Origin: a bacterium | Lineage (GTDB): Bacteria; CSSED10-310; JAJRTK01 | Direction: 5' to 3' | Length of the DNA stretch: 42,407 bases | Assembly (NCBI GenBank): GCA_024278345.1 | Contig: JAJRTK010000116.1 | Coordinates: 1 to 42,407, forward strand | The notes under the pieces: model-generated | What the model was told of the DNA's origin: nothing | The model's database searches: none | What the model saw: only the letters and a program-made list of their open reading frames with translations | Program-made: the position numbers and the translations under genes | Part shown: positions 1-42,407 of the stretch, in pieces | How positions within the stretch are numbered: position 1 is the stretch's first letter | Layout of the letters: the number at the start of each line of letters is the position of its first letter

Positions 1-482
1 CCTGTAGATTCTCCAGCCAGCGCCGATAGACCACCCGCCCAGCAGCCAGAGCACGCTCCTCGACCAGGTAGACCATCACATCGTGCGGGAGATCACTCAC
101 GACAGCGACCACGTACACCGGCCGATAAAATCCCGTGACAAGCGCCGCTGCATCGCTGTACCACGCCAACTTCACGTGGTAGCGAAGCCGAGCCGCGTCC
201 CGCACGAAATCTCTCACGGTCCGGTGCCGCGTCATCTTCAGATCGACCAGACACCCATCGGACAAAAAATCGATCCGCCCCTTGCAAGCGATGCCCGTCT
301 TCGGGTCGTCCCAAAAAAGGGACAGCTCCGACTGACCTTCCAGCAGCAGTTTCGAGGCCGCCGGGTGCTCCGCCACCGCTCGCGCCATCTCCGAGATCTG
401 CTCTATCTGGTCGCCCGTCAAGACCGTCCGACCACTCGCTTCCACCCGCCCCCGCCACTCCCGGGCGGCTTTGGTCCGAAAA
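1..482. repeat. Left copy of the 482-bp near-perfect terminal repeat
   Basis: The first 482 bases recur in direct orientation as the last 482 bases of the window. I found four substitutions by reading the two copies side by side, at 122, 234, 249 and 361 of this copy. The repeat lies wholly inside the exonuclease gene, so joining the ends restores one continuous leftward operon. It is either real terminal redundancy or the overlap of a circular assembly that caught two variants. Confidence 0.95.
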
Positions 483-703
483 CTGTCGAACTCCGACACG
501 GCATATTCGTCACCAAATTTGCCAGGCTCCAGCACCATCGTATGCACCGCCCGACCCAATCGGAGGGCATCCGAATCCGGCCGCGGGTTCCCAAGCCGCC
601 ACCGGTAGGTCGCAGGGCTCATCTCCATATGGAGAAGACTGCTGATATTGACTCCCGCCGCTGCGCGGTAGTCCGAAAAACTCATGCCTTCCTGGATCTT
701 CAT
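1..703 (-). CDS. RecE/YqaJ-like PD-(D/E)xK exonuclease, N-terminal part (runs off the left edge)
   Basis: Probable phage exonuclease of the PDDEXK superfamily (DUF3799/YqaJ/ExoVIII-like), which would resect duplex ends for single-strand annealing or packaging-coupled recombination. The ATG at 703 follows an AGGAGAG ribosome site. Joined to 41801-41925 the protein is 275 residues. Visible motifs are a conserved His in LGRAVH (about residue 54), a Glu near 126, GRID with Asp145, and VDLK with Asp154 and Lys156 as metal-binding and catalytic residues, followed by a YH-rich helix near 175. In this copy the residues after Lys156 are Met-Thr and the residue before Val-Asp is Leu; the right-hand copy has Thr-Thr and Gln. 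The start overlaps the stop of the upstream ORF as ATGA. Downstream genes encode a possible ssDNA-binding protein and an SMC-like ATPase, which supports a recombination role. Confidence 0.85.
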   Translation of the reverse strand, partial: MKIQEGMSFSDYRAAAGVNISSLLHMEMSPATYRWRLGNPRPDSDALRLGRAVHTMVLEPGKFGDEYAVSEFDSFRTKAAREWRGRVEASGRTVLTGDQIEQISEMARAVAEHPAASKLLLEGQSELSLFWDDPKTGIACKGRIDFLSDGCLVDLKMTRHRTVRDFVRDAARLRYHVKLAWYSDAAALVTGFYRPVYVVAVVSDLPHDVMVYLVEERALAAGRVVYRRWLENLQ

Positions 704-1932
704 GCTGCGCTCTCCTGCGTGCGTGAAATGGTTCGTGAAATATCATGCCCCCGTCCGTTCGATGATCTTTGTTGATCTCCATCGGTCGGCGGGTTATTCT
801 TCCCGTGGGAGTTCAAAGGAGGCGTGTCATGGGAGAAAACGCGGGAAGCAAGTTCATCCCCCCCGGAGAAAACCTGGTCGAAGGCCCCCGCCAAAAGGCC
901 TTTTCCACCATGGACCGGACAGAAATCGTCCGACGTTGGGATTCGCCCACTGGCCAACGCATTCGAAATGCTTGGATCGAATCCGGATTCGATAGAGGCA
1001 CCTTGGAAAGTCTTGTCGGTCGCCATCACGGGCACCAGGATATCCGGGGGATCGACATCTCCAGCCAGACCCTCGAGGACGCCGACCTCTCGACCATCGA
1101 CTTCTTTCGGGCCAACCTCGAGGGCGCTTCCCTCAAAAGGGCCAACCTCAATGACTCCTGGCTCTCCGAAGCCCGCATCAGGGGCACCTCCTTCGACTGG
1201 GCCAAGATGGACGGCGTTCTCCTTGACGACACCGATTACGACAGCCGAACCAGCTTCAAGGGAGTCGATCTCAACGTCGTCAACTTCACTCTCGCCGCCC
1301 TCCTCCAGGACCTCGCAAGATCCCAGCAGAGGATCGCCCACCTCGAGAAGCGGTCCCCAAAGCTCGCATGGATCCTGTGGGCGACCAGCGACTATGGGCG
1401 CTCTCTCGGCCGATGGTTGAGCTGGTGTTTTGGCCTCATCCTCGGGTTTGGGGGCGCGTTCTGGCTCTTCCCAGGCTCCACCAACGGGAACGGTTTGCTC
1501 GACGGAATCTATTTCTCCGTCATCACCTTCACCACTCTCGGTTATGGTGACATCGTCCCCGTCGGTTTCGGAAAACTCATCGCCATCCTCGAGGTCTTCT
1601 CCGGATACGGCATGGGCGGTCTGCTCATCGCCATCCTCGCCAGAAAGGTCATCGGAGACTGAGAAGTCGATGAGCCACCGAATCTCCCGCACGACGTCGG
1701 ACAAGGGCGTGACCAAGGTTTTTCCCACGACCTCCAGACTCTCCCCCGCCTGGAGCATCGCACCAGCCCTGTCCAAAATACACTGATACGGGTGCGCTCC
1801 AGGACCACGCCACCGGCGGAGGACCATCCTCAGCCGCGGGGGACCAAGGAGCCGCAAGGACTCACCGGTCCAGCTCAACACGAGATCTCCCCCAGGGTGC
1901 GTCATCCCGACAAAAAAAATTCCAATCCCCAT
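700..1932 (-). CDS. Leftward operon ORF of unknown function; only its N-terminal ~90 residues are well supported
   Basis: The reading frame starts at an ATG (1932) six bases after AAAGGAG and stays open for 410 residues, ending in an ATGA overlap with the exonuclease start. No family is recognised. The first ~90 residues (about 1932-1665) lie outside any other gene and look like a normal product. The rest is exactly antisense, codon opposite codon, to the pentapeptide-repeat channel gene at 829-1662. In that register an antisense frame stays open whenever the sense gene avoids TTA, CTA and TCA, which a GC-rich gene does, so the acidic C-terminal part may be an artefact. One reading is a small gene whose 3' end was altered when the channel gene was inserted. 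The other is a true nested antisense pair. Confidence 0.4.
   Translation of the reverse strand: MGIGIFFVGMTHPGGDLVLSWTGESLRLLGPPRLRMVLRRWRGPGAHPYQCILDRAGAMLQAGESLEVVGKTLVTPLSDVVREIRWLIDFSVSDDLSGEDGDEQTAHAVSGEDLEDGDEFSETDGDDVTITESGEGDDGEIDSVEQTVPVGGAWEEPERAPKPEDEAKTPAQPSAERAPIVAGRPQDPCELWGPLLEVGDPLLGSCEVLEEGGESEVDDVEIDSLEAGSAVVIGVVKENAVHLGPVEGGAPDAGFGEPGVIEVGPFEGSALEVGPKEVDGREVGVLEGLAGDVDPPDILVPVMATDKTFQGASIESGFDPSISNALASGRIPTSDDFCPVHGGKGLLAGAFDQVFSGGDELASRVFSHDTPPLNSHGKNNPPTDGDQQRSSNGRGHDISRTISRTQESAA
772..800 (+). promoter_or_regulatory. Candidate sigma70-type promoter for the channel gene
   Basis: TTGATC (772-777) and TATTCT (795-800) are separated by 17 bases and lie just upstream of an AAAGGAGG ribosome site (816-823) and the ATG at 829. 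Each hexamer matches four of six consensus positions. It points against the surrounding leftward operon, as expected for a separately expressed accessory gene. Confidence 0.5.
829..1662 (+). CDS. Pentapeptide-repeat protein fused to a two-TM potassium-channel pore
   Basis: A 277-residue membrane protein. The ATG at 829 was chosen because AAAGGAGG lies five bases upstream; the frame opens earlier at 769. Residues about 74-150 contain A-[DN]-L-x-x type pentapeptide repeats (EDADLST, RANLEGA, RANLNDS), predicted to form a right-handed beta helix. A linker with an amphipathic segment follows, then TM1 (about 196-214), a pore helix ending in the selectivity-filter signature TTLGYGD (235-241), and TM2 (about 249-272). 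This is the minimal Ion_trans_2 (Kcv/KcsA-like) pore, which would tetramerise and pass K+. It stands alone on the plus strand amid leftward recombination genes, with its own candidate promoter, so it looks like a moron. Plausible roles are superinfection exclusion, membrane depolarisation or host fitness; none can be chosen from sequence. Confidence 0.85.
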   Translation: MGENAGSKFIPPGENLVEGPRQKAFSTMDRTEIVRRWDSPTGQRIRNAWIESGFDRGTLESLVGRHHGHQDIRGIDISSQTLEDADLSTIDFFRANLEGASLKRANLNDSWLSEARIRGTSFDWAKMDGVLLDDTDYDSRTSFKGVDLNVVNFTLAALLQDLARSQQRIAHLEKRSPKLAWILWATSDYGRSLGRWLSWCFGLILGFGGAFWLFPGSTNGNGLLDGIYFSVITFTTLGYGDIVPVGFGKLIAILEVFSGYGMGGLLIAILARKVIGD

Positions 1933-1947
1933 TCCCCACTCCTTTCG

Positions 1948-2325
1948 TTATTTGGTTGCGTTGCGTTGGGTTCCGCTCACGGCGGCGGCAATCCGTCCGC
2001 CGCCACTCGCCAGTTTCCCCACCTGAAGGACTCCTGCCGCCGCCACACGGCGGCCAGGGAGCTTTTGACTCTCGGTGAACTTGGAAAACGCCCTCGTAAG
2101 GTACTTGACAAGGGCACACGCCTCCGTCCAGTCGCGCTCCTGAGCCCGCCAACAACTGGAGCTCCAGGACTGCACGATCCGATGGCGGTAACTCTTTGCG
2201 CCCGTTCTGTGGATCGCCAGAACAAAGCAAACCTCCCCCGACGTGCTGATGGCGTGGAACTCCATGGCGCCAATCTCCATGTGGACCTGTGTTTTGGGCT
2301 GTTTCATCAAAATTCCCATACCCAT
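1948..2325 (-). CDS. Early leftward operon protein, unknown function (related to the gene upstream)
   Basis: 125 residues, unrecognised family. The start at 2325 lies seven bases after AAGGAG. The sequence is soluble, rich in Ser, Arg and Trp, with no membrane segment. Near the C-terminus it carries GRRVAAAGVLQVGK, nearly identical to GRRIAAAGVLQVGK in the gene at 2344-2622, and both proteins end in a similar R-N-A-T tail. The matching DNA is also similar, so the two 3' ends probably arose by duplication. It is the second gene downstream of PL, in a position where lambdoid phages carry small host-takeover or anti-restriction proteins. Confidence 0.65.
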   Translation of the reverse strand: MGMGILMKQPKTQVHMEIGAMEFHAISTSGEVCFVLAIHRTGAKSYRHRIVQSWSSSCWRAQERDWTEACALVKYLTRAFSKFTESQKLPGRRVAAAGVLQVGKLASGGGRIAAAVSGTQRNATK

Positions 2326-2343
2326 GCTCTCGCTCCTTTCAAC

Positions 2344-2622
2344 TCAGGTTGCGTTCCGCGCGGGCTGCTCGCGGCCGCTCCCATCCCGCGCCCGTTTCCC
2401 AACCTGGAGGACGCCCGCGGCCGCGATTCTTCGTCCGGAGAGAGCCTTCGCGGAATCCCATGCGCGAAACGCACGGCGGAACAGGACTTCAGCAGCCTCG
2501 CACTCCGCGTCCGTCCCCGAGTCCATGAACCGGAGATCTCCTCCCTCCCGCAGGAGGAGGTAGGTATAAGGTCCGCTCGTGATGATTAGGCCCAACTCCC
2601 AGCTCTTCCCCTCTTGCACCAT
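2344..2622 (-). CDS. First gene of the leftward early operon, unknown function
   Basis: 92 residues from the ATG at 2622, chosen because GGAGG lies eight bases upstream. The frame is open further upstream to 2850 but would then cross the PL promoter; an ATG at 2667 is the alternative start. No family is recognised. The N-terminal half has alternating hydrophobic strands, the middle is a helical acidic/Arg segment, and the C-terminus has the GRRIAAAGVLQVGK tail shared with the next gene. Nineteen bases separate it from that gene. Expression should be under OL/PL control and hence repressed in the lysogen. Confidence 0.6.
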   Translation of the reverse strand: MVQEGKSWELGLIITSGPYTYLLLREGGDLRFMDSGTDAECEAAEVLFRRAFRAWDSAKALSGRRIAAAGVLQVGKRARDGSGREQPARNAT

Positions 2623-2698
2623 CTTCTTGCCCTCCGTGGTGGTCTTGGTCTTGTTCAACCCGCGCATCTCCCAGGCCCGTGGTTTCCTCTCCACCACC

Positions 2699-2733
2699 GC
2701 CAGCCGAATTGATCGGCTGGCTTTTGCTTTTTT
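2699..2733 (+). terminator. Rho-independent terminator reading rightward, within the PL leader
   Basis: A 9-bp perfect stem (GCCAGCCGA / TCGGCTGGC) with a 5-base loop is followed on the plus strand by TTTTGC and six T residues. In this orientation it would end rightward transcripts entering from the channel gene before they reach the repressor region. On the minus strand the same hairpin lies in the PL leader without a U-tract, where it might act as a boxB-like RNA hairpin. Confidence 0.7.
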
Positions 2734-2779
2734 GGGGTTGTCAGCAGCGTCCAACCAAGCAAGATTGTTCGCTATAGGT

Positions 2780-2808
2780 AAGGTAGTTACCAAATAGGTA
2801 ATTGTCAA
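2780..2808 (-). promoter_or_regulatory. PL promoter with operator OL
   Basis: On the minus strand a perfect TTGACA (2808-2803) is followed 17 bases later by TACCTT (2785-2780), a weak -10. The spacer holds an inverted repeat TTACC-AAATA-GGTAA (2787-2801), the same palindrome as in the rightward promoter region. Both promoters also share the string TTGACAATTA. It would drive the leftward operon and be repressed by the CI-like protein. Confidence 0.65.
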
Positions 2809-2815
2809 GAGGGCC

Positions 2816-2839
2816 AAAAAAAAAACCACCAAATGATGG
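2816..2839 (-). terminator. Rho-independent terminator of the repressor transcript
   Basis: Read leftward, CCATC-ATTT-GGTGG forms a short 5-bp stem with one G-U pair, followed by a run of ten T residues. It lies about 30 bases after the repressor stop codon and ends eight bases before the PL -35 box, insulating PL from repressor transcription. Confidence 0.7.
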
Positions 2840-2868
2840 CTTTTCAACAAATTACGGCGTAATGGCCG

Positions 2869-3462
2869 CTAGAGATTTCTCCAAACTCCAGCGGCTTTGC
2901 CGATCAACACGCAGTCTTCTTTCCGGAATGGTCTGTTATCGACTGCGATTTGGACAAAGTTTCCACGCTGTTGCCAAACCCCTAATTCTGTTCTGTCGTT
3001 GATTTGTACAGCCACGATTTTTCCTGGCTCAAGGTTTATCGGACTCGTTAGAATGATGATGTCACCGGCATTGAAATGGAGGATCGGTTTTGACAATCGC
3101 ATGGCAATTGCCGGGCCGTCGTCCCGTTCAAGAGGAATCGAAATTCTTTCAAGCGTCTGAGTGGCACATTCGGCAACGAATCCGTCAAACGTCGTATTCA
3201 TGGCTGGCATACCCCCAATGGGCAAGATCGGGACACTGATCCAATCAGTCATTCTTTCCCCATACTCGCTCACAAGTGTAAGTAAGTCAACCCCTGCTGC
3301 CGCCATGATTCGGTCCAACGAATCAGTGCTTGCCGAACGCTTCCCGCTTAGGATTCGCGATAGTTGCGCTGGAGACATATTGGCCTTTTCGGCAATTTTT
3401 TCTTGAGATGCGCGGTCCTGGATCCATTTTTTGAGCATTGGCCGCAAGTCCCCGGTGTACAT
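2869..3462 (-). CDS. CI-like phage repressor (HTH + degenerate S24/LexA-like domain)
   Basis: 197 residues from the ATG at 3462, preceded by GGGAGAGAGG. Residues about 18-42 form an HTH_3-type DNA-binding domain (EKIAEKANMSPAQLSRILSG). The C-terminal part (about 75-190) resembles the LexA/CI dimerisation and autoprotease fold: NAGDIIILT fits the GD-hhhh segment and DNRPF the N-P-x-[YF] strand. A clear SMxP nucleophile motif is not visible (only LSKP near 124), and the position expected to hold the catalytic Lys reads TELGVW. The protein may therefore not self-cleave. It is flanked by OL and OR, transcribed away from cro, and ends at its own terminator, so it is the lysogeny repressor. Confidence 0.9.
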   Translation of the reverse strand: MYTGDLRPMLKKWIQDRASQEKIAEKANMSPAQLSRILSGKRSASTDSLDRIMAAAGVDLLTLVSEYGERMTDWISVPILPIGGMPAMNTTFDGFVAECATQTLERISIPLERDDGPAIAMRLSKPILHFNAGDIIILTSPINLEPGKIVAVQINDRTELGVWQQRGNFVQIAVDNRPFRKEDCVLIGKAAGVWRNL

Positions 3463-3498
3463 GTTCCTCTCTCCCGCGTTGTGGGTGTTACGGGAGGC

Positions 3499-3527
3499 AT
3501 TGTGAGCCCATCCGACCGTCAGCTCAA
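3499..3527 (-). promoter_or_regulatory. Candidate PRM promoter of the repressor gene
   Basis: On the minus strand TTGAGC (3527-3522) and CACAAT (3504-3499) are spaced 17 bases apart and lie about 37 bases upstream of the repressor ATG. Each hexamer has four of six consensus bases. It diverges from the cro promoter. Confidence 0.45.
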
Positions 3528-3547
3528 AAGTCAACGAGATTTCCCTC

Positions 3548-3575
3548 TTGACAATTATTACCGTTAGGGTAATAT
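3548..3575 (+). promoter_or_regulatory. PR promoter with operator OR
   Basis: TTGACA (3548-3553), a 16-base spacer and TAATAT (3570-3575) give a strong sigma70-type promoter. A 7-bp perfect inverted repeat, TATTACC-N5-GGTAATA (3556-3574), fills the spacer and overlaps the -10, the usual place for a repressor operator. The transcript should start around 3581-3583, at the cro ATG. Confidence 0.8.
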
Positions 3576-3582
3576 AGGTTGC

Positions 3583-3813
3583 ATGGTGTCTCAACGAGAA
3601 AAACTGAAATCATCTCTGAGCAAGGCAGGCTTGCCGCAAGCAAGATTCGCGGAAATGGTTGGCATCTCTGCCAAACACATGTCTGTCATCCTCGGTGGTG
3701 GTGGGCTGTCACCGTTTGTAGCGGCACGAATTGCCCAGACGGCCCAAGAGCTTGGTTGTGAGATTGACCCTTTTCTTCTGTTGATCGAGCGCATCAACGA
3801 GACGGCTGCCTAA
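3583..3813 (+). CDS. Cro-like HTH regulator, probably leaderless
   Basis: 76 residues. The N-terminal half is a helix-turn-helix (about residues 15-42, RFAEMVGISAKHMSVIL), followed by a helix likely used for dimerisation; there is no effector domain. It is the first gene of the rightward transcript, divergent from the repressor, hence the Cro assignment. The ATG lies only eight bases after the -10 box and has no Shine-Dalgarno sequence in front of it, which predicts a leaderless mRNA, as known for lambda cI from PRM. Cro would bind the same palindromes as the repressor and commit to lysis. Confidence 0.8.
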   Translation: MVSQREKLKSSLSKAGLPQARFAEMVGISAKHMSVILGGGGLSPFVAARIAQTAQELGCEIDPFLLLIERINETAA

Positions 3814-3866
3814 AAAGTTCATGTACCCAGTTAATCGCGCTGTCACGCAAGGGATGACCGAGTGCC

Positions 3867-4349
3867 ATGCAGAATCGCGAGCTGCGAAAAGCCCACCGTT
3901 CCGTGACCGGCTTCCAGGAAGAGCTGGCAAGCCTCCTCTACCGGAGGCTCATTCTCCGGGCCGGCCCGGCGACGGTGGCGGACATGGCGAGCGTGCTGGA
4001 GGTTTGCCACTCCACGGTGACCCGGCAATGCACCGGTGACATTCCGGTGCAGGCTCGAACCGCCCTCGCCCTTTGGTTCGTTGACCGGGATGGCGGTCGG
4101 TTGGTGCTGGATCTGTTGGGAGATGAAACGGGGATGGCGTGGGAACCCACGCCAATCCTGGCCCACGGTGATATTCCCAGAGCTGCTTCCGTGGCTGGTA
4201 TGAAGGCGGCGGAACTCGCTGGAGCCCTCTGCCGCATCCTTGAGGATGGCAGGGTTGACGATGTTGAACGCTCCGAGTTGGAGCAGCTTCTGCCCCGCGC
4301 CATTTACCACATCCAGCGCCTCAAGACGGAACTCGGGAGGGCTGGGTGA
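3867..4349 (+). CDS. Probable CII-like phage regulatory protein
   Basis: 160 residues, 53 bases after cro. The pattern of an N-terminal helical segment, an HTH (about residues 36-62, VADMASVLEVCHSTVTRQ) and the following PVQARTALALWFVDRDGG region resembles the Phage_CII family (P2/lambdoid regulators). The C-terminal 60 residues are helical. The position right after cro fits a delayed-early regulator of the lysis-lysogeny decision. The ribosome site is weak (AAGGGA, 12 bases upstream). The gene converges with the minus-strand membrane-protein gene, with two bases between the stops and no terminator visible. Confidence 0.55.
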   Translation: MQNRELRKAHRSVTGFQEELASLLYRRLILRAGPATVADMASVLEVCHSTVTRQCTGDIPVQARTALALWFVDRDGGRLVLDLLGDETGMAWEPTPILAHGDIPRAASVAGMKAAELAGALCRILEDGRVDDVERSELEQLLPRAIYHIQRLKTELGRAG

Positions 4350-4351
4350 TG

Positions 4352-5032
4352 TCATTTGCTCCGGCAATATCCTCTTACGTAGGTGCCATTGCGCCGAACA
4401 TAACTGCGGACCCAAACCTGCCCAGGGCCACACCGACTCGTGATATTCGCAGTTTTTTCGGGCAGCGAGTTCCGCCTGGCCGGGAGGACTTGGAGCACGT
4501 TGCAGGAAATCCGACCACGCCATTTCCCGGGGGAATGCGCGTATTGGAGTCGGCAAAGGCTACCCTCCCAGACCACGAATGTGAATTTGAAGGGCATCAC
4601 TTGGCCGGGGCCAAAACGCGTCCGAAAAGCTGCCAACAGCGATGCACTGTCGCGTTCACGGCCGATGTCAAATTCGATGGCGGAAATCACGTTTCTGGCC
4701 ACCTCGAAACGGACGTAGGAGATAGGGATCTTCCCGAACCGCAGGTTTTGCTCCAGAGGCTCGTACCACAGGACTCCTCCGCTGCCACCAGCCGCTTTCA
4801 CGTCTTTGAAGTTTCGTATGCTGGATTCAAGCTTGATACCGAACAAACCATAATCGCGGTCCAATTGAATCCGCCCGCGAATTGTGGCCCGTTCTGCTTT
4901 CAGCTTCGCATTCTTCCAGTGCGCACACGTTCCGATGGCGGTAACCGCACCGGAGAAAAGCAGAACTCCGGCGAGTACGCTGGCGGTCCTTCCCCTTCTG
5001 ATAGCTTTCCCTGCCGGATCGACGACCTTCAT
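4352..5032 (-). CDS. One-pass membrane protein of unknown function, last gene of the cargo operon
   Basis: 226 residues from the ATG at 5032, which overlaps the stop of the upstream gene as TGATGA. A basic N-terminus (residues 1-16) is followed by one hydrophobic segment (about 17-38), predicting an N-in anchor with a large exported domain that carries scattered Cys residues. No family was recognised. Co-translation with the secreted, C-terminally anchored protein upstream suggests that the two act together at the cell surface. It is unrelated to replication or virion genes and faces against the early rightward operon, typical of lysogenic-conversion cargo. Confidence 0.6.
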   Translation of the reverse strand: MKVVDPAGKAIRRGRTASVLAGVLLFSGAVTAIGTCAHWKNAKLKAERATIRGRIQLDRDYGLFGIKLESSIRNFKDVKAAGGSGGVLWYEPLEQNLRFGKIPISYVRFEVARNVISAIEFDIGRERDSASLLAAFRTRFGPGQVMPFKFTFVVWEGSLCRLQYAHSPGKWRGRISCNVLQVLPARRNSLPEKTANITSRCGPGQVWVRSYVRRNGTYVRGYCRSK

Positions 5033-5601
5033 CACACTGCCTCGATGCGCTCCCGCCGCAGAAAGACCAGCATCACCCCCACCAGCAGGAACGCCAGGCT
5101 GTGGGTGAAGACACCGGAAGAAGGCAGCTTCGCCGGGATTGGGGTTGGGGTTCCCACCGGAGTCGGGGTGTGCGTCCCGAAGGGGGTGGGCGTGGCTGTG
5201 GGAGTCGGGGTTGGCTCGTTAACGCTAAAAAGTAAACTGTCGCCGAGGAAAGAATTATCCCCGCCAAGGATTGTTGCACTCACAGTAACGTGCCAATCGC
5301 GGTTGGTTCCAGGAACAACATGGACCTGTGCCCACCCGGAGCCGCCGGTAGTCCGAAAAACAGCGTCTAAGTATGTTCCTGCAGTCTGGCTATACAGATC
5401 AAAAAACACCTTTTGCCCGGCCACCGGCTCCAACTGGGAGTTCAGCACCAGGGCATCCACGGGCACGGGTGGTCCCCCCGCCACCGGTTCCTGGATCATC
5501 CGGATGGAGATGAGGCAGCCGTCGCAGGGTTGCGCTCCTGCGGCGGTAGCGGCCATGGCCATGCCGGCCGCGAGGATCGTTGCAAAAAACACGCGTGCCA
5601 T
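5032..5601 (-). CDS. Secreted surface protein with Pro/Thr stalk and LPxTG-like C-terminal anchor
   Basis: 189 residues; AAAGGAG lies seven bases before the ATG. An N-terminal signal peptide (about 1-23, cleavage near AGA/QP) precedes a compact beta-rich domain (about 25-128) with a Cys-x-x-Cys pair, similar in feel to Ig-like or invasin-type domains. A Pro/Thr-rich stalk (about 130-157) follows, then LPSSG (159-163), a hydrophobic segment (about 166-181) and the basic tail RRER. That tripartite C-terminus is the layout of sortase- or exosortase-type sorting signals. The gene starts three bases after the toxin stop and overlaps the next membrane-protein gene. It has no structural role that I can see and would alter the surface of the lysogen. 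Confidence 0.75.
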   Translation of the reverse strand: MARVFFATILAAGMAMAATAAGAQPCDGCLISIRMIQEPVAGGPPVPVDALVLNSQLEPVAGQKVFFDLYSQTAGTYLDAVFRTTGGSGWAQVHVVPGTNRDWHVTVSATILGGDNSFLGDSLLFSVNEPTPTPTATPTPFGTHTPTPVGTPTPIPAKLPSSGVFTHSLAFLLVGVMLVFLRRERIEAV

Positions 5602-5604
5602 CGT

Positions 5605-6147
5605 TCACTCCTTTCTCCCCCTTGGGGACGGCTGTGCGCCCGATCTCTCCCCCGTGCGGTGTTTGGCGTCTAGTTCCGTTTTGTCCAGCCACAGCTCGAC
5701 TCGGCCGTTGCGGGCGATTTTCCCCACGAACGGCCCGGCGGCTGATTCCACGATTCGTTGGATTCCCGGGACTGCTCGAAGAACGAGTTTGGCGATGCTT
5801 GCGCCGTTGAGTCCATCTTTCTTCAAGATGAAGACCCTGGCTCCCGCGGCATGGATCGCTCGAAGCTCGGCTTTGCGGTATCGGATCTTCTTGTCTCCGG
5901 TGATGGTCACCCAGCCGCGCCGACCGACTTCCACGATCCATTCCGTGTCCGGGGTATCGGCCTCGAAGTGGTCGAAGAACTTCTCGAAGCGGATTCCCGC
6001 GTCGGCGAGCGTGGAAGCCAGCAGCCGCCCGCAGATGTTCGCTTCCAGGAACAGCGTGCAGTCACGCGGCCCGTTTTCTTGCGGCCTGGCTCTGGAGGGT
6101 CGCCCAGCTCCGGACGCCTTCTTCGACTTGCGTTTCCTCGAGGCCAT
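5605..6147 (-). CDS. PIN-like ribonuclease toxin (VapC45/DUF5615-like)
   Basis: 180 residues from the ATG at 6147 (GGAGG three bases upstream); it overlaps the antitoxin gene by 86 bases. After a basic 28-residue tail comes a PIN-like fold: LFLEANICG with Glu35 where the family usually has Asp, a DHF...TPDTEW segment with Asp67 and Glu69, and TGDKKIR with Asp85, followed by ARVFIL. These acidic residues would bind the metal used for RNA cleavage. Members of this PIN branch are known to pair with DUF433 antitoxins, as here. A C-terminal extension after about residue 120 is unassigned. The Glu-for-Asp change in motif 1 may weaken activity. Confidence 0.7.
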   Translation of the reverse strand: MASRKRKSKKASGAGRPSRARPQENGPRDCTLFLEANICGRLLASTLADAGIRFEKFFDHFEADTPDTEWIVEVGRRGWVTITGDKKIRYRKAELRAIHAAGARVFILKKDGLNGASIAKLVLRAVPGIQRIVESAAGPFVGKIARNGRVELWLDKTELDAKHRTGERSGAQPSPRGRKE

Positions 6148-6763
6148 AATCCTCCGCCAGCTCCTGGATGGTGTCTCCGGACTGGAACCGGTCTCCAAGC
6201 GTCTCGATGGTGATCCTGGTTCCTGCGACCACTGGCAGGCCACCCGAAATTCCGGGGCGGATCTCCACCGTCCTCGGGCTGTCGGGGCTTCGGTCCGGCC
6301 GGGTGATCAGGTAGATGCGGCAGGGCCATCCCTGGGAATCGTAATCGACGCGCCTCAGGTAGGGAAGGAGCACTGCCTTCAATCCCAACTGCCCCCCCCG
6401 GGACGCGTTGATGACATCTCCGGCGTGTTGGACGAAGAGGTCCAGGCCATCCGTTTTGAACACCTTGTTGGCCAGCGGATGGCGAATCCCCAGCTCCCGG
6501 GCTGCGAACTCCACCGCGCGGCGGATCTTCCGCATGGGCATCCGCTTGACGCGGCGCAATGCGTCCAGGACATAGGCTTCCACGAGGTTGATGGGCGACA
6601 GGTGGCTCAACTCGGGTTCCGGCAAATCGATCACGGGTGGAGAAAACTTTTCGCCCGACGAATACCGTCGCCCGCGAACCCATGTCCTGAGCGTCGATGG
6701 GGCCAGGCCAAGATAGAGCGCCGCTTCGGTCAACCCGTAGTTGGGAAGTTCCAAGGTATCCAT
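6062..6763 (-). CDS. DUF433 antitoxin with N-terminal MerR-like HTH
   Basis: 233 residues from the ATG at 6763 (AGGAG ahead). Residues about 10-32 are a MerR/HTH_17-like DNA-binding segment (LTEAALYLGLAPSTLRTWVRG). The middle (about 55-130) is helical. The C-terminal 50 residues carry the DUF433 signature GGLPVVAGTRITIETL...GDTIQELAEDYGL. DUF433 proteins are antitoxins of PIN-like toxins, and the HTH would allow the complex to autorepress its own operon. The gene overlaps both its upstream neighbour (34 bases) and the toxin (86 bases). Confidence 0.75.
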   Translation of the reverse strand: MDTLELPNYGLTEAALYLGLAPSTLRTWVRGRRYSSGEKFSPPVIDLPEPELSHLSPINLVEAYVLDALRRVKRMPMRKIRRAVEFAARELGIRHPLANKVFKTDGLDLFVQHAGDVINASRGGQLGLKAVLLPYLRRVDYDSQGWPCRIYLITRPDRSPDSPRTVEIRPGISGGLPVVAGTRITIETLGDRFQSGDTIQELAEDYGLEETQVEEGVRSWATLQSQAARKRAA

Positions 6764-7044
6764 GCCGCGACTCTCCTGTTTTTCCGCACTGGTGAAAGCG
6801 TCTCCATTGCGTGTTCTTGCTTTGCCGGTAAGGAACTGCCCTGCAAGACACACGTTTTTCGGGAAGCGTGCCAAACATCATCGGCCACTGCTTTTATGTC
6901 CGCCTCGATGGCCTGTTCCATTCCCTGCCCCGCATGTGCCTCAACTTTTGGCCATAGCGTGATTTTCCATCCACCGGTCCAAAGTCCATGCCAGAGAAGC
7001 GGCAAGCTTTTGAGCCTGAGGTGTTTCCGTCGTTTCTCCTTCAT
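6730..7044 (-). CDS. Small basic protein at the head of the toxin-antitoxin operon, unknown
   Basis: 104 residues from the ATG at 7044, preceded by a leader (AAACAGGAGTGTCGCG) nearly identical to the one before the antitoxin ATG, which suggests a local duplication. The N-terminus is rich in Lys and Arg, followed by a Trp-rich stretch and a helical acidic region. No family was recognised. Its last 34 bases overlap the antitoxin start in another frame. It could be a leader peptide or a third component of the module. Confidence 0.5.
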   Translation of the reverse strand: MKEKRRKHLRLKSLPLLWHGLWTGGWKITLWPKVEAHAGQGMEQAIEADIKAVADDVWHASRKTCVLQGSSLPAKQEHAMETLSPVRKNRRVAAWIPWNFPTTG

Positions 7045-7406
7045 CGCGACACTCCTGTTTCGCCGTTGTGGGACAACATCCCCAAAAGGGTTCACCCAGA
7101 AACGAAAACACTGTTTCCTACCTACCGATCATAATCCTTCGCGGAAGAAAACGCCAGGATCTCCTTGTGCATCGTTTCTCCCCACCCCTGATTCCTCCTC
7201 CATGGGGCATCTCCCAACGGCCACGAAGGAGCCGGAGGAGCGGACTGCATCATCCTTCCCCGCCCGGGTTCGAGGCCGGGCACCCCAGACGATTTGCCCG
7301 GGGCGTCTCCCCCGCGACACTCCCGTCCCGGGCAAACCGTCTTTTTCTCCGTTTTTCAACTTTCAATGCGACGTAGCGGGGACGTCACCGCTCCAGGAGA
7401 TTCAGG
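7045..7406. other. Divergent intergenic region between cargo operon and replication genes; 10-bp inverted repeat
   Basis: No convincing gene in 362 bases. A perfect 10-bp inverted repeat, TTTGCCCGGG (7293-7302) and CCCGGGCAAA (7327-7336), with a 24-base spacer lies 70 bases before the replication gene; TTTTT follows at 7342-7346. It could be an operator or a weak terminator. On the minus strand TATGAT occurs near 7130, a possible -10 for the cargo operon, but with a poor -35. Confidence 0.5.
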
Positions 7407-7769
7407 ATGTCGCACCCTAGACACAAGGATCTGAAAAGGCTCATCGCGATCATGGCAAAGAAGCAACGGCAGAAGCACGCGCAGGCAACTGGACAGCGGC
7501 TCCGAGCCGCCCGGCGGGCATATCTCCGCAGCCACTACATCGCCTACGGATACCTTCACGGACGCTCCATCGCCCGGATGGAAGCCCCCGGGACCATGCG
7601 GCTTGTGGATATCGACCAGGTGCTGAAAATCTTTCGTGCTCGCCATCCAGGTGCGCCCAAGGAGCGGGCCCAAGCCACGGTGATCCTTCTCGAAGAACTT
7701 TATGCCTGGAACTGCAACATCAAGATGCGCCTTCAGGTATTCTCCGGGATGCTGAAGGTGGCGGCATGA
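7407..7769 (+). CDS. Small basic protein before the primase-helicase, unknown
   Basis: 120 residues; AGGAG lies seven bases before the ATG. The first 55 residues are strongly basic (Lys, Arg, His, Gln) and helical, suggesting nucleic-acid binding; the remainder is helical without a known motif. Its stop overlaps the primase-helicase start as ATGA, so the two are translationally coupled. A role in origin recognition or helicase loading would fit this position but is inference. Confidence 0.7.
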   Translation: MSHPRHKDLKRLIAIMAKKQRQKHAQATGQRLRAARRAYLRSHYIAYGYLHGRSIARMEAPGTMRLVDIDQVLKIFRARHPGAPKERAQATVILLEELYAWNCNIKMRLQVFSGMLKVAA

Positions 7770-10327
7770 TGACGGCGCGGGACAACCATGATTGGAGCAG
7801 GGAACACGTCTACTATGCGCTGCGTCTGCTGGTCCCCCGGGGGCAGGTCACGGAGCTTCGGGCGCTCAATGTCCGCCGTGGCCGCGGCCGGCCTTTTCAG
7901 AGCAGTGGGTACTTCGACGATTTGGACGCGATGGCAGATGCAGCGGCCATACTGTCCGGACAGGCGGACGGAGTCTATTTCCTCCCGAATCCCGTGGACA
8001 AGCGACTACTGGCAAGGTCGTGCAACAAGCTCAAGGACTATCCCAAGCGGACGACCACGGATGCTGAAATCACGAGACGCGTAGTCCTGCTCCTTGACTT
8101 CGACGCCATCCGACCGGCGGGGATTCCGGCCACTGACTCTGAACATACCATGGCCATCGACAGGGCCAGAGCCGCACGAGACCGCCTGCATGGTGTCGGT
8201 TTTCCGCCTCCTGTCTTGGCCGATTCAGGAAACGGTGCCCATCTGGTCTATCGCGTGGATCTGCCTCGGGATGACAAAGGGCTACTAAAACGCTGCCTCG
8301 AAGGTGCCGCTTTCCTTTTCGACGATATCGCTGTGCAGGTGGATCGGACGGTCTACAACGCAGCCCGGATTTGGAAGATGTACGGCACTCTTGCCCGGAA
8401 AGGGGACGGCGCTCCAGGGCAGCCCCACCGCTACGCGTTGATCCTTGATGCCCCGGAGCAGCTTGACGTCGTTCCTGAAAAGCTCCTGCTGTCGCTGGCG
8501 GACGCAGCTCCAAAAGTGCCGACTCCAAAGCCACGGAATGTCGTCACGCTCCAGCATCGTTCGTTCGACCTTGAAAACTGGCTCCGGGACCACAGCGTCC
8601 CGGTCGCTCCTCCGGTCCCCTGGTCCGGCGGCCGGCTGTGGCGATTCCTGGAACGATGCCCCTTTGATGCTCAGCATAAGGGGCGCGAGTTCCATATCGC
8701 GGAGCTTCCGTCCGGGGCCATCAGTGCCGGGTGTCAGCACGCGACCTGCCCTGGGAGCAAGGCCAATGGTAATGCGTGGGATTTGGTGCGGGAGCTATTC
8801 GAGCCCGGCTACAAAGATAAACAGGCAAAGTCGCGGCCGAAAAGAGCGAAGAAAAGAACACCGGCCAAGGCTGATCCCGGTGCGGAGGCTCCACCGGATG
8901 GAGGCAAGCTCCTTTGGGCGCCACTCACGGACTATGGCAATGCGGAGCGACTCATGGAAGCGGCTCTCGATAAAGATGGCACACCGCTCCTCCGATGGTG
9001 CGGGCAAAGGGATCGGTGGCTCTACTGGACAAAAAAGCGATGGTGCTGGGACGAAACAGGGATTGCCGAACGGTACGCCAAACGCACGATTCGGCAGCTT
9101 TATGAGGCTGCAATCGACATAAAAAACGACGACTACCGCGAACAGCTCCGGACCCATGCCCGCCGCTCGGAATCCGCTGGCCGGTTGAAGAACATGCTGG
9201 AACTTTTCAAGACCGAGCCAGGAATCGGTGTGCTCATGGACGACCTCGACGCCAACGATTGGCTCTTGAACTGCCAAAACGGGGAGGTGGATCTCAGGAC
9301 TGGCGAGCTGCATCCGCACCGTAAAGAGAGCCTCTGCACGAAGATCGTCAGAGCGAGCTACGGGAAAGATGCGGAGTGCCGTGAGTGGGAAGACTTCCTC
9401 TACTACATCATGGACGGAGATACCGAGCTCGTCCGGTTCCTTCAGCGGGCACTGGGGTATTCTCTCACGGGGGTTCCGGCTCAGGAGCTCTTTTTCTGCT
9501 ACGGCCTTGGAGCGAACGGAAAGTCCGTATATCTGGAGGTGATATCCCGGATCCTGGCCGATTATGCGGGGGAAGCGGCCCAAGGGCTCATGCTGGAAAA
9601 AAAGAGCGAACAGCACCAGACGGAGATCGCCGACCTGACCGGAAGGCGGTTTGTCACCAGCGAGGAAGTCTCCTCCACCTCCATTCTTGACGAAGGAAAG
9701 GTGAAGCGGCTCACTAGCGGAAGGAACATAAAAGCGCGATTCATGCGACAGGACCTCTTCGAATTCCGACCGACACACAAACTGTGGCTCGCGGTCAACC
9801 ACAAACCGCGGATCCGGAGCCAAGACAAAGGGATTTGGCGACGGATCAAGATGATCCCCTTCCGCGTCACGATTCCAGACAAGGATCAGAAACCATTTTC
9901 GGATGTTGTGCATGGGTTCCTCAGCGAAAGCGATGCCATTGTGCGCTGGCTCGTGAATGGCTGCCTGGAGTGGCAGCGGCAGGGCTTGAACCCCCCGCGG
10001 GCTATCCATGCAGCCATCGAAGACTACCGGGACGACATGGATATTCTGGGCCGGTTTTTGCGTGAGAAAACCGTGGCGGAATCGGAAGCGTGGATCCAGT
10101 CATCAGTTCTTTATAAGGCCTACCAGGCATGGGCGGAGCAGCAAGGCATGAAGCGACCCTGGACGCAGACCGCGTTTTCATTGCGGCTCCAGGATCGCGG
10201 GATGTCGAAAATCACCCGAGGAACAGTCCGCTGGCTCGGGATCCGCCTTCGAGCCGAACTGGAGGGTTTGGAGGGTCCGGAACAACCCTCCACTGACTAT
10301 CCATCAGGGCAAGCTCAATGGAATTAG
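7766..10327 (+). CDS. Replicative primase (AEP type) fused to SF3 helicase (D5/P4-like)
   Basis: 853 residues. The N-terminal part is an archaeo-eukaryotic primase domain: motif I LLLDFDAIRP (Asp111, Asp113), motif II SGNGAHLVY (His159), and motif III near RIWKMYGTLARKGD. A zinc-binding segment follows (CPF...H...GCQHATC, about 290-325). After a basic linker (about 350-370) come a D5_N-like helical region and an SF3 helicase with Walker A GLGANGKS (about 580-587), Walker B-like FVTSEEV (about 631-637) and sensor LAVNHKPR. This is the all-in-one replication initiator of many temperate phages and satellites: it melts the origin, unwinds and primes. The last ~20 codons run into the GGAGGG repeat array, so its likely binding site overlaps its own 3' end. 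Confidence 0.93.
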   Translation: MMTARDNHDWSREHVYYALRLLVPRGQVTELRALNVRRGRGRPFQSSGYFDDLDAMADAAAILSGQADGVYFLPNPVDKRLLARSCNKLKDYPKRTTTDAEITRRVVLLLDFDAIRPAGIPATDSEHTMAIDRARAARDRLHGVGFPPPVLADSGNGAHLVYRVDLPRDDKGLLKRCLEGAAFLFDDIAVQVDRTVYNAARIWKMYGTLARKGDGAPGQPHRYALILDAPEQLDVVPEKLLLSLADAAPKVPTPKPRNVVTLQHRSFDLENWLRDHSVPVAPPVPWSGGRLWRFLERCPFDAQHKGREFHIAELPSGAISAGCQHATCPGSKANGNAWDLVRELFEPGYKDKQAKSRPKRAKKRTPAKADPGAEAPPDGGKLLWAPLTDYGNAERLMEAALDKDGTPLLRWCGQRDRWLYWTKKRWCWDETGIAERYAKRTIRQLYEAAIDIKNDDYREQLRTHARRSESAGRLKNMLELFKTEPGIGVLMDDLDANDWLLNCQNGEVDLRTGELHPHRKESLCTKIVRASYGKDAECREWEDFLYYIMDGDTELVRFLQRALGYSLTGVPAQELFFCYGLGANGKSVYLEVISRILADYAGEAAQGLMLEKKSEQHQTEIADLTGRRFVTSEEVSSTSILDEGKVKRLTSGRNIKARFMRQDLFEFRPTHKLWLAVNHKPRIRSQDKGIWRRIKMIPFRVTIPDKDQKPFSDVVHGFLSESDAIVRWLVNGCLEWQRQGLNPPRAIHAAIEDYRDDMDILGRFLREKTVAESEAWIQSSVLYKAYQAWAEQQGMKRPWTQTAFSLRLQDRGMSKITRGTVRWLGIRLRAELEGLEGPEQPSTDYPSGQAQWN

Positions 10328-10545
10328 TGGATTACAACCTGGAGTGGAGGGTTGGAGGGTTTGGAGGGTTTGCATATCCCTTACGCGTGCGCGCGCGCGC
10401 ACACCCACAATCCCTCTTATTGGGATGATGGTGTTGCTGACTAACCCTCCAACCCTCCAAATTTATACATTAACCAGTTGAAAGAAAAGAAAAAAGAATG
10501 ATTCTCCAAACCCTCCAAAACCCTCCACAAACCCTCCAACCCTCC
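10261..10545. repeat. Iteron-like GGAGGG/CCCTCC array, candidate replication origin
   Basis: Twelve copies of one hexamer. GGAGGG occurs at 10261, 10270, 10346, 10354 and 10363. Its complement CCCTCC occurs at 10286, 10445, 10453, 10511, 10521, 10532 and 10540. Most copies are flanked by TT/AA and spaced 8-11 bases apart, about one helical turn. The forward copies cluster left of a GC-alternating tract and an AT-rich stretch (10457-10500), and the reverse copies cluster right of it. The layout, next to the SF3 helicase gene, resembles iteron origins. Three forward copies in a row are also G-quadruplex-prone. Confidence 0.75.
10382..10404. other. Alternating purine-pyrimidine (CG/CA) tract, possible Z-DNA
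   Basis: Twenty-three bases alternate strictly between pyrimidine and purine, mostly as repeated GC with flanking CA and TA steps. It lies between the two halves of the repeat array. Such tracts can flip to left-handed DNA under negative supercoiling. Confidence 0.7.
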
Positions 10546-11031
10546 AGCCAGCATTTCAGTGACTCCCTGAGGGCGGGACGCCAGGGAGAGGACTACATCA
10601 AGGCCCTGCTGGAGGAACAAGGATTCCGCGTCACCAGAGCCACCATGCCGGCACAACGGCGCGGGATTGACCTTTTCGTTAGCAGACCCAAATCAGTGGA
10701 GGTCAAGACATGCTGGACGAAAAGATGTTTCCTCGAGTTCGCCAGGTTTACCAGGGGCATCCACGAGCCCAGCGGGTTGGCGACTACGGAGGCCGATTGG
10801 TGGGCCATCGTGCGGCCTGGGGATGAGCCGAAGGTCTACTGGTGCCGCCCTGCCATCCTTTGGAAGCGCTGTAGCCAATGGATGGAGAGGTATGGCCAGG
10901 CCTATGGGCCACAAGAAAGGGGAGGCCGAGCAAAGAGCCACGGGGTCATGGTGCCGTGGCAGGATATCGCCAGTGTGGCGACAGCCGGTCCGGCTGAAAG
11001 GCACGAGGCCAGCATCGAACGAGGGGAGTAA
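10498..11031 (+). CDS. PD-(D/E)xK nuclease, Holliday-junction-resolvase-like
   Basis: 177 residues. The fold signature is clear: GRQGEDYIKALLEEQGF (Glu31), RGIDLFVS (Asp58), then SVEVKT (Glu68, Lys70), the order seen in archaeal Hjc-type and related restriction-like resolvases. The first ~20 residues (LQNPPQTLQP) are encoded by the repeat array, so the ATG at 10498, with only a poor A-rich ribosome site, may not be the real start; no other in-frame ATG occurs before residue 50. It probably resolves branched DNA before packaging, since it lies between the replication and terminase genes. Confidence 0.75.
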   Translation: MILQTLQNPPQTLQPSSQHFSDSLRAGRQGEDYIKALLEEQGFRVTRATMPAQRRGIDLFVSRPKSVEVKTCWTKRCFLEFARFTRGIHEPSGLATTEADWWAIVRPGDEPKVYWCRPAILWKRCSQWMERYGQAYGPQERGGRAKSHGVMVPWQDIASVATAGPAERHEASIERGE

Positions 11032-11035
11032 TGAT

Positions 11036-11064
11036 TTGACAATGGACTCCAGAGATAGCATAAT
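11036..11064 (+). promoter_or_regulatory. Strong sigma70-like promoter at the start of the candidate late-regulator gene
   Basis: TTGACA (11036-11041) and CATAAT (11059-11064) are spaced exactly 17 bases apart; the hexamers match 6/6 and 5/6. The predicted start (about 11071) lies inside the beginning of the following ORF, so a transcript from here would begin at or after its first codons. It is well placed to drive terminase and late genes. Confidence 0.55.
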
Positions 11065-11593
11065 AAACTTGGTGCCCGAGGTGTCTCCAAATGAGCTTCT
11101 GGAAGTCATCAAGGCGGCAAAGAATGGGAAGCTCCGTGCCCATGGCATGGGGCTTTTGTGCGTACTGCGGACCGATGCTCTGGAGCATTTTTTGTGTGTC
11201 AGAATGCGCAAAGTGCGCAACGCTAGCCGGAATTCAGGGCTGAATCTTGCCACGGTGGAAACTATTTTGCGGATGGGATTGGAGGGGATATCCTCCAGGC
11301 GCATTGCTCAGCGGCTGGGAATCGCTGTCCGCACTGCTCAATGGCTGTGGCGCCAGTTCCTGGAAGAGTCGTGCCGGGTCATCCCGGAGCTGCTCCGTCC
11401 CAGGCTTGCCTGGGAGCGCGAAGCTCTCGAACTCCAGTGCGACGAGAGCCACGGCCGCCGGTGGCGGAACGGGAAAACGTTATTGCTCAGGGAAGAAGAC
11501 GCGAGTGGCCGCCCCGTGGGGAAACCACGGCACGTGCCAGTGAGCAACTATCGGGCGGAAATCTGCGGGTCGTGCGCAGCCAAAAGGTGGTGA
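11042..11593 (+). CDS. HTH protein with possible Cys/His zinc site; candidate late-gene regulator
   Basis: 183 residues from the ATG at 11042. A TTG at 11036 is better spaced from GAGGGGAG (11021-11028), and a GTG at 11072 would suit the internal promoter, so the start is uncertain. Residues about 78-106 form a helix-turn-helix (ISSRRIAQRLGIAVRTAQWLW). The C-terminal part holds LQCDESH and ICGSC, a possible Cys-His-Cys-Cys metal site. I do not recognise the family. Position directly before the terminase genes suggests a Q-like late activator or antiterminator; a second DNA-recognition subunit for packaging is the alternative. Confidence 0.6.
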   Translation: MDSRDSIINLVPEVSPNELLEVIKAAKNGKLRAHGMGLLCVLRTDALEHFLCVRMRKVRNASRNSGLNLATVETILRMGLEGISSRRIAQRLGIAVRTAQWLWRQFLEESCRVIPELLRPRLAWEREALELQCDESHGRRWRNGKTLLLREEDASGRPVGKPRHVPVSNYRAEICGSCAAKRW

Positions 11594-11596
11594 CTC

Positions 11597-12010
11597 ATGG
11601 CGAAGCGGAGAAAATATGCTCCCGAAGTCAAGGCGGCAGTCCTGGCCGCACTTCTGGCGGGTCAGCGAGTCAGCGATGTCGCCGAAAAATACAAGATGCC
11701 CCGGGCGACGGTGAGCGCCTGGAAGTGCCTGCAAAATAACGGGACATCACTAGCAACCCTTACAGCCGAAAAAAAGGAAACCATCGGAGAACTCCTCTTC
11801 GGATATCTCAAGGAAAACCTCCGTGCGCTTCGTGTTCAATCGCAAGTCTTCCAGGACAAGGACTGGCTCAAGTCCCAAGGGGCTGCGGAGCTTGGCACGC
11901 TCCATGGGATTCAGACGGACAAGGCCGTTCGCCTTCTCGAAGCGCTCGATGGAGGAGACGAAATCCACCAGGACCTACATCCCCCACACACCCACCCCTC
12001 GCCAGGCTGA
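11597..12010 (+). CDS. terS: Terminase small subunit-like HTH protein
   Basis: 137 residues. The N-terminal 45 residues are a transposase/terminase-type HTH (GQRVSDVAEKYKMPRATVSAWK); the central part is a long helical region suited to ring assembly; the tail is His/Pro-rich. Small terminases recognise phage DNA at the packaging site and regulate the large subunit. It overlaps the large-subunit gene by 62 bases, which supports the assignment. Confidence 0.75.
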   Translation: MAKRRKYAPEVKAAVLAALLAGQRVSDVAEKYKMPRATVSAWKCLQNNGTSLATLTAEKKETIGELLFGYLKENLRALRVQSQVFQDKDWLKSQGAAELGTLHGIQTDKAVRLLEALDGGDEIHQDLHPPHTHPSPG

Positions 12011-13280
12011 GTTCCTCGCACTGGATTGCTTGGAGGCGTTCTACGGTGGCGCCGCCGGGGGCGGAAAGAGTGACGCTCTGCTCATGGCGGCGCTGCGGTA
12101 TGTGGATGCCCCTGGTTACGCGGCCATCCTTTTCCGGCGCACCTATCAGGACCTGGCCCTGCCCGGCGCTCTCATGGATCGGGCTTCGCACTGGCTCGCC
12201 GGGTCGGATGCCTCGTGGAACGGAACGACCCGGACCTGGACCTTCCCCGGTGGAGCCACGCTTTCCTTCGGGTATTTGGCTCACGAGCAGGACAAGTTTC
12301 GATACCAAGGGGCGGAGTTCCAGTTCGTCGGGTTCGACGAGCTGACGCAGTTTTCGGAATCGGCCTACCGGTACCTGTTTTCCAGGCTCCGGCGGCTGGC
12401 TGGCTCGGCGGTACCGCTTCGGATGCGCGGGGCGTCGAATCCCGGCGGGCTCGGTCACGCCTGGGTCAAGCAGAGATTCCTAGTGGAAGGCCAGGCCGCG
12501 GGCCGACCGTTCATCCCCGCCAGGCTCTCCGACAATCCGCACCTGGATCGGGAGGAATACGAAAAAAGCCTGTTGCTGCTCGATCCCACCACCAGGCAAC
12601 AGCTCCTGGATGGGGATTGGGACGCGAGGCCACCGGGCAAGAAGTTCCGCCGGGAGTGGTTCGAGATTGTCAAGAAGGCGCCCCGGCAACTCCGTTGGTC
12701 CCGTTTTTGGGACTTGGCCTCGACGGAACCCAAGTCGGGTCGGGATCCTGACTGGACCGTGGGGCTGCTCTTGGGCGAGGCCAGGGGCGAATACTGGATC
12801 GCCGACATCAGGCGGGCGAGACTGAATCCTGGCGGAGTCGAGCGGCTCATCCGGCAGACGGCTATCATGGATACGCCACGGGTAGAGATTTGCATCGAGC
12901 AGGAGCCGGGCTCAAGCGGCAAGAGCCTCATCTGGTATTACCAGACACATGTATTGCAGGGTTTTGCCGTCTACGGGATCCGCGCCACAGGCTCCAAAGA
13001 AACAAGGGCCAATCCGGTGAGTGCCGCCGCACAGGCTGGACTGATCCACGTCGTTGAAGGCCCGTGGCTCGGCGAGCTCTTCGACGAGCTCGAGGTCTTT
13101 CCCGGGGGGGCTCATGATGATCAGGTGGACGCACTCTCTGGGGCGTTCGCAAAGATTGCTGGTAGTGGCAGCCGTTTGAGTGGCGATTGGCGGGGATCTC
13201 CTCGCTTATCTCCGTTGGCCGAGGCTCTTCAGAGAGATCGCAATGCCGTGGTGACGGCGAAGGCAAAGGTGCGATGGTGA
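11949..13280 (+). CDS. terL: Terminase large subunit (packaging ATPase-nuclease)
   Basis: 443 residues from the ATG at 11949; an upstream extension of the frame to 11823 runs within terS and is unlikely. The ATPase domain has Walker A GGAAGGGKS (33-41) and Walker B FVGFDE (Asp130-Glu131). The RNase H-like nuclease domain has FWDLAST (Asp254) and GAHDDQVDAL (Asp389, Asp390, Asp393). It cuts concatemers and pumps DNA through the portal. The stop overlaps the portal start (ATGGTGA). Confidence 0.95.
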   Translation: MEETKSTRTYIPHTPTPRQAEFLALDCLEAFYGGAAGGGKSDALLMAALRYVDAPGYAAILFRRTYQDLALPGALMDRASHWLAGSDASWNGTTRTWTFPGGATLSFGYLAHEQDKFRYQGAEFQFVGFDELTQFSESAYRYLFSRLRRLAGSAVPLRMRGASNPGGLGHAWVKQRFLVEGQAAGRPFIPARLSDNPHLDREEYEKSLLLLDPTTRQQLLDGDWDARPPGKKFRREWFEIVKKAPRQLRWSRFWDLASTEPKSGRDPDWTVGLLLGEARGEYWIADIRRARLNPGGVERLIRQTAIMDTPRVEICIEQEPGSSGKSLIWYYQTHVLQGFAVYGIRATGSKETRANPVSAAAQAGLIHVVEGPWLGELFDELEVFPGGAHDDQVDALSGAFAKIAGSGSRLSGDWRGSPRLSPLAEALQRDRNAVVTAKAKVRW

Positions 13281-15487
13281 CGACAGAGAGCATCCCAGAT
13301 TTTAGGACGCACACACAGTCCTTGTTGGCGAAATACTACAACCGCCTGAATATCCTCCCTTACATGCCCGATCTTTGGACGGTGTCCAGGGATCCGCTCC
13401 TTCAGAATCGCACTCTGCTGATCTACCGGGACATGGCGCGGGACGACGCCGTAGAGATGGCGCTCTCCCTATCCATCGCGTCGATGCTCCAGGGATTCTC
13501 GATCCGACCGACAGGAGACACGGCAGAACATAAGCTGGCCAGTGACTATGTAGCACAGCAATATGACGCCCTTCCTGGTGGCATCATGCCCCGGCTATTC
13601 GAGCAGTCGATGGCTGCCATGTTCGGATTCAGCGTGTCTGAGGTCAGCTTTGGCCTGGCGCAGGCGGGCGAGTTTCGTGGGTGGCCCACACTGTCTGAGA
13701 TGGACTATCGGCAGCCATACTGGATCGACTTCGAAATCGACGGAGACCATTTGATTGGATTCCTCCAGGTGGATCAGTTCGGGAACGAGGTGCGACGCCT
13801 CCCGAAGGAAAAGGCCCTCCATCTGGTCTGCAACAAACATATCGATCGTTTTCGCGGGCAAAGCATGTTTCGCCCAGCTTTCGAGCACTATTGGGCCAAG
13901 CAACTGTTCATCAAATACCGGAATATCCAGGCGGAGCGGATGGCGGGAAAAGCGACAGTCAAGATCCGGCGGGATGACAGGACGACGTACTCGGCCGAGC
14001 AGCTCAAGGACATCGCGGAAATTGTTTTGGACGATTACCAGAATGCCACAGGCTTCGTCCTCCCCCAGGGCCTTGACTTCGAGGTGGTCACTGGCGAAGC
14101 GGACCCGAACCTCTACAATACGCTGGTCGATCATTGCGACAAGCGGATCTTTCGGGCTGCGGGGATCCCCTGGCTGGTCGTTGAAGAGGGGCTTCGCTCC
14201 GGATCTTGGGCACTCGGGAAGATCCATCAGGAGACCATGCTCACCAAGCGGATGTTCCCGAAACGGGCGCTTGAAGACCTGCATACACTGGGGCCGGTCG
14301 CGCAGTTGTGCCGGTTGGCCGGGATTTCTAAAAGCCATTGGCCGAAGGTATCCCTAACGGCTGCGACCGAAGAAGAGAAACGAGGAATCGTCGAGATCTA
14401 CAATGCCGCACTCCAGGCAGGGAGCATCTCGAAAAGACCGCAGGATGAAAACTTTATACGCCACAACATCGGTGCTCCAGAGATCGACGAACGGGACAAC
14501 CCCGAACCCGCAATCCAGCAGGCCAGGCAGTTTGCAGATGCTTCGCGGTGGTGGGAACGCCCCTTGTCAGAACGCGAGGCGCGAGTGAACTTTGCAGAGA
14601 TCGACACGGGGCTGAATCGGATTATTGAAGAGACGAAAAGGCGTTCGAGTGGTGAGTGGAAGCGCGCGATAAAGGGTTTTGAGCGGGAGGTGTTGTCCTG
14701 GGTCACAGCGCCCGATGTGACGCCCCGCCAAATTTTGAAAAAGATTTCCGACGCCGAGCTCGACCTGGAGACGTTTGAGGGGCGGCTGGTTGATGGAGGG
14801 ATTGAGGCTTACGAGTTCGGGCAAGAGCAGGCGCGAAAAGAGCTGGCGCTTGCAGGGTTCCGGAAGGTGTTCGTTGATGATGCCGTCGCGGCTCCCGCAA
14901 ATCCGTATTCGCTCGGAAACTTCCTGGCGCTATTGCTTGCCCGGGCATTCGAGGTCCGGCGGGGCTATGAACAGAAAGCGCTAGGCGCAATCGCTGGGAC
15001 ACTGGCGAACGCTTACGAATCAGGGGCAACGGTCCCTGAAGCGACAGCCCGGCTTGCGGAGGTTTTTGGTGCGCTAGAGGCTGGGCAACTCATTTCGCCG
15101 GGGACGCCGGGCTACGACTTTTCGAAGCCTGCGGTTCAAACGACTACGGTGCGCACTATGATGAGCAGTGCTTTCGAAGGGGGGCGGGCAGATATTTACC
15201 AGCGCAACAGGAAGTTTGTGAAGGGGATCGAGCGGAGCGAGGTGGCGGAGGGCCGGGACTACGGGCGCACTGGACTGCGGTCGCATCCGCTTTCGCAGCA
15301 TGTTGATGGGATTACGATCCGCCTGTCTGACTCCCGCTGGAGGAAGTTTGTCGGCCCGATGCACTTTAACGACCGGGGGGTAAGCGTGCCAATTACGAAG
15401 CTAGACAAGGAACCCACTTGGTCCACTGATGCGGAAATAGAGCGCGCACTGGAACACCAGCGAGAACTCTCGCCGAGGTTCGTGTGA
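13274..15487 (+). CDS. Portal protein (DUF935/Mu gp29-like) fused to an F-like head morphogenesis domain
   Basis: 737 residues. Residues about 1-430 match the DUF935 portal pattern: FGFSVSEVSF, a strand-rich middle with VDQFGNEVRRLP, AERMAGKATVKI, and a segment around GLRSGSWALGKIHQE. Residues about 430-737 are helical and then end in a module (TTTVRTMMSSAFEGGRADIYQ, RHxVDG-like QHVDGITIR, and MHFNDRGVSVPI) seen in phage Mu F/SPP1 gp7-type minor head proteins. In Mu the portal and F proteins are separate genes; here they form one chain. It forms the dodecameric DNA gate and probably carries an ejected or scaffold-interacting domain. Confidence 0.85.
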   Translation: MVTTESIPDFRTHTQSLLAKYYNRLNILPYMPDLWTVSRDPLLQNRTLLIYRDMARDDAVEMALSLSIASMLQGFSIRPTGDTAEHKLASDYVAQQYDALPGGIMPRLFEQSMAAMFGFSVSEVSFGLAQAGEFRGWPTLSEMDYRQPYWIDFEIDGDHLIGFLQVDQFGNEVRRLPKEKALHLVCNKHIDRFRGQSMFRPAFEHYWAKQLFIKYRNIQAERMAGKATVKIRRDDRTTYSAEQLKDIAEIVLDDYQNATGFVLPQGLDFEVVTGEADPNLYNTLVDHCDKRIFRAAGIPWLVVEEGLRSGSWALGKIHQETMLTKRMFPKRALEDLHTLGPVAQLCRLAGISKSHWPKVSLTAATEEEKRGIVEIYNAALQAGSISKRPQDENFIRHNIGAPEIDERDNPEPAIQQARQFADASRWWERPLSEREARVNFAEIDTGLNRIIEETKRRSSGEWKRAIKGFEREVLSWVTAPDVTPRQILKKISDAELDLETFEGRLVDGGIEAYEFGQEQARKELALAGFRKVFVDDAVAAPANPYSLGNFLALLLARAFEVRRGYEQKALGAIAGTLANAYESGATVPEATARLAEVFGALEAGQLISPGTPGYDFSKPAVQTTTVRTMMSSAFEGGRADIYQRNRKFVKGIERSEVAEGRDYGRTGLRSHPLSQHVDGITIRLSDSRWRKFVGPMHFNDRGVSVPITKLDKEPTWSTDAEIERALEHQRELSPRFV

Positions 15488-15714
15488 AAGGCGAGGGACA
15501 CAAAGACGCGCTGGCTTTACTTGCTCAGGCAAGGAGGATCCAATTGCTCCAACAGCGGGACGCTGACACGCCGTTGGCGGTTTTGACCTTAGAACAAAAT
15601 GGCTCGGTGTCTTTATGGAAAAGCCCAAGGGTGGAGACTAAGCAAGTTGTGCTAGCGCTGCTTGAGGCAATCGCCTTCGGCGGGCACCAAGTGGAGAGCA
15701 TTTATGAGCCGTGA
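15484..15714 (+). CDS. Small head-module protein, unknown
   Basis: 76 residues from a GTG at 15484 that overlaps the portal stop. There is no clear ribosome site, so translation is probably coupled. A helical N-terminus, a short beta hairpin (LAVLTLEQNGSVSLW) and a C-terminal helix are visible. It overlaps the protease start by 11 bases. No family was recognised. Confidence 0.6.
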   Translation: MKGEGHKDALALLAQARRIQLLQQRDADTPLAVLTLEQNGSVSLWKSPRVETKQVVLALLEAIAFGGHQVESIYEP

Positions 15715-17065
15715 GATATCATCTCTCCTAGAACGGGCGGTGGCTCCGCATCTTGAAAAGGTGCCCGGGACGTTCGACTTACCGGGCGTTGAGGTTTTCG
15801 CTGTAGGCCAGTGGAACGGAGAGAATTATAGCCGGGAAGACCTGGCGGGGATCGTCGAAGCGTTCAAACCAACGCTCGAAGAGATTCACCCTTGGGTCAC
15901 CATCAACCACACCGATCCAGATGCTCTGAAGGTAGCACTTGGAGGCGTCGCCGCGCTTTACCTAAATTCCCAGCCGGGGCGGGATTATGGGCCCGGTGAG
16001 CGGCTGTTTGCAGACCTAGTAAACCTCCCCCGCGAGCTTGCTCTAGCGGTCGCACATAGGAACTTCCAGCGGCCAAGCATAGAATTGCGGATCGACTATG
16101 AGAGCGTCAAAACGGGAGAGAAGTATCCGCTGGTCCTGCAAGCAGTGTCTTTCGAGGGGGCCAAACTAGAGGCCGTCCGGGTACTGGACGACCTGCTGAA
16201 ACTCTATGGAGCCAGCGAGCTACCGAAAACTTTGACGGGATGCGACACGTTACACCTGCGTGTTGCTCAAGTGGACCATCAACTAGGAGGCCATACCATG
16301 GCCAATGGACCGGAACCTGAAGGCGTGACGAAACACCAGGAAGGAATGGATGCCGGTGTCGCCGAAGACAGCGGTCTTGACGCTAAAATACTGGAAGCGC
16401 TCAAAGAAATTCTGTCGCTACTAAAAGCCGCGCCGGCTCCTGAAATGGAGGCTAGCTCGGACGATGAAAAAAAGGCGCTAACGGAAAAGGACGCTGAGAC
16501 GCTGGGTGCTGTCTCCGATGATGCGGATGAAACGAAACCAAAGAAGAAGCAGTTCGCGGAAGGGGGTGCCACTTTTGAGCAAAGACTCGCTGCGGTAGAA
16601 GATGAAAACAGTAAACTCAAAAATGCGCTGACACGCCAAGCGGCGGAGAAAGTAGCAGAGCGGAGGCTGTCCAAAGCGCGGCTGTTTGTCGAGCAAAACA
16701 GCTCTGAGAAATGCTTCAAGATCCCGACAAGCCAGCGGGAAAAAGCAGTTTTTCTGCTCACCCACGCACCATCCGTGGCGCGGAAGTTTTCCGAAGGCAA
16801 CAAGCAGTTGAGCTATGCGGAGGCTCTGAAGGGGTTCATTGAAGCCTTACCCGATCACGCGGGGAAGTTTCGGCAAGCGACCAAGGATTTACCAGCGTCT
16901 TCAGCGTCAGCAACAGGCTCATCGATGGAGGCCATCAAAAAGATGGCTGAAGAGAAAGTTGCTGCGGGGCAGTCCGACGATTACCTTGAAGCATTTGATG
17001 ACGTTTTCAACAAGCTCTCGGCGGAGGAACAGCTTCGGCTAGTCCACCCCGAATGGATAAAGTGA
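15704..17065 (+). CDS. Head maturation protease/scaffold (Mu gpI-like)
   Basis: 453 residues from the ATG at 15704. The N-terminal ~195 residues fit the Mu I protease family: FDLPGVEVFAVGQWNGENYSREDL, then HPWVTINHTDPD and the strand-rich ALAVAHRNFQRPSIEL, consistent with a Ser protease of prohead maturation. After about residue 198 the sequence becomes acidic and coiled-coil-like (scaffold). An internal in-frame start with an ideal ribosome site at 16298 would produce the scaffold part alone. It follows the portal and precedes the capsid genes, the standard order. Confidence 0.85.
   Translation: MSREISSLLERAVAPHLEKVPGTFDLPGVEVFAVGQWNGENYSREDLAGIVEAFKPTLEEIHPWVTINHTDPDALKVALGGVAALYLNSQPGRDYGPGERLFADLVNLPRELALAVAHRNFQRPSIELRIDYESVKTGEKYPLVLQAVSFEGAKLEAVRVLDDLLKLYGASELPKTLTGCDTLHLRVAQVDHQLGGHTMANGPEPEGVTKHQEGMDAGVAEDSGLDAKILEALKEILSLLKAAPAPEMEASSDDEKKALTEKDAETLGAVSDDADETKPKKKQFAEGGATFEQRLAAVEDENSKLKNALTRQAAEKVAERRLSKARLFVEQNSSEKCFKIPTSQREKAVFLLTHAPSVARKFSEGNKQLSYAEALKGFIEALPDHAGKFRQATKDLPASSASATGSSMEAIKKMAEEKVAAGQSDDYLEAFDDVFNKLSAEEQLRLVHPEWIK
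16298..17065 (+). CDS. Nested in-frame scaffold protein (Mu gpZ-like)
   Basis: 255 residues, in frame with the protease gene. AGGAGG (16285-16290) lies seven bases before the ATG at 16298, a far better ribosome site than most in this genome, so internal initiation is likely. The product starts after the protease domain and has an acidic linker, a long coiled coil (around EQRLAAVEDENSKLKNAL) and a helical C-terminus that would bind capsid. This repeats the known I/Z and lambda C/Nu3 arrangement. Confidence 0.7.
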   Translation: MANGPEPEGVTKHQEGMDAGVAEDSGLDAKILEALKEILSLLKAAPAPEMEASSDDEKKALTEKDAETLGAVSDDADETKPKKKQFAEGGATFEQRLAAVEDENSKLKNALTRQAAEKVAERRLSKARLFVEQNSSEKCFKIPTSQREKAVFLLTHAPSVARKFSEGNKQLSYAEALKGFIEALPDHAGKFRQATKDLPASSASATGSSMEAIKKMAEEKVAAGQSDDYLEAFDDVFNKLSAEEQLRLVHPEWIK

Positions 17066-17073
17066 GGTAACCC

Positions 17074-17451
17074 ATGGCGAATGCAACGCCCTATTATCAA
17101 GCAGGGCCGATCACCCTTCCGACAGCCACCGACCTTTCGGCAAAAATTGGGTATGCTGCCAAACTTTCCAGTGGCCAATGGGCCCTCCAGACGTCACAAG
17201 GTGGGGACCATCTCGGCGTAATCGTTGACACCGAGGTTGATGCTGTGTCTGTTGAGGGGCAGGTTGGCCGCGTGACTACGGTGCTCGTCGGTACCAATGG
17301 TGTAACGCAAGATGCGGAGATCACGGCGGACACTGCCGGGAAGTTCGAGGATGCGGGTGCCGCTGATTGGGTTCGCATGCGAGCTCTGAAGACTGGCGCG
17401 GCGGGTGAAACGGTGTCTGCCGTTATCATCGGCTATTACAAAAAGGCATAA
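17074..17451 (+). CDS. Head decoration-like protein
   Basis: 125 residues with small residues, Thr and Val dominating, and alternating beta strands (HLGVIVDTEVDAVSVEGQV...VTTVLV), the pattern of DUF2190-like capsid stabilising proteins. It sits between scaffold and major capsid, where decoration proteins are typically encoded. Eight bases separate it from the protease stop; GAGG precedes the ATG. Confidence 0.65.
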   Translation: MANATPYYQAGPITLPTATDLSAKIGYAAKLSSGQWALQTSQGGDHLGVIVDTEVDAVSVEGQVGRVTTVLVGTNGVTQDAEITADTAGKFEDAGAADWVRMRALKTGAAGETVSAVIIGYYKKA

Positions 17452-17461
17452 GGAGTAAAAT

Positions 17462-18463
17462 ATGCCAGGCATTCCGATTTCAACGCTCCAGGGAAGTCCC
17501 TATTATTCTTCACTTAACATCGCATACATGCGGAGGAACAGGTTCATCGTTGACCTTGTAGCCACTGTCATGCCTGTGAAAAGCGAGAGCGGTAATTTCT
17601 ACGTTATTCCATTCGACTTTTCACGCAGGCGCCACTCTACTCGGCGTGCGCCTGATGGACCTGCGCCCAGGTCTGCCCCGGGCTTGCTGACGGGGACGTT
17701 TTCATGCCGCGAGTACGTCCATGCAGCGGTGTTGACCGAACGAAGGCGAAAGGCGGCAATGGACAGCCCCGACGGGTTCAAGTCGCTCGACAAACTCTAT
17801 AGCGGGCAAGCGTTGCACCCAGTTATGATGGATTGGGAATACGATCTTGTTGCCAAGTTGCACAATACCAGTAACTACTTTTCAAGTTCACACTATACAA
17901 CGCTGTCTGGAACAAGCCGATGGGACCAACTCTCTACTTCGACTCCGAGGAAAGACGTCCGCACTTATGGGGAAGTAGTGCGAGCGCGGTCAGGGATACC
18001 GCTATCCGAACTGACTCTTATTGTCCCTGAGGAAGTGGCGGTAATCCTCCCGGAACATCCTGATGTAGTTGCGCGGATTCAGTATGTGCAGAGGGTTGAG
18101 CGGATTGACATAGGTCCTGTCCAACTTGCTCAGTATTTCGGTGTTAAACAGGTGCTTATTGGTGGAGCACTTGAGCTCACCAGTAACCCGGGCGCTTCTT
18201 CTGAAGTCGTGTCCCACCTTTGGGGAAAGAATGTGGTCCTTCTCCACATTGATGATACTCCACCCAGCCCAGAGCTGGGCATTTCGAGTTCCGTTGTGAC
18301 GGCATCGGCCAGCGGTAAGAACATCCCCGTAGCGAGAACTTATCCGGAATACGATCCAGAAGGTCTTGCCTATGAACAGAAAATGATTGCGGGGATTACC
18401 CTCGGCGTTCCCACTGGCGAGGGCCTAAGGACGGCAGCTCTTTTGAAGTCTGTTATCTCGTAG
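17462..18463 (+). CDS. Major capsid protein
   Basis: 333 residues, translated from AAGGAG at the usual spacing. Features of HK97-fold major capsids are visible: an Arg-rich N-terminal arm, an A-domain-like segment with SELTLIVPEEVAVILPEHPDVVARIQY, and a C-terminal strand set with YEQKMIAGITLGVP. Length and position after protease/scaffold and decoration proteins support the call. It would be the most abundant virion protein. Confidence 0.8.
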   Translation: MPGIPISTLQGSPYYSSLNIAYMRRNRFIVDLVATVMPVKSESGNFYVIPFDFSRRRHSTRRAPDGPAPRSAPGLLTGTFSCREYVHAAVLTERRRKAAMDSPDGFKSLDKLYSGQALHPVMMDWEYDLVAKLHNTSNYFSSSHYTTLSGTSRWDQLSTSTPRKDVRTYGEVVRARSGIPLSELTLIVPEEVAVILPEHPDVVARIQYVQRVERIDIGPVQLAQYFGVKQVLIGGALELTSNPGASSEVVSHLWGKNVVLLHIDDTPPSPELGISSSVVTASASGKNIPVARTYPEYDPEGLAYEQKMIAGITLGVPTGEGLRTAALLKSVIS

Positions 18464-18474
18464 AAAGGCGGTAC

Positions 18475-18882
18475 ATGATGGCCCTGAAAAGTATGGTTCT
18501 GGTGGAACCGCTCAAGCTCAACAATGAGTTTTACCAAGCTGGTGATGTCCTTAGAATTAGTGACGAGGCTCTAAAGGCCTTGCCGATGGAGGCTCGTACT
18601 TGTTTGGCCAAGGCTGATGACTTGGCCGTCAAAGAGGTTGTGATCGGGAAGGCTGCATTAGTTTTGAGCGAAGCTGAAGAACTCGTGGCTGTCCGGGAGA
18701 ATATGCTTGCAGTTGCTCAATCGGCAAAAGTCGGGGCGTTGGAACAACTGGACAAAGAGCTTGAACATGCTGAAGCAATGTTGGCACAGGCCAATGACCT
18801 ACTTGCCGAAGCGAAAACGAAGCTGGCCCAAGCTGAGGCCCCCTTTAAGAAGCCCCGGCGGGTGTCTGGGGGTACAAAATGA
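18475..18882 (+). CDS. Small head-module protein with coiled coil
   Basis: 135 residues (ATG at 18475, alternative at 18478). A short N-terminal beta domain (MVLVEPLKLNNEFYQAGDVLRIS) precedes a long Ala/Glu/Leu-rich helix (about residues 70-122) and a basic tail. No family was recognised. It lies between the capsid and a membrane-anchored protein, with an ATGA overlap to the latter. It may be a head-completion or scaffold accessory protein. Confidence 0.65.
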   Translation: MMALKSMVLVEPLKLNNEFYQAGDVLRISDEALKALPMEARTCLAKADDLAVKEVVIGKAALVLSEAEELVAVRENMLAVAQSAKVGALEQLDKELEHAEAMLAQANDLLAEAKTKLAQAEAPFKKPRRVSGGTK

Positions 18883-19568
18883 GCCGCATCAAAGCTTGGA
18901 CAATCACCGCGCTTGTTACGGTAATAGCAATTCCATTGATCGCGGTCTCGCAAGGGTTGATTGATGGGAGCAAGATCCTAGGGAATGGCTATTTCCTGAT
19001 CCGGGACAGCTATTTGCGGGTTGGGGTTGGTTCAACACCGGCCATTACGCTCGGCGGCGATGATGCGTTTATCGAAGGCACGCTAGAGGTTGACGGCGCG
19101 GCGAGGTTGGACGGGGGGGTTTCGGCGGTCCTTGACCGGGTGATCTTCTGCGGTGAAAACGCAGAGAATGGGACCATTTTCTTTGGCCCGGCCACCGCCC
19201 TCTTTGGGGGTGATGGTTCGGACTACTCTTTAGGGTCAGTGAATTGTGATGCGCTAGACAACGCCACGGAGGCAACGGCCGACGCGCCTATTTTGACCGC
19301 TGCCGCGTTCCAAGTAATGGGGTTTCGTTGCAAGACAGACGGCACACTTGGGGCGGGAGAATCCATTGTGTTTACCCTTCGCTCTGCGGCGGCGGATCTG
19401 ACTCCATCAGTGACATGCACGATAAGCGAGGCGGAAACCGAATGCTCCGACGTGACCTCAACGTCAACCGACGTGGCCGCTGGGGCGACTGTAGCCATGA
19501 AGGTCGTGGAGGCTTCGAACAACGCCGATGACAATGCTTGGTGTCAAGCGGTGATAGCAATTCGCTAA
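18879..19568 (+). CDS. Head-module protein with an N-terminal hydrophobic segment, unknown
   Basis: 229 residues. Residues 8-24 are hydrophobic (a signal peptide or anchor), unusual in a head gene cluster. The rest is a beta-rich domain with Gly/Asp turns (LRVGVGSTPAITLGGDDAFIEGTLEVDG) and several Cys residues, reminiscent of fibre or decoration domains. It could be an exported protein riding in the late operon or a virion fibre whose N-terminus anchors to the capsid. Four-base overlap with the upstream gene. Confidence 0.6.
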   Translation: MSRIKAWTITALVTVIAIPLIAVSQGLIDGSKILGNGYFLIRDSYLRVGVGSTPAITLGGDDAFIEGTLEVDGAARLDGGVSAVLDRVIFCGENAENGTIFFGPATALFGGDGSDYSLGSVNCDALDNATEATADAPILTAAAFQVMGFRCKTDGTLGAGESIVFTLRSAAADLTPSVTCTISEAETECSDVTSTSTDVAAGATVAMKVVEASNNADDNAWCQAVIAIR

Positions 19569-19580
19569 AGGAGGTTGTCA

Positions 19581-20054
19581 GTGGCAACAGCGAAGCCAGG
19601 GATTCCAGAGGTCAAGGTCGCCTACAGCAAATTGGACGACTCCGACCTCGATGCGAAAATAGATCGCGGCATTACTTGGGGCTGGAATTATATCCTGGAA
19701 AAGCTGGCGCTGGTTTATGACGTGTCTACATGGGCGGCGGATTGTCCGCCGCCCGTGTATGACATGGCGATACAGTTGGCCTACGTCTATGCCAGTGGTG
19801 AGGCGGTTCATACTGGGCAGCGGCTCACGGCGTCGGATGAGATGGCGGCAAAGATTTTCGAGGCGGTGAAAGAACGCCTGGAGCTCCTTGCTTCGCGCCA
19901 GGCCCAATTGCTAGACAGCAGCGGCACCCTGGTTTCGCCACGCTCGACCGGGAGTAGCTGGATTCGGCGTCGGACGACGGACAGGGTGTTCACGATGGAC
20001 AACGAGGAAATGCAGGCGATTGATATACCTAATGCCGGCTCGGAGTGGGTCTAA
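19581..20054 (+). CDS. Head-tail adaptor (DUF1320/Mu gp36-like)
   Basis: 157 residues. The GTG at 19581 was chosen over a TTG at 19575 because AAAGGAGG ends at 19574, leaving six bases to the GTG. The helical pattern with DLDAKIDRGITWGWNYILEKLA and MAIQLAYVYASGE fits DUF1320-type connector proteins. Position between capsid and tail-tube genes fits a head-completion role. The stop overlaps the tail-tube start as TAATG. Confidence 0.6.
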   Translation: MATAKPGIPEVKVAYSKLDDSDLDAKIDRGITWGWNYILEKLALVYDVSTWAADCPPPVYDMAIQLAYVYASGEAVHTGQRLTASDEMAAKIFEAVKERLELLASRQAQLLDSSGTLVSPRSTGSSWIRRRTTDRVFTMDNEEMQAIDIPNAGSEWV

Positions 20055-21031
20055 TGCCCGCGTGGTCCAAATATCTTGACTGGGCCGTTGAGACAAGTTT
20101 CGGCGTCGCTGCGTCTATGGGGTCGGCGCCTTACGACTTCGCGGGGGAGAGCTTGGAGCGGAAGCCGGTCTTCGTCCCCATACGACCCCCCCGCTTCCAG
20201 AGTGCGGTCCGACAGGTGGAGACCCGGCGGTCGGTCGCCGGCTCCGTTGATGTCCTGGCTGGCTGGGAAAATATCGGCTATCTCTGGCGCTACCTGATCG
20301 ACGAACCCTCAACGACCGGGCCGGCATCCGGCTATTACACTCACGTCTTTTCGTGCGACCCTCGGGCTTCGTTGCCAAGCCTGACTCTCCAGGTTCCGCG
20401 TGAGCAAGAGGCACATCGGTATGTCGGTTGCGGGTTCACCGGGTTTTCGTTTTCGTTGACCCAGGGGGCAGGCGAGTTCGGGATTCGAGTGGAGGTTGTC
20501 GGCGCAGACGAGGCGAGCGCCGTTGCGGTTCCGTCGCGTTCCGAATCCGATTTTGAACCGACAATCCCGATTGGTGATACTTCCGGTGCCGCGATGTATG
20601 TGACGCTTGATGACGGGTCAACCTCTTGGACCGCGAGCGTTGAGAGTATCGACTTTCAGGCGCGGTGGAACCGGGAGCTATTTTGGACACCGCGTCAAGT
20701 GGCGGCGGTTGGGATCACGCCGGGAACGATTATCGGCGCGACATGCCGGTTCAAGTGGGATTACGACGCGGCGGATCAATTCATGCTCGATGCGTTCAGG
20801 AATCGAACCGCCATCGACGTGACGATCAAGCTGACCGCGACTTCGGGACTCAACGAACTGAAATTCGAGTTGCCGAACTGCATGATCGACGGTCGCCCGC
20901 CGACGGTCTCCGGAGCGGGGCGGGGGAACATACCGCTCGAAATGAACTTGAGCGCTTACAGGACGACTTCATTCAATCAGGGCGGCCCGTTCCGGGTGAC
21001 GCTCAAGAACACGACGGCGAGCTATTCATGA
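20054..21031 (+). CDS. Tail tube-like protein 1
   Basis: 325 residues from the ATG at 20054. The beta-rich sequence begins with a conserved WAVETSFGVAA segment typical of phage tail-tube families and ends with RGNIPLEMNLSAYRT...GPFRVTLKNTT. The protein at 22348 shares these start and end patterns, so the two are paralogs. One may form the tube and the other a neck, terminator-associated or decoration ring. Confidence 0.65.
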   Translation: MPAWSKYLDWAVETSFGVAASMGSAPYDFAGESLERKPVFVPIRPPRFQSAVRQVETRRSVAGSVDVLAGWENIGYLWRYLIDEPSTTGPASGYYTHVFSCDPRASLPSLTLQVPREQEAHRYVGCGFTGFSFSLTQGAGEFGIRVEVVGADEASAVAVPSRSESDFEPTIPIGDTSGAAMYVTLDDGSTSWTASVESIDFQARWNRELFWTPRQVAAVGITPGTIIGATCRFKWDYDAADQFMLDAFRNRTAIDVTIKLTATSGLNELKFELPNCMIDGRPPTVSGAGRGNIPLEMNLSAYRTTSFNQGGPFRVTLKNTTASYS

Positions 21032-21681
21032 CTGCTTGGACGCTGGTTGCGGATATAGAGGTCGAACACGCACGGTTCGTCGAGCTGGCGCGAGGATTCG
21101 AGAGCTTGAAAGAGTTGCACGAGCGGCTCGTGATTCAGCTTCAGGGATATGTCTATCGGAACTGGCCGAAAAAGCCACCGCTTTCCCCCCTGACTCTGGC
21201 CGCACGCCGGCGTGGCGGTAGTGCGGTGCTTCAGGATACAGGGGCCTTGCGGATTTCGATCTCGGGCGAATCCCCGTTCCAGACGATCAGCAGCTCGCCC
21301 GGGACGCTGAACGAGGCGGGGGAATCCATCGCGGTGATAGGGACTTCACTGCCTTACGCGGCGATCCACAATTACGGCGGCACGATCCATGCGCGACGGG
21401 TGAAGAACCTCTCGATTCCAGTGACGCCCGAGGCCAGTGCGGTTGATGGGGCGAGCAGGTTCCCGCGACAACTGAAGTTCATCCCGTCGAAAAAGAGTGG
21501 CACGACGGGCGTTCTTGTTGAGGCGGCGAAACGCCGGGGCGAAAAAGGAAAGATTCAGTTCATCCTCAAGCCAAGTGTCCGGATCCCGCAACGTCGGTGC
21601 CTCCCCGACAAGTCGGTTGCCGAAAAGATCGCGAATGAGGTTGCCGAGGATTACGTCCTGGGACTGTTGGAGGTGACCTGA
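21028..21681 (+). CDS. Tail completion/virion morphogenesis protein (Mu gpG-like)
   Basis: 217 residues, start ATGA-overlapping the tail-tube stop. A helical N-terminus (about 1-45) is followed by LSPLTLAARRRGG and the beta pattern LPYAAIHNYGGTI, a hallmark of the Phage_tail_S/Mu gpG family, in which IHNYGG is highly conserved. These proteins act in head-tail joining. Confidence 0.8.
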   Translation: MTAWTLVADIEVEHARFVELARGFESLKELHERLVIQLQGYVYRNWPKKPPLSPLTLAARRRGGSAVLQDTGALRISISGESPFQTISSSPGTLNEAGESIAVIGTSLPYAAIHNYGGTIHARRVKNLSIPVTPEASAVDGASRFPRQLKFIPSKKSGTTGVLVEAAKRRGEKGKIQFILKPSVRIPQRRCLPDKSVAEKIANEVAEDYVLGLLEVT

Positions 21682-22145
21682 TGGCTCAAACCCTGCGGCT
21701 TGACGTGATTTGGGCGGGGGTCATTTCCTACCTGCAGGGCTGGGATTGGTCCGGTTATCTCGATTCCGGTGATCCGTCTCCCGCAATCCTGCGCGGCCCG
21801 GAAAATCTTGAGGATAAGCTGCCCCACCTTTCGGTTGATTTGGTCAAGCCGTTTCGCGAGGATCTCGCGCGGGCGGGCGGAGCTGGGAAAGTGAAGCTGT
21901 ACGAAAGCACTTTCATTCTCCGAATTGCCGCTCGCGGCTCATCGCGGTCTGACGCCGAAGATCGGGCGCTCCGGATCTTGCGCGGGCTTCAACAAGCGGC
22001 GAAAGGCTCAGGCACGTATTGGGGGATGGGGCGTGACACGGTTGACAGCAGCCGCATGAGTGACGCCGATTGGGACGTTTCCGGAACCGACAACCTGATC
22101 GCCAAGATTGATTGCACGCTTCAGATTTTCCGGAGGACGACATGA
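21681..22145 (+). CDS. Tail terminator-like protein
   Basis: 154 residues; start TGATG-overlapping its neighbour. A central beta sheet (HLSVDLVKPF...KLYESTFILRIAARG) with flanking helices fits minor tail Z/U-type terminators, which cap the tube. The assignment rests on order (G-like protein, then terminator, then tube) and strand pattern rather than a diagnostic motif. Confidence 0.5.
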   Translation: MAQTLRLDVIWAGVISYLQGWDWSGYLDSGDPSPAILRGPENLEDKLPHLSVDLVKPFREDLARAGGAGKVKLYESTFILRIAARGSSRSDAEDRALRILRGLQQAAKGSGTYWGMGRDTVDSSRMSDADWDVSGTDNLIAKIDCTLQIFRRTT

Positions 22146-22351
22146 AAAAGGTTTTGGTTCAATACGTCGGGCCGCTGATGCACGCCAGCCTTGGCGAGCA
22201 GGGAGACGACCGGTTTGTTGCCGCATTCGAGCCGGTCTTGATGGATGCTGGACGCGCTAAACTGCTCGTCGAGAACGGCGGGAATAATTGGGAATACTGC
22301 GCGCCTCCTGCGGAAGCGGTGGCGACCGACGACGGAGGGCTTGACGAATGA
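22142..22351 (+). CDS. Small tail-module protein, unknown
   Basis: 69 residues, with ATGA overlaps at both ends. It has one beta strand, several acidic residues and an acidic C-terminus. No family was recognised. Tight coupling between the terminator-like and tube-like genes implies a structural or chaperone role. Confidence 0.65.
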   Translation: MKKVLVQYVGPLMHASLGEQGDDRFVAAFEPVLMDAGRAKLLVENGGNNWEYCAPPAEAVATDDGGLDE

Positions 22352-23646
22352 CGAATACCGGCCACGGCGCGAATAGCTTTCTTGGCTTTGCCGCACAGAC
22401 AGCTTGGAACACTGACTCCGGCGGCACTTATACCTATCTGCCCTGCCGTCCGGGCGGACTGAAGAAGACGCAGGAGCCCGTTTTTTCGACGCAGTCGCGA
22501 GGATTCACGAAGCGCTACGGGCGAAACGCGAATCAGCAGGTCGAGGGACAGGTGCCGATGGACTTCTATTTTGAGGGCCTGGAAACGCTCATGAACGATA
22601 CCTTTTCCCGCACTTCAACCGAGGTCGCTTCCTGGATCGTCTCGGCGGCATCGAGCAACAACACGATCCAGTTCCAGGAGGATGGCGGTTCGACTTTGAC
22701 CGCAACGGTAGCGGACGGGTCTTACACTTCCGCGACGCTACCGGCGGCACTGAAGACTGCGATGGAAGCGGCAGGTTCCGGGACGTATTCGGCAAGTTAC
22801 TCGACAAGCACTAAGAAGTGGACGATCACTGTTTCCGGTGCTGTGTCGGCAGTTCAATTGCTCGGGACCGGGAACTTTGAGGATGACCTTGGATTTACGA
22901 GCGCATCTTCTTCTGCATCCAGCGTAACGAGTGATACCGCTGTTGGGGCGGTCTACGACCACGTCTACACCTTCGACGACACCGGAGCCTTGCCGAATGC
23001 GAGCGGGCTGACACTGTATGACCACAAGGACTTGAAGACCTGGAAGGTGCGTTCCGCGTTCATCACGGCGCTTCAGATCGGGTTCCAGGACAACGCGCAC
23101 TTCGTTGATTTCATCCCAACCTTCCTTGCGGCGTCGCGGTCGAAAGCGTCTGCCGTGACGCCGACATTCGGAACCGGGGTTCCGGCGAACCCGGCGGACA
23201 ACCTGACGCTGACCGTCGTGACTGCCACTGGTTCCCGGTCGATGGAGACGACCGCGTTCAATGTGCACCTGACGATCCCAACGGCTCTCAAACACTCGGT
23301 CACCAGCCGCACGGCGAAAAAGGCGAACCGCAGCGACCGCGTGACGATTGAGGGGTCCGCAACTTGGGATTGGACGAATGACAACCTTGCAACGGAATGG
23401 CTTGATGACTGGGATAACGACGCTCCAGTTGATATCACGGCCGCGCTGACGGGGAACACAATCCGAAGCTCCGTGACGCAAAAAGTGACCATCGAATTGC
23501 CGCGTTGCCATGTGAAAGGAGACGATCCGGTGCATGGTGGCGCGGGGGCAATGGAACAGGCGTTCAACTGGGAATCGGCCTATGATCACACTGACAGCGA
23601 AGATGCCTTCAAGGTGACGCTCCGGAATCAGACTTACATTGCATAG
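22348..23646 (+). CDS. Tail tube-like protein 2 with an inserted repeat domain
   Basis: 432 residues. The outer parts resemble the first tail-tube-like protein (FLGFAAQTAWNTDSG at the start, GAGAMEQAFNWESAY and FKVTLRNQT at the end). Residues about 103-200 form an extra domain (NNTIQF...GSYTSATLPAALKTAM...YSTSTKKWTI) that recurs in the proteins at 26477 and 31200. Such insertions decorate the tube exterior. It lies directly before the assembly chaperone, the standard place for the major tail protein, so this is the better major-tube candidate. Confidence 0.7.
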   Translation: MTNTGHGANSFLGFAAQTAWNTDSGGTYTYLPCRPGGLKKTQEPVFSTQSRGFTKRYGRNANQQVEGQVPMDFYFEGLETLMNDTFSRTSTEVASWIVSAASSNNTIQFQEDGGSTLTATVADGSYTSATLPAALKTAMEAAGSGTYSASYSTSTKKWTITVSGAVSAVQLLGTGNFEDDLGFTSASSSASSVTSDTAVGAVYDHVYTFDDTGALPNASGLTLYDHKDLKTWKVRSAFITALQIGFQDNAHFVDFIPTFLAASRSKASAVTPTFGTGVPANPADNLTLTVVTATGSRSMETTAFNVHLTIPTALKHSVTSRTAKKANRSDRVTIEGSATWDWTNDNLATEWLDDWDNDAPVDITAALTGNTIRSSVTQKVTIELPRCHVKGDDPVHGGAGAMEQAFNWESAYDHTDSEDAFKVTLRNQTYIA

Positions 23647-23653
23647 GTGCGGT

Positions 23654-24205
23654 ATGGCGGATGAAAAACGAAGTGCGCTCGAAGCGATAAGCCAGGCGAC
23701 GCGGGACGTTTATGAGTTCCAACATCACCCGCGTTTGCGGGGTGTGAGTGTCGCAATTGAGGCTGTCTGGCTCGACTTCATTGTGATGGAAGCGCCGGAA
23801 GTGTTCGGGTTATTCCTGCCGGATGAAGGGGAGCCACTCGATCCTGGGCGGCGCAACGCCCTGCGGAAGCGGAAGAAGAACCTGGATGAGGCCAGCGTGT
23901 CGATGGTGCGGGCGTTGATCCGGATCATTGAGGAAGGCTGCCCGGAACTTCAGGGGCATCTTCACGCGACTCGGGACAAGATACCGCGAGATGCCGCCGG
24001 GAATCCCAATCCTCTGCACTTCTACTATCGCCAGTTTGGGCGGGATTTTATGGGGCTGGTGTGGGCGATTTTGGGATTATCTGGCGTGACGGAGGATCAA
24101 GCCGCTTCGGCCCGTCGGTTTCTTGGCGCGGACGCAAGAGGTGCGGAATCTGCATGTGATGGCGAAGACGTACGGGACGACGCCGGCGATGCTGTTGCGA
24201 CTTGA
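23654..24205 (+). CDS. Tail assembly chaperone, zero-frame product (G-like)
   Basis: 183 residues from the ATG at 23654. The sequence is helical and charged, with no membrane segment. It lies between tail tube and tape measure, where siphophages encode the G/GT chaperones that hold the tape-measure protein. Its 3' part overlaps another frame (24090-24290) encoding a C-terminal extension, implying programmed frameshifting. Confidence 0.7.
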   Translation: MADEKRSALEAISQATRDVYEFQHHPRLRGVSVAIEAVWLDFIVMEAPEVFGLFLPDEGEPLDPGRRNALRKRKKNLDEASVSMVRALIRIIEEGCPELQGHLHATRDKIPRDAAGNPNPLHFYYRQFGRDFMGLVWAILGLSGVTEDQAASARRFLGADARGAESACDGEDVRDDAGDAVAT

Positions 24206-24290
24206 AGGCACGCCGGTGGGTTACGCGGTGAACCTGGAGACTTGCCGGGTTGGCTTGCAATGGGAAGTAGAAGCCGTCGAGGTGAGGTGA
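24090..24290 (+). CDS. Tail assembly chaperone frameshift extension (T-like)
   Basis: An open frame shifted +1 (equivalently -2) from the chaperone gene, without its own start, ending six bases... three bases before the tape-measure ATG. The translation includes RNLHVMAKTYGTTPAMLL, matching the K/R-TYG-x-x-P pattern of siphophage T extensions. A shift could occur at CGG-TTT-C (24115-24121), where tRNA-Phe can slip from TTT to TTC without loss of pairing, but the exact site is not proven. The fused product would run from 23654 to 24290. Confidence 0.6.
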   Translation, partial: RRIKPLRPVGFLARTQEVRNLHVMAKTYGTTPAMLLRLEGTPVGYAVNLETCRVGLQWEVEAVEVR

Positions 24291-24293
24291 TTG

Positions 24294-26477
24294 ATGCCTG
24301 ACGTGAAGCTGACAATCAGTGCGCAGGATAAGGCGAGCGACGCGCTAGAGAAGATTGCTGGAGCGTTGAAGGGGGCTGGTGATGCTGCGGATGGGGCGTC
24401 TGGTGAGTTCGTCGGCGCGGGAAAGGCGTCTGATCGGTTGGGCGGCGACACGTCCGCGCTTGAATCAGACCTCCTGGAAATGCGGAAGGCGCTTGACCTG
24501 GTGAACAAGGAGCTTGCCGAAACGAAGGGGAAGCTGTCCGGCGTTGGGAAGGAAGAGAAGAAGTCAGGGCGCTCGTGGTTGGAAATGGGGGGGATGTTGT
24601 CCATCGCTCAGGCGGGGCTCGGGATGTTGACGGGAGCTCTTGGCGCTGTCTCTGAATCCCTAGAGCGTGCTGCTGAACGCGGTGACGTGATGGCCCAAGC
24701 AACGCTTGGGGCGGCGCGACAGGCTCAAGCGGGGATGGATAAGCTCGCCAGTACGGTCATGCAGGGGCTGCTGCCAGTGTTGCAGCCCCTGTTTGACTGG
24801 GTTGGTAAAATCGTTGAACAGACAACGAAATGGATTAAAGAAAACCATATCGTTGAGAAAGTCGTTGGCGTCGTGATCCAAGTGACCGGTTACCTGGTCA
24901 AGGCCGTGGGCGTGTTGACGGAGATCATGTCGCCGTTTGTGAAAATGTGGTCGTCTGGCTGGGGAAAGCTGGTCGGGCTAGTGATGCGCGGAACGGCGTA
25001 TATGATCGATAACTTCCGCAAATTTACGAAATCATTCGTTGCTAACGTTGGGGTCCTGGCTCAGCTGTTTGATCAGGATCTCGCGGATTCGATTTTCCGA
25101 ATGCAGCTCAATCTCGACAACATTTCCAGGCGACTCAAAAAGAACGCCACCGCATGGGAAGAAGTGTCGATTTCGACAGCAGAAATGGGGCGTTCGGTCG
25201 CCGAATCGGGGGATGGATTCATTGCGTTCGGCGAGAAGGTTGCAGCGGGAATGCTGCAGGCCAGCACGTCAACGGCCAAGTACTCGGAGCAGAACTTCCA
25301 ACAAGCGCGGAAGAGGCTAGATACGCAGCTTGCAGAGCTTGAGGGAAACTTAGAGGCGCAATTGCAGGTTCTTGCGGAGTTCCATGCTCGCTGGCGTGAG
25401 ATTGAAACGGTTCGGCGTGAAGAGATCATTGAGATTGAAACGCAGATCGCAGCGAAACAAAACGAATTGCGCCAAGTTGCCCTGGAACAGGAACAGGCAG
25501 CTATGGAGGCTCGCCAAGAATTGATAATTGGGTTCAGCGAGTTCCTACAAGAAATGGCAGCCTACCGCGAAGAACAGGTCATGGCCGAGCTGGGGCGGGA
25601 GCTTGAGAGGGTCGAAGTGTTGCGCACTCTCGGGGCGGAAGAAGCGGTTCTCCGTGATTTGCAGCTTGAGGCATATCAGAAGGTAGCGCAAAGCTCAGAA
25701 GTTAGCGCGCAGCGGCGAATGGAGGCTGAGAAACAAACGACTCGCTTGATGGCCCAAGAGGCATCGATCCGGGTCAAAACACAGACGGCTACGGCCCAAA
25801 AGATTGCCGGGACTTTCGGAGACATGGCGAAAAGCATGCTTTTGCAGGGGGCGAGCCTCAAAGACGTGCTTACCAACTTATGGAAGTCGATGGCGGGGCA
25901 ACTTATCGATATTGTTATTGATATGGTTGTTAAATATGTGACTCAAGCGGCTGTTCAGACTGCTACTGCCCAGGCAGCCGCCACGGCTCAATCTAGTGCC
26001 CAAGCAGCAACGGTTCCATCTGCGATTGCATCTTGGACAGCATCAATCCCATTTGCTGGTCCGGCGGTCTTCTCTGCTTACATGGCGACCTATCAAGGCT
26101 TGATGGCTGCTGGACAAGCAGCAATGAGGGGTCTTGGCGGGTTCGCCGAGGGTGGGTTCATCCCAGGGATCGGGCGCGGGGATCGCGTGCCGATTCTTGC
26201 TGAGCCAGGTGAGTTCATGCTACGTCGGTCTGCCGCCGATGGGCTTGGGGCAGATGTACTAAATGCTTTGAACTCGCAAGGTGGCAGTGGCGGATTGGAT
26301 GCCGGAATTCCCGAATCGGCTTCACAGGGTGGCAGCGTCGTGCGCGTCGTGATGGAATTGTCTGACCAGTTTCAGGACTCAATGTTCGGGCAGTTAGTGA
26401 CTGAAGCGGTGAATTTTCACGTCGTCCATGAAGACGGGGAGCTTATGGCCAGTTCCCTTGCAATGGAGGGCGCTTGA
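24294..26477 (+). CDS. Tape measure protein
   Basis: 727 residues. An N-terminal Ala/Asp/Gly-rich region (SAQDKASDALEKIAG) is typical of tape measures. It is followed by coiled coil, hydrophobic helices (about 100-125 and 185-230), a long Glu/Gln/Arg coiled coil (about 330-500), an Ala/Gln-rich membrane-active segment near 560-620, and the conserved GGFAEGGFIPG...EPGEFMLRR motif near the C-terminus. It sets tail length and is ejected into the host. At about 0.15 nm per residue the tail would be near 110 nm. TGATG overlap with the next gene. Confidence 0.92.
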   Translation: MPDVKLTISAQDKASDALEKIAGALKGAGDAADGASGEFVGAGKASDRLGGDTSALESDLLEMRKALDLVNKELAETKGKLSGVGKEEKKSGRSWLEMGGMLSIAQAGLGMLTGALGAVSESLERAAERGDVMAQATLGAARQAQAGMDKLASTVMQGLLPVLQPLFDWVGKIVEQTTKWIKENHIVEKVVGVVIQVTGYLVKAVGVLTEIMSPFVKMWSSGWGKLVGLVMRGTAYMIDNFRKFTKSFVANVGVLAQLFDQDLADSIFRMQLNLDNISRRLKKNATAWEEVSISTAEMGRSVAESGDGFIAFGEKVAAGMLQASTSTAKYSEQNFQQARKRLDTQLAELEGNLEAQLQVLAEFHARWREIETVRREEIIEIETQIAAKQNELRQVALEQEQAAMEARQELIIGFSEFLQEMAAYREEQVMAELGRELERVEVLRTLGAEEAVLRDLQLEAYQKVAQSSEVSAQRRMEAEKQTTRLMAQEASIRVKTQTATAQKIAGTFGDMAKSMLLQGASLKDVLTNLWKSMAGQLIDIVIDMVVKYVTQAAVQTATAQAAATAQSSAQAATVPSAIASWTASIPFAGPAVFSAYMATYQGLMAAGQAAMRGLGGFAEGGFIPGIGRGDRVPILAEPGEFMLRRSAADGLGADVLNALNSQGGSGGLDAGIPESASQGGSVVRVVMELSDQFQDSMFGQLVTEAVNFHVVHEDGELMASSLAMEGA

Positions 26478-28594
26478 TGGCTTATTACGAAGAGATCAAG
26501 GGGAAGCCTCGGCTCATAGTGCTTGGCCAAAGCAGGAATAGGTTTATCGACCTTTCAGGGTATTTTCTCGCTGAGCCCTACAGGGAAGGGGCCTCAGTGC
26601 TGGTCGCAACCTCTGTGTCTGGGCGCACACAAGTAGTCTATAAACACCAAGCGGGGCCGACTCGGCTTAAACTTTCTGGTCTGGATCTCGAAGAGGTCAA
26701 GCGGCTTCAGCAGTTGTTTCGCGTATTTTCCGCAAGGGGCGTGCCCTTCGAGGTGATGATGGACCGTGGCCGCTGCATGCGGATTGTCGGGGACACGGCC
26801 AGGGATGAAGGGAGCTGGAGCGGTCCTTTTGATGCTGGGTTCGGCATATACTACGATTTAGATCCGTTAGGGGCAATCGATGGCGTGGGGGGGATCGGTG
26901 TGTTCCCTGGCCAGGTTCCTGGGTATGAGCGGTCTAATTGCGCCATAAATGGTGATGCAGTTGACGGGCCTCCTCTGTATCTTCCAACCGGCTGGGTTAA
27001 TGAGACAACGGGAACCTTGGTCGGCTACAAAATCCAGTATCTTTCCGGCATGACCAATGAGGCTGGGACAAACGAGGGCAACGTTGTAAAACTCCAAGCC
27101 GTTGCTGGCGGGGCCAAAACACTGGCTGTCCCTTTCGATTTGGGGAAGTTTGGCGGGGCCGATCTCCAGTATGATTCTCTCCCGCTTAGCTATTTGACCC
27201 TCTCATTCGTTGCGCGGATGGACTTCCAGCCCGATGCCCTTGCCGCTCTGAACACTGCCGGAAGTGAGGTTCTATCTGTTTCTCTTCGTCCAACTTCTTC
27301 TTCATCTTCTTTGAGGGATGATATCACCAAGGTTCAGTTGACAACTCGTTGGACGCGCTTTTTTGTGAGGTTCCAGCCAACCACTGCGGTGTCAGACAAT
27401 GATGGTGATATCATTTTTGATTTTACTGATGCCCTGGTGGGGCACTCAGTCTATTTGCGGGATATTAGACTTTCTCCATCGCGCCACTGGACTGGGCCGG
27501 CCACCTACAGCACAGTAAGGAGTGAGGCCCTCGGTGCGCGGGATGCGGGGCACCTGCAATATATCAATCGGCTCCATTATGCTTTCCAGATTCCAGCTTG
27601 GGAAGCCAGGGAAGCGGGCGGTGCTGCAACTCAATTTTCGTATTCCCTGGGGTTTTACTTCACCCCTTTTTGGAGCACCACTTCTGGTTCTAGGGGGTCC
27701 GAGTTCTCGGTTGTGACCGGCGTAAACGACAAACTGGATTTTGATGAGGGCGGGGGTGAGCTGCCGGTCGAGATTCCGGAAGGGCAATACGATTTTCAGA
27801 CACTAGGAGACAAGCTCGCTTCCTTGATGACGGTTGCGGCGGCGGCAACCATCACGGTTACTTACAACGTCGGAACGCGGAAGTTTACAATTAGTTCCAC
27901 TGGTGCGACCTTCAATTTGCGCTGGAACACTGGCACCAACGCGGCGGTGTCCATTGGAGGTTTACTCGGTTACGACACTTCGGCGGACGACACAGGCGCG
28001 ACCTCTTATCTGGCGGACAACGCCGACACGGGGTTCTTGACTTTACTCCGAACCGCCGACACTACTACGTCTGGGAATACAAGTGGCCTTCGCATATATG
28101 CAACAAGCGACAAAATCGTTGCTGAGTTCCTGCTTGATGATGGGTCGGTGATGAGCCTGACAAAGACTGGTGTCACCTGGGTTGCCGGGACTCCGGTTCA
28201 TGTTGCCGTGACGGCTCAAGACTGGGATGGGTCAACGGCAAGCTCTGGGGGGATCGGGCTTTGGGTTGATGGGTCGGTCGTGTCCGGGACAAATACCCAT
28301 TCGCGGTGGCTCGCTTCACTTGGCATCTTGCTTTTGGTCGGATCTGACGTGACCAGAAAAAATGCCGCGTGTGGGCTTTTTACCGATGTTCGGATTGAGC
28401 CGGGAGTTATCGGCGTTGACTGGTCGATCACAGATTTTAGAAACACCGGCGGAACGCTGCCTGAGCGGTTCAGGCACACCTTCCTTTGCAAGGTCGGGAA
28501 GCGCGGAACCCCCCTTGTTCGGTTCGATGACAAGAACAACGCTTATGCCATGGATGTTCAGCTCTCATCTGATATACTCTTCAACCCAAGCTAG
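26477..28594 (+). CDS. Distal tail protein with repeat domain and LamG-like domain
   Basis: 705 residues. The N-terminal ~150 residues (strand-rich) fit a Dit-like distal-tail scaffold. A beta-sandwich follows. Residues about 417-515 carry the same domain as the tube protein (NDKLDF...GQYDFQTLGDKLASLM...YNVGTRKFTIS). The C-terminal region (about 525-690; VHVAVTAQDWDG, GIGLWVDGSVV) looks like a concanavalin/LamG-like carbohydrate-binding sandwich. Likely at the tail tip, linking tube, hub and fibres and contacting host glycans. Confidence 0.65.
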   Translation: MAYYEEIKGKPRLIVLGQSRNRFIDLSGYFLAEPYREGASVLVATSVSGRTQVVYKHQAGPTRLKLSGLDLEEVKRLQQLFRVFSARGVPFEVMMDRGRCMRIVGDTARDEGSWSGPFDAGFGIYYDLDPLGAIDGVGGIGVFPGQVPGYERSNCAINGDAVDGPPLYLPTGWVNETTGTLVGYKIQYLSGMTNEAGTNEGNVVKLQAVAGGAKTLAVPFDLGKFGGADLQYDSLPLSYLTLSFVARMDFQPDALAALNTAGSEVLSVSLRPTSSSSSLRDDITKVQLTTRWTRFFVRFQPTTAVSDNDGDIIFDFTDALVGHSVYLRDIRLSPSRHWTGPATYSTVRSEALGARDAGHLQYINRLHYAFQIPAWEAREAGGAATQFSYSLGFYFTPFWSTTSGSRGSEFSVVTGVNDKLDFDEGGGELPVEIPEGQYDFQTLGDKLASLMTVAAAATITVTYNVGTRKFTISSTGATFNLRWNTGTNAAVSIGGLLGYDTSADDTGATSYLADNADTGFLTLLRTADTTTSGNTSGLRIYATSDKIVAEFLLDDGSVMSLTKTGVTWVAGTPVHVAVTAQDWDGSTASSGGIGLWVDGSVVSGTNTHSRWLASLGILLLVGSDVTRKNAACGLFTDVRIEPGVIGVDWSITDFRNTGGTLPERFRHTFLCKVGKRGTPLVRFDDKNNAYAMDVQLSSDILFNPS

Positions 28595-28597
28595 TCA

Positions 28598-30097
28598 ATG
28601 CAAACTCTCCCAGAATCCATTTCGCGGGCTTTGGACGCCTCCATTGCTCCGGTATATGTTCTCAAGTTTGGTGACTTGGCCGGGGACTCGATCCCCTACT
28701 ACTACTCGACCGCTCCGGTGGTGGGGCTCTCGACCGTCCAAAACATGGCCGCGTGGCCGAAACTTCCGGCTCGCAAGGTGACTCCACTAGAGGGGAAAAG
28801 CACGATAGGTAAAGGGGGGGTTGTCCTTCTGGATTTGGGCGCCAGCGTTTCTGACCTGCTGTCGCAACATTCGATGGTTGATCGTCCAGCAACACTTTAT
28901 TTTCTGCTTGCCGGGCTGCACTGGAGATCACGTCTTACGGTTTATTCCGGCTCGGTAAGCGATGTTTCACGGGCAGGTCTTGCGGGGTTTATGTTCACTC
29001 TCGTTGACCCCTTAAGCAGACTTGCGGTTGACGTGTTTTTGCCGGAAGCGTTGGCTAGTGAGCCGGGGAGTGGGGATAAGGTGTGGACCTGCTCGGCAAC
29101 CGGCGGTGCAACCCTGACACTTTCTGACTTCGACGGGGACGGTGTTTATGACCGCATCACGGTTCAGGGACACCCGATGAACATTGCTTTGTGCCTGATG
29201 AGAAGCGGTGCCGGGGATGGCGGGACGTTTGATGCTTGGCCGGCTTGGGCCGGTGCTGGCCTGTCCACCCAGGAAGTGAATGAATCGGCCTGGGAAACAG
29301 CGCGGGATAACCAATGGTCTCTTGCCGAAATGAAGTTCACCTTGGAGGGTAAGGAAAGGGTAAAACGGTTCATCGAAAGCGAGATTTGCAAGGTGCTAGG
29401 TGGTTACATGACCATATCTGGAAGCGGGAAAATCGGGTGTCGGTTTTTCGAGGCTCCAAGAAAAGTAGCGGTTCTCCAGAGTTTCACGGATGATTCGCTC
29501 TTGAAGCCTCCGGCTTGGAGCGGGAATTATGGGGGTGGGGTAACCCACATTTCGATTTCACTCGATCATGATGGCGATGATTACCAGACAGAGTTACCTC
29601 TGATGGTTAGTGCTGAATGTCTTGCTGGTCGGGCCAGAGTTCTTAACAGGGTTGATATCCGGTCCCGAGGTTTGCAAACAAGTCTTGGTGGGGTTTCCAT
29701 CGCCCGTACGGTTGCTGATTCCATCTTTCGGCGGTATCAGGTGGCTCCTCCAAAGGTTGGGTTCGAGGTGATGCTGCACAAACTCGCTGTGGAGGCTGGC
29801 GATGTTGTCCGGCTGCGGTCCATCACGTACCCAAACATTGAAGGGTCGCAACCCCTGGGCGTAGATAAGGATCGGCTCCTTGAGGTGTATTCTGTTGGAG
29901 TCGTGAAAGATCGGATCAAGTGTGCTGCCATCGATGTGTCTGGACCGCTTCAATCGACCGAACAAGTCGCAATCATTGCACCCAACGGGCAGGCTGTTTG
30001 GACTTCGGCTACTCCTGCCGAAAAGGATTATGCCTATTTGGCTGATCCAGACACAAAGAAAATGTCGGATGGGCAATCGGGGTACGAGTTCGCATAA
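28598..30097 (+). CDS. Tail hub/tip protein
   Basis: 499 residues, immediately after the distal tail gene and before the fibres. The sequence is mixed alpha/beta and includes FMFTLVDPLSRLAVDVFLP and a segment around FIESEICKVLGGYMTISGSGKIGCRFFEAP; VARTVADSIFRRYQVAPPKVGFEVML resembles the GIARxxADxxLxRY pattern of gp27/Tal-like hub proteins. It probably closes the tube and opens on infection. Confidence 0.6.
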   Translation: MQTLPESISRALDASIAPVYVLKFGDLAGDSIPYYYSTAPVVGLSTVQNMAAWPKLPARKVTPLEGKSTIGKGGVVLLDLGASVSDLLSQHSMVDRPATLYFLLAGLHWRSRLTVYSGSVSDVSRAGLAGFMFTLVDPLSRLAVDVFLPEALASEPGSGDKVWTCSATGGATLTLSDFDGDGVYDRITVQGHPMNIALCLMRSGAGDGGTFDAWPAWAGAGLSTQEVNESAWETARDNQWSLAEMKFTLEGKERVKRFIESEICKVLGGYMTISGSGKIGCRFFEAPRKVAVLQSFTDDSLLKPPAWSGNYGGGVTHISISLDHDGDDYQTELPLMVSAECLAGRARVLNRVDIRSRGLQTSLGGVSIARTVADSIFRRYQVAPPKVGFEVMLHKLAVEAGDVVRLRSITYPNIEGSQPLGVDKDRLLEVYSVGVVKDRIKCAAIDVSGPLQSTEQVAIIAPNGQAVWTSATPAEKDYAYLADPDTKKMSDGQSGYEFA

Positions 30098-30108
30098 GGA
30101 GTGTCGGG

Positions 30109-30645
30109 ATGGCATTTGATACGTTGGTAGACACAGAAATATCCAGGGACAAACCGGCTGATTCGGCGCTTATGTTGAAGCTCAAGAATCGTGACGATTG
30201 GAATAAGTCGGGGGCCACTGCCAGCTCTGACTTTTTTGTTGACGCGTACCAGACTGGGCATTCTCATGATGGAACCTCGGGGGAAGGTGCGCAAATCCCG
30301 GAAGCGGGGATCGCTGATACCGGGGTGGTTTCTGGTGGACAAGTGGGCTCTGCCCAAGTAACTACAGCAAAGCTCAAGAACTCAACCATGGGGACTTCGC
30401 ATTTTCAAGACTCGTCTGTAACCACGGCGAAGATGACGGGGAAGATTGGAACCCAATTCAGGGGGTTGGTTACGGGGGGGGCTCTAGACGTTACGATCAC
30501 GCATGGACTCGGGCATCGGCCTGTGGTTACGAATCGGGTTGGCGGTGCTTTTGCAATCCAGTCCACGAGCTCAACTTCCATCGTGTTGCAATACAAAAAC
30601 TTGTCTCCACCTGATCCTTGGAGCTACGACATACACGCGGTTTGA
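30109..30645 (+). CDS. Fibre protein 1 (VTTAK-repeat shaft)
   Basis: 178 residues, AAGGAG before the ATG. An N-terminal attachment domain, a HSHDGTSGEG linker, then repeats of the form x-V-T-T-A-K-[LM] that build a trimeric shaft, and a C-terminal beta domain (VTITHGLGHRPVVTN). Paralogous to the next two genes. Confidence 0.65.
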   Translation: MAFDTLVDTEISRDKPADSALMLKLKNRDDWNKSGATASSDFFVDAYQTGHSHDGTSGEGAQIPEAGIADTGVVSGGQVGSAQVTTAKLKNSTMGTSHFQDSSVTTAKMTGKIGTQFRGLVTGGALDVTITHGLGHRPVVTNRVGGAFAIQSTSSTSIVLQYKNLSPPDPWSYDIHAV

Positions 30646-30648
30646 ACT

Positions 30649-31197
30649 ATGACTTTGACAGACTTCATTTCAGACGGTGAAATCAGCATCTCCGGAAAGG
30701 TGACCGGTCTCCAGGCTGCGGCCACCAATAAAGGGGTGATCGAAAAGCTGCGTGATATAGACGCCGATCTCAAGAAGGCTCTTGAGGCTGCAAAGACAGC
30801 CTTTGATGCTCACGATCATTCCGCTGCCGGCAAGGGAACTCCGCTTGGGACTGGTGGGGCCGACTCCTTTTCATCCGGTGCCGTGACAACTGCGAAGCTG
30901 GGGAACCTGTCTGTTTCGGGAGCAAAACTCCAGGCCGGATCTATCTCTGCTGCTAAAATCTCCGATGATTCTGTTGGTGGCAGCAAGATCGGGAATGCAA
31001 ACGCAACCGCTTTTTCGATTGCTGCATCTTCAACTTGGGTATGGAACCCTGGGCTCGGGTATATCCCTCTCTTCCACGTAGAATCGGCTGACGCGAGGGA
31101 TATCTCGGTGCATGGGATTCTTACTGGGAACTCTGTTACGCTTTCCAATACAACTCTTTCTACCGTTACCGGGGAAGTCGTTTGGCGGGGGAATTGA
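30649..31197 (+). CDS. Fibre protein 2 (VTTAK-repeat shaft)
   Basis: 182 residues. A coiled-coil N-terminus (VIEKLRDIDADLKKALEAA) precedes HDHSAAGKGT and shaft repeats AVTTAKL, SISAAKI and VGGSKI, then a compact beta head (STWVWNPGLGYIPLFHVESADA). The shared linker-shaft-head plan with its neighbours indicates duplication and divergence of fibre genes. Confidence 0.65.
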   Translation: MTLTDFISDGEISISGKVTGLQAAATNKGVIEKLRDIDADLKKALEAAKTAFDAHDHSAAGKGTPLGTGGADSFSSGAVTTAKLGNLSVSGAKLQAGSISAAKISDDSVGGSKIGNANATAFSIAASSTWVWNPGLGYIPLFHVESADARDISVHGILTGNSVTLSNTTLSTVTGEVVWRGN

Positions 31198-31199
31198 CT

Positions 31200-32237
31200 A
31201 TGCCTCACAAGGAGATTCCTACAACATCGATTCAGCCAGGGCAAAGCCTTTCACGGCATCTCGCCGAGGTGATGCGGGCGAATCGGTTTTATTGCGATCA
31301 CGTGCGGCAGAGCAACGATTCGCTGATGAGCAATTCTTCCGGGCATCTCCACGCGGTAGGCGCCACAACTGCATTCAGCTACTCGTTCAGCGACAGAATA
31401 GAAATTGTCGCCAGCTCCAATGATCGGCTCGACTTCCAATATGCTGGCGGGGCAACGGCGCTTGGAACATTTTCGGCAAGCTTGACACCGGCCACATACA
31501 CCCTGGCTTCACTCGCTTCTCATCTCGAAACCAAAATGCGAACTGCCGCGGGGGGCGTCTCGGATATTGACGTTTCTTATGATGGCCCGGCGGGGGGTTC
31601 GCCTGGTTTTTTCGTGATCCAGCACTCCGGATCGAGCGACAGCCCCAACGCCCGCATATTCAAGCTGCTTTGTGCTTCTGGATCCAACGGGCCGACGGCT
31701 GCCACTCCTCGAAGCGTGTTTCCTTCTATAAAGTTTGCCGCTGGGAAAGATCGAGTTGGGGCGTTCGGTTATGTGGGGGATGGCGGCTTTTTGGACGGGT
31801 TCACCCAAGATTCTTGGACGTTTGGTGATGGCGGGCAGGTAGGGACTTCTGGAATTGCGGCAGGTGCGGTTACTGAGGCGAAACTCAAAGACGGGATATT
31901 GGACGGAACCCACTTGTCGGCTGCTGCTGTGACTGGAGCGAAGATCCAAGATTCAGCGTTGACGAGCGCGAAAACTGGGTCGCCTGTGGCCTCTACTACG
32001 GCTTTAGTGCCTCCCGTCGGCGGAACTGCAATTATTACGTTTGCAATGGGGACTGCCGGGCGTGTTCCTTCGTGCTGTATTGCAATCAATTATGTTCCAT
32101 ATACATCAATTGGGCTCCCGTCCCTAGTTTACATTACCGGGGCGCCAGTTCATACCGGAAGCGGGAATTACAATGTGACGGTTCAAAACGACAATGTGTC
32201 GGGGATTAACGTTACTGTTCAGGGGTTTGCTTACTGA
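31200..32237 (+). CDS. Fibre protein 3 with inserted repeat domain
   Basis: 345 residues from the ATG at 31200. A helical N-terminus and HLHAVGATT linker are followed by the domain shared with the tube and distal proteins (about 74-183; NDRLDFQYAGG...ATYTLASLASHL), then shaft repeats (GAVTEAKL, AVTGAKI, ALTSAK) and a C-terminal beta head. It seems to be a fibre into which the mobile domain was inserted between attachment domain and shaft. TGATG overlap with the next gene. Confidence 0.65.
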   Translation: MPHKEIPTTSIQPGQSLSRHLAEVMRANRFYCDHVRQSNDSLMSNSSGHLHAVGATTAFSYSFSDRIEIVASSNDRLDFQYAGGATALGTFSASLTPATYTLASLASHLETKMRTAAGGVSDIDVSYDGPAGGSPGFFVIQHSGSSDSPNARIFKLLCASGSNGPTAATPRSVFPSIKFAAGKDRVGAFGYVGDGGFLDGFTQDSWTFGDGGQVGTSGIAAGAVTEAKLKDGILDGTHLSAAAVTGAKIQDSALTSAKTGSPVASTTALVPPVGGTAIITFAMGTAGRVPSCCIAINYVPYTSIGLPSLVYITGAPVHTGSGNYNVTVQNDNVSGINVTVQGFAY

Positions 32238-33352
32238 TGGCGCGGAGAAATATCATAGATTGGCCGACGATCCAGGCGCTGATCAAGGCAGAGGTGAAGA
32301 AGTATGCCTTCGCGTTCAACAGCGACCATGGCTTGCTCTCCGGACTATTGGATGACGATCACCCCCAATATGCCCGTCTGGCCGGGGCGGTGTTCACGGG
32401 ACCGGTCACTCTGGCGACTGCTCCGGTAGCTGACCTTCATGCTGCCACAAAATTTTATGTTGATGGCAAATGGACCCCCCTCACCCAGCAAGGCGGAAAC
32501 AATATTTGGAACTTCCCGGTGCTCTGCGGATCGGACGGCACCCAGCCGGAGTGGTGGGAGACAAGCGGTGCCGGTGCCACCGGGATGACTGCCACGTGGG
32601 AGGATACCGCCGGGGAATCACTCCCGGAAATCCATGCCGAGTGCATCAAGTGCGTGACGGGGTCCAGCGGCGCTGGAGCCTATGTCTACCAGCAGCTCTA
32701 TCTGGCGGATCATCCGCTCCTCAAGACTGGCACGGTGCTTAGCGCCTCCGTCTGGGTCTACCAGGCGACCACGGCGGATATGCTCAGGCTTGAGATTTGG
32801 GGCAACATGAGCGGCAGCCTCGGCTCTGTGTTCACGACAGCCACGGATGCTTGGACGCTCTTGGAACTCGAAAACCTGACCATCGGAGGATCCGACACCT
32901 ACGTCGAATTCCGGGTCTTGTCGCTGTCCGCGTCCGACACGTTCTACATGACCATGCCGGCGGTGTGGCTCGGGGCCTATAATCGGCCTTGGATGGCGAA
33001 TCCGAGTCACTATGTAGACTATGCGGAAGAGGTTTATTCCTTGAACCCGTCCGACACGGCCTGGCATACCGTATCGACCAGCGTGCCACCGGGGACTCAT
33101 ACAGTAGAACTCGGAGTTGTCATCAACGGTAACGGCGTCGCTGGCCGAGCCCATTATGCCAGGCCTGGATACTCTACGGCTGCAAAGACGGCATATACAA
33201 CGGTAAACAGTGCGTTTGGAGCGGCGGCGAATAACCGCGCCGCAGTTCTGATGCAACTCGACGATCAGGGACAGTTTCAGTGGGCCGTGAGCAACGCGGC
33301 AGCCAGCAAAGTTGCTGGCGACATCAAGGGCGCCTTTCGGTGGGTGTATTGA
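32237..33352 (+). CDS. Tail fibre/receptor-binding protein
   Basis: 371 residues. The N-terminus has the LLDDDHPQYARLAG motif common in tail fibres, followed by FTGPVTLATAPVADLHAATKFYVDG, a typical T4 gp12/lambda-like fibre repeat. Residues about 95-260 look like a carbohydrate-binding beta sandwich (LSASVWVYQ, DAWTLLELENL, YVEFRVLSL). The C-terminal part is another beta domain. It is the best candidate for the host-recognition fibre. Confidence 0.7.
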   Translation: MARRNIIDWPTIQALIKAEVKKYAFAFNSDHGLLSGLLDDDHPQYARLAGAVFTGPVTLATAPVADLHAATKFYVDGKWTPLTQQGGNNIWNFPVLCGSDGTQPEWWETSGAGATGMTATWEDTAGESLPEIHAECIKCVTGSSGAGAYVYQQLYLADHPLLKTGTVLSASVWVYQATTADMLRLEIWGNMSGSLGSVFTTATDAWTLLELENLTIGGSDTYVEFRVLSLSASDTFYMTMPAVWLGAYNRPWMANPSHYVDYAEEVYSLNPSDTAWHTVSTSVPPGTHTVELGVVINGNGVAGRAHYARPGYSTAAKTAYTTVNSAFGAAANNRAAVLMQLDDQGQFQWAVSNAAASKVAGDIKGAFRWVY

Positions 33353-33354
33353 CC

Positions 33355-33798
33355 ATGATTGTTTCCAAACGACTTGTCGATGCCAAGCTCCCGCAAGGGG
33401 AGGCGATAGATCTATCTTCACACGCATCCAAAATCGAGCCGGAGAGCATTCGCATCGTGCCGGCCGAGTGGGATGGATATCGATGGGCGCCAAGTGGGTC
33501 GCCACTGGTAGCCGGTCAGGATTATACTGTCCGAGGAACGATGGTCGAACCCTTGGCCACTCAGGCTCAGAGCATCCGCCGAATCTTGCTGACGTTTGAG
33601 CATGAGGACGACTCCGAGAAAGAAGAGCAAAAAGATGCCGAACGCGAGGCGAATCATCGCGACCTGCGCGACAAATATCAGACGGCCTTGGCCTGGCTCG
33701 ATGATGCCAAGCAGAGCGACAATATCGACATCAAGCAAATCGCAAAGATCGTCGAGGGAATCCTTAGGCTGATGCGCCTGGAGATCGGCGACGAGTAA
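33355..33798 (+). CDS. Tail-associated small protein, unknown
   Basis: 147 residues from the ATG at 33355. The N-terminal half is beta-rich (SIRIVPAEWDGYRW...YTVRGTMVEPL); the C-terminal half is a charged coiled coil (EEQKDAEREANHRDLRDKYQ). No family was recognised. It follows the fibre gene with only two bases between and may be a fibre connector or chaperone. Confidence 0.6.
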   Translation: MIVSKRLVDAKLPQGEAIDLSSHASKIEPESIRIVPAEWDGYRWAPSGSPLVAGQDYTVRGTMVEPLATQAQSIRRILLTFEHEDDSEKEEQKDAEREANHRDLRDKYQTALAWLDDAKQSDNIDIKQIAKIVEGILRLMRLEIGDE

Positions 33799-33819
33799 AC
33801 CAACAACGAGGAGGCCACC

Positions 33820-34092
33820 ATGACGGCCATCGACAACCACTTACGATTTTACGACGGCCTCACCACTCCAGTGCGCAGCGCCGCAGCCGTGACTCCATCG
33901 GATGCCACCGACCTAGCCTACACAACAAAGGGGATCTACATCGGCGGCTCCGGGAATATCGTCGTCAACATGGCCGACAGCGGGGCGCCGGTGACCTTCA
34001 CGGAGCTCCAGGTGGGGACCGTCTACCCATTTCGGGTGACTCGAGTACTGGCCACTGGCACCACCGCCACCAACATCGTGGCCCTGTGGTGA
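33820..34092 (+). CDS. Small conserved virion protein (spike-base-like)
   Basis: 90 residues; GAGGAGG precedes the ATG. It has the pattern AVTPSDATDL...GIYIGGSGNIVVNMA...VTFTELQVGTVYPFRVTRVLATGTTA, a compact all-beta protein that is common in Gram-negative siphophages, usually next to fibre or spike genes. Probably a spike-base or decoration protein. Confidence 0.65.
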   Translation: MTAIDNHLRFYDGLTTPVRSAAAVTPSDATDLAYTTKGIYIGGSGNIVVNMADSGAPVTFTELQVGTVYPFRVTRVLATGTTATNIVALW

Positions 34093-34094
34093 GC

Positions 34095-34841
34095 ATGATG
34101 CAAATCGGCCTTGGAATTTGGGGCAGCACACCCAGGAGCATTCATCCGATCTTGGATGCGATGACTGTCTATTGGGAGATTGACGAGTTTTCCGATGGCA
34201 GCAGTGCCGTCGCTCGGGCGAATAGCTTCCCGAAACGCAGCGCCTTAGTCGATATCAACACGGTGCCATCGTATGCAGACGCATGGGGGAATGTGGCGGC
34301 CCTGACCGCAGCAAACGCCGAAAAATTTGCCTCGACAGAAAGCAGCATTTTCGCCGCGACTGCCGACCGGGAAATCTGGCTCTGGGCGAGGCCAAGTGCG
34401 AGTGGCGCGAGCATCGATGTTGTGGCCTCGAAGGATGATGGATCGACCAATCGCGACTGGTCAATCCAATACGAATTCGCAAGTGAGAAATTTAGAGCAG
34501 TCATTTTTAACACTAGCAACAACAACTTTGTCGTATACTCGACTGTCGCAGCCAAGGATACATGGCACCTAGTATCCCTAAGGCTCGATATCACCGGCTC
34601 ACGGATCGGGATATCCGTGGATGCAGGAGCCTATACGTACACCACTGTCACCGGGACACCCAGGCAGACGATCAGCAATTTTTCTGTCGGTGGCTATGAG
34701 CTCAACAACAGCTATACCTTCGACGGCCGTCTGGCCGCATGTGGCGCCGTGAATGGATTTTTGGCGCCCGCATCCTTGAGCTGGCTCTACTCCGCGGGGC
34801 GCCCCCGGACATTTGTCGAAATCCAATCCTTCACGGGGTGA
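34095..34841 (+). CDS. Tail spike-like protein with a concanavalin/LamG-like fold
   Basis: 248 residues (ATGs at 34095 and 34098; the first is used). After a short N-terminal tail, residues about 25-235 show the strand pattern of LamG/concanavalin sandwiches (EIWLWARPSASGASIDVVASKDDG, WHLVSLRLDITGSRIGISVD). These folds bind glycans, so it is probably a further receptor- or surface-binding component. Confidence 0.65.
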   Translation: MMQIGLGIWGSTPRSIHPILDAMTVYWEIDEFSDGSSAVARANSFPKRSALVDINTVPSYADAWGNVAALTAANAEKFASTESSIFAATADREIWLWARPSASGASIDVVASKDDGSTNRDWSIQYEFASEKFRAVIFNTSNNNFVVYSTVAAKDTWHLVSLRLDITGSRIGISVDAGAYTYTTVTGTPRQTISNFSVGGYELNNSYTFDGRLAACGAVNGFLAPASLSWLYSAGRPRTFVEIQSFTG

Positions 34842-34843
34842 CC

Positions 34844-35263
34844 ATGACACTACCCGCCAAAAAAGACCGCGTGAACACCAAGCTGGCCGCTCTGTGGCCG
34901 GTGCTTGTCGCCCGGCAAGATGATTATCTCGCCGCCCACGGGCGGTACTGGCAGGGGCTCCTCACCCACGGTATCCTGCCCATCGACGACGATGACCCAC
35001 TCCCCGACCAGCTCGCTCGGACACCGAAGGAGCAGCCGGGCGTTCACGTCCAGGACTGGCGAGCGATGCTTCCGGAACTCGACGGCAAGCCATTGCCCAT
35101 GGCGCTTCAGGTGCATACCTACGGTGCTCCCGACGGCGATGGATGGTGGGCGGAGGCCCACATCCTGTATCAGGGGATACACAGGCGCCGGATGAAGGGT
35201 GCGGGCCCGCTTGCGGCTCGCTTCACCAGAGGATGGCACAAAGTGTTTGACCCGGTCCTGTGA
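34844..35263 (+). CDS. Unknown protein at the end of the fibre cluster
   Basis: 139 residues, two bases after the previous stop. It is mixed alpha/beta with several Trp residues and WWAEAHILYQGIHRRRMKG near the C-terminus. No membrane segment, no recognised family. Its last position before a terminator suggests a fibre chaperone or minor tail protein. Confidence 0.6.
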   Translation: MTLPAKKDRVNTKLAALWPVLVARQDDYLAAHGRYWQGLLTHGILPIDDDDPLPDQLARTPKEQPGVHVQDWRAMLPELDGKPLPMALQVHTYGAPDGDGWWAEAHILYQGIHRRRMKGAGPLAARFTRGWHKVFDPVL

Positions 35264-35282
35264 CCTGTTGGTCCAGTCAACC

Positions 35283-35303
35283 AGTCCGCCTCGGCGGGCT
35301 TTT
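35283..35303 (+). terminator. Rho-independent terminator after the structural genes
   Basis: AGTCCGC / GCGGGCT form a 7-bp stem (one G-U pair) around a CTCG tetraloop, followed by TTTT. It lies 20 bases after the stop at 35263 and before the ribosome site of the lipoprotein gene. The short T-run suggests partial read-through. Confidence 0.6.
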
Positions 35304-35322
35304 GCATGTACGGAGGATGTCC

Positions 35323-36132
35323 ATGATCCATAATCATTTCTGGCGCGGATACCGGCTCGGTTCCATCTGTAGCGGCGTGATCGCCACCGCATCCCTCTTG
35401 GCGCTGGCCATCCTCTGCGGCTGCTGCCCCTACGGCGGCGGGAATCCGGGCCCGTGGCCACGCCCAACCCCAACCAGCATTCCAGCCCCACGCCCAACCC
35501 CCACCAGCATTCCAGCCCCACGCCCAACCCCCACCGCTGCCCCAGCCCACCGGCCCTACCAGGTCACCGAGGGCCGCGCCGTGCTGACCATCCGTGGGAT
35601 CGACCAGCTCCCGCTGTCCCCTGCAGCCGACACCAGTACCGTGGCGACCATGACCTGGGAGACGGAGGGCCGGGATCTGGGAGCCCCGGTGCTGGAACTC
35701 CAGATCCGCGGGCAGTCCGCCGAACCGTGCCTCTCCCGTCCATGCCGTGACCGCGCCGGGTTGGTCATCAGATATTCTTCAAGCATCGCCCATGACGAGG
35801 GATTACCAGAGCGGCAGCACTGTGGCGAGGGCGTGAACTACCACCGCAGGATCGCTCTCGGAAACCTTCCCGCCGGGCTCCTCCGCGTGACGCTGGAATG
35901 GGACCGCACGATGCTCCGCGTCTCTACGCCCGTGGATTCGTGGCAGAGCGGGCTTCAGGAGGAGCGCGGATTTTCACTGGGGTTCGGACGGGTGATTACC
36001 GGGGCACCCTTCGAGCGGCGGGAAATCCGGGGCTGGTCGTGGAAGCCGCTCCTGGATGGGAGTCCATGGATCAAGCTCTCGGTGGAGTCGTGGACCGGCA
36101 GTCTGGGGCTTTGGCGGGAATGCACACTCTGA
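35323..36132 (+). CDS. Lipoprotein-like protein with Pro/Thr tandem repeats
   Basis: 269 residues; the ATG at 35323 is six bases after GGAGG, while the ATG at 35317 is too close. A hydrophobic signal (about 13-33) ends in LAILCGCC, a plausible lipobox. Residues about 46-76 are three 10-residue repeats of PRPTPTSIPA type encoded by a 30-bp DNA repeat. The remaining ~190 residues form a beta-rich domain (TVATMTWETEG, LELQIRG, LRVTLEWDRTMLRV). The stalk resembles that of the anchored protein at 5032-5601. Either a surface lipoprotein expressed late or a lysis-related protein; not resolved. Confidence 0.6.
   Translation: MIHNHFWRGYRLGSICSGVIATASLLALAILCGCCPYGGGNPGPWPRPTPTSIPAPRPTPTSIPAPRPTPTAAPAHRPYQVTEGRAVLTIRGIDQLPLSPAADTSTVATMTWETEGRDLGAPVLELQIRGQSAEPCLSRPCRDRAGLVIRYSSSIAHDEGLPERQHCGEGVNYHRRIALGNLPAGLLRVTLEWDRTMLRVSTPVDSWQSGLQEERGFSLGFGRVITGAPFERREIRGWSWKPLLDGSPWIKLSVESWTGSLGLWRECTL
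35458..35547 (+). repeat. Three tandem copies of a 30-bp repeat encoding a Pro/Thr stalk
   Basis: Units start with CCACGCCCAACC at 35458, 35488 and 35518. The first two are nearly identical and the third diverges in its last third. The unit length is a multiple of three, so copy number could change without frameshift. Confidence 0.85.
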
Positions 36133-36146
36133 CGGAAAGGAAGCTC

Positions 36147-36416
36147 ATGAAAGACGGGACAAAGACAACAGAATATCGGCTCACCCAGGTGAGCATCATC
36201 CTAGCGACCCTCATGCCGCTCTTGGCGACGATCCTCCTCGCTGTTGGCACGATCCCCCTCGAGGCATTCTTGGCCCTGGTGACTCCTGGCCCCGTGTCGG
36301 TCGTGGCGACGGGCGCTTACGCCTACAGCCGAGCTCGTGTAAAAAGCGCCGAGGCGGTCTCATCGAGGCAGGCCCTTTTTGATGAGGCTATTGCCGGAGC
36401 TGGAGGGCAAAATTGA
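36147..36416 (+). CDS. Holin-like two-TM membrane protein
   Basis: 89 residues from the ATG at 36147 (AAAGGAAG five bases upstream). Two hydrophobic segments (about 14-35 and 41-60) are joined by a very short Pro-containing loop; the C-terminal 30 residues are hydrophilic and charged. Size, topology and position before a lipoprotein and an i-spanin-like protein suggest a class II-type holin that permeabilises the inner membrane. The overlap with the next gene is TGATG. Confidence 0.55.
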   Translation: MKDGTKTTEYRLTQVSIILATLMPLLATILLAVGTIPLEAFLALVTPGPVSVVATGAYAYSRARVKSAEAVSSRQALFDEAIAGAGGQN

Positions 36417-36751
36417 TGAGACTTGAGCCAAGAGATCCAGTAGGCCTCCTTCCTGGAATCGCGAGAGCACTGTTTTTTGCGGCTATCGCAATCCTGGTCT
36501 ACGCCATGATAGCAGCTCTTTCGGGGTGCGTGGATCGGCAGCTCCGCCGGGACTACGAGGCGCAGGTGCGGGCGACGGAGGCGATCACCAGGGCGCAACT
36601 GTGCAGCTCTGCATGCCGCGTCGAGGCGCTCTGCGATCCGCCCACTGGCAGCGTGCTGGACATCCTCTCTCGAATCGACGCCGAAGTCGCCGCGCTCTGC
36701 CCGTGTATTCCAGAGGAGCTCTGCACATATTTGATGGAGGTGGAGCCATGA
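36416..36751 (+). CDS. Lipoprotein, outer-membrane spanin-like
   Basis: 111 residues. A hydrophobic N-terminal segment (about 17-35) ends in the lipobox LSGC (Cys38). The mature part is short and helical with many Cys residues (C63, C67, C73 region and CPC near 99). A short lipoprotein in a lysis cassette next to a TM/coiled-coil protein is the usual o-spanin setting; the high Cys content is unusual and predicts disulphides. Confidence 0.5.
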   Translation: MRLEPRDPVGLLPGIARALFFAAIAILVYAMIAALSGCVDRQLRRDYEAQVRATEAITRAQLCSSACRVEALCDPPTGSVLDILSRIDAEVAALCPCIPEELCTYLMEVEP

Positions 36752-37137
36752 GCGACCCAAGAGATGATCGCCAGATGAGCGCCTGGATCTCTGCCATCCG
36801 GACAAGGATCGGACTCGAGGCCATCCCTGATGCCGTTGTTCAGGCTGTAACGGAACAGACGGCCGACATCCTCTCCAAGGCCACGGCCATGCTCATTATT
36901 ATCGGCACAGACGATCCAGATCATCACGAACTCGTGATGACTTTCGCGAGGCTCCGCCTTTCCAGGCTCGCCATGCGGCTTGAACAGCAGCACACGGCGG
37001 AGGTGCGACGGCGGATGCTGGAGCAGCTCTTATCGGTGATAGGCGAGCTCCTGACGCAGATGCAGCCATCCATCGTCGGTGTCGCTGGAGGGCTGCTTGA
37101 GAGAGCCCTGGAAGAGCTTTTGGGAGGTGAGTCATGA
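36748..37137 (+). CDS. Small helical protein in the lysis cassette, unknown
   Basis: 129 residues with ATGA overlaps at both ends. Mostly helical, with a leucine-rich, amphipathic C-terminal half (RRMLEQLLSVIGELLTQM) and one moderately hydrophobic stretch (ATAMLIIIG). No family was recognised. Sandwiched between spanin-like genes, it may regulate lysis timing. Confidence 0.6.
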   Translation: MSDPRDDRQMSAWISAIRTRIGLEAIPDAVVQAVTEQTADILSKATAMLIIIGTDDPDHHELVMTFARLRLSRLAMRLEQQHTAEVRRRMLEQLLSVIGELLTQMQPSIVGVAGGLLERALEELLGGES

Positions 37138-37433
37138 GTCAAAAAAGCAACGGCCTTGCAGCGGAAGTCTCCGAGCGCGTTCTGGGCCGATGGGCGGGAG
37201 CAATTCTGGCTATCATCGCCACGATCCTACTCTCCGGGGTCGGTTGGGTAGTGGCCTCCACCGTCACAGCCCAGAGGCGTCTGGCAGTCATCGAGGTATC
37301 TCGCTTTACTCCGGTCGATGCCAGAGAACTCGAGAATAGGATCCAGACGACCATCGATGCGAAGCTCACCAGGATGGAGGCGAAGCTGGACCGGATAGAC
37401 GATGCACTTCGGGAGCTGGCACGGGAGAAGTAG
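37134..37433 (+). CDS. One-TM protein with C-terminal coiled coil, i-spanin-like
   Basis: 99 residues. One transmembrane segment (about 20-44) is followed by a charged helix with heptad pattern (DARELENRI...TRMEAKLDRIDDALREL). That topology is that of an inner-membrane spanin (Rz-like) or a XhlA-type accessory protein. It is the last rightward gene and converges on the integrase across a 195-base gap. Confidence 0.55.
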   Translation: MSQKSNGLAAEVSERVLGRWAGAILAIIATILLSGVGWVVASTVTAQRRLAVIEVSRFTPVDARELENRIQTTIDAKLTRMEAKLDRIDDALRELAREK

Positions 37434-37628
37434 ACGACCTCCTTGTTTACCCCTTTGTTTACCCCCAAAAGCTGTCAATCAACGTCAATCGCTGGAGTTG
37501 CCTGTCGGTCGAACGAGGTGTCAAGGGCCGTGGCGGCGCGAAATGTCGCGCCATGCCATGCAACTATCTGAAATAAAACATATTTGATATCCCATCCAAT
37601 GGGCGGCCTCAGTGACGGGCTTGAGACT
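37434..37628. other. Convergent intergenic region: candidate attP and hairpin
   Basis: No gene in 195 bases next to the integrase 3' end, the usual attP location. Two direct copies of TTGTTTACCCC (37443-37453 and 37455-37465) resemble integrase arm sites; GTCAATC also repeats at 37475 and 37484. A hairpin GGCGCG-AAATGT-CGCGCC (37535-37552), extendable by TGGC/GCCA with a 2-base bulge, lies at the centre, followed by an AT-rich stretch (37563-37585). No U-tract follows the hairpin, so it is not a standard terminator. Confidence 0.45.
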
Positions 37629-38843
37629 TCAGACTCCCTGTGTTTGCCTCCTCGTTTGCCTACTTCCACCAAGAATCCGGTCTTCCAGGAGCTTACCGGA
37701 TTCCTCTTCCGCGGCTGGTGATACGTGAGAGTAAATTCCAAGTGTAACTTTAATGGACGCATGTCCCAAGAGTCGCTGGACGATCCTTGGAGAAATCCCG
37801 GCCTCGAGGCAAAGAGTGGCGCAGGTGTGGCGCATCTCGTGGAATCGGATGTCCGGGAGATCAATCCCATGACGTCTGGCTCGTTCACAAGCCCGGCGAA
37901 AGCGTACCCTCGCATAGCAAGACCGCATGGGGCCACCCTTTAGAGTGGGGAAGACAAGGCCATGTTCTTGCCATCGACCACTGAGTGCTCTCTTGCGAGC
38001 ATCTTGGCGGGCTTTATGCTCACGGAGCGCACGCAGGCACTCTGGTGGCAGAGAAATTGTGCGGCGCGACGCTTGGCTTTTAGGAGGCATGAGCTGGAGA
38101 GTCCCGTCAACATCACCGAGCTGGCAGTCAATACGGAGTCTCCCAGCGTCTAAGTCTACCCGGCTCCACAGTAGCCCCAACAGCTCTCCTTGCCGCATCC
38201 CACGGAAGAGCGCCAGAGTATAAAGAGCGACCCAGTGATCCATCAGTGGCTCACCACGAGTTTTTGGGGGTCCCAGTTCGCCCCTCATACACGCCAAAAA
38301 GGTGGCGGCCTGCTCGGCGGTCCACGTTCTCATTTCGCGCCGAAGCCTTGGTTCCCGATCACCCTTCGGCGCCCCCGCGAGGCTGGCCGGATTGCGGGAG
38401 AGTATGCCGTCCACCACCAAAGGGCGGAGCGCTGTTCTGAGAGTCGCCCTTGCATGGCAGACTGTGCTGTGGGCGAGGCCACGATCCAGTAGCTCCGTGA
38501 GCATGGTCGCCACATCGGAGGGAAGCAGATCATGGAGCATGAACTCGCCAAGGCCAGGAATCAGGTAGAGACGTGCATCTTTCTCGTATGTGCTCCATGT
38601 TCCTGGGCGAACCGAGTGCCGAATGCTCTTGAGCCACCGGTGGAGATAGTCTCCGAGCGTCTCGCGGCCGCACCGCCGATCCGCGGATCCAGCTTCCGCT
38701 GATTCGAGGTCCGCTATCCGTGCTCGAAGGGCACTGCGAGTGGATGCGGTGAGCCACCGCACCCCACCAGCTTTGTCACGGATCTTTGCCCGCCAGTGCG
38801 TCTTTTCGCGGCCCTTCCGGTCTTTGTACTTGTGCTTGTGCAT
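37629..38843 (-). CDS. int: Tyrosine integrase
   Basis: 404 residues from the ATG at 38843 (GGTGGAG three bases upstream); the frame opens earlier, but that part lies inside the HTH gene. An N-terminal arm-binding domain (KDRKGREKTHWRAKIRD), a core-binding domain with the GDYLHRWL...TWSTYEKDARLYLIPGLG pattern, and a catalytic domain with GMRQGELLGL (Arg), HEMRHTC (His-x-x-Arg), LLGHAS (His) and GIYSHV (Tyr nucleophile) are all present. Site-specific integration and, with an excisionase, excision. It is the last gene of the leftward operon and abuts the likely attP region. Confidence 0.95.
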   Translation of the reverse strand: MHKHKYKDRKGREKTHWRAKIRDKAGGVRWLTASTRSALRARIADLESAEAGSADRRCGRETLGDYLHRWLKSIRHSVRPGTWSTYEKDARLYLIPGLGEFMLHDLLPSDVATMLTELLDRGLAHSTVCHARATLRTALRPLVVDGILSRNPASLAGAPKGDREPRLRREMRTWTAEQAATFLACMRGELGPPKTRGEPLMDHWVALYTLALFRGMRQGELLGLLWSRVDLDAGRLRIDCQLGDVDGTLQLMPPKSQASRRTISLPPECLRALREHKARQDARKRALSGRWQEHGLVFPTLKGGPMRSCYARVRFRRACERARRHGIDLPDIRFHEMRHTCATLCLEAGISPRIVQRLLGHASIKVTLGIYSHVSPAAEEESGKLLEDRILGGSRQTRRQTQGV

Positions 38844-39004
38844 CGCTCCACCAGCCAGGCATAGGGTATGCGGACAATACCACCGATCCTCACCGCCGGG
38901 ATTTCCCCGGACTTGAGCCATCGGTCGATCGTCCGGACGGACACATCGAGTGCCAAGGCCGCTTTTTTTCGTGATAGCAAAATCGGTTGGGTCGCGTCCA
39001 TCAT
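38714..39004 (-). CDS. Excisionase-like HTH (MerR/HTH_17) protein
   Basis: 96 residues from the ATG at 39004, with AAAGGAG ahead and an ATGA overlap with the amidase stop. Residues about 9-55 form the HTH_17 fold (LSRKKAALALDVSVRTIDRWLKSGEIPAVRIGG..RIP) of excisionases. The last ~43 residues overlap the integrase start in another frame, much as xis overlaps int in lambda. It probably directs excision and may bind attP. Confidence 0.75.
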   Translation of the reverse strand: MMDATQPILLSRKKAALALDVSVRTIDRWLKSGEIPAVRIGGIVRIPYAWLVERCTSTSTKTGRAAKRRTGGQRSVTKLVGCGGSPHPLAVPFEHG

Positions 39005-39495
39005 GTATGCTCCTTTACAATTCGCGCCCACGGGAACAGGTCGCACGGATCCACCTTCCGACCGCGCGGCCAAGCCACGTCCCGGTGGCCGCAGACGTCA
39101 TAGACCGGGATCTGGTACGTCTCGACGAGAGACTTGACCAGTTTGATGCAGGCGGAAATCTGGGCCTCCATGTATCCGAACAACTCCTCGTCAGCCCCGC
39201 TGGAATGCAGCGCCACTCCGATGCTCAGGCCGTTGACATCGGCGGGAAGCCCATGCCAGATGGCCCGCCCAGCGTGCCACGCTCGTGCCTCGTCAGGGAC
39301 GAGCTGGTAGATGCTCCCCGATCTCGAGACGACGTAGTGGTAGCTGACCTGCGACTTCGGGTCGCAGAGCCAGGAGAGTACCCCCTCGAGCCTGCCCGGC
39401 CCGGTGTCGTGGAGGATGAGCCCGCAGATCCGTCCTCGGATATCGGACGCACGCCGCCCGAAGTTCGGGCTCTCGTGAGTCGTCATGATGTTCAT
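39001..39495 (-). CDS. N-acetylmuramoyl-L-alanine amidase (endolysin-like, Amidase_2)
   Basis: 164 residues from the ATG at 39495, after AAGGAG. The zinc amidase fold is clear: ICGLILHDTGP (metal His), SYHYVVSRSGSIYQLV, AWHAG, and CGHRDVAWPRGRKVDPC (second His and catalytic Lys). It has no signal peptide and no separate wall-binding domain. It cuts the amide bond between muramic acid and the stem peptide. It lies between the SMC-like gene and the excisionase in the leftward early operon rather than with the holin and spanin-like genes at 36-37 kb. Confidence 0.88.
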   Translation of the reverse strand: MNIMTTHESPNFGRRASDIRGRICGLILHDTGPGRLEGVLSWLCDPKSQVSYHYVVSRSGSIYQLVPDEARAWHAGRAIWHGLPADVNGLSIGVALHSSGADEELFGYMEAQISACIKLVKSLVETYQIPVYDVCGHRDVAWPRGRKVDPCDLFPWARIVKEHT

Positions 39496-39626
39496 GCGAA
39501 AAGCTCCTTCTCCTTCCGGGCGACGACCCACAACTCCCGCCGCGAAGCCCGCCACCCCGTGAAAAATTGCCAGATGACCTGGAACCACGACCGACGCCGC
39601 CAGGGCTCGATGGGGATGATCCTCAT
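39492..39626 (-). CDS. 44-residue Trp/Arg-rich peptide between ATPase and amidase
   Basis: A short frame bounded by perfect ATGA overlaps: its ATG (39626) overlaps the ATPase stop and its stop overlaps the amidase ATG (39495). The product begins MRIIPIEPWRRRSW and contains six Trp and eight or so Arg, with an amphipathic aromatic helix (WFQVIWQFFTGW). The AAGGAG used by the amidase lies within it. Double overlap makes translation likely. A membrane-active or lysis-accessory peptide is possible. Confidence 0.6.
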   Translation of the reverse strand: MRIIPIEPWRRRSWFQVIWQFFTGWRASRRELWVVARKEKELFA

Positions 39627-41152
39627 GCCGAAATTTCCCCATTCCGAATCACCAGTGCATCAGGTGCAGGCTCCTCCGCCACCTCCGACATCCAGAGCTG
39701 GATCCCTAGCTCCTCGGTGATCCGACGCAGCTCATCCAGCCCCTCCCGGCCAAGCGACTCCGCGCCGTCCACGCAGACAAATCCAGCAGCCGGATTCAGC
39801 GCAATGGCCACCTGGACACCGACCCGGATCTGCTCGCTGGTCCCCAACCGATGCAAGGGAATCCCATGGATCGCCACCTGATCTCTTTCGATCCGTAGCC
39901 CGTCGATGGGCATGTTCATCCGCTTCACCACCCGGCGCGGCAATTCATCCCGGAAGAGCTTCACCAGCCGATCAAAGCGTTCGGACCGAGCACGGGCCAT
40001 CGACACCGTATGCGTGGCCTGCTTGTGGTCCTCGTGCGCCCTGCGCAGTGCCACCCGTCGATCCGCCTCGTCGATCTCCTTCCGCATCTTCTCCAGGTCC
40101 TGCTCGCCCCCCGCGTCAAGACTGGTCTCGAGCTCCGACAGCTCCGCCCTCAGACCATCTAGCCGATCCAGCGCTCGCTCCGTGTCCGAGATTTCGCTGG
40201 CCTGGCGCCGGGCCTCATCGAGGGCGGTCTCCGCCTTGGCCAGCATGCCGCGAAGGAATTCGATCTCCGCTTCCTTCGTCGAAATGCGCTCCGCCACAGC
40301 CGCCCTTTGAGTATCGATCACGCAGCGCCGCGGCAAGTCGGCACCTTCGCGAGCAATCTGCCGACCCAGTTGCTCCGCCCTGGACCGTAGAGTCTTCCGT
40401 GCCTCCACCTGCCCCAACGCCATGTGGTAGGCACGCTTCGCCGACTCCGTCTGGCCGCGCAGCACCTCCAGGTCCTCTTCCGGCGGAGAGCCAAGAGTCA
40501 CCTGGTACTGTTCGAGGTCGCGCACGGCCCTCTCCACCTCCGCGTTGCAGCGCTTCCTCGTGTCGTAGCACGCTGCTTCCAGCGACCGGCAGATCATCAG
40601 GCCATGATCACCGTAATTCACATCCGCCCTGATTTCTCGCCACGCGTCCAGGACATCCTCTCCCAGCTCCTCCACCGCTTCCATAAGCTCTTCGGCCATC
40701 AGCCGCACGGGCATTGCGCTGAGCAATTCGTCTCGTTGCCGGCGGCATCGGTCTTTTCGGCCTCTGCTGTCGTCGCCGGCGAGCTGCACCCAGCGGATGG
40801 GCCGGAAGATGTGGGGTCCGAAAAGCGCCTTCAACAGGGCATTTCCATCACCTTGCGTCAGTGCGAGGCCGTCTCTCTTGACCCGGAGGGTCTGCCTCCC
40901 CCGGACGGGGATCTTTCGACTGATCTCCAGATCTCCAATCGACAAGAAGATCTCGGCTCGATCCGCGCCTCGCCTCACCAAGGTCTTATCCCCGCCAGCA
41001 ATCCCCGCCTCGATGGCTTCCAGGATCGACGTCTTCCCCTGGCCTGGGGCACCGGAGATGCGCACAATCCCACCCGCCGGCGTGATCTCCACCTCGCGGA
41101 TGCACTTGAAATCCTTCGCCCGGACCTGCGCCACTTTCAATCGTTCGCTCAT
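39623..41152 (-). CDS. SMC/RecF/SbcC-type ATPase
   Basis: 509 residues. An N-terminal ABC half-domain with Walker A GAPGQGKT (34-41), a long central coiled coil (about 180-400, rich in Glu, Arg and Ala) without a Cys-x-x-Cys zinc hook, and a C-terminal half with a signature-like LGTSEQIRVGVQVA (436-449) and Walker B FVCVDGAES (458-466). Such ATPases act with nucleases or recombinases at DNA ends. Here it is coupled by ATGA overlap to the gene next to the exonuclease, implying an end-processing complex similar in outline to SbcCD or lambda Red accessory systems. Confidence 0.85.
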   Translation of the reverse strand: MSERLKVAQVRAKDFKCIREVEITPAGGIVRISGAPGQGKTSILEAIEAGIAGGDKTLVRRGADRAEIFLSIGDLEISRKIPVRGRQTLRVKRDGLALTQGDGNALLKALFGPHIFRPIRWVQLAGDDSRGRKDRCRRQRDELLSAMPVRLMAEELMEAVEELGEDVLDAWREIRADVNYGDHGLMICRSLEAACYDTRKRCNAEVERAVRDLEQYQVTLGSPPEEDLEVLRGQTESAKRAYHMALGQVEARKTLRSRAEQLGRQIAREGADLPRRCVIDTQRAAVAERISTKEAEIEFLRGMLAKAETALDEARRQASEISDTERALDRLDGLRAELSELETSLDAGGEQDLEKMRKEIDEADRRVALRRAHEDHKQATHTVSMARARSERFDRLVKLFRDELPRRVVKRMNMPIDGLRIERDQVAIHGIPLHRLGTSEQIRVGVQVAIALNPAAGFVCVDGAESLGREGLDELRRITEELGIQLWMSEVAEEPAPDALVIRNGEISA

Positions 41153-41790
41153 GCCACGTCCTCCAGGGCAATCGCCACCTGATCCATGGCGACGGGGTTG
41201 TTGTTGCGTGCCGCTAACACCAGGTCGGACGACAACTGCTGTGCTGCCTCGTCATCGATCCGGCCCTGCGTCTTGGCAAGCTGGATCTTACGGCTCAGGT
41301 GCTGGAATCGATCCAGGTGGCGTCTCGTCGTCTCCGGAGCGGAGATAGCATCCCGCACCGCGGCTTTCGCCCGGGACTCAACGACTTCTTTTCGCGCTTG
41401 GCCGACTTCCGTCGCTTCGCCGCTGCGGCCGGTCATAGGCTTATGCACCTGGTGCATCCGGACGGCGGTTGAAGGCGCCCGGACCCGGATGGCGTCCACT
41501 TCCTTGCCGAAAGCCAGGACCCGCGCCGGGTACAGCTCGATCTGCTTGCCGACCCAATCGTCCGTCTCCAGCCCATGCGCCTCCGCAATGGCCATGGCAT
41601 TGGTCTTGTTGAGCACCAGTTTTTTCCTCGCCTCCGCGAACTGGATCAGCGCCTTGATCTCATTTTTCCCGTCCCGCGTTTGCAGCTCATCCTGGTAGAC
41701 GCGATCAATGGTCCAGGTCTGTTCTCCGTGGACGACAAAATCGGCCGCGCAGAGATACTCCTTCGGAAATAGCAACTCGACTCTCATCAT
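41149..41790 (-). CDS. Conserved phage protein, possible ssDNA-binding protein
   Basis: 213 residues (ATGs at 41790 and 41787 after AAGGAGG). The N-terminal ~110 residues have a strand-rich pattern with KKLVLNKTNAMAIAEAHG and DDWVGKQIELYPARVLAFGK, a family that I recall as widespread beside phage recombination genes; the strand order would suit an OB-fold. The C-terminal half is helical and charged. Its position between exonuclease and SMC-like ATPase, with no RecT or Erf visible elsewhere, makes it the candidate ssDNA-binding or annealing partner. Functional assignment is inference. Confidence 0.7.
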   Translation of the reverse strand: MMRVELLFPKEYLCAADFVVHGEQTWTIDRVYQDELQTRDGKNEIKALIQFAEARKKLVLNKTNAMAIAEAHGLETDDWVGKQIELYPARVLAFGKEVDAIRVRAPSTAVRMHQVHKPMTGRSGEATEVGQARKEVVESRAKAAVRDAISAPETTRRHLDRFQHLSRKIQLAKTQGRIDDEAAQQLSSDLVLAARNNNPVAMDQVAIALEDVA

Positions 41791-41800
41791 TCCCTCCTTG

Positions 41801-42407
41801 CTATACCGCCAGCGGCAGCCCGCCTATGGTCAATGTTTTGCTCTCTTCCGGGTAAATCCACTCCGGGAAGCGAAGATCCATGACCGAGTCCGAGACGCCA
41901 GGCCAATCGCCGGACTCCCGGCAGGCCTGTAGATTCTCCAGCCAGCGCCGATAGACCACCCGCCCAGCAGCCAGAGCACGCTCCTCGACCAGGTAGACCA
42001 TCACATCGTGCGGGAGATCACTCACGACAGCGACCACGTACACCGGTCGATAAAATCCCGTGACAAGCGCCGCTGCATCGCTGTACCACGCCAACTTCAC
42101 GTGGTAGCGAAGCCGAGCCGCGTCCCGCACGAAATCTCTCACGGTCCGGTGCCGCGTCGTCTTCAGATCGACCTGACACCCATCGGACAAAAAATCGATC
42201 CGCCCCTTGCAAGCGATGCCCGTCTTCGGGTCGTCCCAAAAAAGGGACAGCTCCGACTGACCTTCCAGCAGCAGTTTCGAGGCCGACGGGTGCTCCGCCA
42301 CCGCTCGCGCCATCTCCGAGATCTGCTCTATCTGGTCGCCCGTCAAGACCGTCCGACCACTCGCTTCCACCCGCCCCCGCCACTCCCGGGCGGCTTTGGT
42401 CCGAAAA
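41801..42407 (-). CDS. RecE/YqaJ-like exonuclease, C-terminal part (runs off the right edge)
   Basis: Residues about 75-275 of the same exonuclease whose N-terminus is at 1-703. This copy reads CQVDLKTT at the catalytic Asp/Lys motif, closer to the usual D-x-K-T-T form than the left copy (CLVDLKMT). The stop lies 11 bases before the next gene. An ATG at 42370 is internal, not the start. Confidence 0.85.
   Translation of the reverse strand, partial: FRTKAAREWRGRVEASGRTVLTGDQIEQISEMARAVAEHPSASKLLLEGQSELSLFWDDPKTGIACKGRIDFLSDGCQVDLKTTRHRTVRDFVRDAARLRYHVKLAWYSDAAALVTGFYRPVYVVAVVSDLPHDVMVYLVEERALAAGRVVYRRWLENLQACRESGDWPGVSDSVMDLRFPEWIYPEESKTLTIGGLPLAV
41926..42407. repeat. Right copy of the 482-bp near-perfect terminal repeat
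   Basis: Direct repeat of 1-482. Substitutions in this copy are at 42047, 42159, 42174 and 42286. One is synonymous and three change the nuclease protein. Confidence 0.95.

Follow-up and report, generated by a model that had tools for sequence, protein, structure and literature searches.

A pentapeptide-repeat potassium-channel-like gene of a temperate tailed phage, a candidate moron with relatives in phages and bacterial chromosomes

Introduction

Why would a temperate tailed phage carry what appears to be a complete potassium-channel gene, and from where could it have obtained it? The question is raised by a rightward gene found in a contig of 42,407 nucleotides, which was analysed at its full length and is called here the window. 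A first reading made from the letters alone (the sequence-only reading) had described this gene as a phage-borne fusion of a pentapeptide-repeat domain to a potassium-type pore, and had proposed that its expression in a lysogen could change membrane potential, block superinfection or abort infection. The follow-up analysis agrees with the first part of this description, namely that a potassium-channel-like pentapeptide protein with both domains and the selectivity filter is encoded in a phage that carries an integrase and a CI-like repressor. The possible roles of the protein are weighed below together with the evidence that bears on each of them.

The phage genome and the channel gene

The window corresponds to the whole of one contig (C35) of a 550-contig assembly, and was binned with a metagenome-assembled genome. 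Its two ends (1-482 and 41926-42407) overlap over 482 bp with 99.2% identity, so that it represents a complete phage genome of about 41.9 kb, either circular or with terminal redundancy. The presence of an integrase, a CI/LexA-like repressor, a P4-type primase and a terminase identifies it as a temperate tailed phage. The integrase, which marks the temperate lifestyle, is of the tyrosine type (37629-38921, minus strand, PF00589), and the repressor (2869-3594, minus strand) was recognised by its HTH_3 domain and by similarity to the LexA C-terminal part, its true start being likely the ATG at 3462. A search for the host attachment site found none, with the region 37400-37700 matching only the contig itself, and the window contained no RNA family or tRNA. 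No DNA-level relatives of positions 1-8000 were found in INPHARED.

The channel gene occupies positions 829-1662 of the plus strand as an uninterrupted frame of 277 codons. Its placement is that of the sequence-only reading, a rightward gene with the phage's early genes on the other strand. It stands head-to-head with a gene for a DUF3799/PDDEXK_1 nuclease (minus strand, 1-703, continuing across the contig junction at 41801-41925), for which IMG/VR held no relatives, and tail-to-tail with a small leftward ORF that starts at 1932 (1661-1932, minus strand), downstream of the repressor. No known families were recognised in this ORF or in the other neighbouring small genes. A Shine-Dalgarno sequence, AAAGGAGG, can be read directly at 815-822, 6 nt before the ATG at 829, and the predicted ribosome-binding site is strong. 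Moreover, the third-position GC content (0.76) and codon score (0.086) resemble those of the clear genes of the phage, and codon use equals that of its structural genes. A chance ORF is excluded, because homologues over the whole length of the protein exist in another phage (52% identity) and in a chromosome of the CPR (44% identity).

One element of the sequence-only reading, a candidate promoter proper to the channel gene, found no support in a sigma-70 consensus scan, which gave no match on the plus strand near 704-828. Over 4 kb the scan returned a single site where 1.2 would be expected, and it carries little weight, as the sigma-70 consensus may not be that of the host. On the opposite strand, a codon-aligned antisense frame (700-1932, minus strand) remains free of stops along the entire channel gene, an outcome with a chance of about 0.004 under the codon use of the phage. 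The corresponding 410-aa ORF was rejected as a true gene, as the sense frame is the one with homologues, a strong Shine-Dalgarno sequence and better codon use. The lack of a consensus promoter (with the above reservation on the host) and the overlap with this long antisense frame are what could be expected of a recently captured bacterial gene of no use to the phage, decaying or unexpressed. Such an explanation seems very unlikely, however, given the ribosome-binding site and codon use just described, the retention of every residue that is invariant in an alignment of 29 family members, and the 52% identity that its full-length comparison with the version of another phage shows.

Domains and predicted structure

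Both halves of the protein score above the Pfam cut-offs, the Pentapeptide family (PF00805) at residues 74-109 with 34.6 bits (cut-off 20.2) and Ion_trans_2 (PF07885) at residues 203-274 with 49.6 bits (cut-off 22.5). An AlphaFold2 (AF2) monomer prediction based on the 29-sequence alignment has a pLDDT of 89.5 and a pTM of 0.80, and arranges the chain as N-terminal helices, beta-helix, linker helices, first transmembrane segment (TM1), pore helix and second transmembrane segment (TM2). The N-terminal helical region (residues 20-62, window 886-1014, plus strand as all the segments that follow) is largely conserved in the phage and CPR homologues mentioned above. It is followed by A(D/N)LXX-type repeats that form a right-handed quadrilateral beta-helix (residues about 64-155, window 1018-1293), as indicated by PF00805, by the AF2 model and by solved pentapeptide proteins that match it with Z up to 14.4. 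Linker helices (residues 157-187, window 1297-1389), seen in the alignment and the model, then lead to a motif typical of the family, TSDYGRSLxRW (residues 186-196).

The pore half shows the order TM1 (residues 193-213, window 1405-1467), pore helix (residues 223-234; window 1495-1551 together with the filter), TxGYGD-type filter and TM2 (residues 247-276, window 1567-1656) in the AF2 model and in its match to KirBac3.1 (2wlj_A; Z 12.0, rmsd 2.6 over 95 residues). The filter itself is canonical, TTLGYGD, at residues 235-241 (window 1531-1551). Six lysine or arginine residues lie within the 33 positions that precede TM1 and two more follow TM2, while the loop that connects the segments has none. 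Under the positive-inside rule, this distribution would place the beta-helix on the cytoplasmic side of the membrane.

Relatives in phages

A single-protein scan of IMG/VR with the 277-aa protein and two profile scans found no channel relatives there. A DNA pattern for the filter, in turn, returned 32 viral stretches and was the only route by which the closest phage orthologue (L116) was reached; a scan with a DYGRS pattern gave three matches, none of them a relative. The L116 protein has 267 aa, is 52% identical to that of the window and belongs to an unrelated temperate phage (L116/L140) that bears a repressor, an anti-repressor and a ribonucleotide reductase, with the channel gene arranged tail-to-tail with the CI-like repressor. 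The same fusion was present in two further phages, thereby answering the call of the sequence-only reading for a family search: a 564-aa version in a Mu-like phage, at the contig edge and close to its repressor and transposase (L106), and a 336-aa version between terminase and portal, on the strand opposite to both (L109).

In addition, P2-like prophages (L108, at 9376-10689, L110 and L111) carry, between genes S and V, the gene for a channel protein of 438 aa. We take this place to be an accessory-gene site of P2, based on the P2 map and on neck/baseplate PHROG matches. The product of the gene at this site looks beta-helix-like; Pfam recognised no pentapeptide domain in its N-terminal part, and the AF2 model of the L108 protein is of low confidence (pLDDT 42.8).

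The fusion has also a counterpart in PHROGs v4, phrog_15350 (function unknown), which likewise combines a pentapeptide region with a C-terminal TM/pore region and matches the window protein (E 1.3e-16, in two matched stretches) and those of L116 (1.4e-18) and L106 (1.2e-28). Its profile is 494 aa long, whereas the window protein comprises 277 aa and roughly three to four repeat coils. The two domains in this order, together with an SDxGRSxxRW linker motif, define the fusion family and are found in the window protein, which is thus a member of a known, uncharacterised family that is phage-borne in several independent cases.

The statement that no characterised tailed-phage example existed held in the literature searched, where no paper on a phage pentapeptide potassium channel was found, but potassium-channel-like genes had already been annotated in tailed phages, namely Aeromonas phages LAh_6, LAh_8 and LAh_9, Streptomyces phage BillNye and Lactobacillus phage PLE2. 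A predicted potassium channel has been described too in a prophage of Oenococcus sicerae (PMC9867325). The LAh and BillNye proteins, phrog_14690 and the chlorovirus potassium channels share with the window protein a pore with the potassium signature. In contrast, these channels have no reported pentapeptide domain, and their pores match that of the window protein weakly (E 0.002-0.9).

Two other groups of proteins appeared in the IMG/VR material. Small two-TM potassium-channel-like proteins of about 115-190 aa with an FTTVGYGDQ[FY]P filter occur in 14 contigs of up to 170 kb (L115, L118, L120, L122, L123, L127, L128, L130, L132, L134 and L136-L139) and apparently form a separate phage channel family. 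Six-TM proteins resembling voltage-gated potassium channels were found in the viral-classed contigs L117, L119, L124, L125, L126 and L131, which may represent host flanks.

Cellular relatives and origin of the gene

Relatives of the channel protein are numerous in cells, with 203 found in genome contigs. Chromosomal and plasmid pentapeptide potassium channels in RefSeq, where they are named "pentapeptide repeat-containing protein" or "potassium channel family protein", have the same domain order as the window protein, and most of them share with it the succession SD[CY]GRSxxRW, pore and EVxxGY. The closest cellular relative (L023) is of the same length and 44% identical, and is encoded in a Zambryskibacteria chromosome beside genes that we take, from their translations, to be ftsH, smpB and recG, that is, in an ordinary chromosomal neighbourhood. 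This type of gene is rare in that phylum (1 of 287 genomes).

In the phylogenetic tree, whose bootstrap is not fully settled and in which several branches are long, the window gene, the L116 orthologue and L023 form one clade (support 99/94), with the other phage copies placed elsewhere. The phage label requires five changes on this tree, and the supported branches force at least four phage/cell changes, which argues for repeated capture. Since relatives exist in several unrelated phages as well as in many bacterial chromosomes, the channel gene is probably a bacterial gene that phages have captured repeatedly.

A large clade of the cellular proteins differs from the phage copies in having an operon partner. 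In all 22 loci of the chromosomal clade with a TSDCGRS-type motif (L024-L027, L029-L037, L039-L041, L044, L046, L047, L054, L068 and L073), a gene for an HDOD protein (PF08668) follows directly downstream on the same strand. This pair of genes recurs across five or more phyla, with members from Thermodesulfobacteriota, Myxococcota, Actinomycetota, Gemmatimonadota, Acidobacteriota and an unplaced proteobacterium. Thermodesulfatator autotrophicus (L040) is one of the organisms where channel and HDOD protein go together. The constant presence of the HDOD gene suggests that the channel of this clade could be under intracellular signalling control. No HDOD gene was found near the phage copies or in the phage records.

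These cellular relatives bear on the possibility that the gene simply serves host fitness, as a plain potassium channel helping the lysogen under osmotic, pH or membrane-potential stress. Homologues in the chromosomes of many phyla, the ordinary surroundings of the closest one and the signalling suggested by the 22 HDOD loci are consistent with this idea, for which there is a precedent in trkG of the Rac prophage, a studied prophage-borne potassium transporter (PMC9898762). Nevertheless, it seems unlikely, as several unrelated phages carry the gene at regulatory or accessory-gene sites, which points to a benefit specific to the phage.

Comparison with channels of exclusion and defence systems

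Membrane proteins proposed to act as ion channels in prophage-mediated exclusion include RexB of phage lambda and gp31 of phage Sbash (PMC6426596, PMC12894663), to which the window protein can be likened as a phage-borne membrane protein. RexB differs in possessing four TM segments, in working with a RexA-type partner and in lacking the potassium-channel fold and the TxGYGD filter. Membership of the RexAB group was rejected for the window protein, in whose model a pore helix lies between only two TM segments and among whose small neighbours no known family was recognised.

A second point of comparison is the Hailong anti-phage system, in which a cytoplasmic signal keeps a channel shut until its destruction by an incoming phage lets the channel open and depolarise the cell. 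Its channel, HalA, is blocked by poly-dA adducts of HalB (PMC13275509). As in the AF2 model of the window protein, a soluble N-terminal domain precedes the pore in HalA, and HalA with bound oligodeoxyadenylate (9nyi_A) was, among the matches listed, the only solved chain spanning both halves of the model. Foldseek related the two with an E value of 3.1e-5 over 285 columns, and VIA aligned 221 residues of 9nyi_A to model residues 36-276 with Z 11.7, rmsd 7.3 and 9% identity. With such a low identity and high rmsd, the match between the predicted and the solved structure is to be read as an architectural likeness, not as proof of kinship.

The channel could accordingly be imagined as an abortive-infection or exclusion effector working like HalA, held by a signal and opened by an incoming phage with consequent depolarisation. 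Exclusion genes often lie near the phage repressor, as lambda rexAB does, and the channel gene has such a position. This fits the idea, as does the 9nyi_A match across both model halves, yet the idea appears doubtful. Besides the identity and rmsd given above, HalA was not seen among sequence or profile matches (including the best 60 of 360 in one search), and no HalB-like nucleotidyltransferase (PF01909 NTP_transf_2, PF18765 Polbeta) was found in the other phage records or in the window contig, the control genomes having been matched. PADLOC (2023 library, which predates Hailong) gave no defence-family match for the channel protein.

Proposed function

The reading that we favour, with a probability of roughly one half, is that the gene is a moron of a temperate phage encoding a cytosolically gated two-TM channel of potassium type, which is expressed in the lysogen and benefits the resident phage. 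The position on the opposite strand, the variable sites occupied in unrelated temperate phages and the relatives outside the phage backbone are all features of a moron. Under this model, the gene would have been acquired horizontally, and its product would assemble in the inner membrane as a presumed tetramer with a potassium-type, probably potassium-selective, pore. A cellular signal would act through the cytoplasmic N-terminal beta-helix to open or close the pore. Expression in the lysogenic state would come from a rightward transcript of the gene's own, and the resulting changes in potassium flux and membrane potential would favour the resident phage, most plausibly through exclusion of superinfecting phage or through potassium or stress adaptation of the host.

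As far as the sequence allows, the most likely role is therefore worded as that of a lysogenic-conversion potassium channel, for which exclusion and host potassium physiology are indistinguishable at this level. A housekeeping potassium role would be equally possible, given the ordinary neighbourhood (FtsH, SmpB, RecG) of the nearest homologue found in cells. A bolder version, which must be considered a long shot, is that temperate phages repeatedly captured pentapeptide potassium channels as stand-alone ligand-gated exclusion effectors: HalA-like guards whose beta-helix would sense a signal of the superinfecting phage, be it a nucleotide, a nucleic acid or a protein, and which would depolarise the cell with neither a HalB nor an HDOD partner.

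Should the moron channel conduct and be made in lysogens, it would show plainly that a tailed phage can set the potassium permeability of its host by means of a true potassium-channel pore. If true, the fusion, found in at least four phage backbones, would count as a phage gene that has been selected repeatedly. Moreover, the role of the widespread and uncharacterised family of pentapeptide potassium channels becomes testable, with a compact phage version of 267-278 aa and one cellular branch with a conserved HDOD partner.

Other features of the phage genome

Some observations made elsewhere in the window are worth recording. A C-terminal tail, GRR[VI]AAAGVLQVGK, is repeated in two small adjoining ORFs (1948-2325 and 2344-2850, minus strand). 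A PIN_10 protein and an overlapping DUF433/HTH_66 protein (5605-6874, minus strand) form a toxin-antitoxin-like pair, beside which a secreted Ig-like protein is encoded (5032-5601). Finally, the terminase large subunit (11823-13280, plus strand) is closest, at 47%, to those of the methanogen viruses psiM2 and psiM100 and of Gordonia phages.

Follow-up and report, generated by a model that had tools for sequence, protein, structure and literature searches.

What does a tight array of one short repeat do across the stop codon of a phage primase-helicase gene? The question is raised by twelve exact copies of GGAGGG/CCCTCC at 10261–10545 of a bacterial contig, all present where a preliminary description had placed them. 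Here 'the window' refers to the whole contig of 42,407 nucleotides and not to the array. The preliminary description took the repeats for an iteron-like origin, and this is the best-supported reading, given the opposing repeats of relatives, the unstable DNA at the array, the SaPI5-like predicted fold of the helicase and the anatomy of phage O1205. We consider it highly probable that the array is the replication origin of a temperate phage and is read by the phage's own primase-helicase. Such an origin is of an already known kind, the downstream iteron origin of a self-loading D5/SaPI-type helicase, and the assignment confidently places an origin in an uncharacterised phage genome.

A phage genome and its repeat array

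The window is one contig of a 6.06-Mb draft genome. The same 482 bp stand at both ends (1–482 and 41926–42407) apart from four mismatches. The contig therefore seems to be an entire phage genome of ~41.9 kb, either circular or terminally redundant, and the mismatches suggest a mixed population. Pfam and PHROG matches reveal a terminase, a portal and a head-maturation protease. Also encoded are an integrase, an amidase and a CI-like HTH repressor, and the phage is regarded as temperate because of its integrase and repressor genes. Incidentally, a phage-borne gene at 829–1662 joins pentapeptide repeats (Pfam Pentapeptide, E 1e-8) to an ion channel domain with a TLGYGD filter (Ion_trans_2, E 4e-13).

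The hexamer is not over-represented in the window overall, with 34 copies against 39.7 expected. Its clustering is extreme, with 12 copies in 300 bp, a span in which the commonest hexamer of 20 shuffled windows reached five at most. On the plus strand, GGAGGG starts at 10261, 10270, 10346, 10354 and 10363, and CCCTCC starts at 10286, 10445, 10453, 10511, 10521, 10532 and 10540; the full repeat unit is approximately TGGAGGGTT. The array begins 67 bp upstream of the helicase stop codon and ends 218 bp downstream of it, and so straddles the 3′ end of the gene. Copies are grouped into four clusters about 76–100 bp apart. Within clusters their spacing of 8–11 bp is often shorter than the helical turn with which it had been equated.

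The outer-left cluster (10260–10292) contains TGGAGGG at 10260 and 10269 and an inverted CCCTCCA at 10286. It can form a hairpin, as its single-stranded DNA fold has −9.6 kcal/mol with a z of −2.15. The inner-left cluster (10340–10369, plus strand) has TGGAGGG at 10345, 10353 and 10362, with a one-mismatch copy at ~10340. Facing them are the inner-right cluster (10445–10459, minus strand), with CCCTCCA at 10445 and 10453, and the outer-right cluster (10511–10546, minus strand), with CCCTCCA at 10511, 10521, 10532 and 10540. The arms do oppose each other as first described, except that the copy at 10286 is turned against its arm, and the clusters read '>><', '>>>', '<<' and '<<<<' from left to right.

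Between the inner arms is a GC-rich core of 76 bp (10369–10444). It contains the alternating pyrimidine-purine tract TACGCGTGCGCGCGCGCGCACAC at 10382–10404, which is the longest in the window at 23 nt and lies where a GC-alternating tract had been reported. An A-rich tract had been placed centrally as well, but the AT-rich tract, at 10461–10510, is located off-center between the inner-right and outer-right clusters. When the 42.4-kb window was scanned for nearest-neighbour stability, these were its least stable 50 bp, and a 40-bp scan led to the same place. This tract is probably the unwinding element. Incidentally, a small hairpin, ATCCC...GGGAT, occurs in the core beside the alternating tract (10410–10426), and TCCCAT/ATGGGA words are found in the cores of 7/49 other loci, when 1.2 are expected. 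Beyond the alternating tract, a search for a core consensus gave CGCGCG, TCCCAT and a few other enriched words, not far above the maxima of shuffled sequences.

The array is partly coding, as had been proposed, to the extent that three copies fall within the final 67 bp of the helicase reading frame, where they encode only a tail that is predicted to be disordered. On the other side, a nuclease-like ORF at 10498–11031 (plus strand; weak Mrr_cat match, PHROG 13596) has an uncertain start codon because its first codons are iterons, and the four copies attributed to its 5′ end are inside it only if translation starts at the ATG at 10498. No match was obtained when this nuclease was compared with the VRR-NUC protein of Enterococcus hirae.

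The primase-helicase and its possible action at the array

The primase-helicase gene (7766–10327, plus strand) encodes 853 amino acids with Pfam matches to D5_N, DUF5906 and Pox_D5 and with PHROG matches. An AlphaFold model of its last 475 residues has a mean pLDDT of 91, and the final 10 residues, in the iteron-encoded tail, are below 50. The model aligns with the SaPI5 primase-helicase (PDB 7ola) over 388 residues with a Z of 30.0 at 13% identity, and this match spans model residues 1–462. It also matches ASFV C962R (Z 31.6) and poxvirus D5/E5, and a sequence profile of the helicase reaches 7ola with an E of 1e-22. The protein is thus predicted to have the SaPI5/D5 superfamily-3 fold. Model residues 391–450 follow a strand-helix-helix-strand-strand order with high confidence, so the C-terminus would be a winged-helix-like domain, which the 7ola alignment covers at the level of fold.

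In known systems, the Rep helicases of SaPIs use their C-terminal domain to recognise iterons that immediately follow the gene encoding them (PMC7581432). Likewise, Cch2, the D5-type helicase of SCCmec, binds direct repeats located downstream of the gene for it, and depends on the iteron sequence for helicase activity and unwinding (PMC7581432). By analogy, the winged-helix domain of the phage helicase would bind the TGGAGGG iterons, and the two inner clusters, with their opposite orientations, would load a pair of helicase rings head to head about the 76-bp core. Strand opening could be made easier by the AT-rich tract nearby and by the alternating pyrimidine-purine run. Then the two rings would depart in opposite directions for a bidirectional start, again by analogy, while the primase part primes synthesis. 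The outer clusters, about 75–80 bp further out, probably raise the local helicase concentration or wrap DNA. Coevolution between the iteron word and the winged-helix domain was examined by a partial Mantel test in which the ATPase domain was controlled, and the result was negative (88 of 500 permutations reached or exceeded the observed value), so that it is by analogy that the helicase is named as the protein reading the iterons.

Replication signals in the base composition agree in part with a start at the array. Cumulative GC skew has its maximum at 33814 and its minimum at 8620, at a distance of 1.7 kb from the array, and both gene strand and gene content confound the skew. The third-position skew of same-strand genes is zero or negative at 4.3–8.4 kb, mostly positive at 9–31 kb and negative at 34–36 kb, with a change of sign inside same-strand genes at ~8.4 kb. 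With this offset and confounding in mind, the pattern would suit bidirectional replication that starts close to the array. No exact DnaA box, TTATNCACA, is present in the window, and its seven one-mismatch matches are fewer than expected by chance, none being within 2.6 kb of the array.

We conceived that the arms could act by structure instead, extruding a cruciform or stem-loop of which the helicase recognises the shape, as proposed for the plasmid pRN1. The inner arms are able to pair as a 17-bp stem with a ~80-nt loop, and the inner region folds as single-stranded DNA with a z of −6.87. Moreover, inverted arms recur among relatives, and pRN1 replication needs a 100-bp stem-loop 3′ of the primase-helicase gene, a scheme that has been extended to phage BIP-1 (PMC4234260). 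However, a stem arises automatically from opposing direct repeats, which pair in any case, so the inner-arm pairing does not single out recognition of structure. The outer clusters are unequal (three copies on the left, four on the right) with offset spacing, which suits binding sites better, and Cch2 binding is abolished by deletion of direct repeats but not of inverted repeats (PMC7581432). Shape recognition is accordingly an unlikely account of this array.

Recurrence and geometry among relatives

If the array is an origin read by the adjacent helicase, what do the ends of related helicase genes look like? Loci were gathered from viral contigs, plasmids, phage records and genomes, and reduced to 100 non-redundant representatives, with helicases mostly 33–53% identical and lower identity for the most distant ones. 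A scan of GTDB contigs contributed a single relative (L083), whose 3′ end is masked, and viral scans with the single proteins L090 and L086 gave few loci. The exact pattern TGGAGGGTTTGGAGGGTTTGGAGGGTT had no match in viral contigs.

Opposing exact 7-mers with a score of at least 5 were found in 25/100 relatives, versus 1/1000 shuffles and 3/99 in-gene controls, and the window ties for the top score among the 100. When gapped inverted arms were scored instead, 52/100 relatives reached at least 26, versus 2.5% of shuffles, with 2/100 upstream in-gene controls and 3/77 downstream controls doing so. Streptococcus phage O1205 is one of the 52. These counts come from representatives partly related to one another, and about half of the 100 have no array by the detectors used. 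Three of these loci (L097, L101 and L104) also show no opposing array by eye downstream of the primase-helicase gene, and they may use another origin. Incidentally, all three are actinobacterial phages in which a gene for DNA polymerase I closely follows that of the primase-helicase.

The repeat words vary by lineage, with GGGACGG, GTGACGG, GGGTTAA, TGACAGA, ACTGGAG, AGAACAG and TTAGTTAC among them. The word of the window is nearly matched in a plasmid-prophage of Enterococcus hirae (L093) and in a viral contig (L202). Near-identical words occur beside helicases only 24–46% identical in their ATPase domains, as in the window with L202 and L093, in L157 with L099, and in L203 with L102; the pair L157 and L099 share TTAGTTAC at 24% ATPase identity. 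Such recurrence could reflect convergence, exchange or a limited vocabulary. Two further observations concern individual loci. Four Gram-positive loci (L093, L099, L170 and L191) have an extra element like CCTTGATATA...AAGGGTTT near their outer clusters, which the window is without, and L165 has apparently two consecutive opposing sets (clusters at −39/+27 and +99/+164).

Repeat arrays can serve as operators, and these repeats do lie between two same-strand genes. A repressor or the helicase might then bind them for control of the operon, with replication starting elsewhere. None of the analyses favours this reading. A search of 10100–10800 gave neither a promoter-like nor a terminator-like site, and the window has no Rfam family. 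In addition, many distant phages and plasmids have an array where their helicase gene ends, and the unstable DNA at the array would be left unexplained. We regard a purely regulatory array as very improbable.

Relatives bear also on the suggestion that the G-rich strand of each arm folds into a quadruplex, which would control replication or transcription. GGG runs are repeated in the array, and a relaxed four-run motif with an allowed loop of 8 nt occurs on the minus strand of the outer-right cluster. However, there is no canonical three-tetrad motif (four runs of at least three G with loops of 1–7) on either strand of 10241–10560. Among related arrays, 3/49 have a canonical motif, versus 0/490 gene controls, and two-tetrad motifs are only slightly commoner in arms (25/49) than in gene controls (204/490). 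Furthermore, many relatives use words without G runs, for example TTAGTTAC or TGACAG. Quadruplex control has next to no credibility here, and the suggestion was dropped.

Among the arrays of relatives, geometry recurs while the words differ. For its measurement, the repeat unit was defined from the inner arms only, and outer copies were then counted by orientation. At 100–139 bp from the core midpoint, 61 copies have the right orientation and 17 the wrong one, while the two are about even at 160–259 bp (24 versus 22). Both outer clusters are present in 13/48 loci, and one of them in 12/48. Wrong-orientation copies are enriched at 80–119 bp (28 versus 8.8 expected, Poisson p 2e-7), which explains the copy at 10286 in the window as part of an outer '>><' unit. 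In general, inner clusters are ~45 bp and outer clusters ~100–140 bp from the midpoint, the outer ones often with one inverted copy, and the core length is mostly 50–100 bp. The window fits this recurring anatomy, its odd copy included. Left arms are G-richer than right arms on the gene strand in 38/49 loci.

The core and its flanks recur in kind as well. Of 49 cores, 8 contain an alternating pyrimidine-purine run of at least 16 nt. The gene and downstream controls have no such run, and 1.1% of shuffles preserving neighbour frequencies have one. Overall, the run lengths differ with p-values of 5e-9 against gene controls, 3e-8 against downstream controls and 2e-5 against shuffles. The runs are TATATA in AT-rich loci and CGCGCG or CACACA in GC-rich loci. 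The 40-bp segment with the lowest stability in the entire locus is no more than 170 bp from the core in 29/49 cases, when 6% is expected (p 2e-22). All these geometric p-values overstate independence because the representatives are partly related.

The D5/P4-type primase-helicase origins of several bacterial phyla could thus have one geometry, with four clusters at about −120, −45, +45 and +120 bp, an inverted copy in the outer clusters and an alternating core, filled with unrelated words. We give this generalization even chances. As part of it, the alternating core would consist of TA steps in AT-rich genomes and of CG/CA steps, potentially Z-DNA, in GC-rich genomes. The four-cluster geometry with an alternating core across phyla seems to be new as a statistical result, as the literature searched describes such origins one at a time, with no general description of this geometry found there. 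If it is true, what these origins conserve as their code would be spacing and DNA shape instead of sequence, and the helicase gene alone could suffice for finding many of them in phages. Such a rule could ease origin finding beside D5/P4-type helicases in metagenomes. Fast-changing iteron words in a fixed geometry would also provide a system for studying the joint change of an initiator and its binding site.

Comparison with known origins

The α protein of phage P4 presumably belongs to the same broad class, that of one-protein, origin-recognising primase-helicases, the likeness being at class level. The window resembles the SaPI system in the predicted fold of the helicase (SaPI5 primase-helicase, PDB 7ola/7om0) and in having short iterons directly downstream. 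It differs from SaPI in its word TGGAGGG, its four clusters, the GC-alternating tract in the core and the off-center AT-rich tract, and in belonging to a full temperate phage instead of a satellite. Cch2 of SCCmec is similarly a helicase with D5_N/Primase_Cterm domains that uses its C-terminal part to bind direct repeats behind its gene, but only three iterons are reported for it, and its inverted repeats are dispensable for binding (PMC7581432).

Like the window, the Sulfolobus plasmid pRN1 has its origin 3′ of a primase-helicase gene whose product has a winged-helix C-terminus (PMC4234260). Unlike the window, it is an archaeal plasmid, and its stem-loop, with a stem of 21 nt around a 58-nt loop, is described without iterons (PMC4234260). 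We would guess that the pRN1 stem may itself be a minimal opposing-arm origin.

The Streptococcus phage O1205 offers another likeness in anatomy, with opposing arms TTAGTTACTTAGTTAC and GTAACTAAGTAACTAA downstream of the primase gene and a core of 58 bp containing a TATATATA run. It differs from the window in its AT-rich core, its iteron word and its helicase, which is only about 22% identical. Origin activity is described for the Sfi21 element, and the same source counts O1205 among the phages with a reported non-coding origin region (PMC6356513). One anatomy would thus link Sfi21/O1205 with phages of Listeria, Bacillus, Enterococcus and Mycobacterium smegmatis and with planctomycete and gemmatimonad plasmids, and SaPI joins them by analogy.
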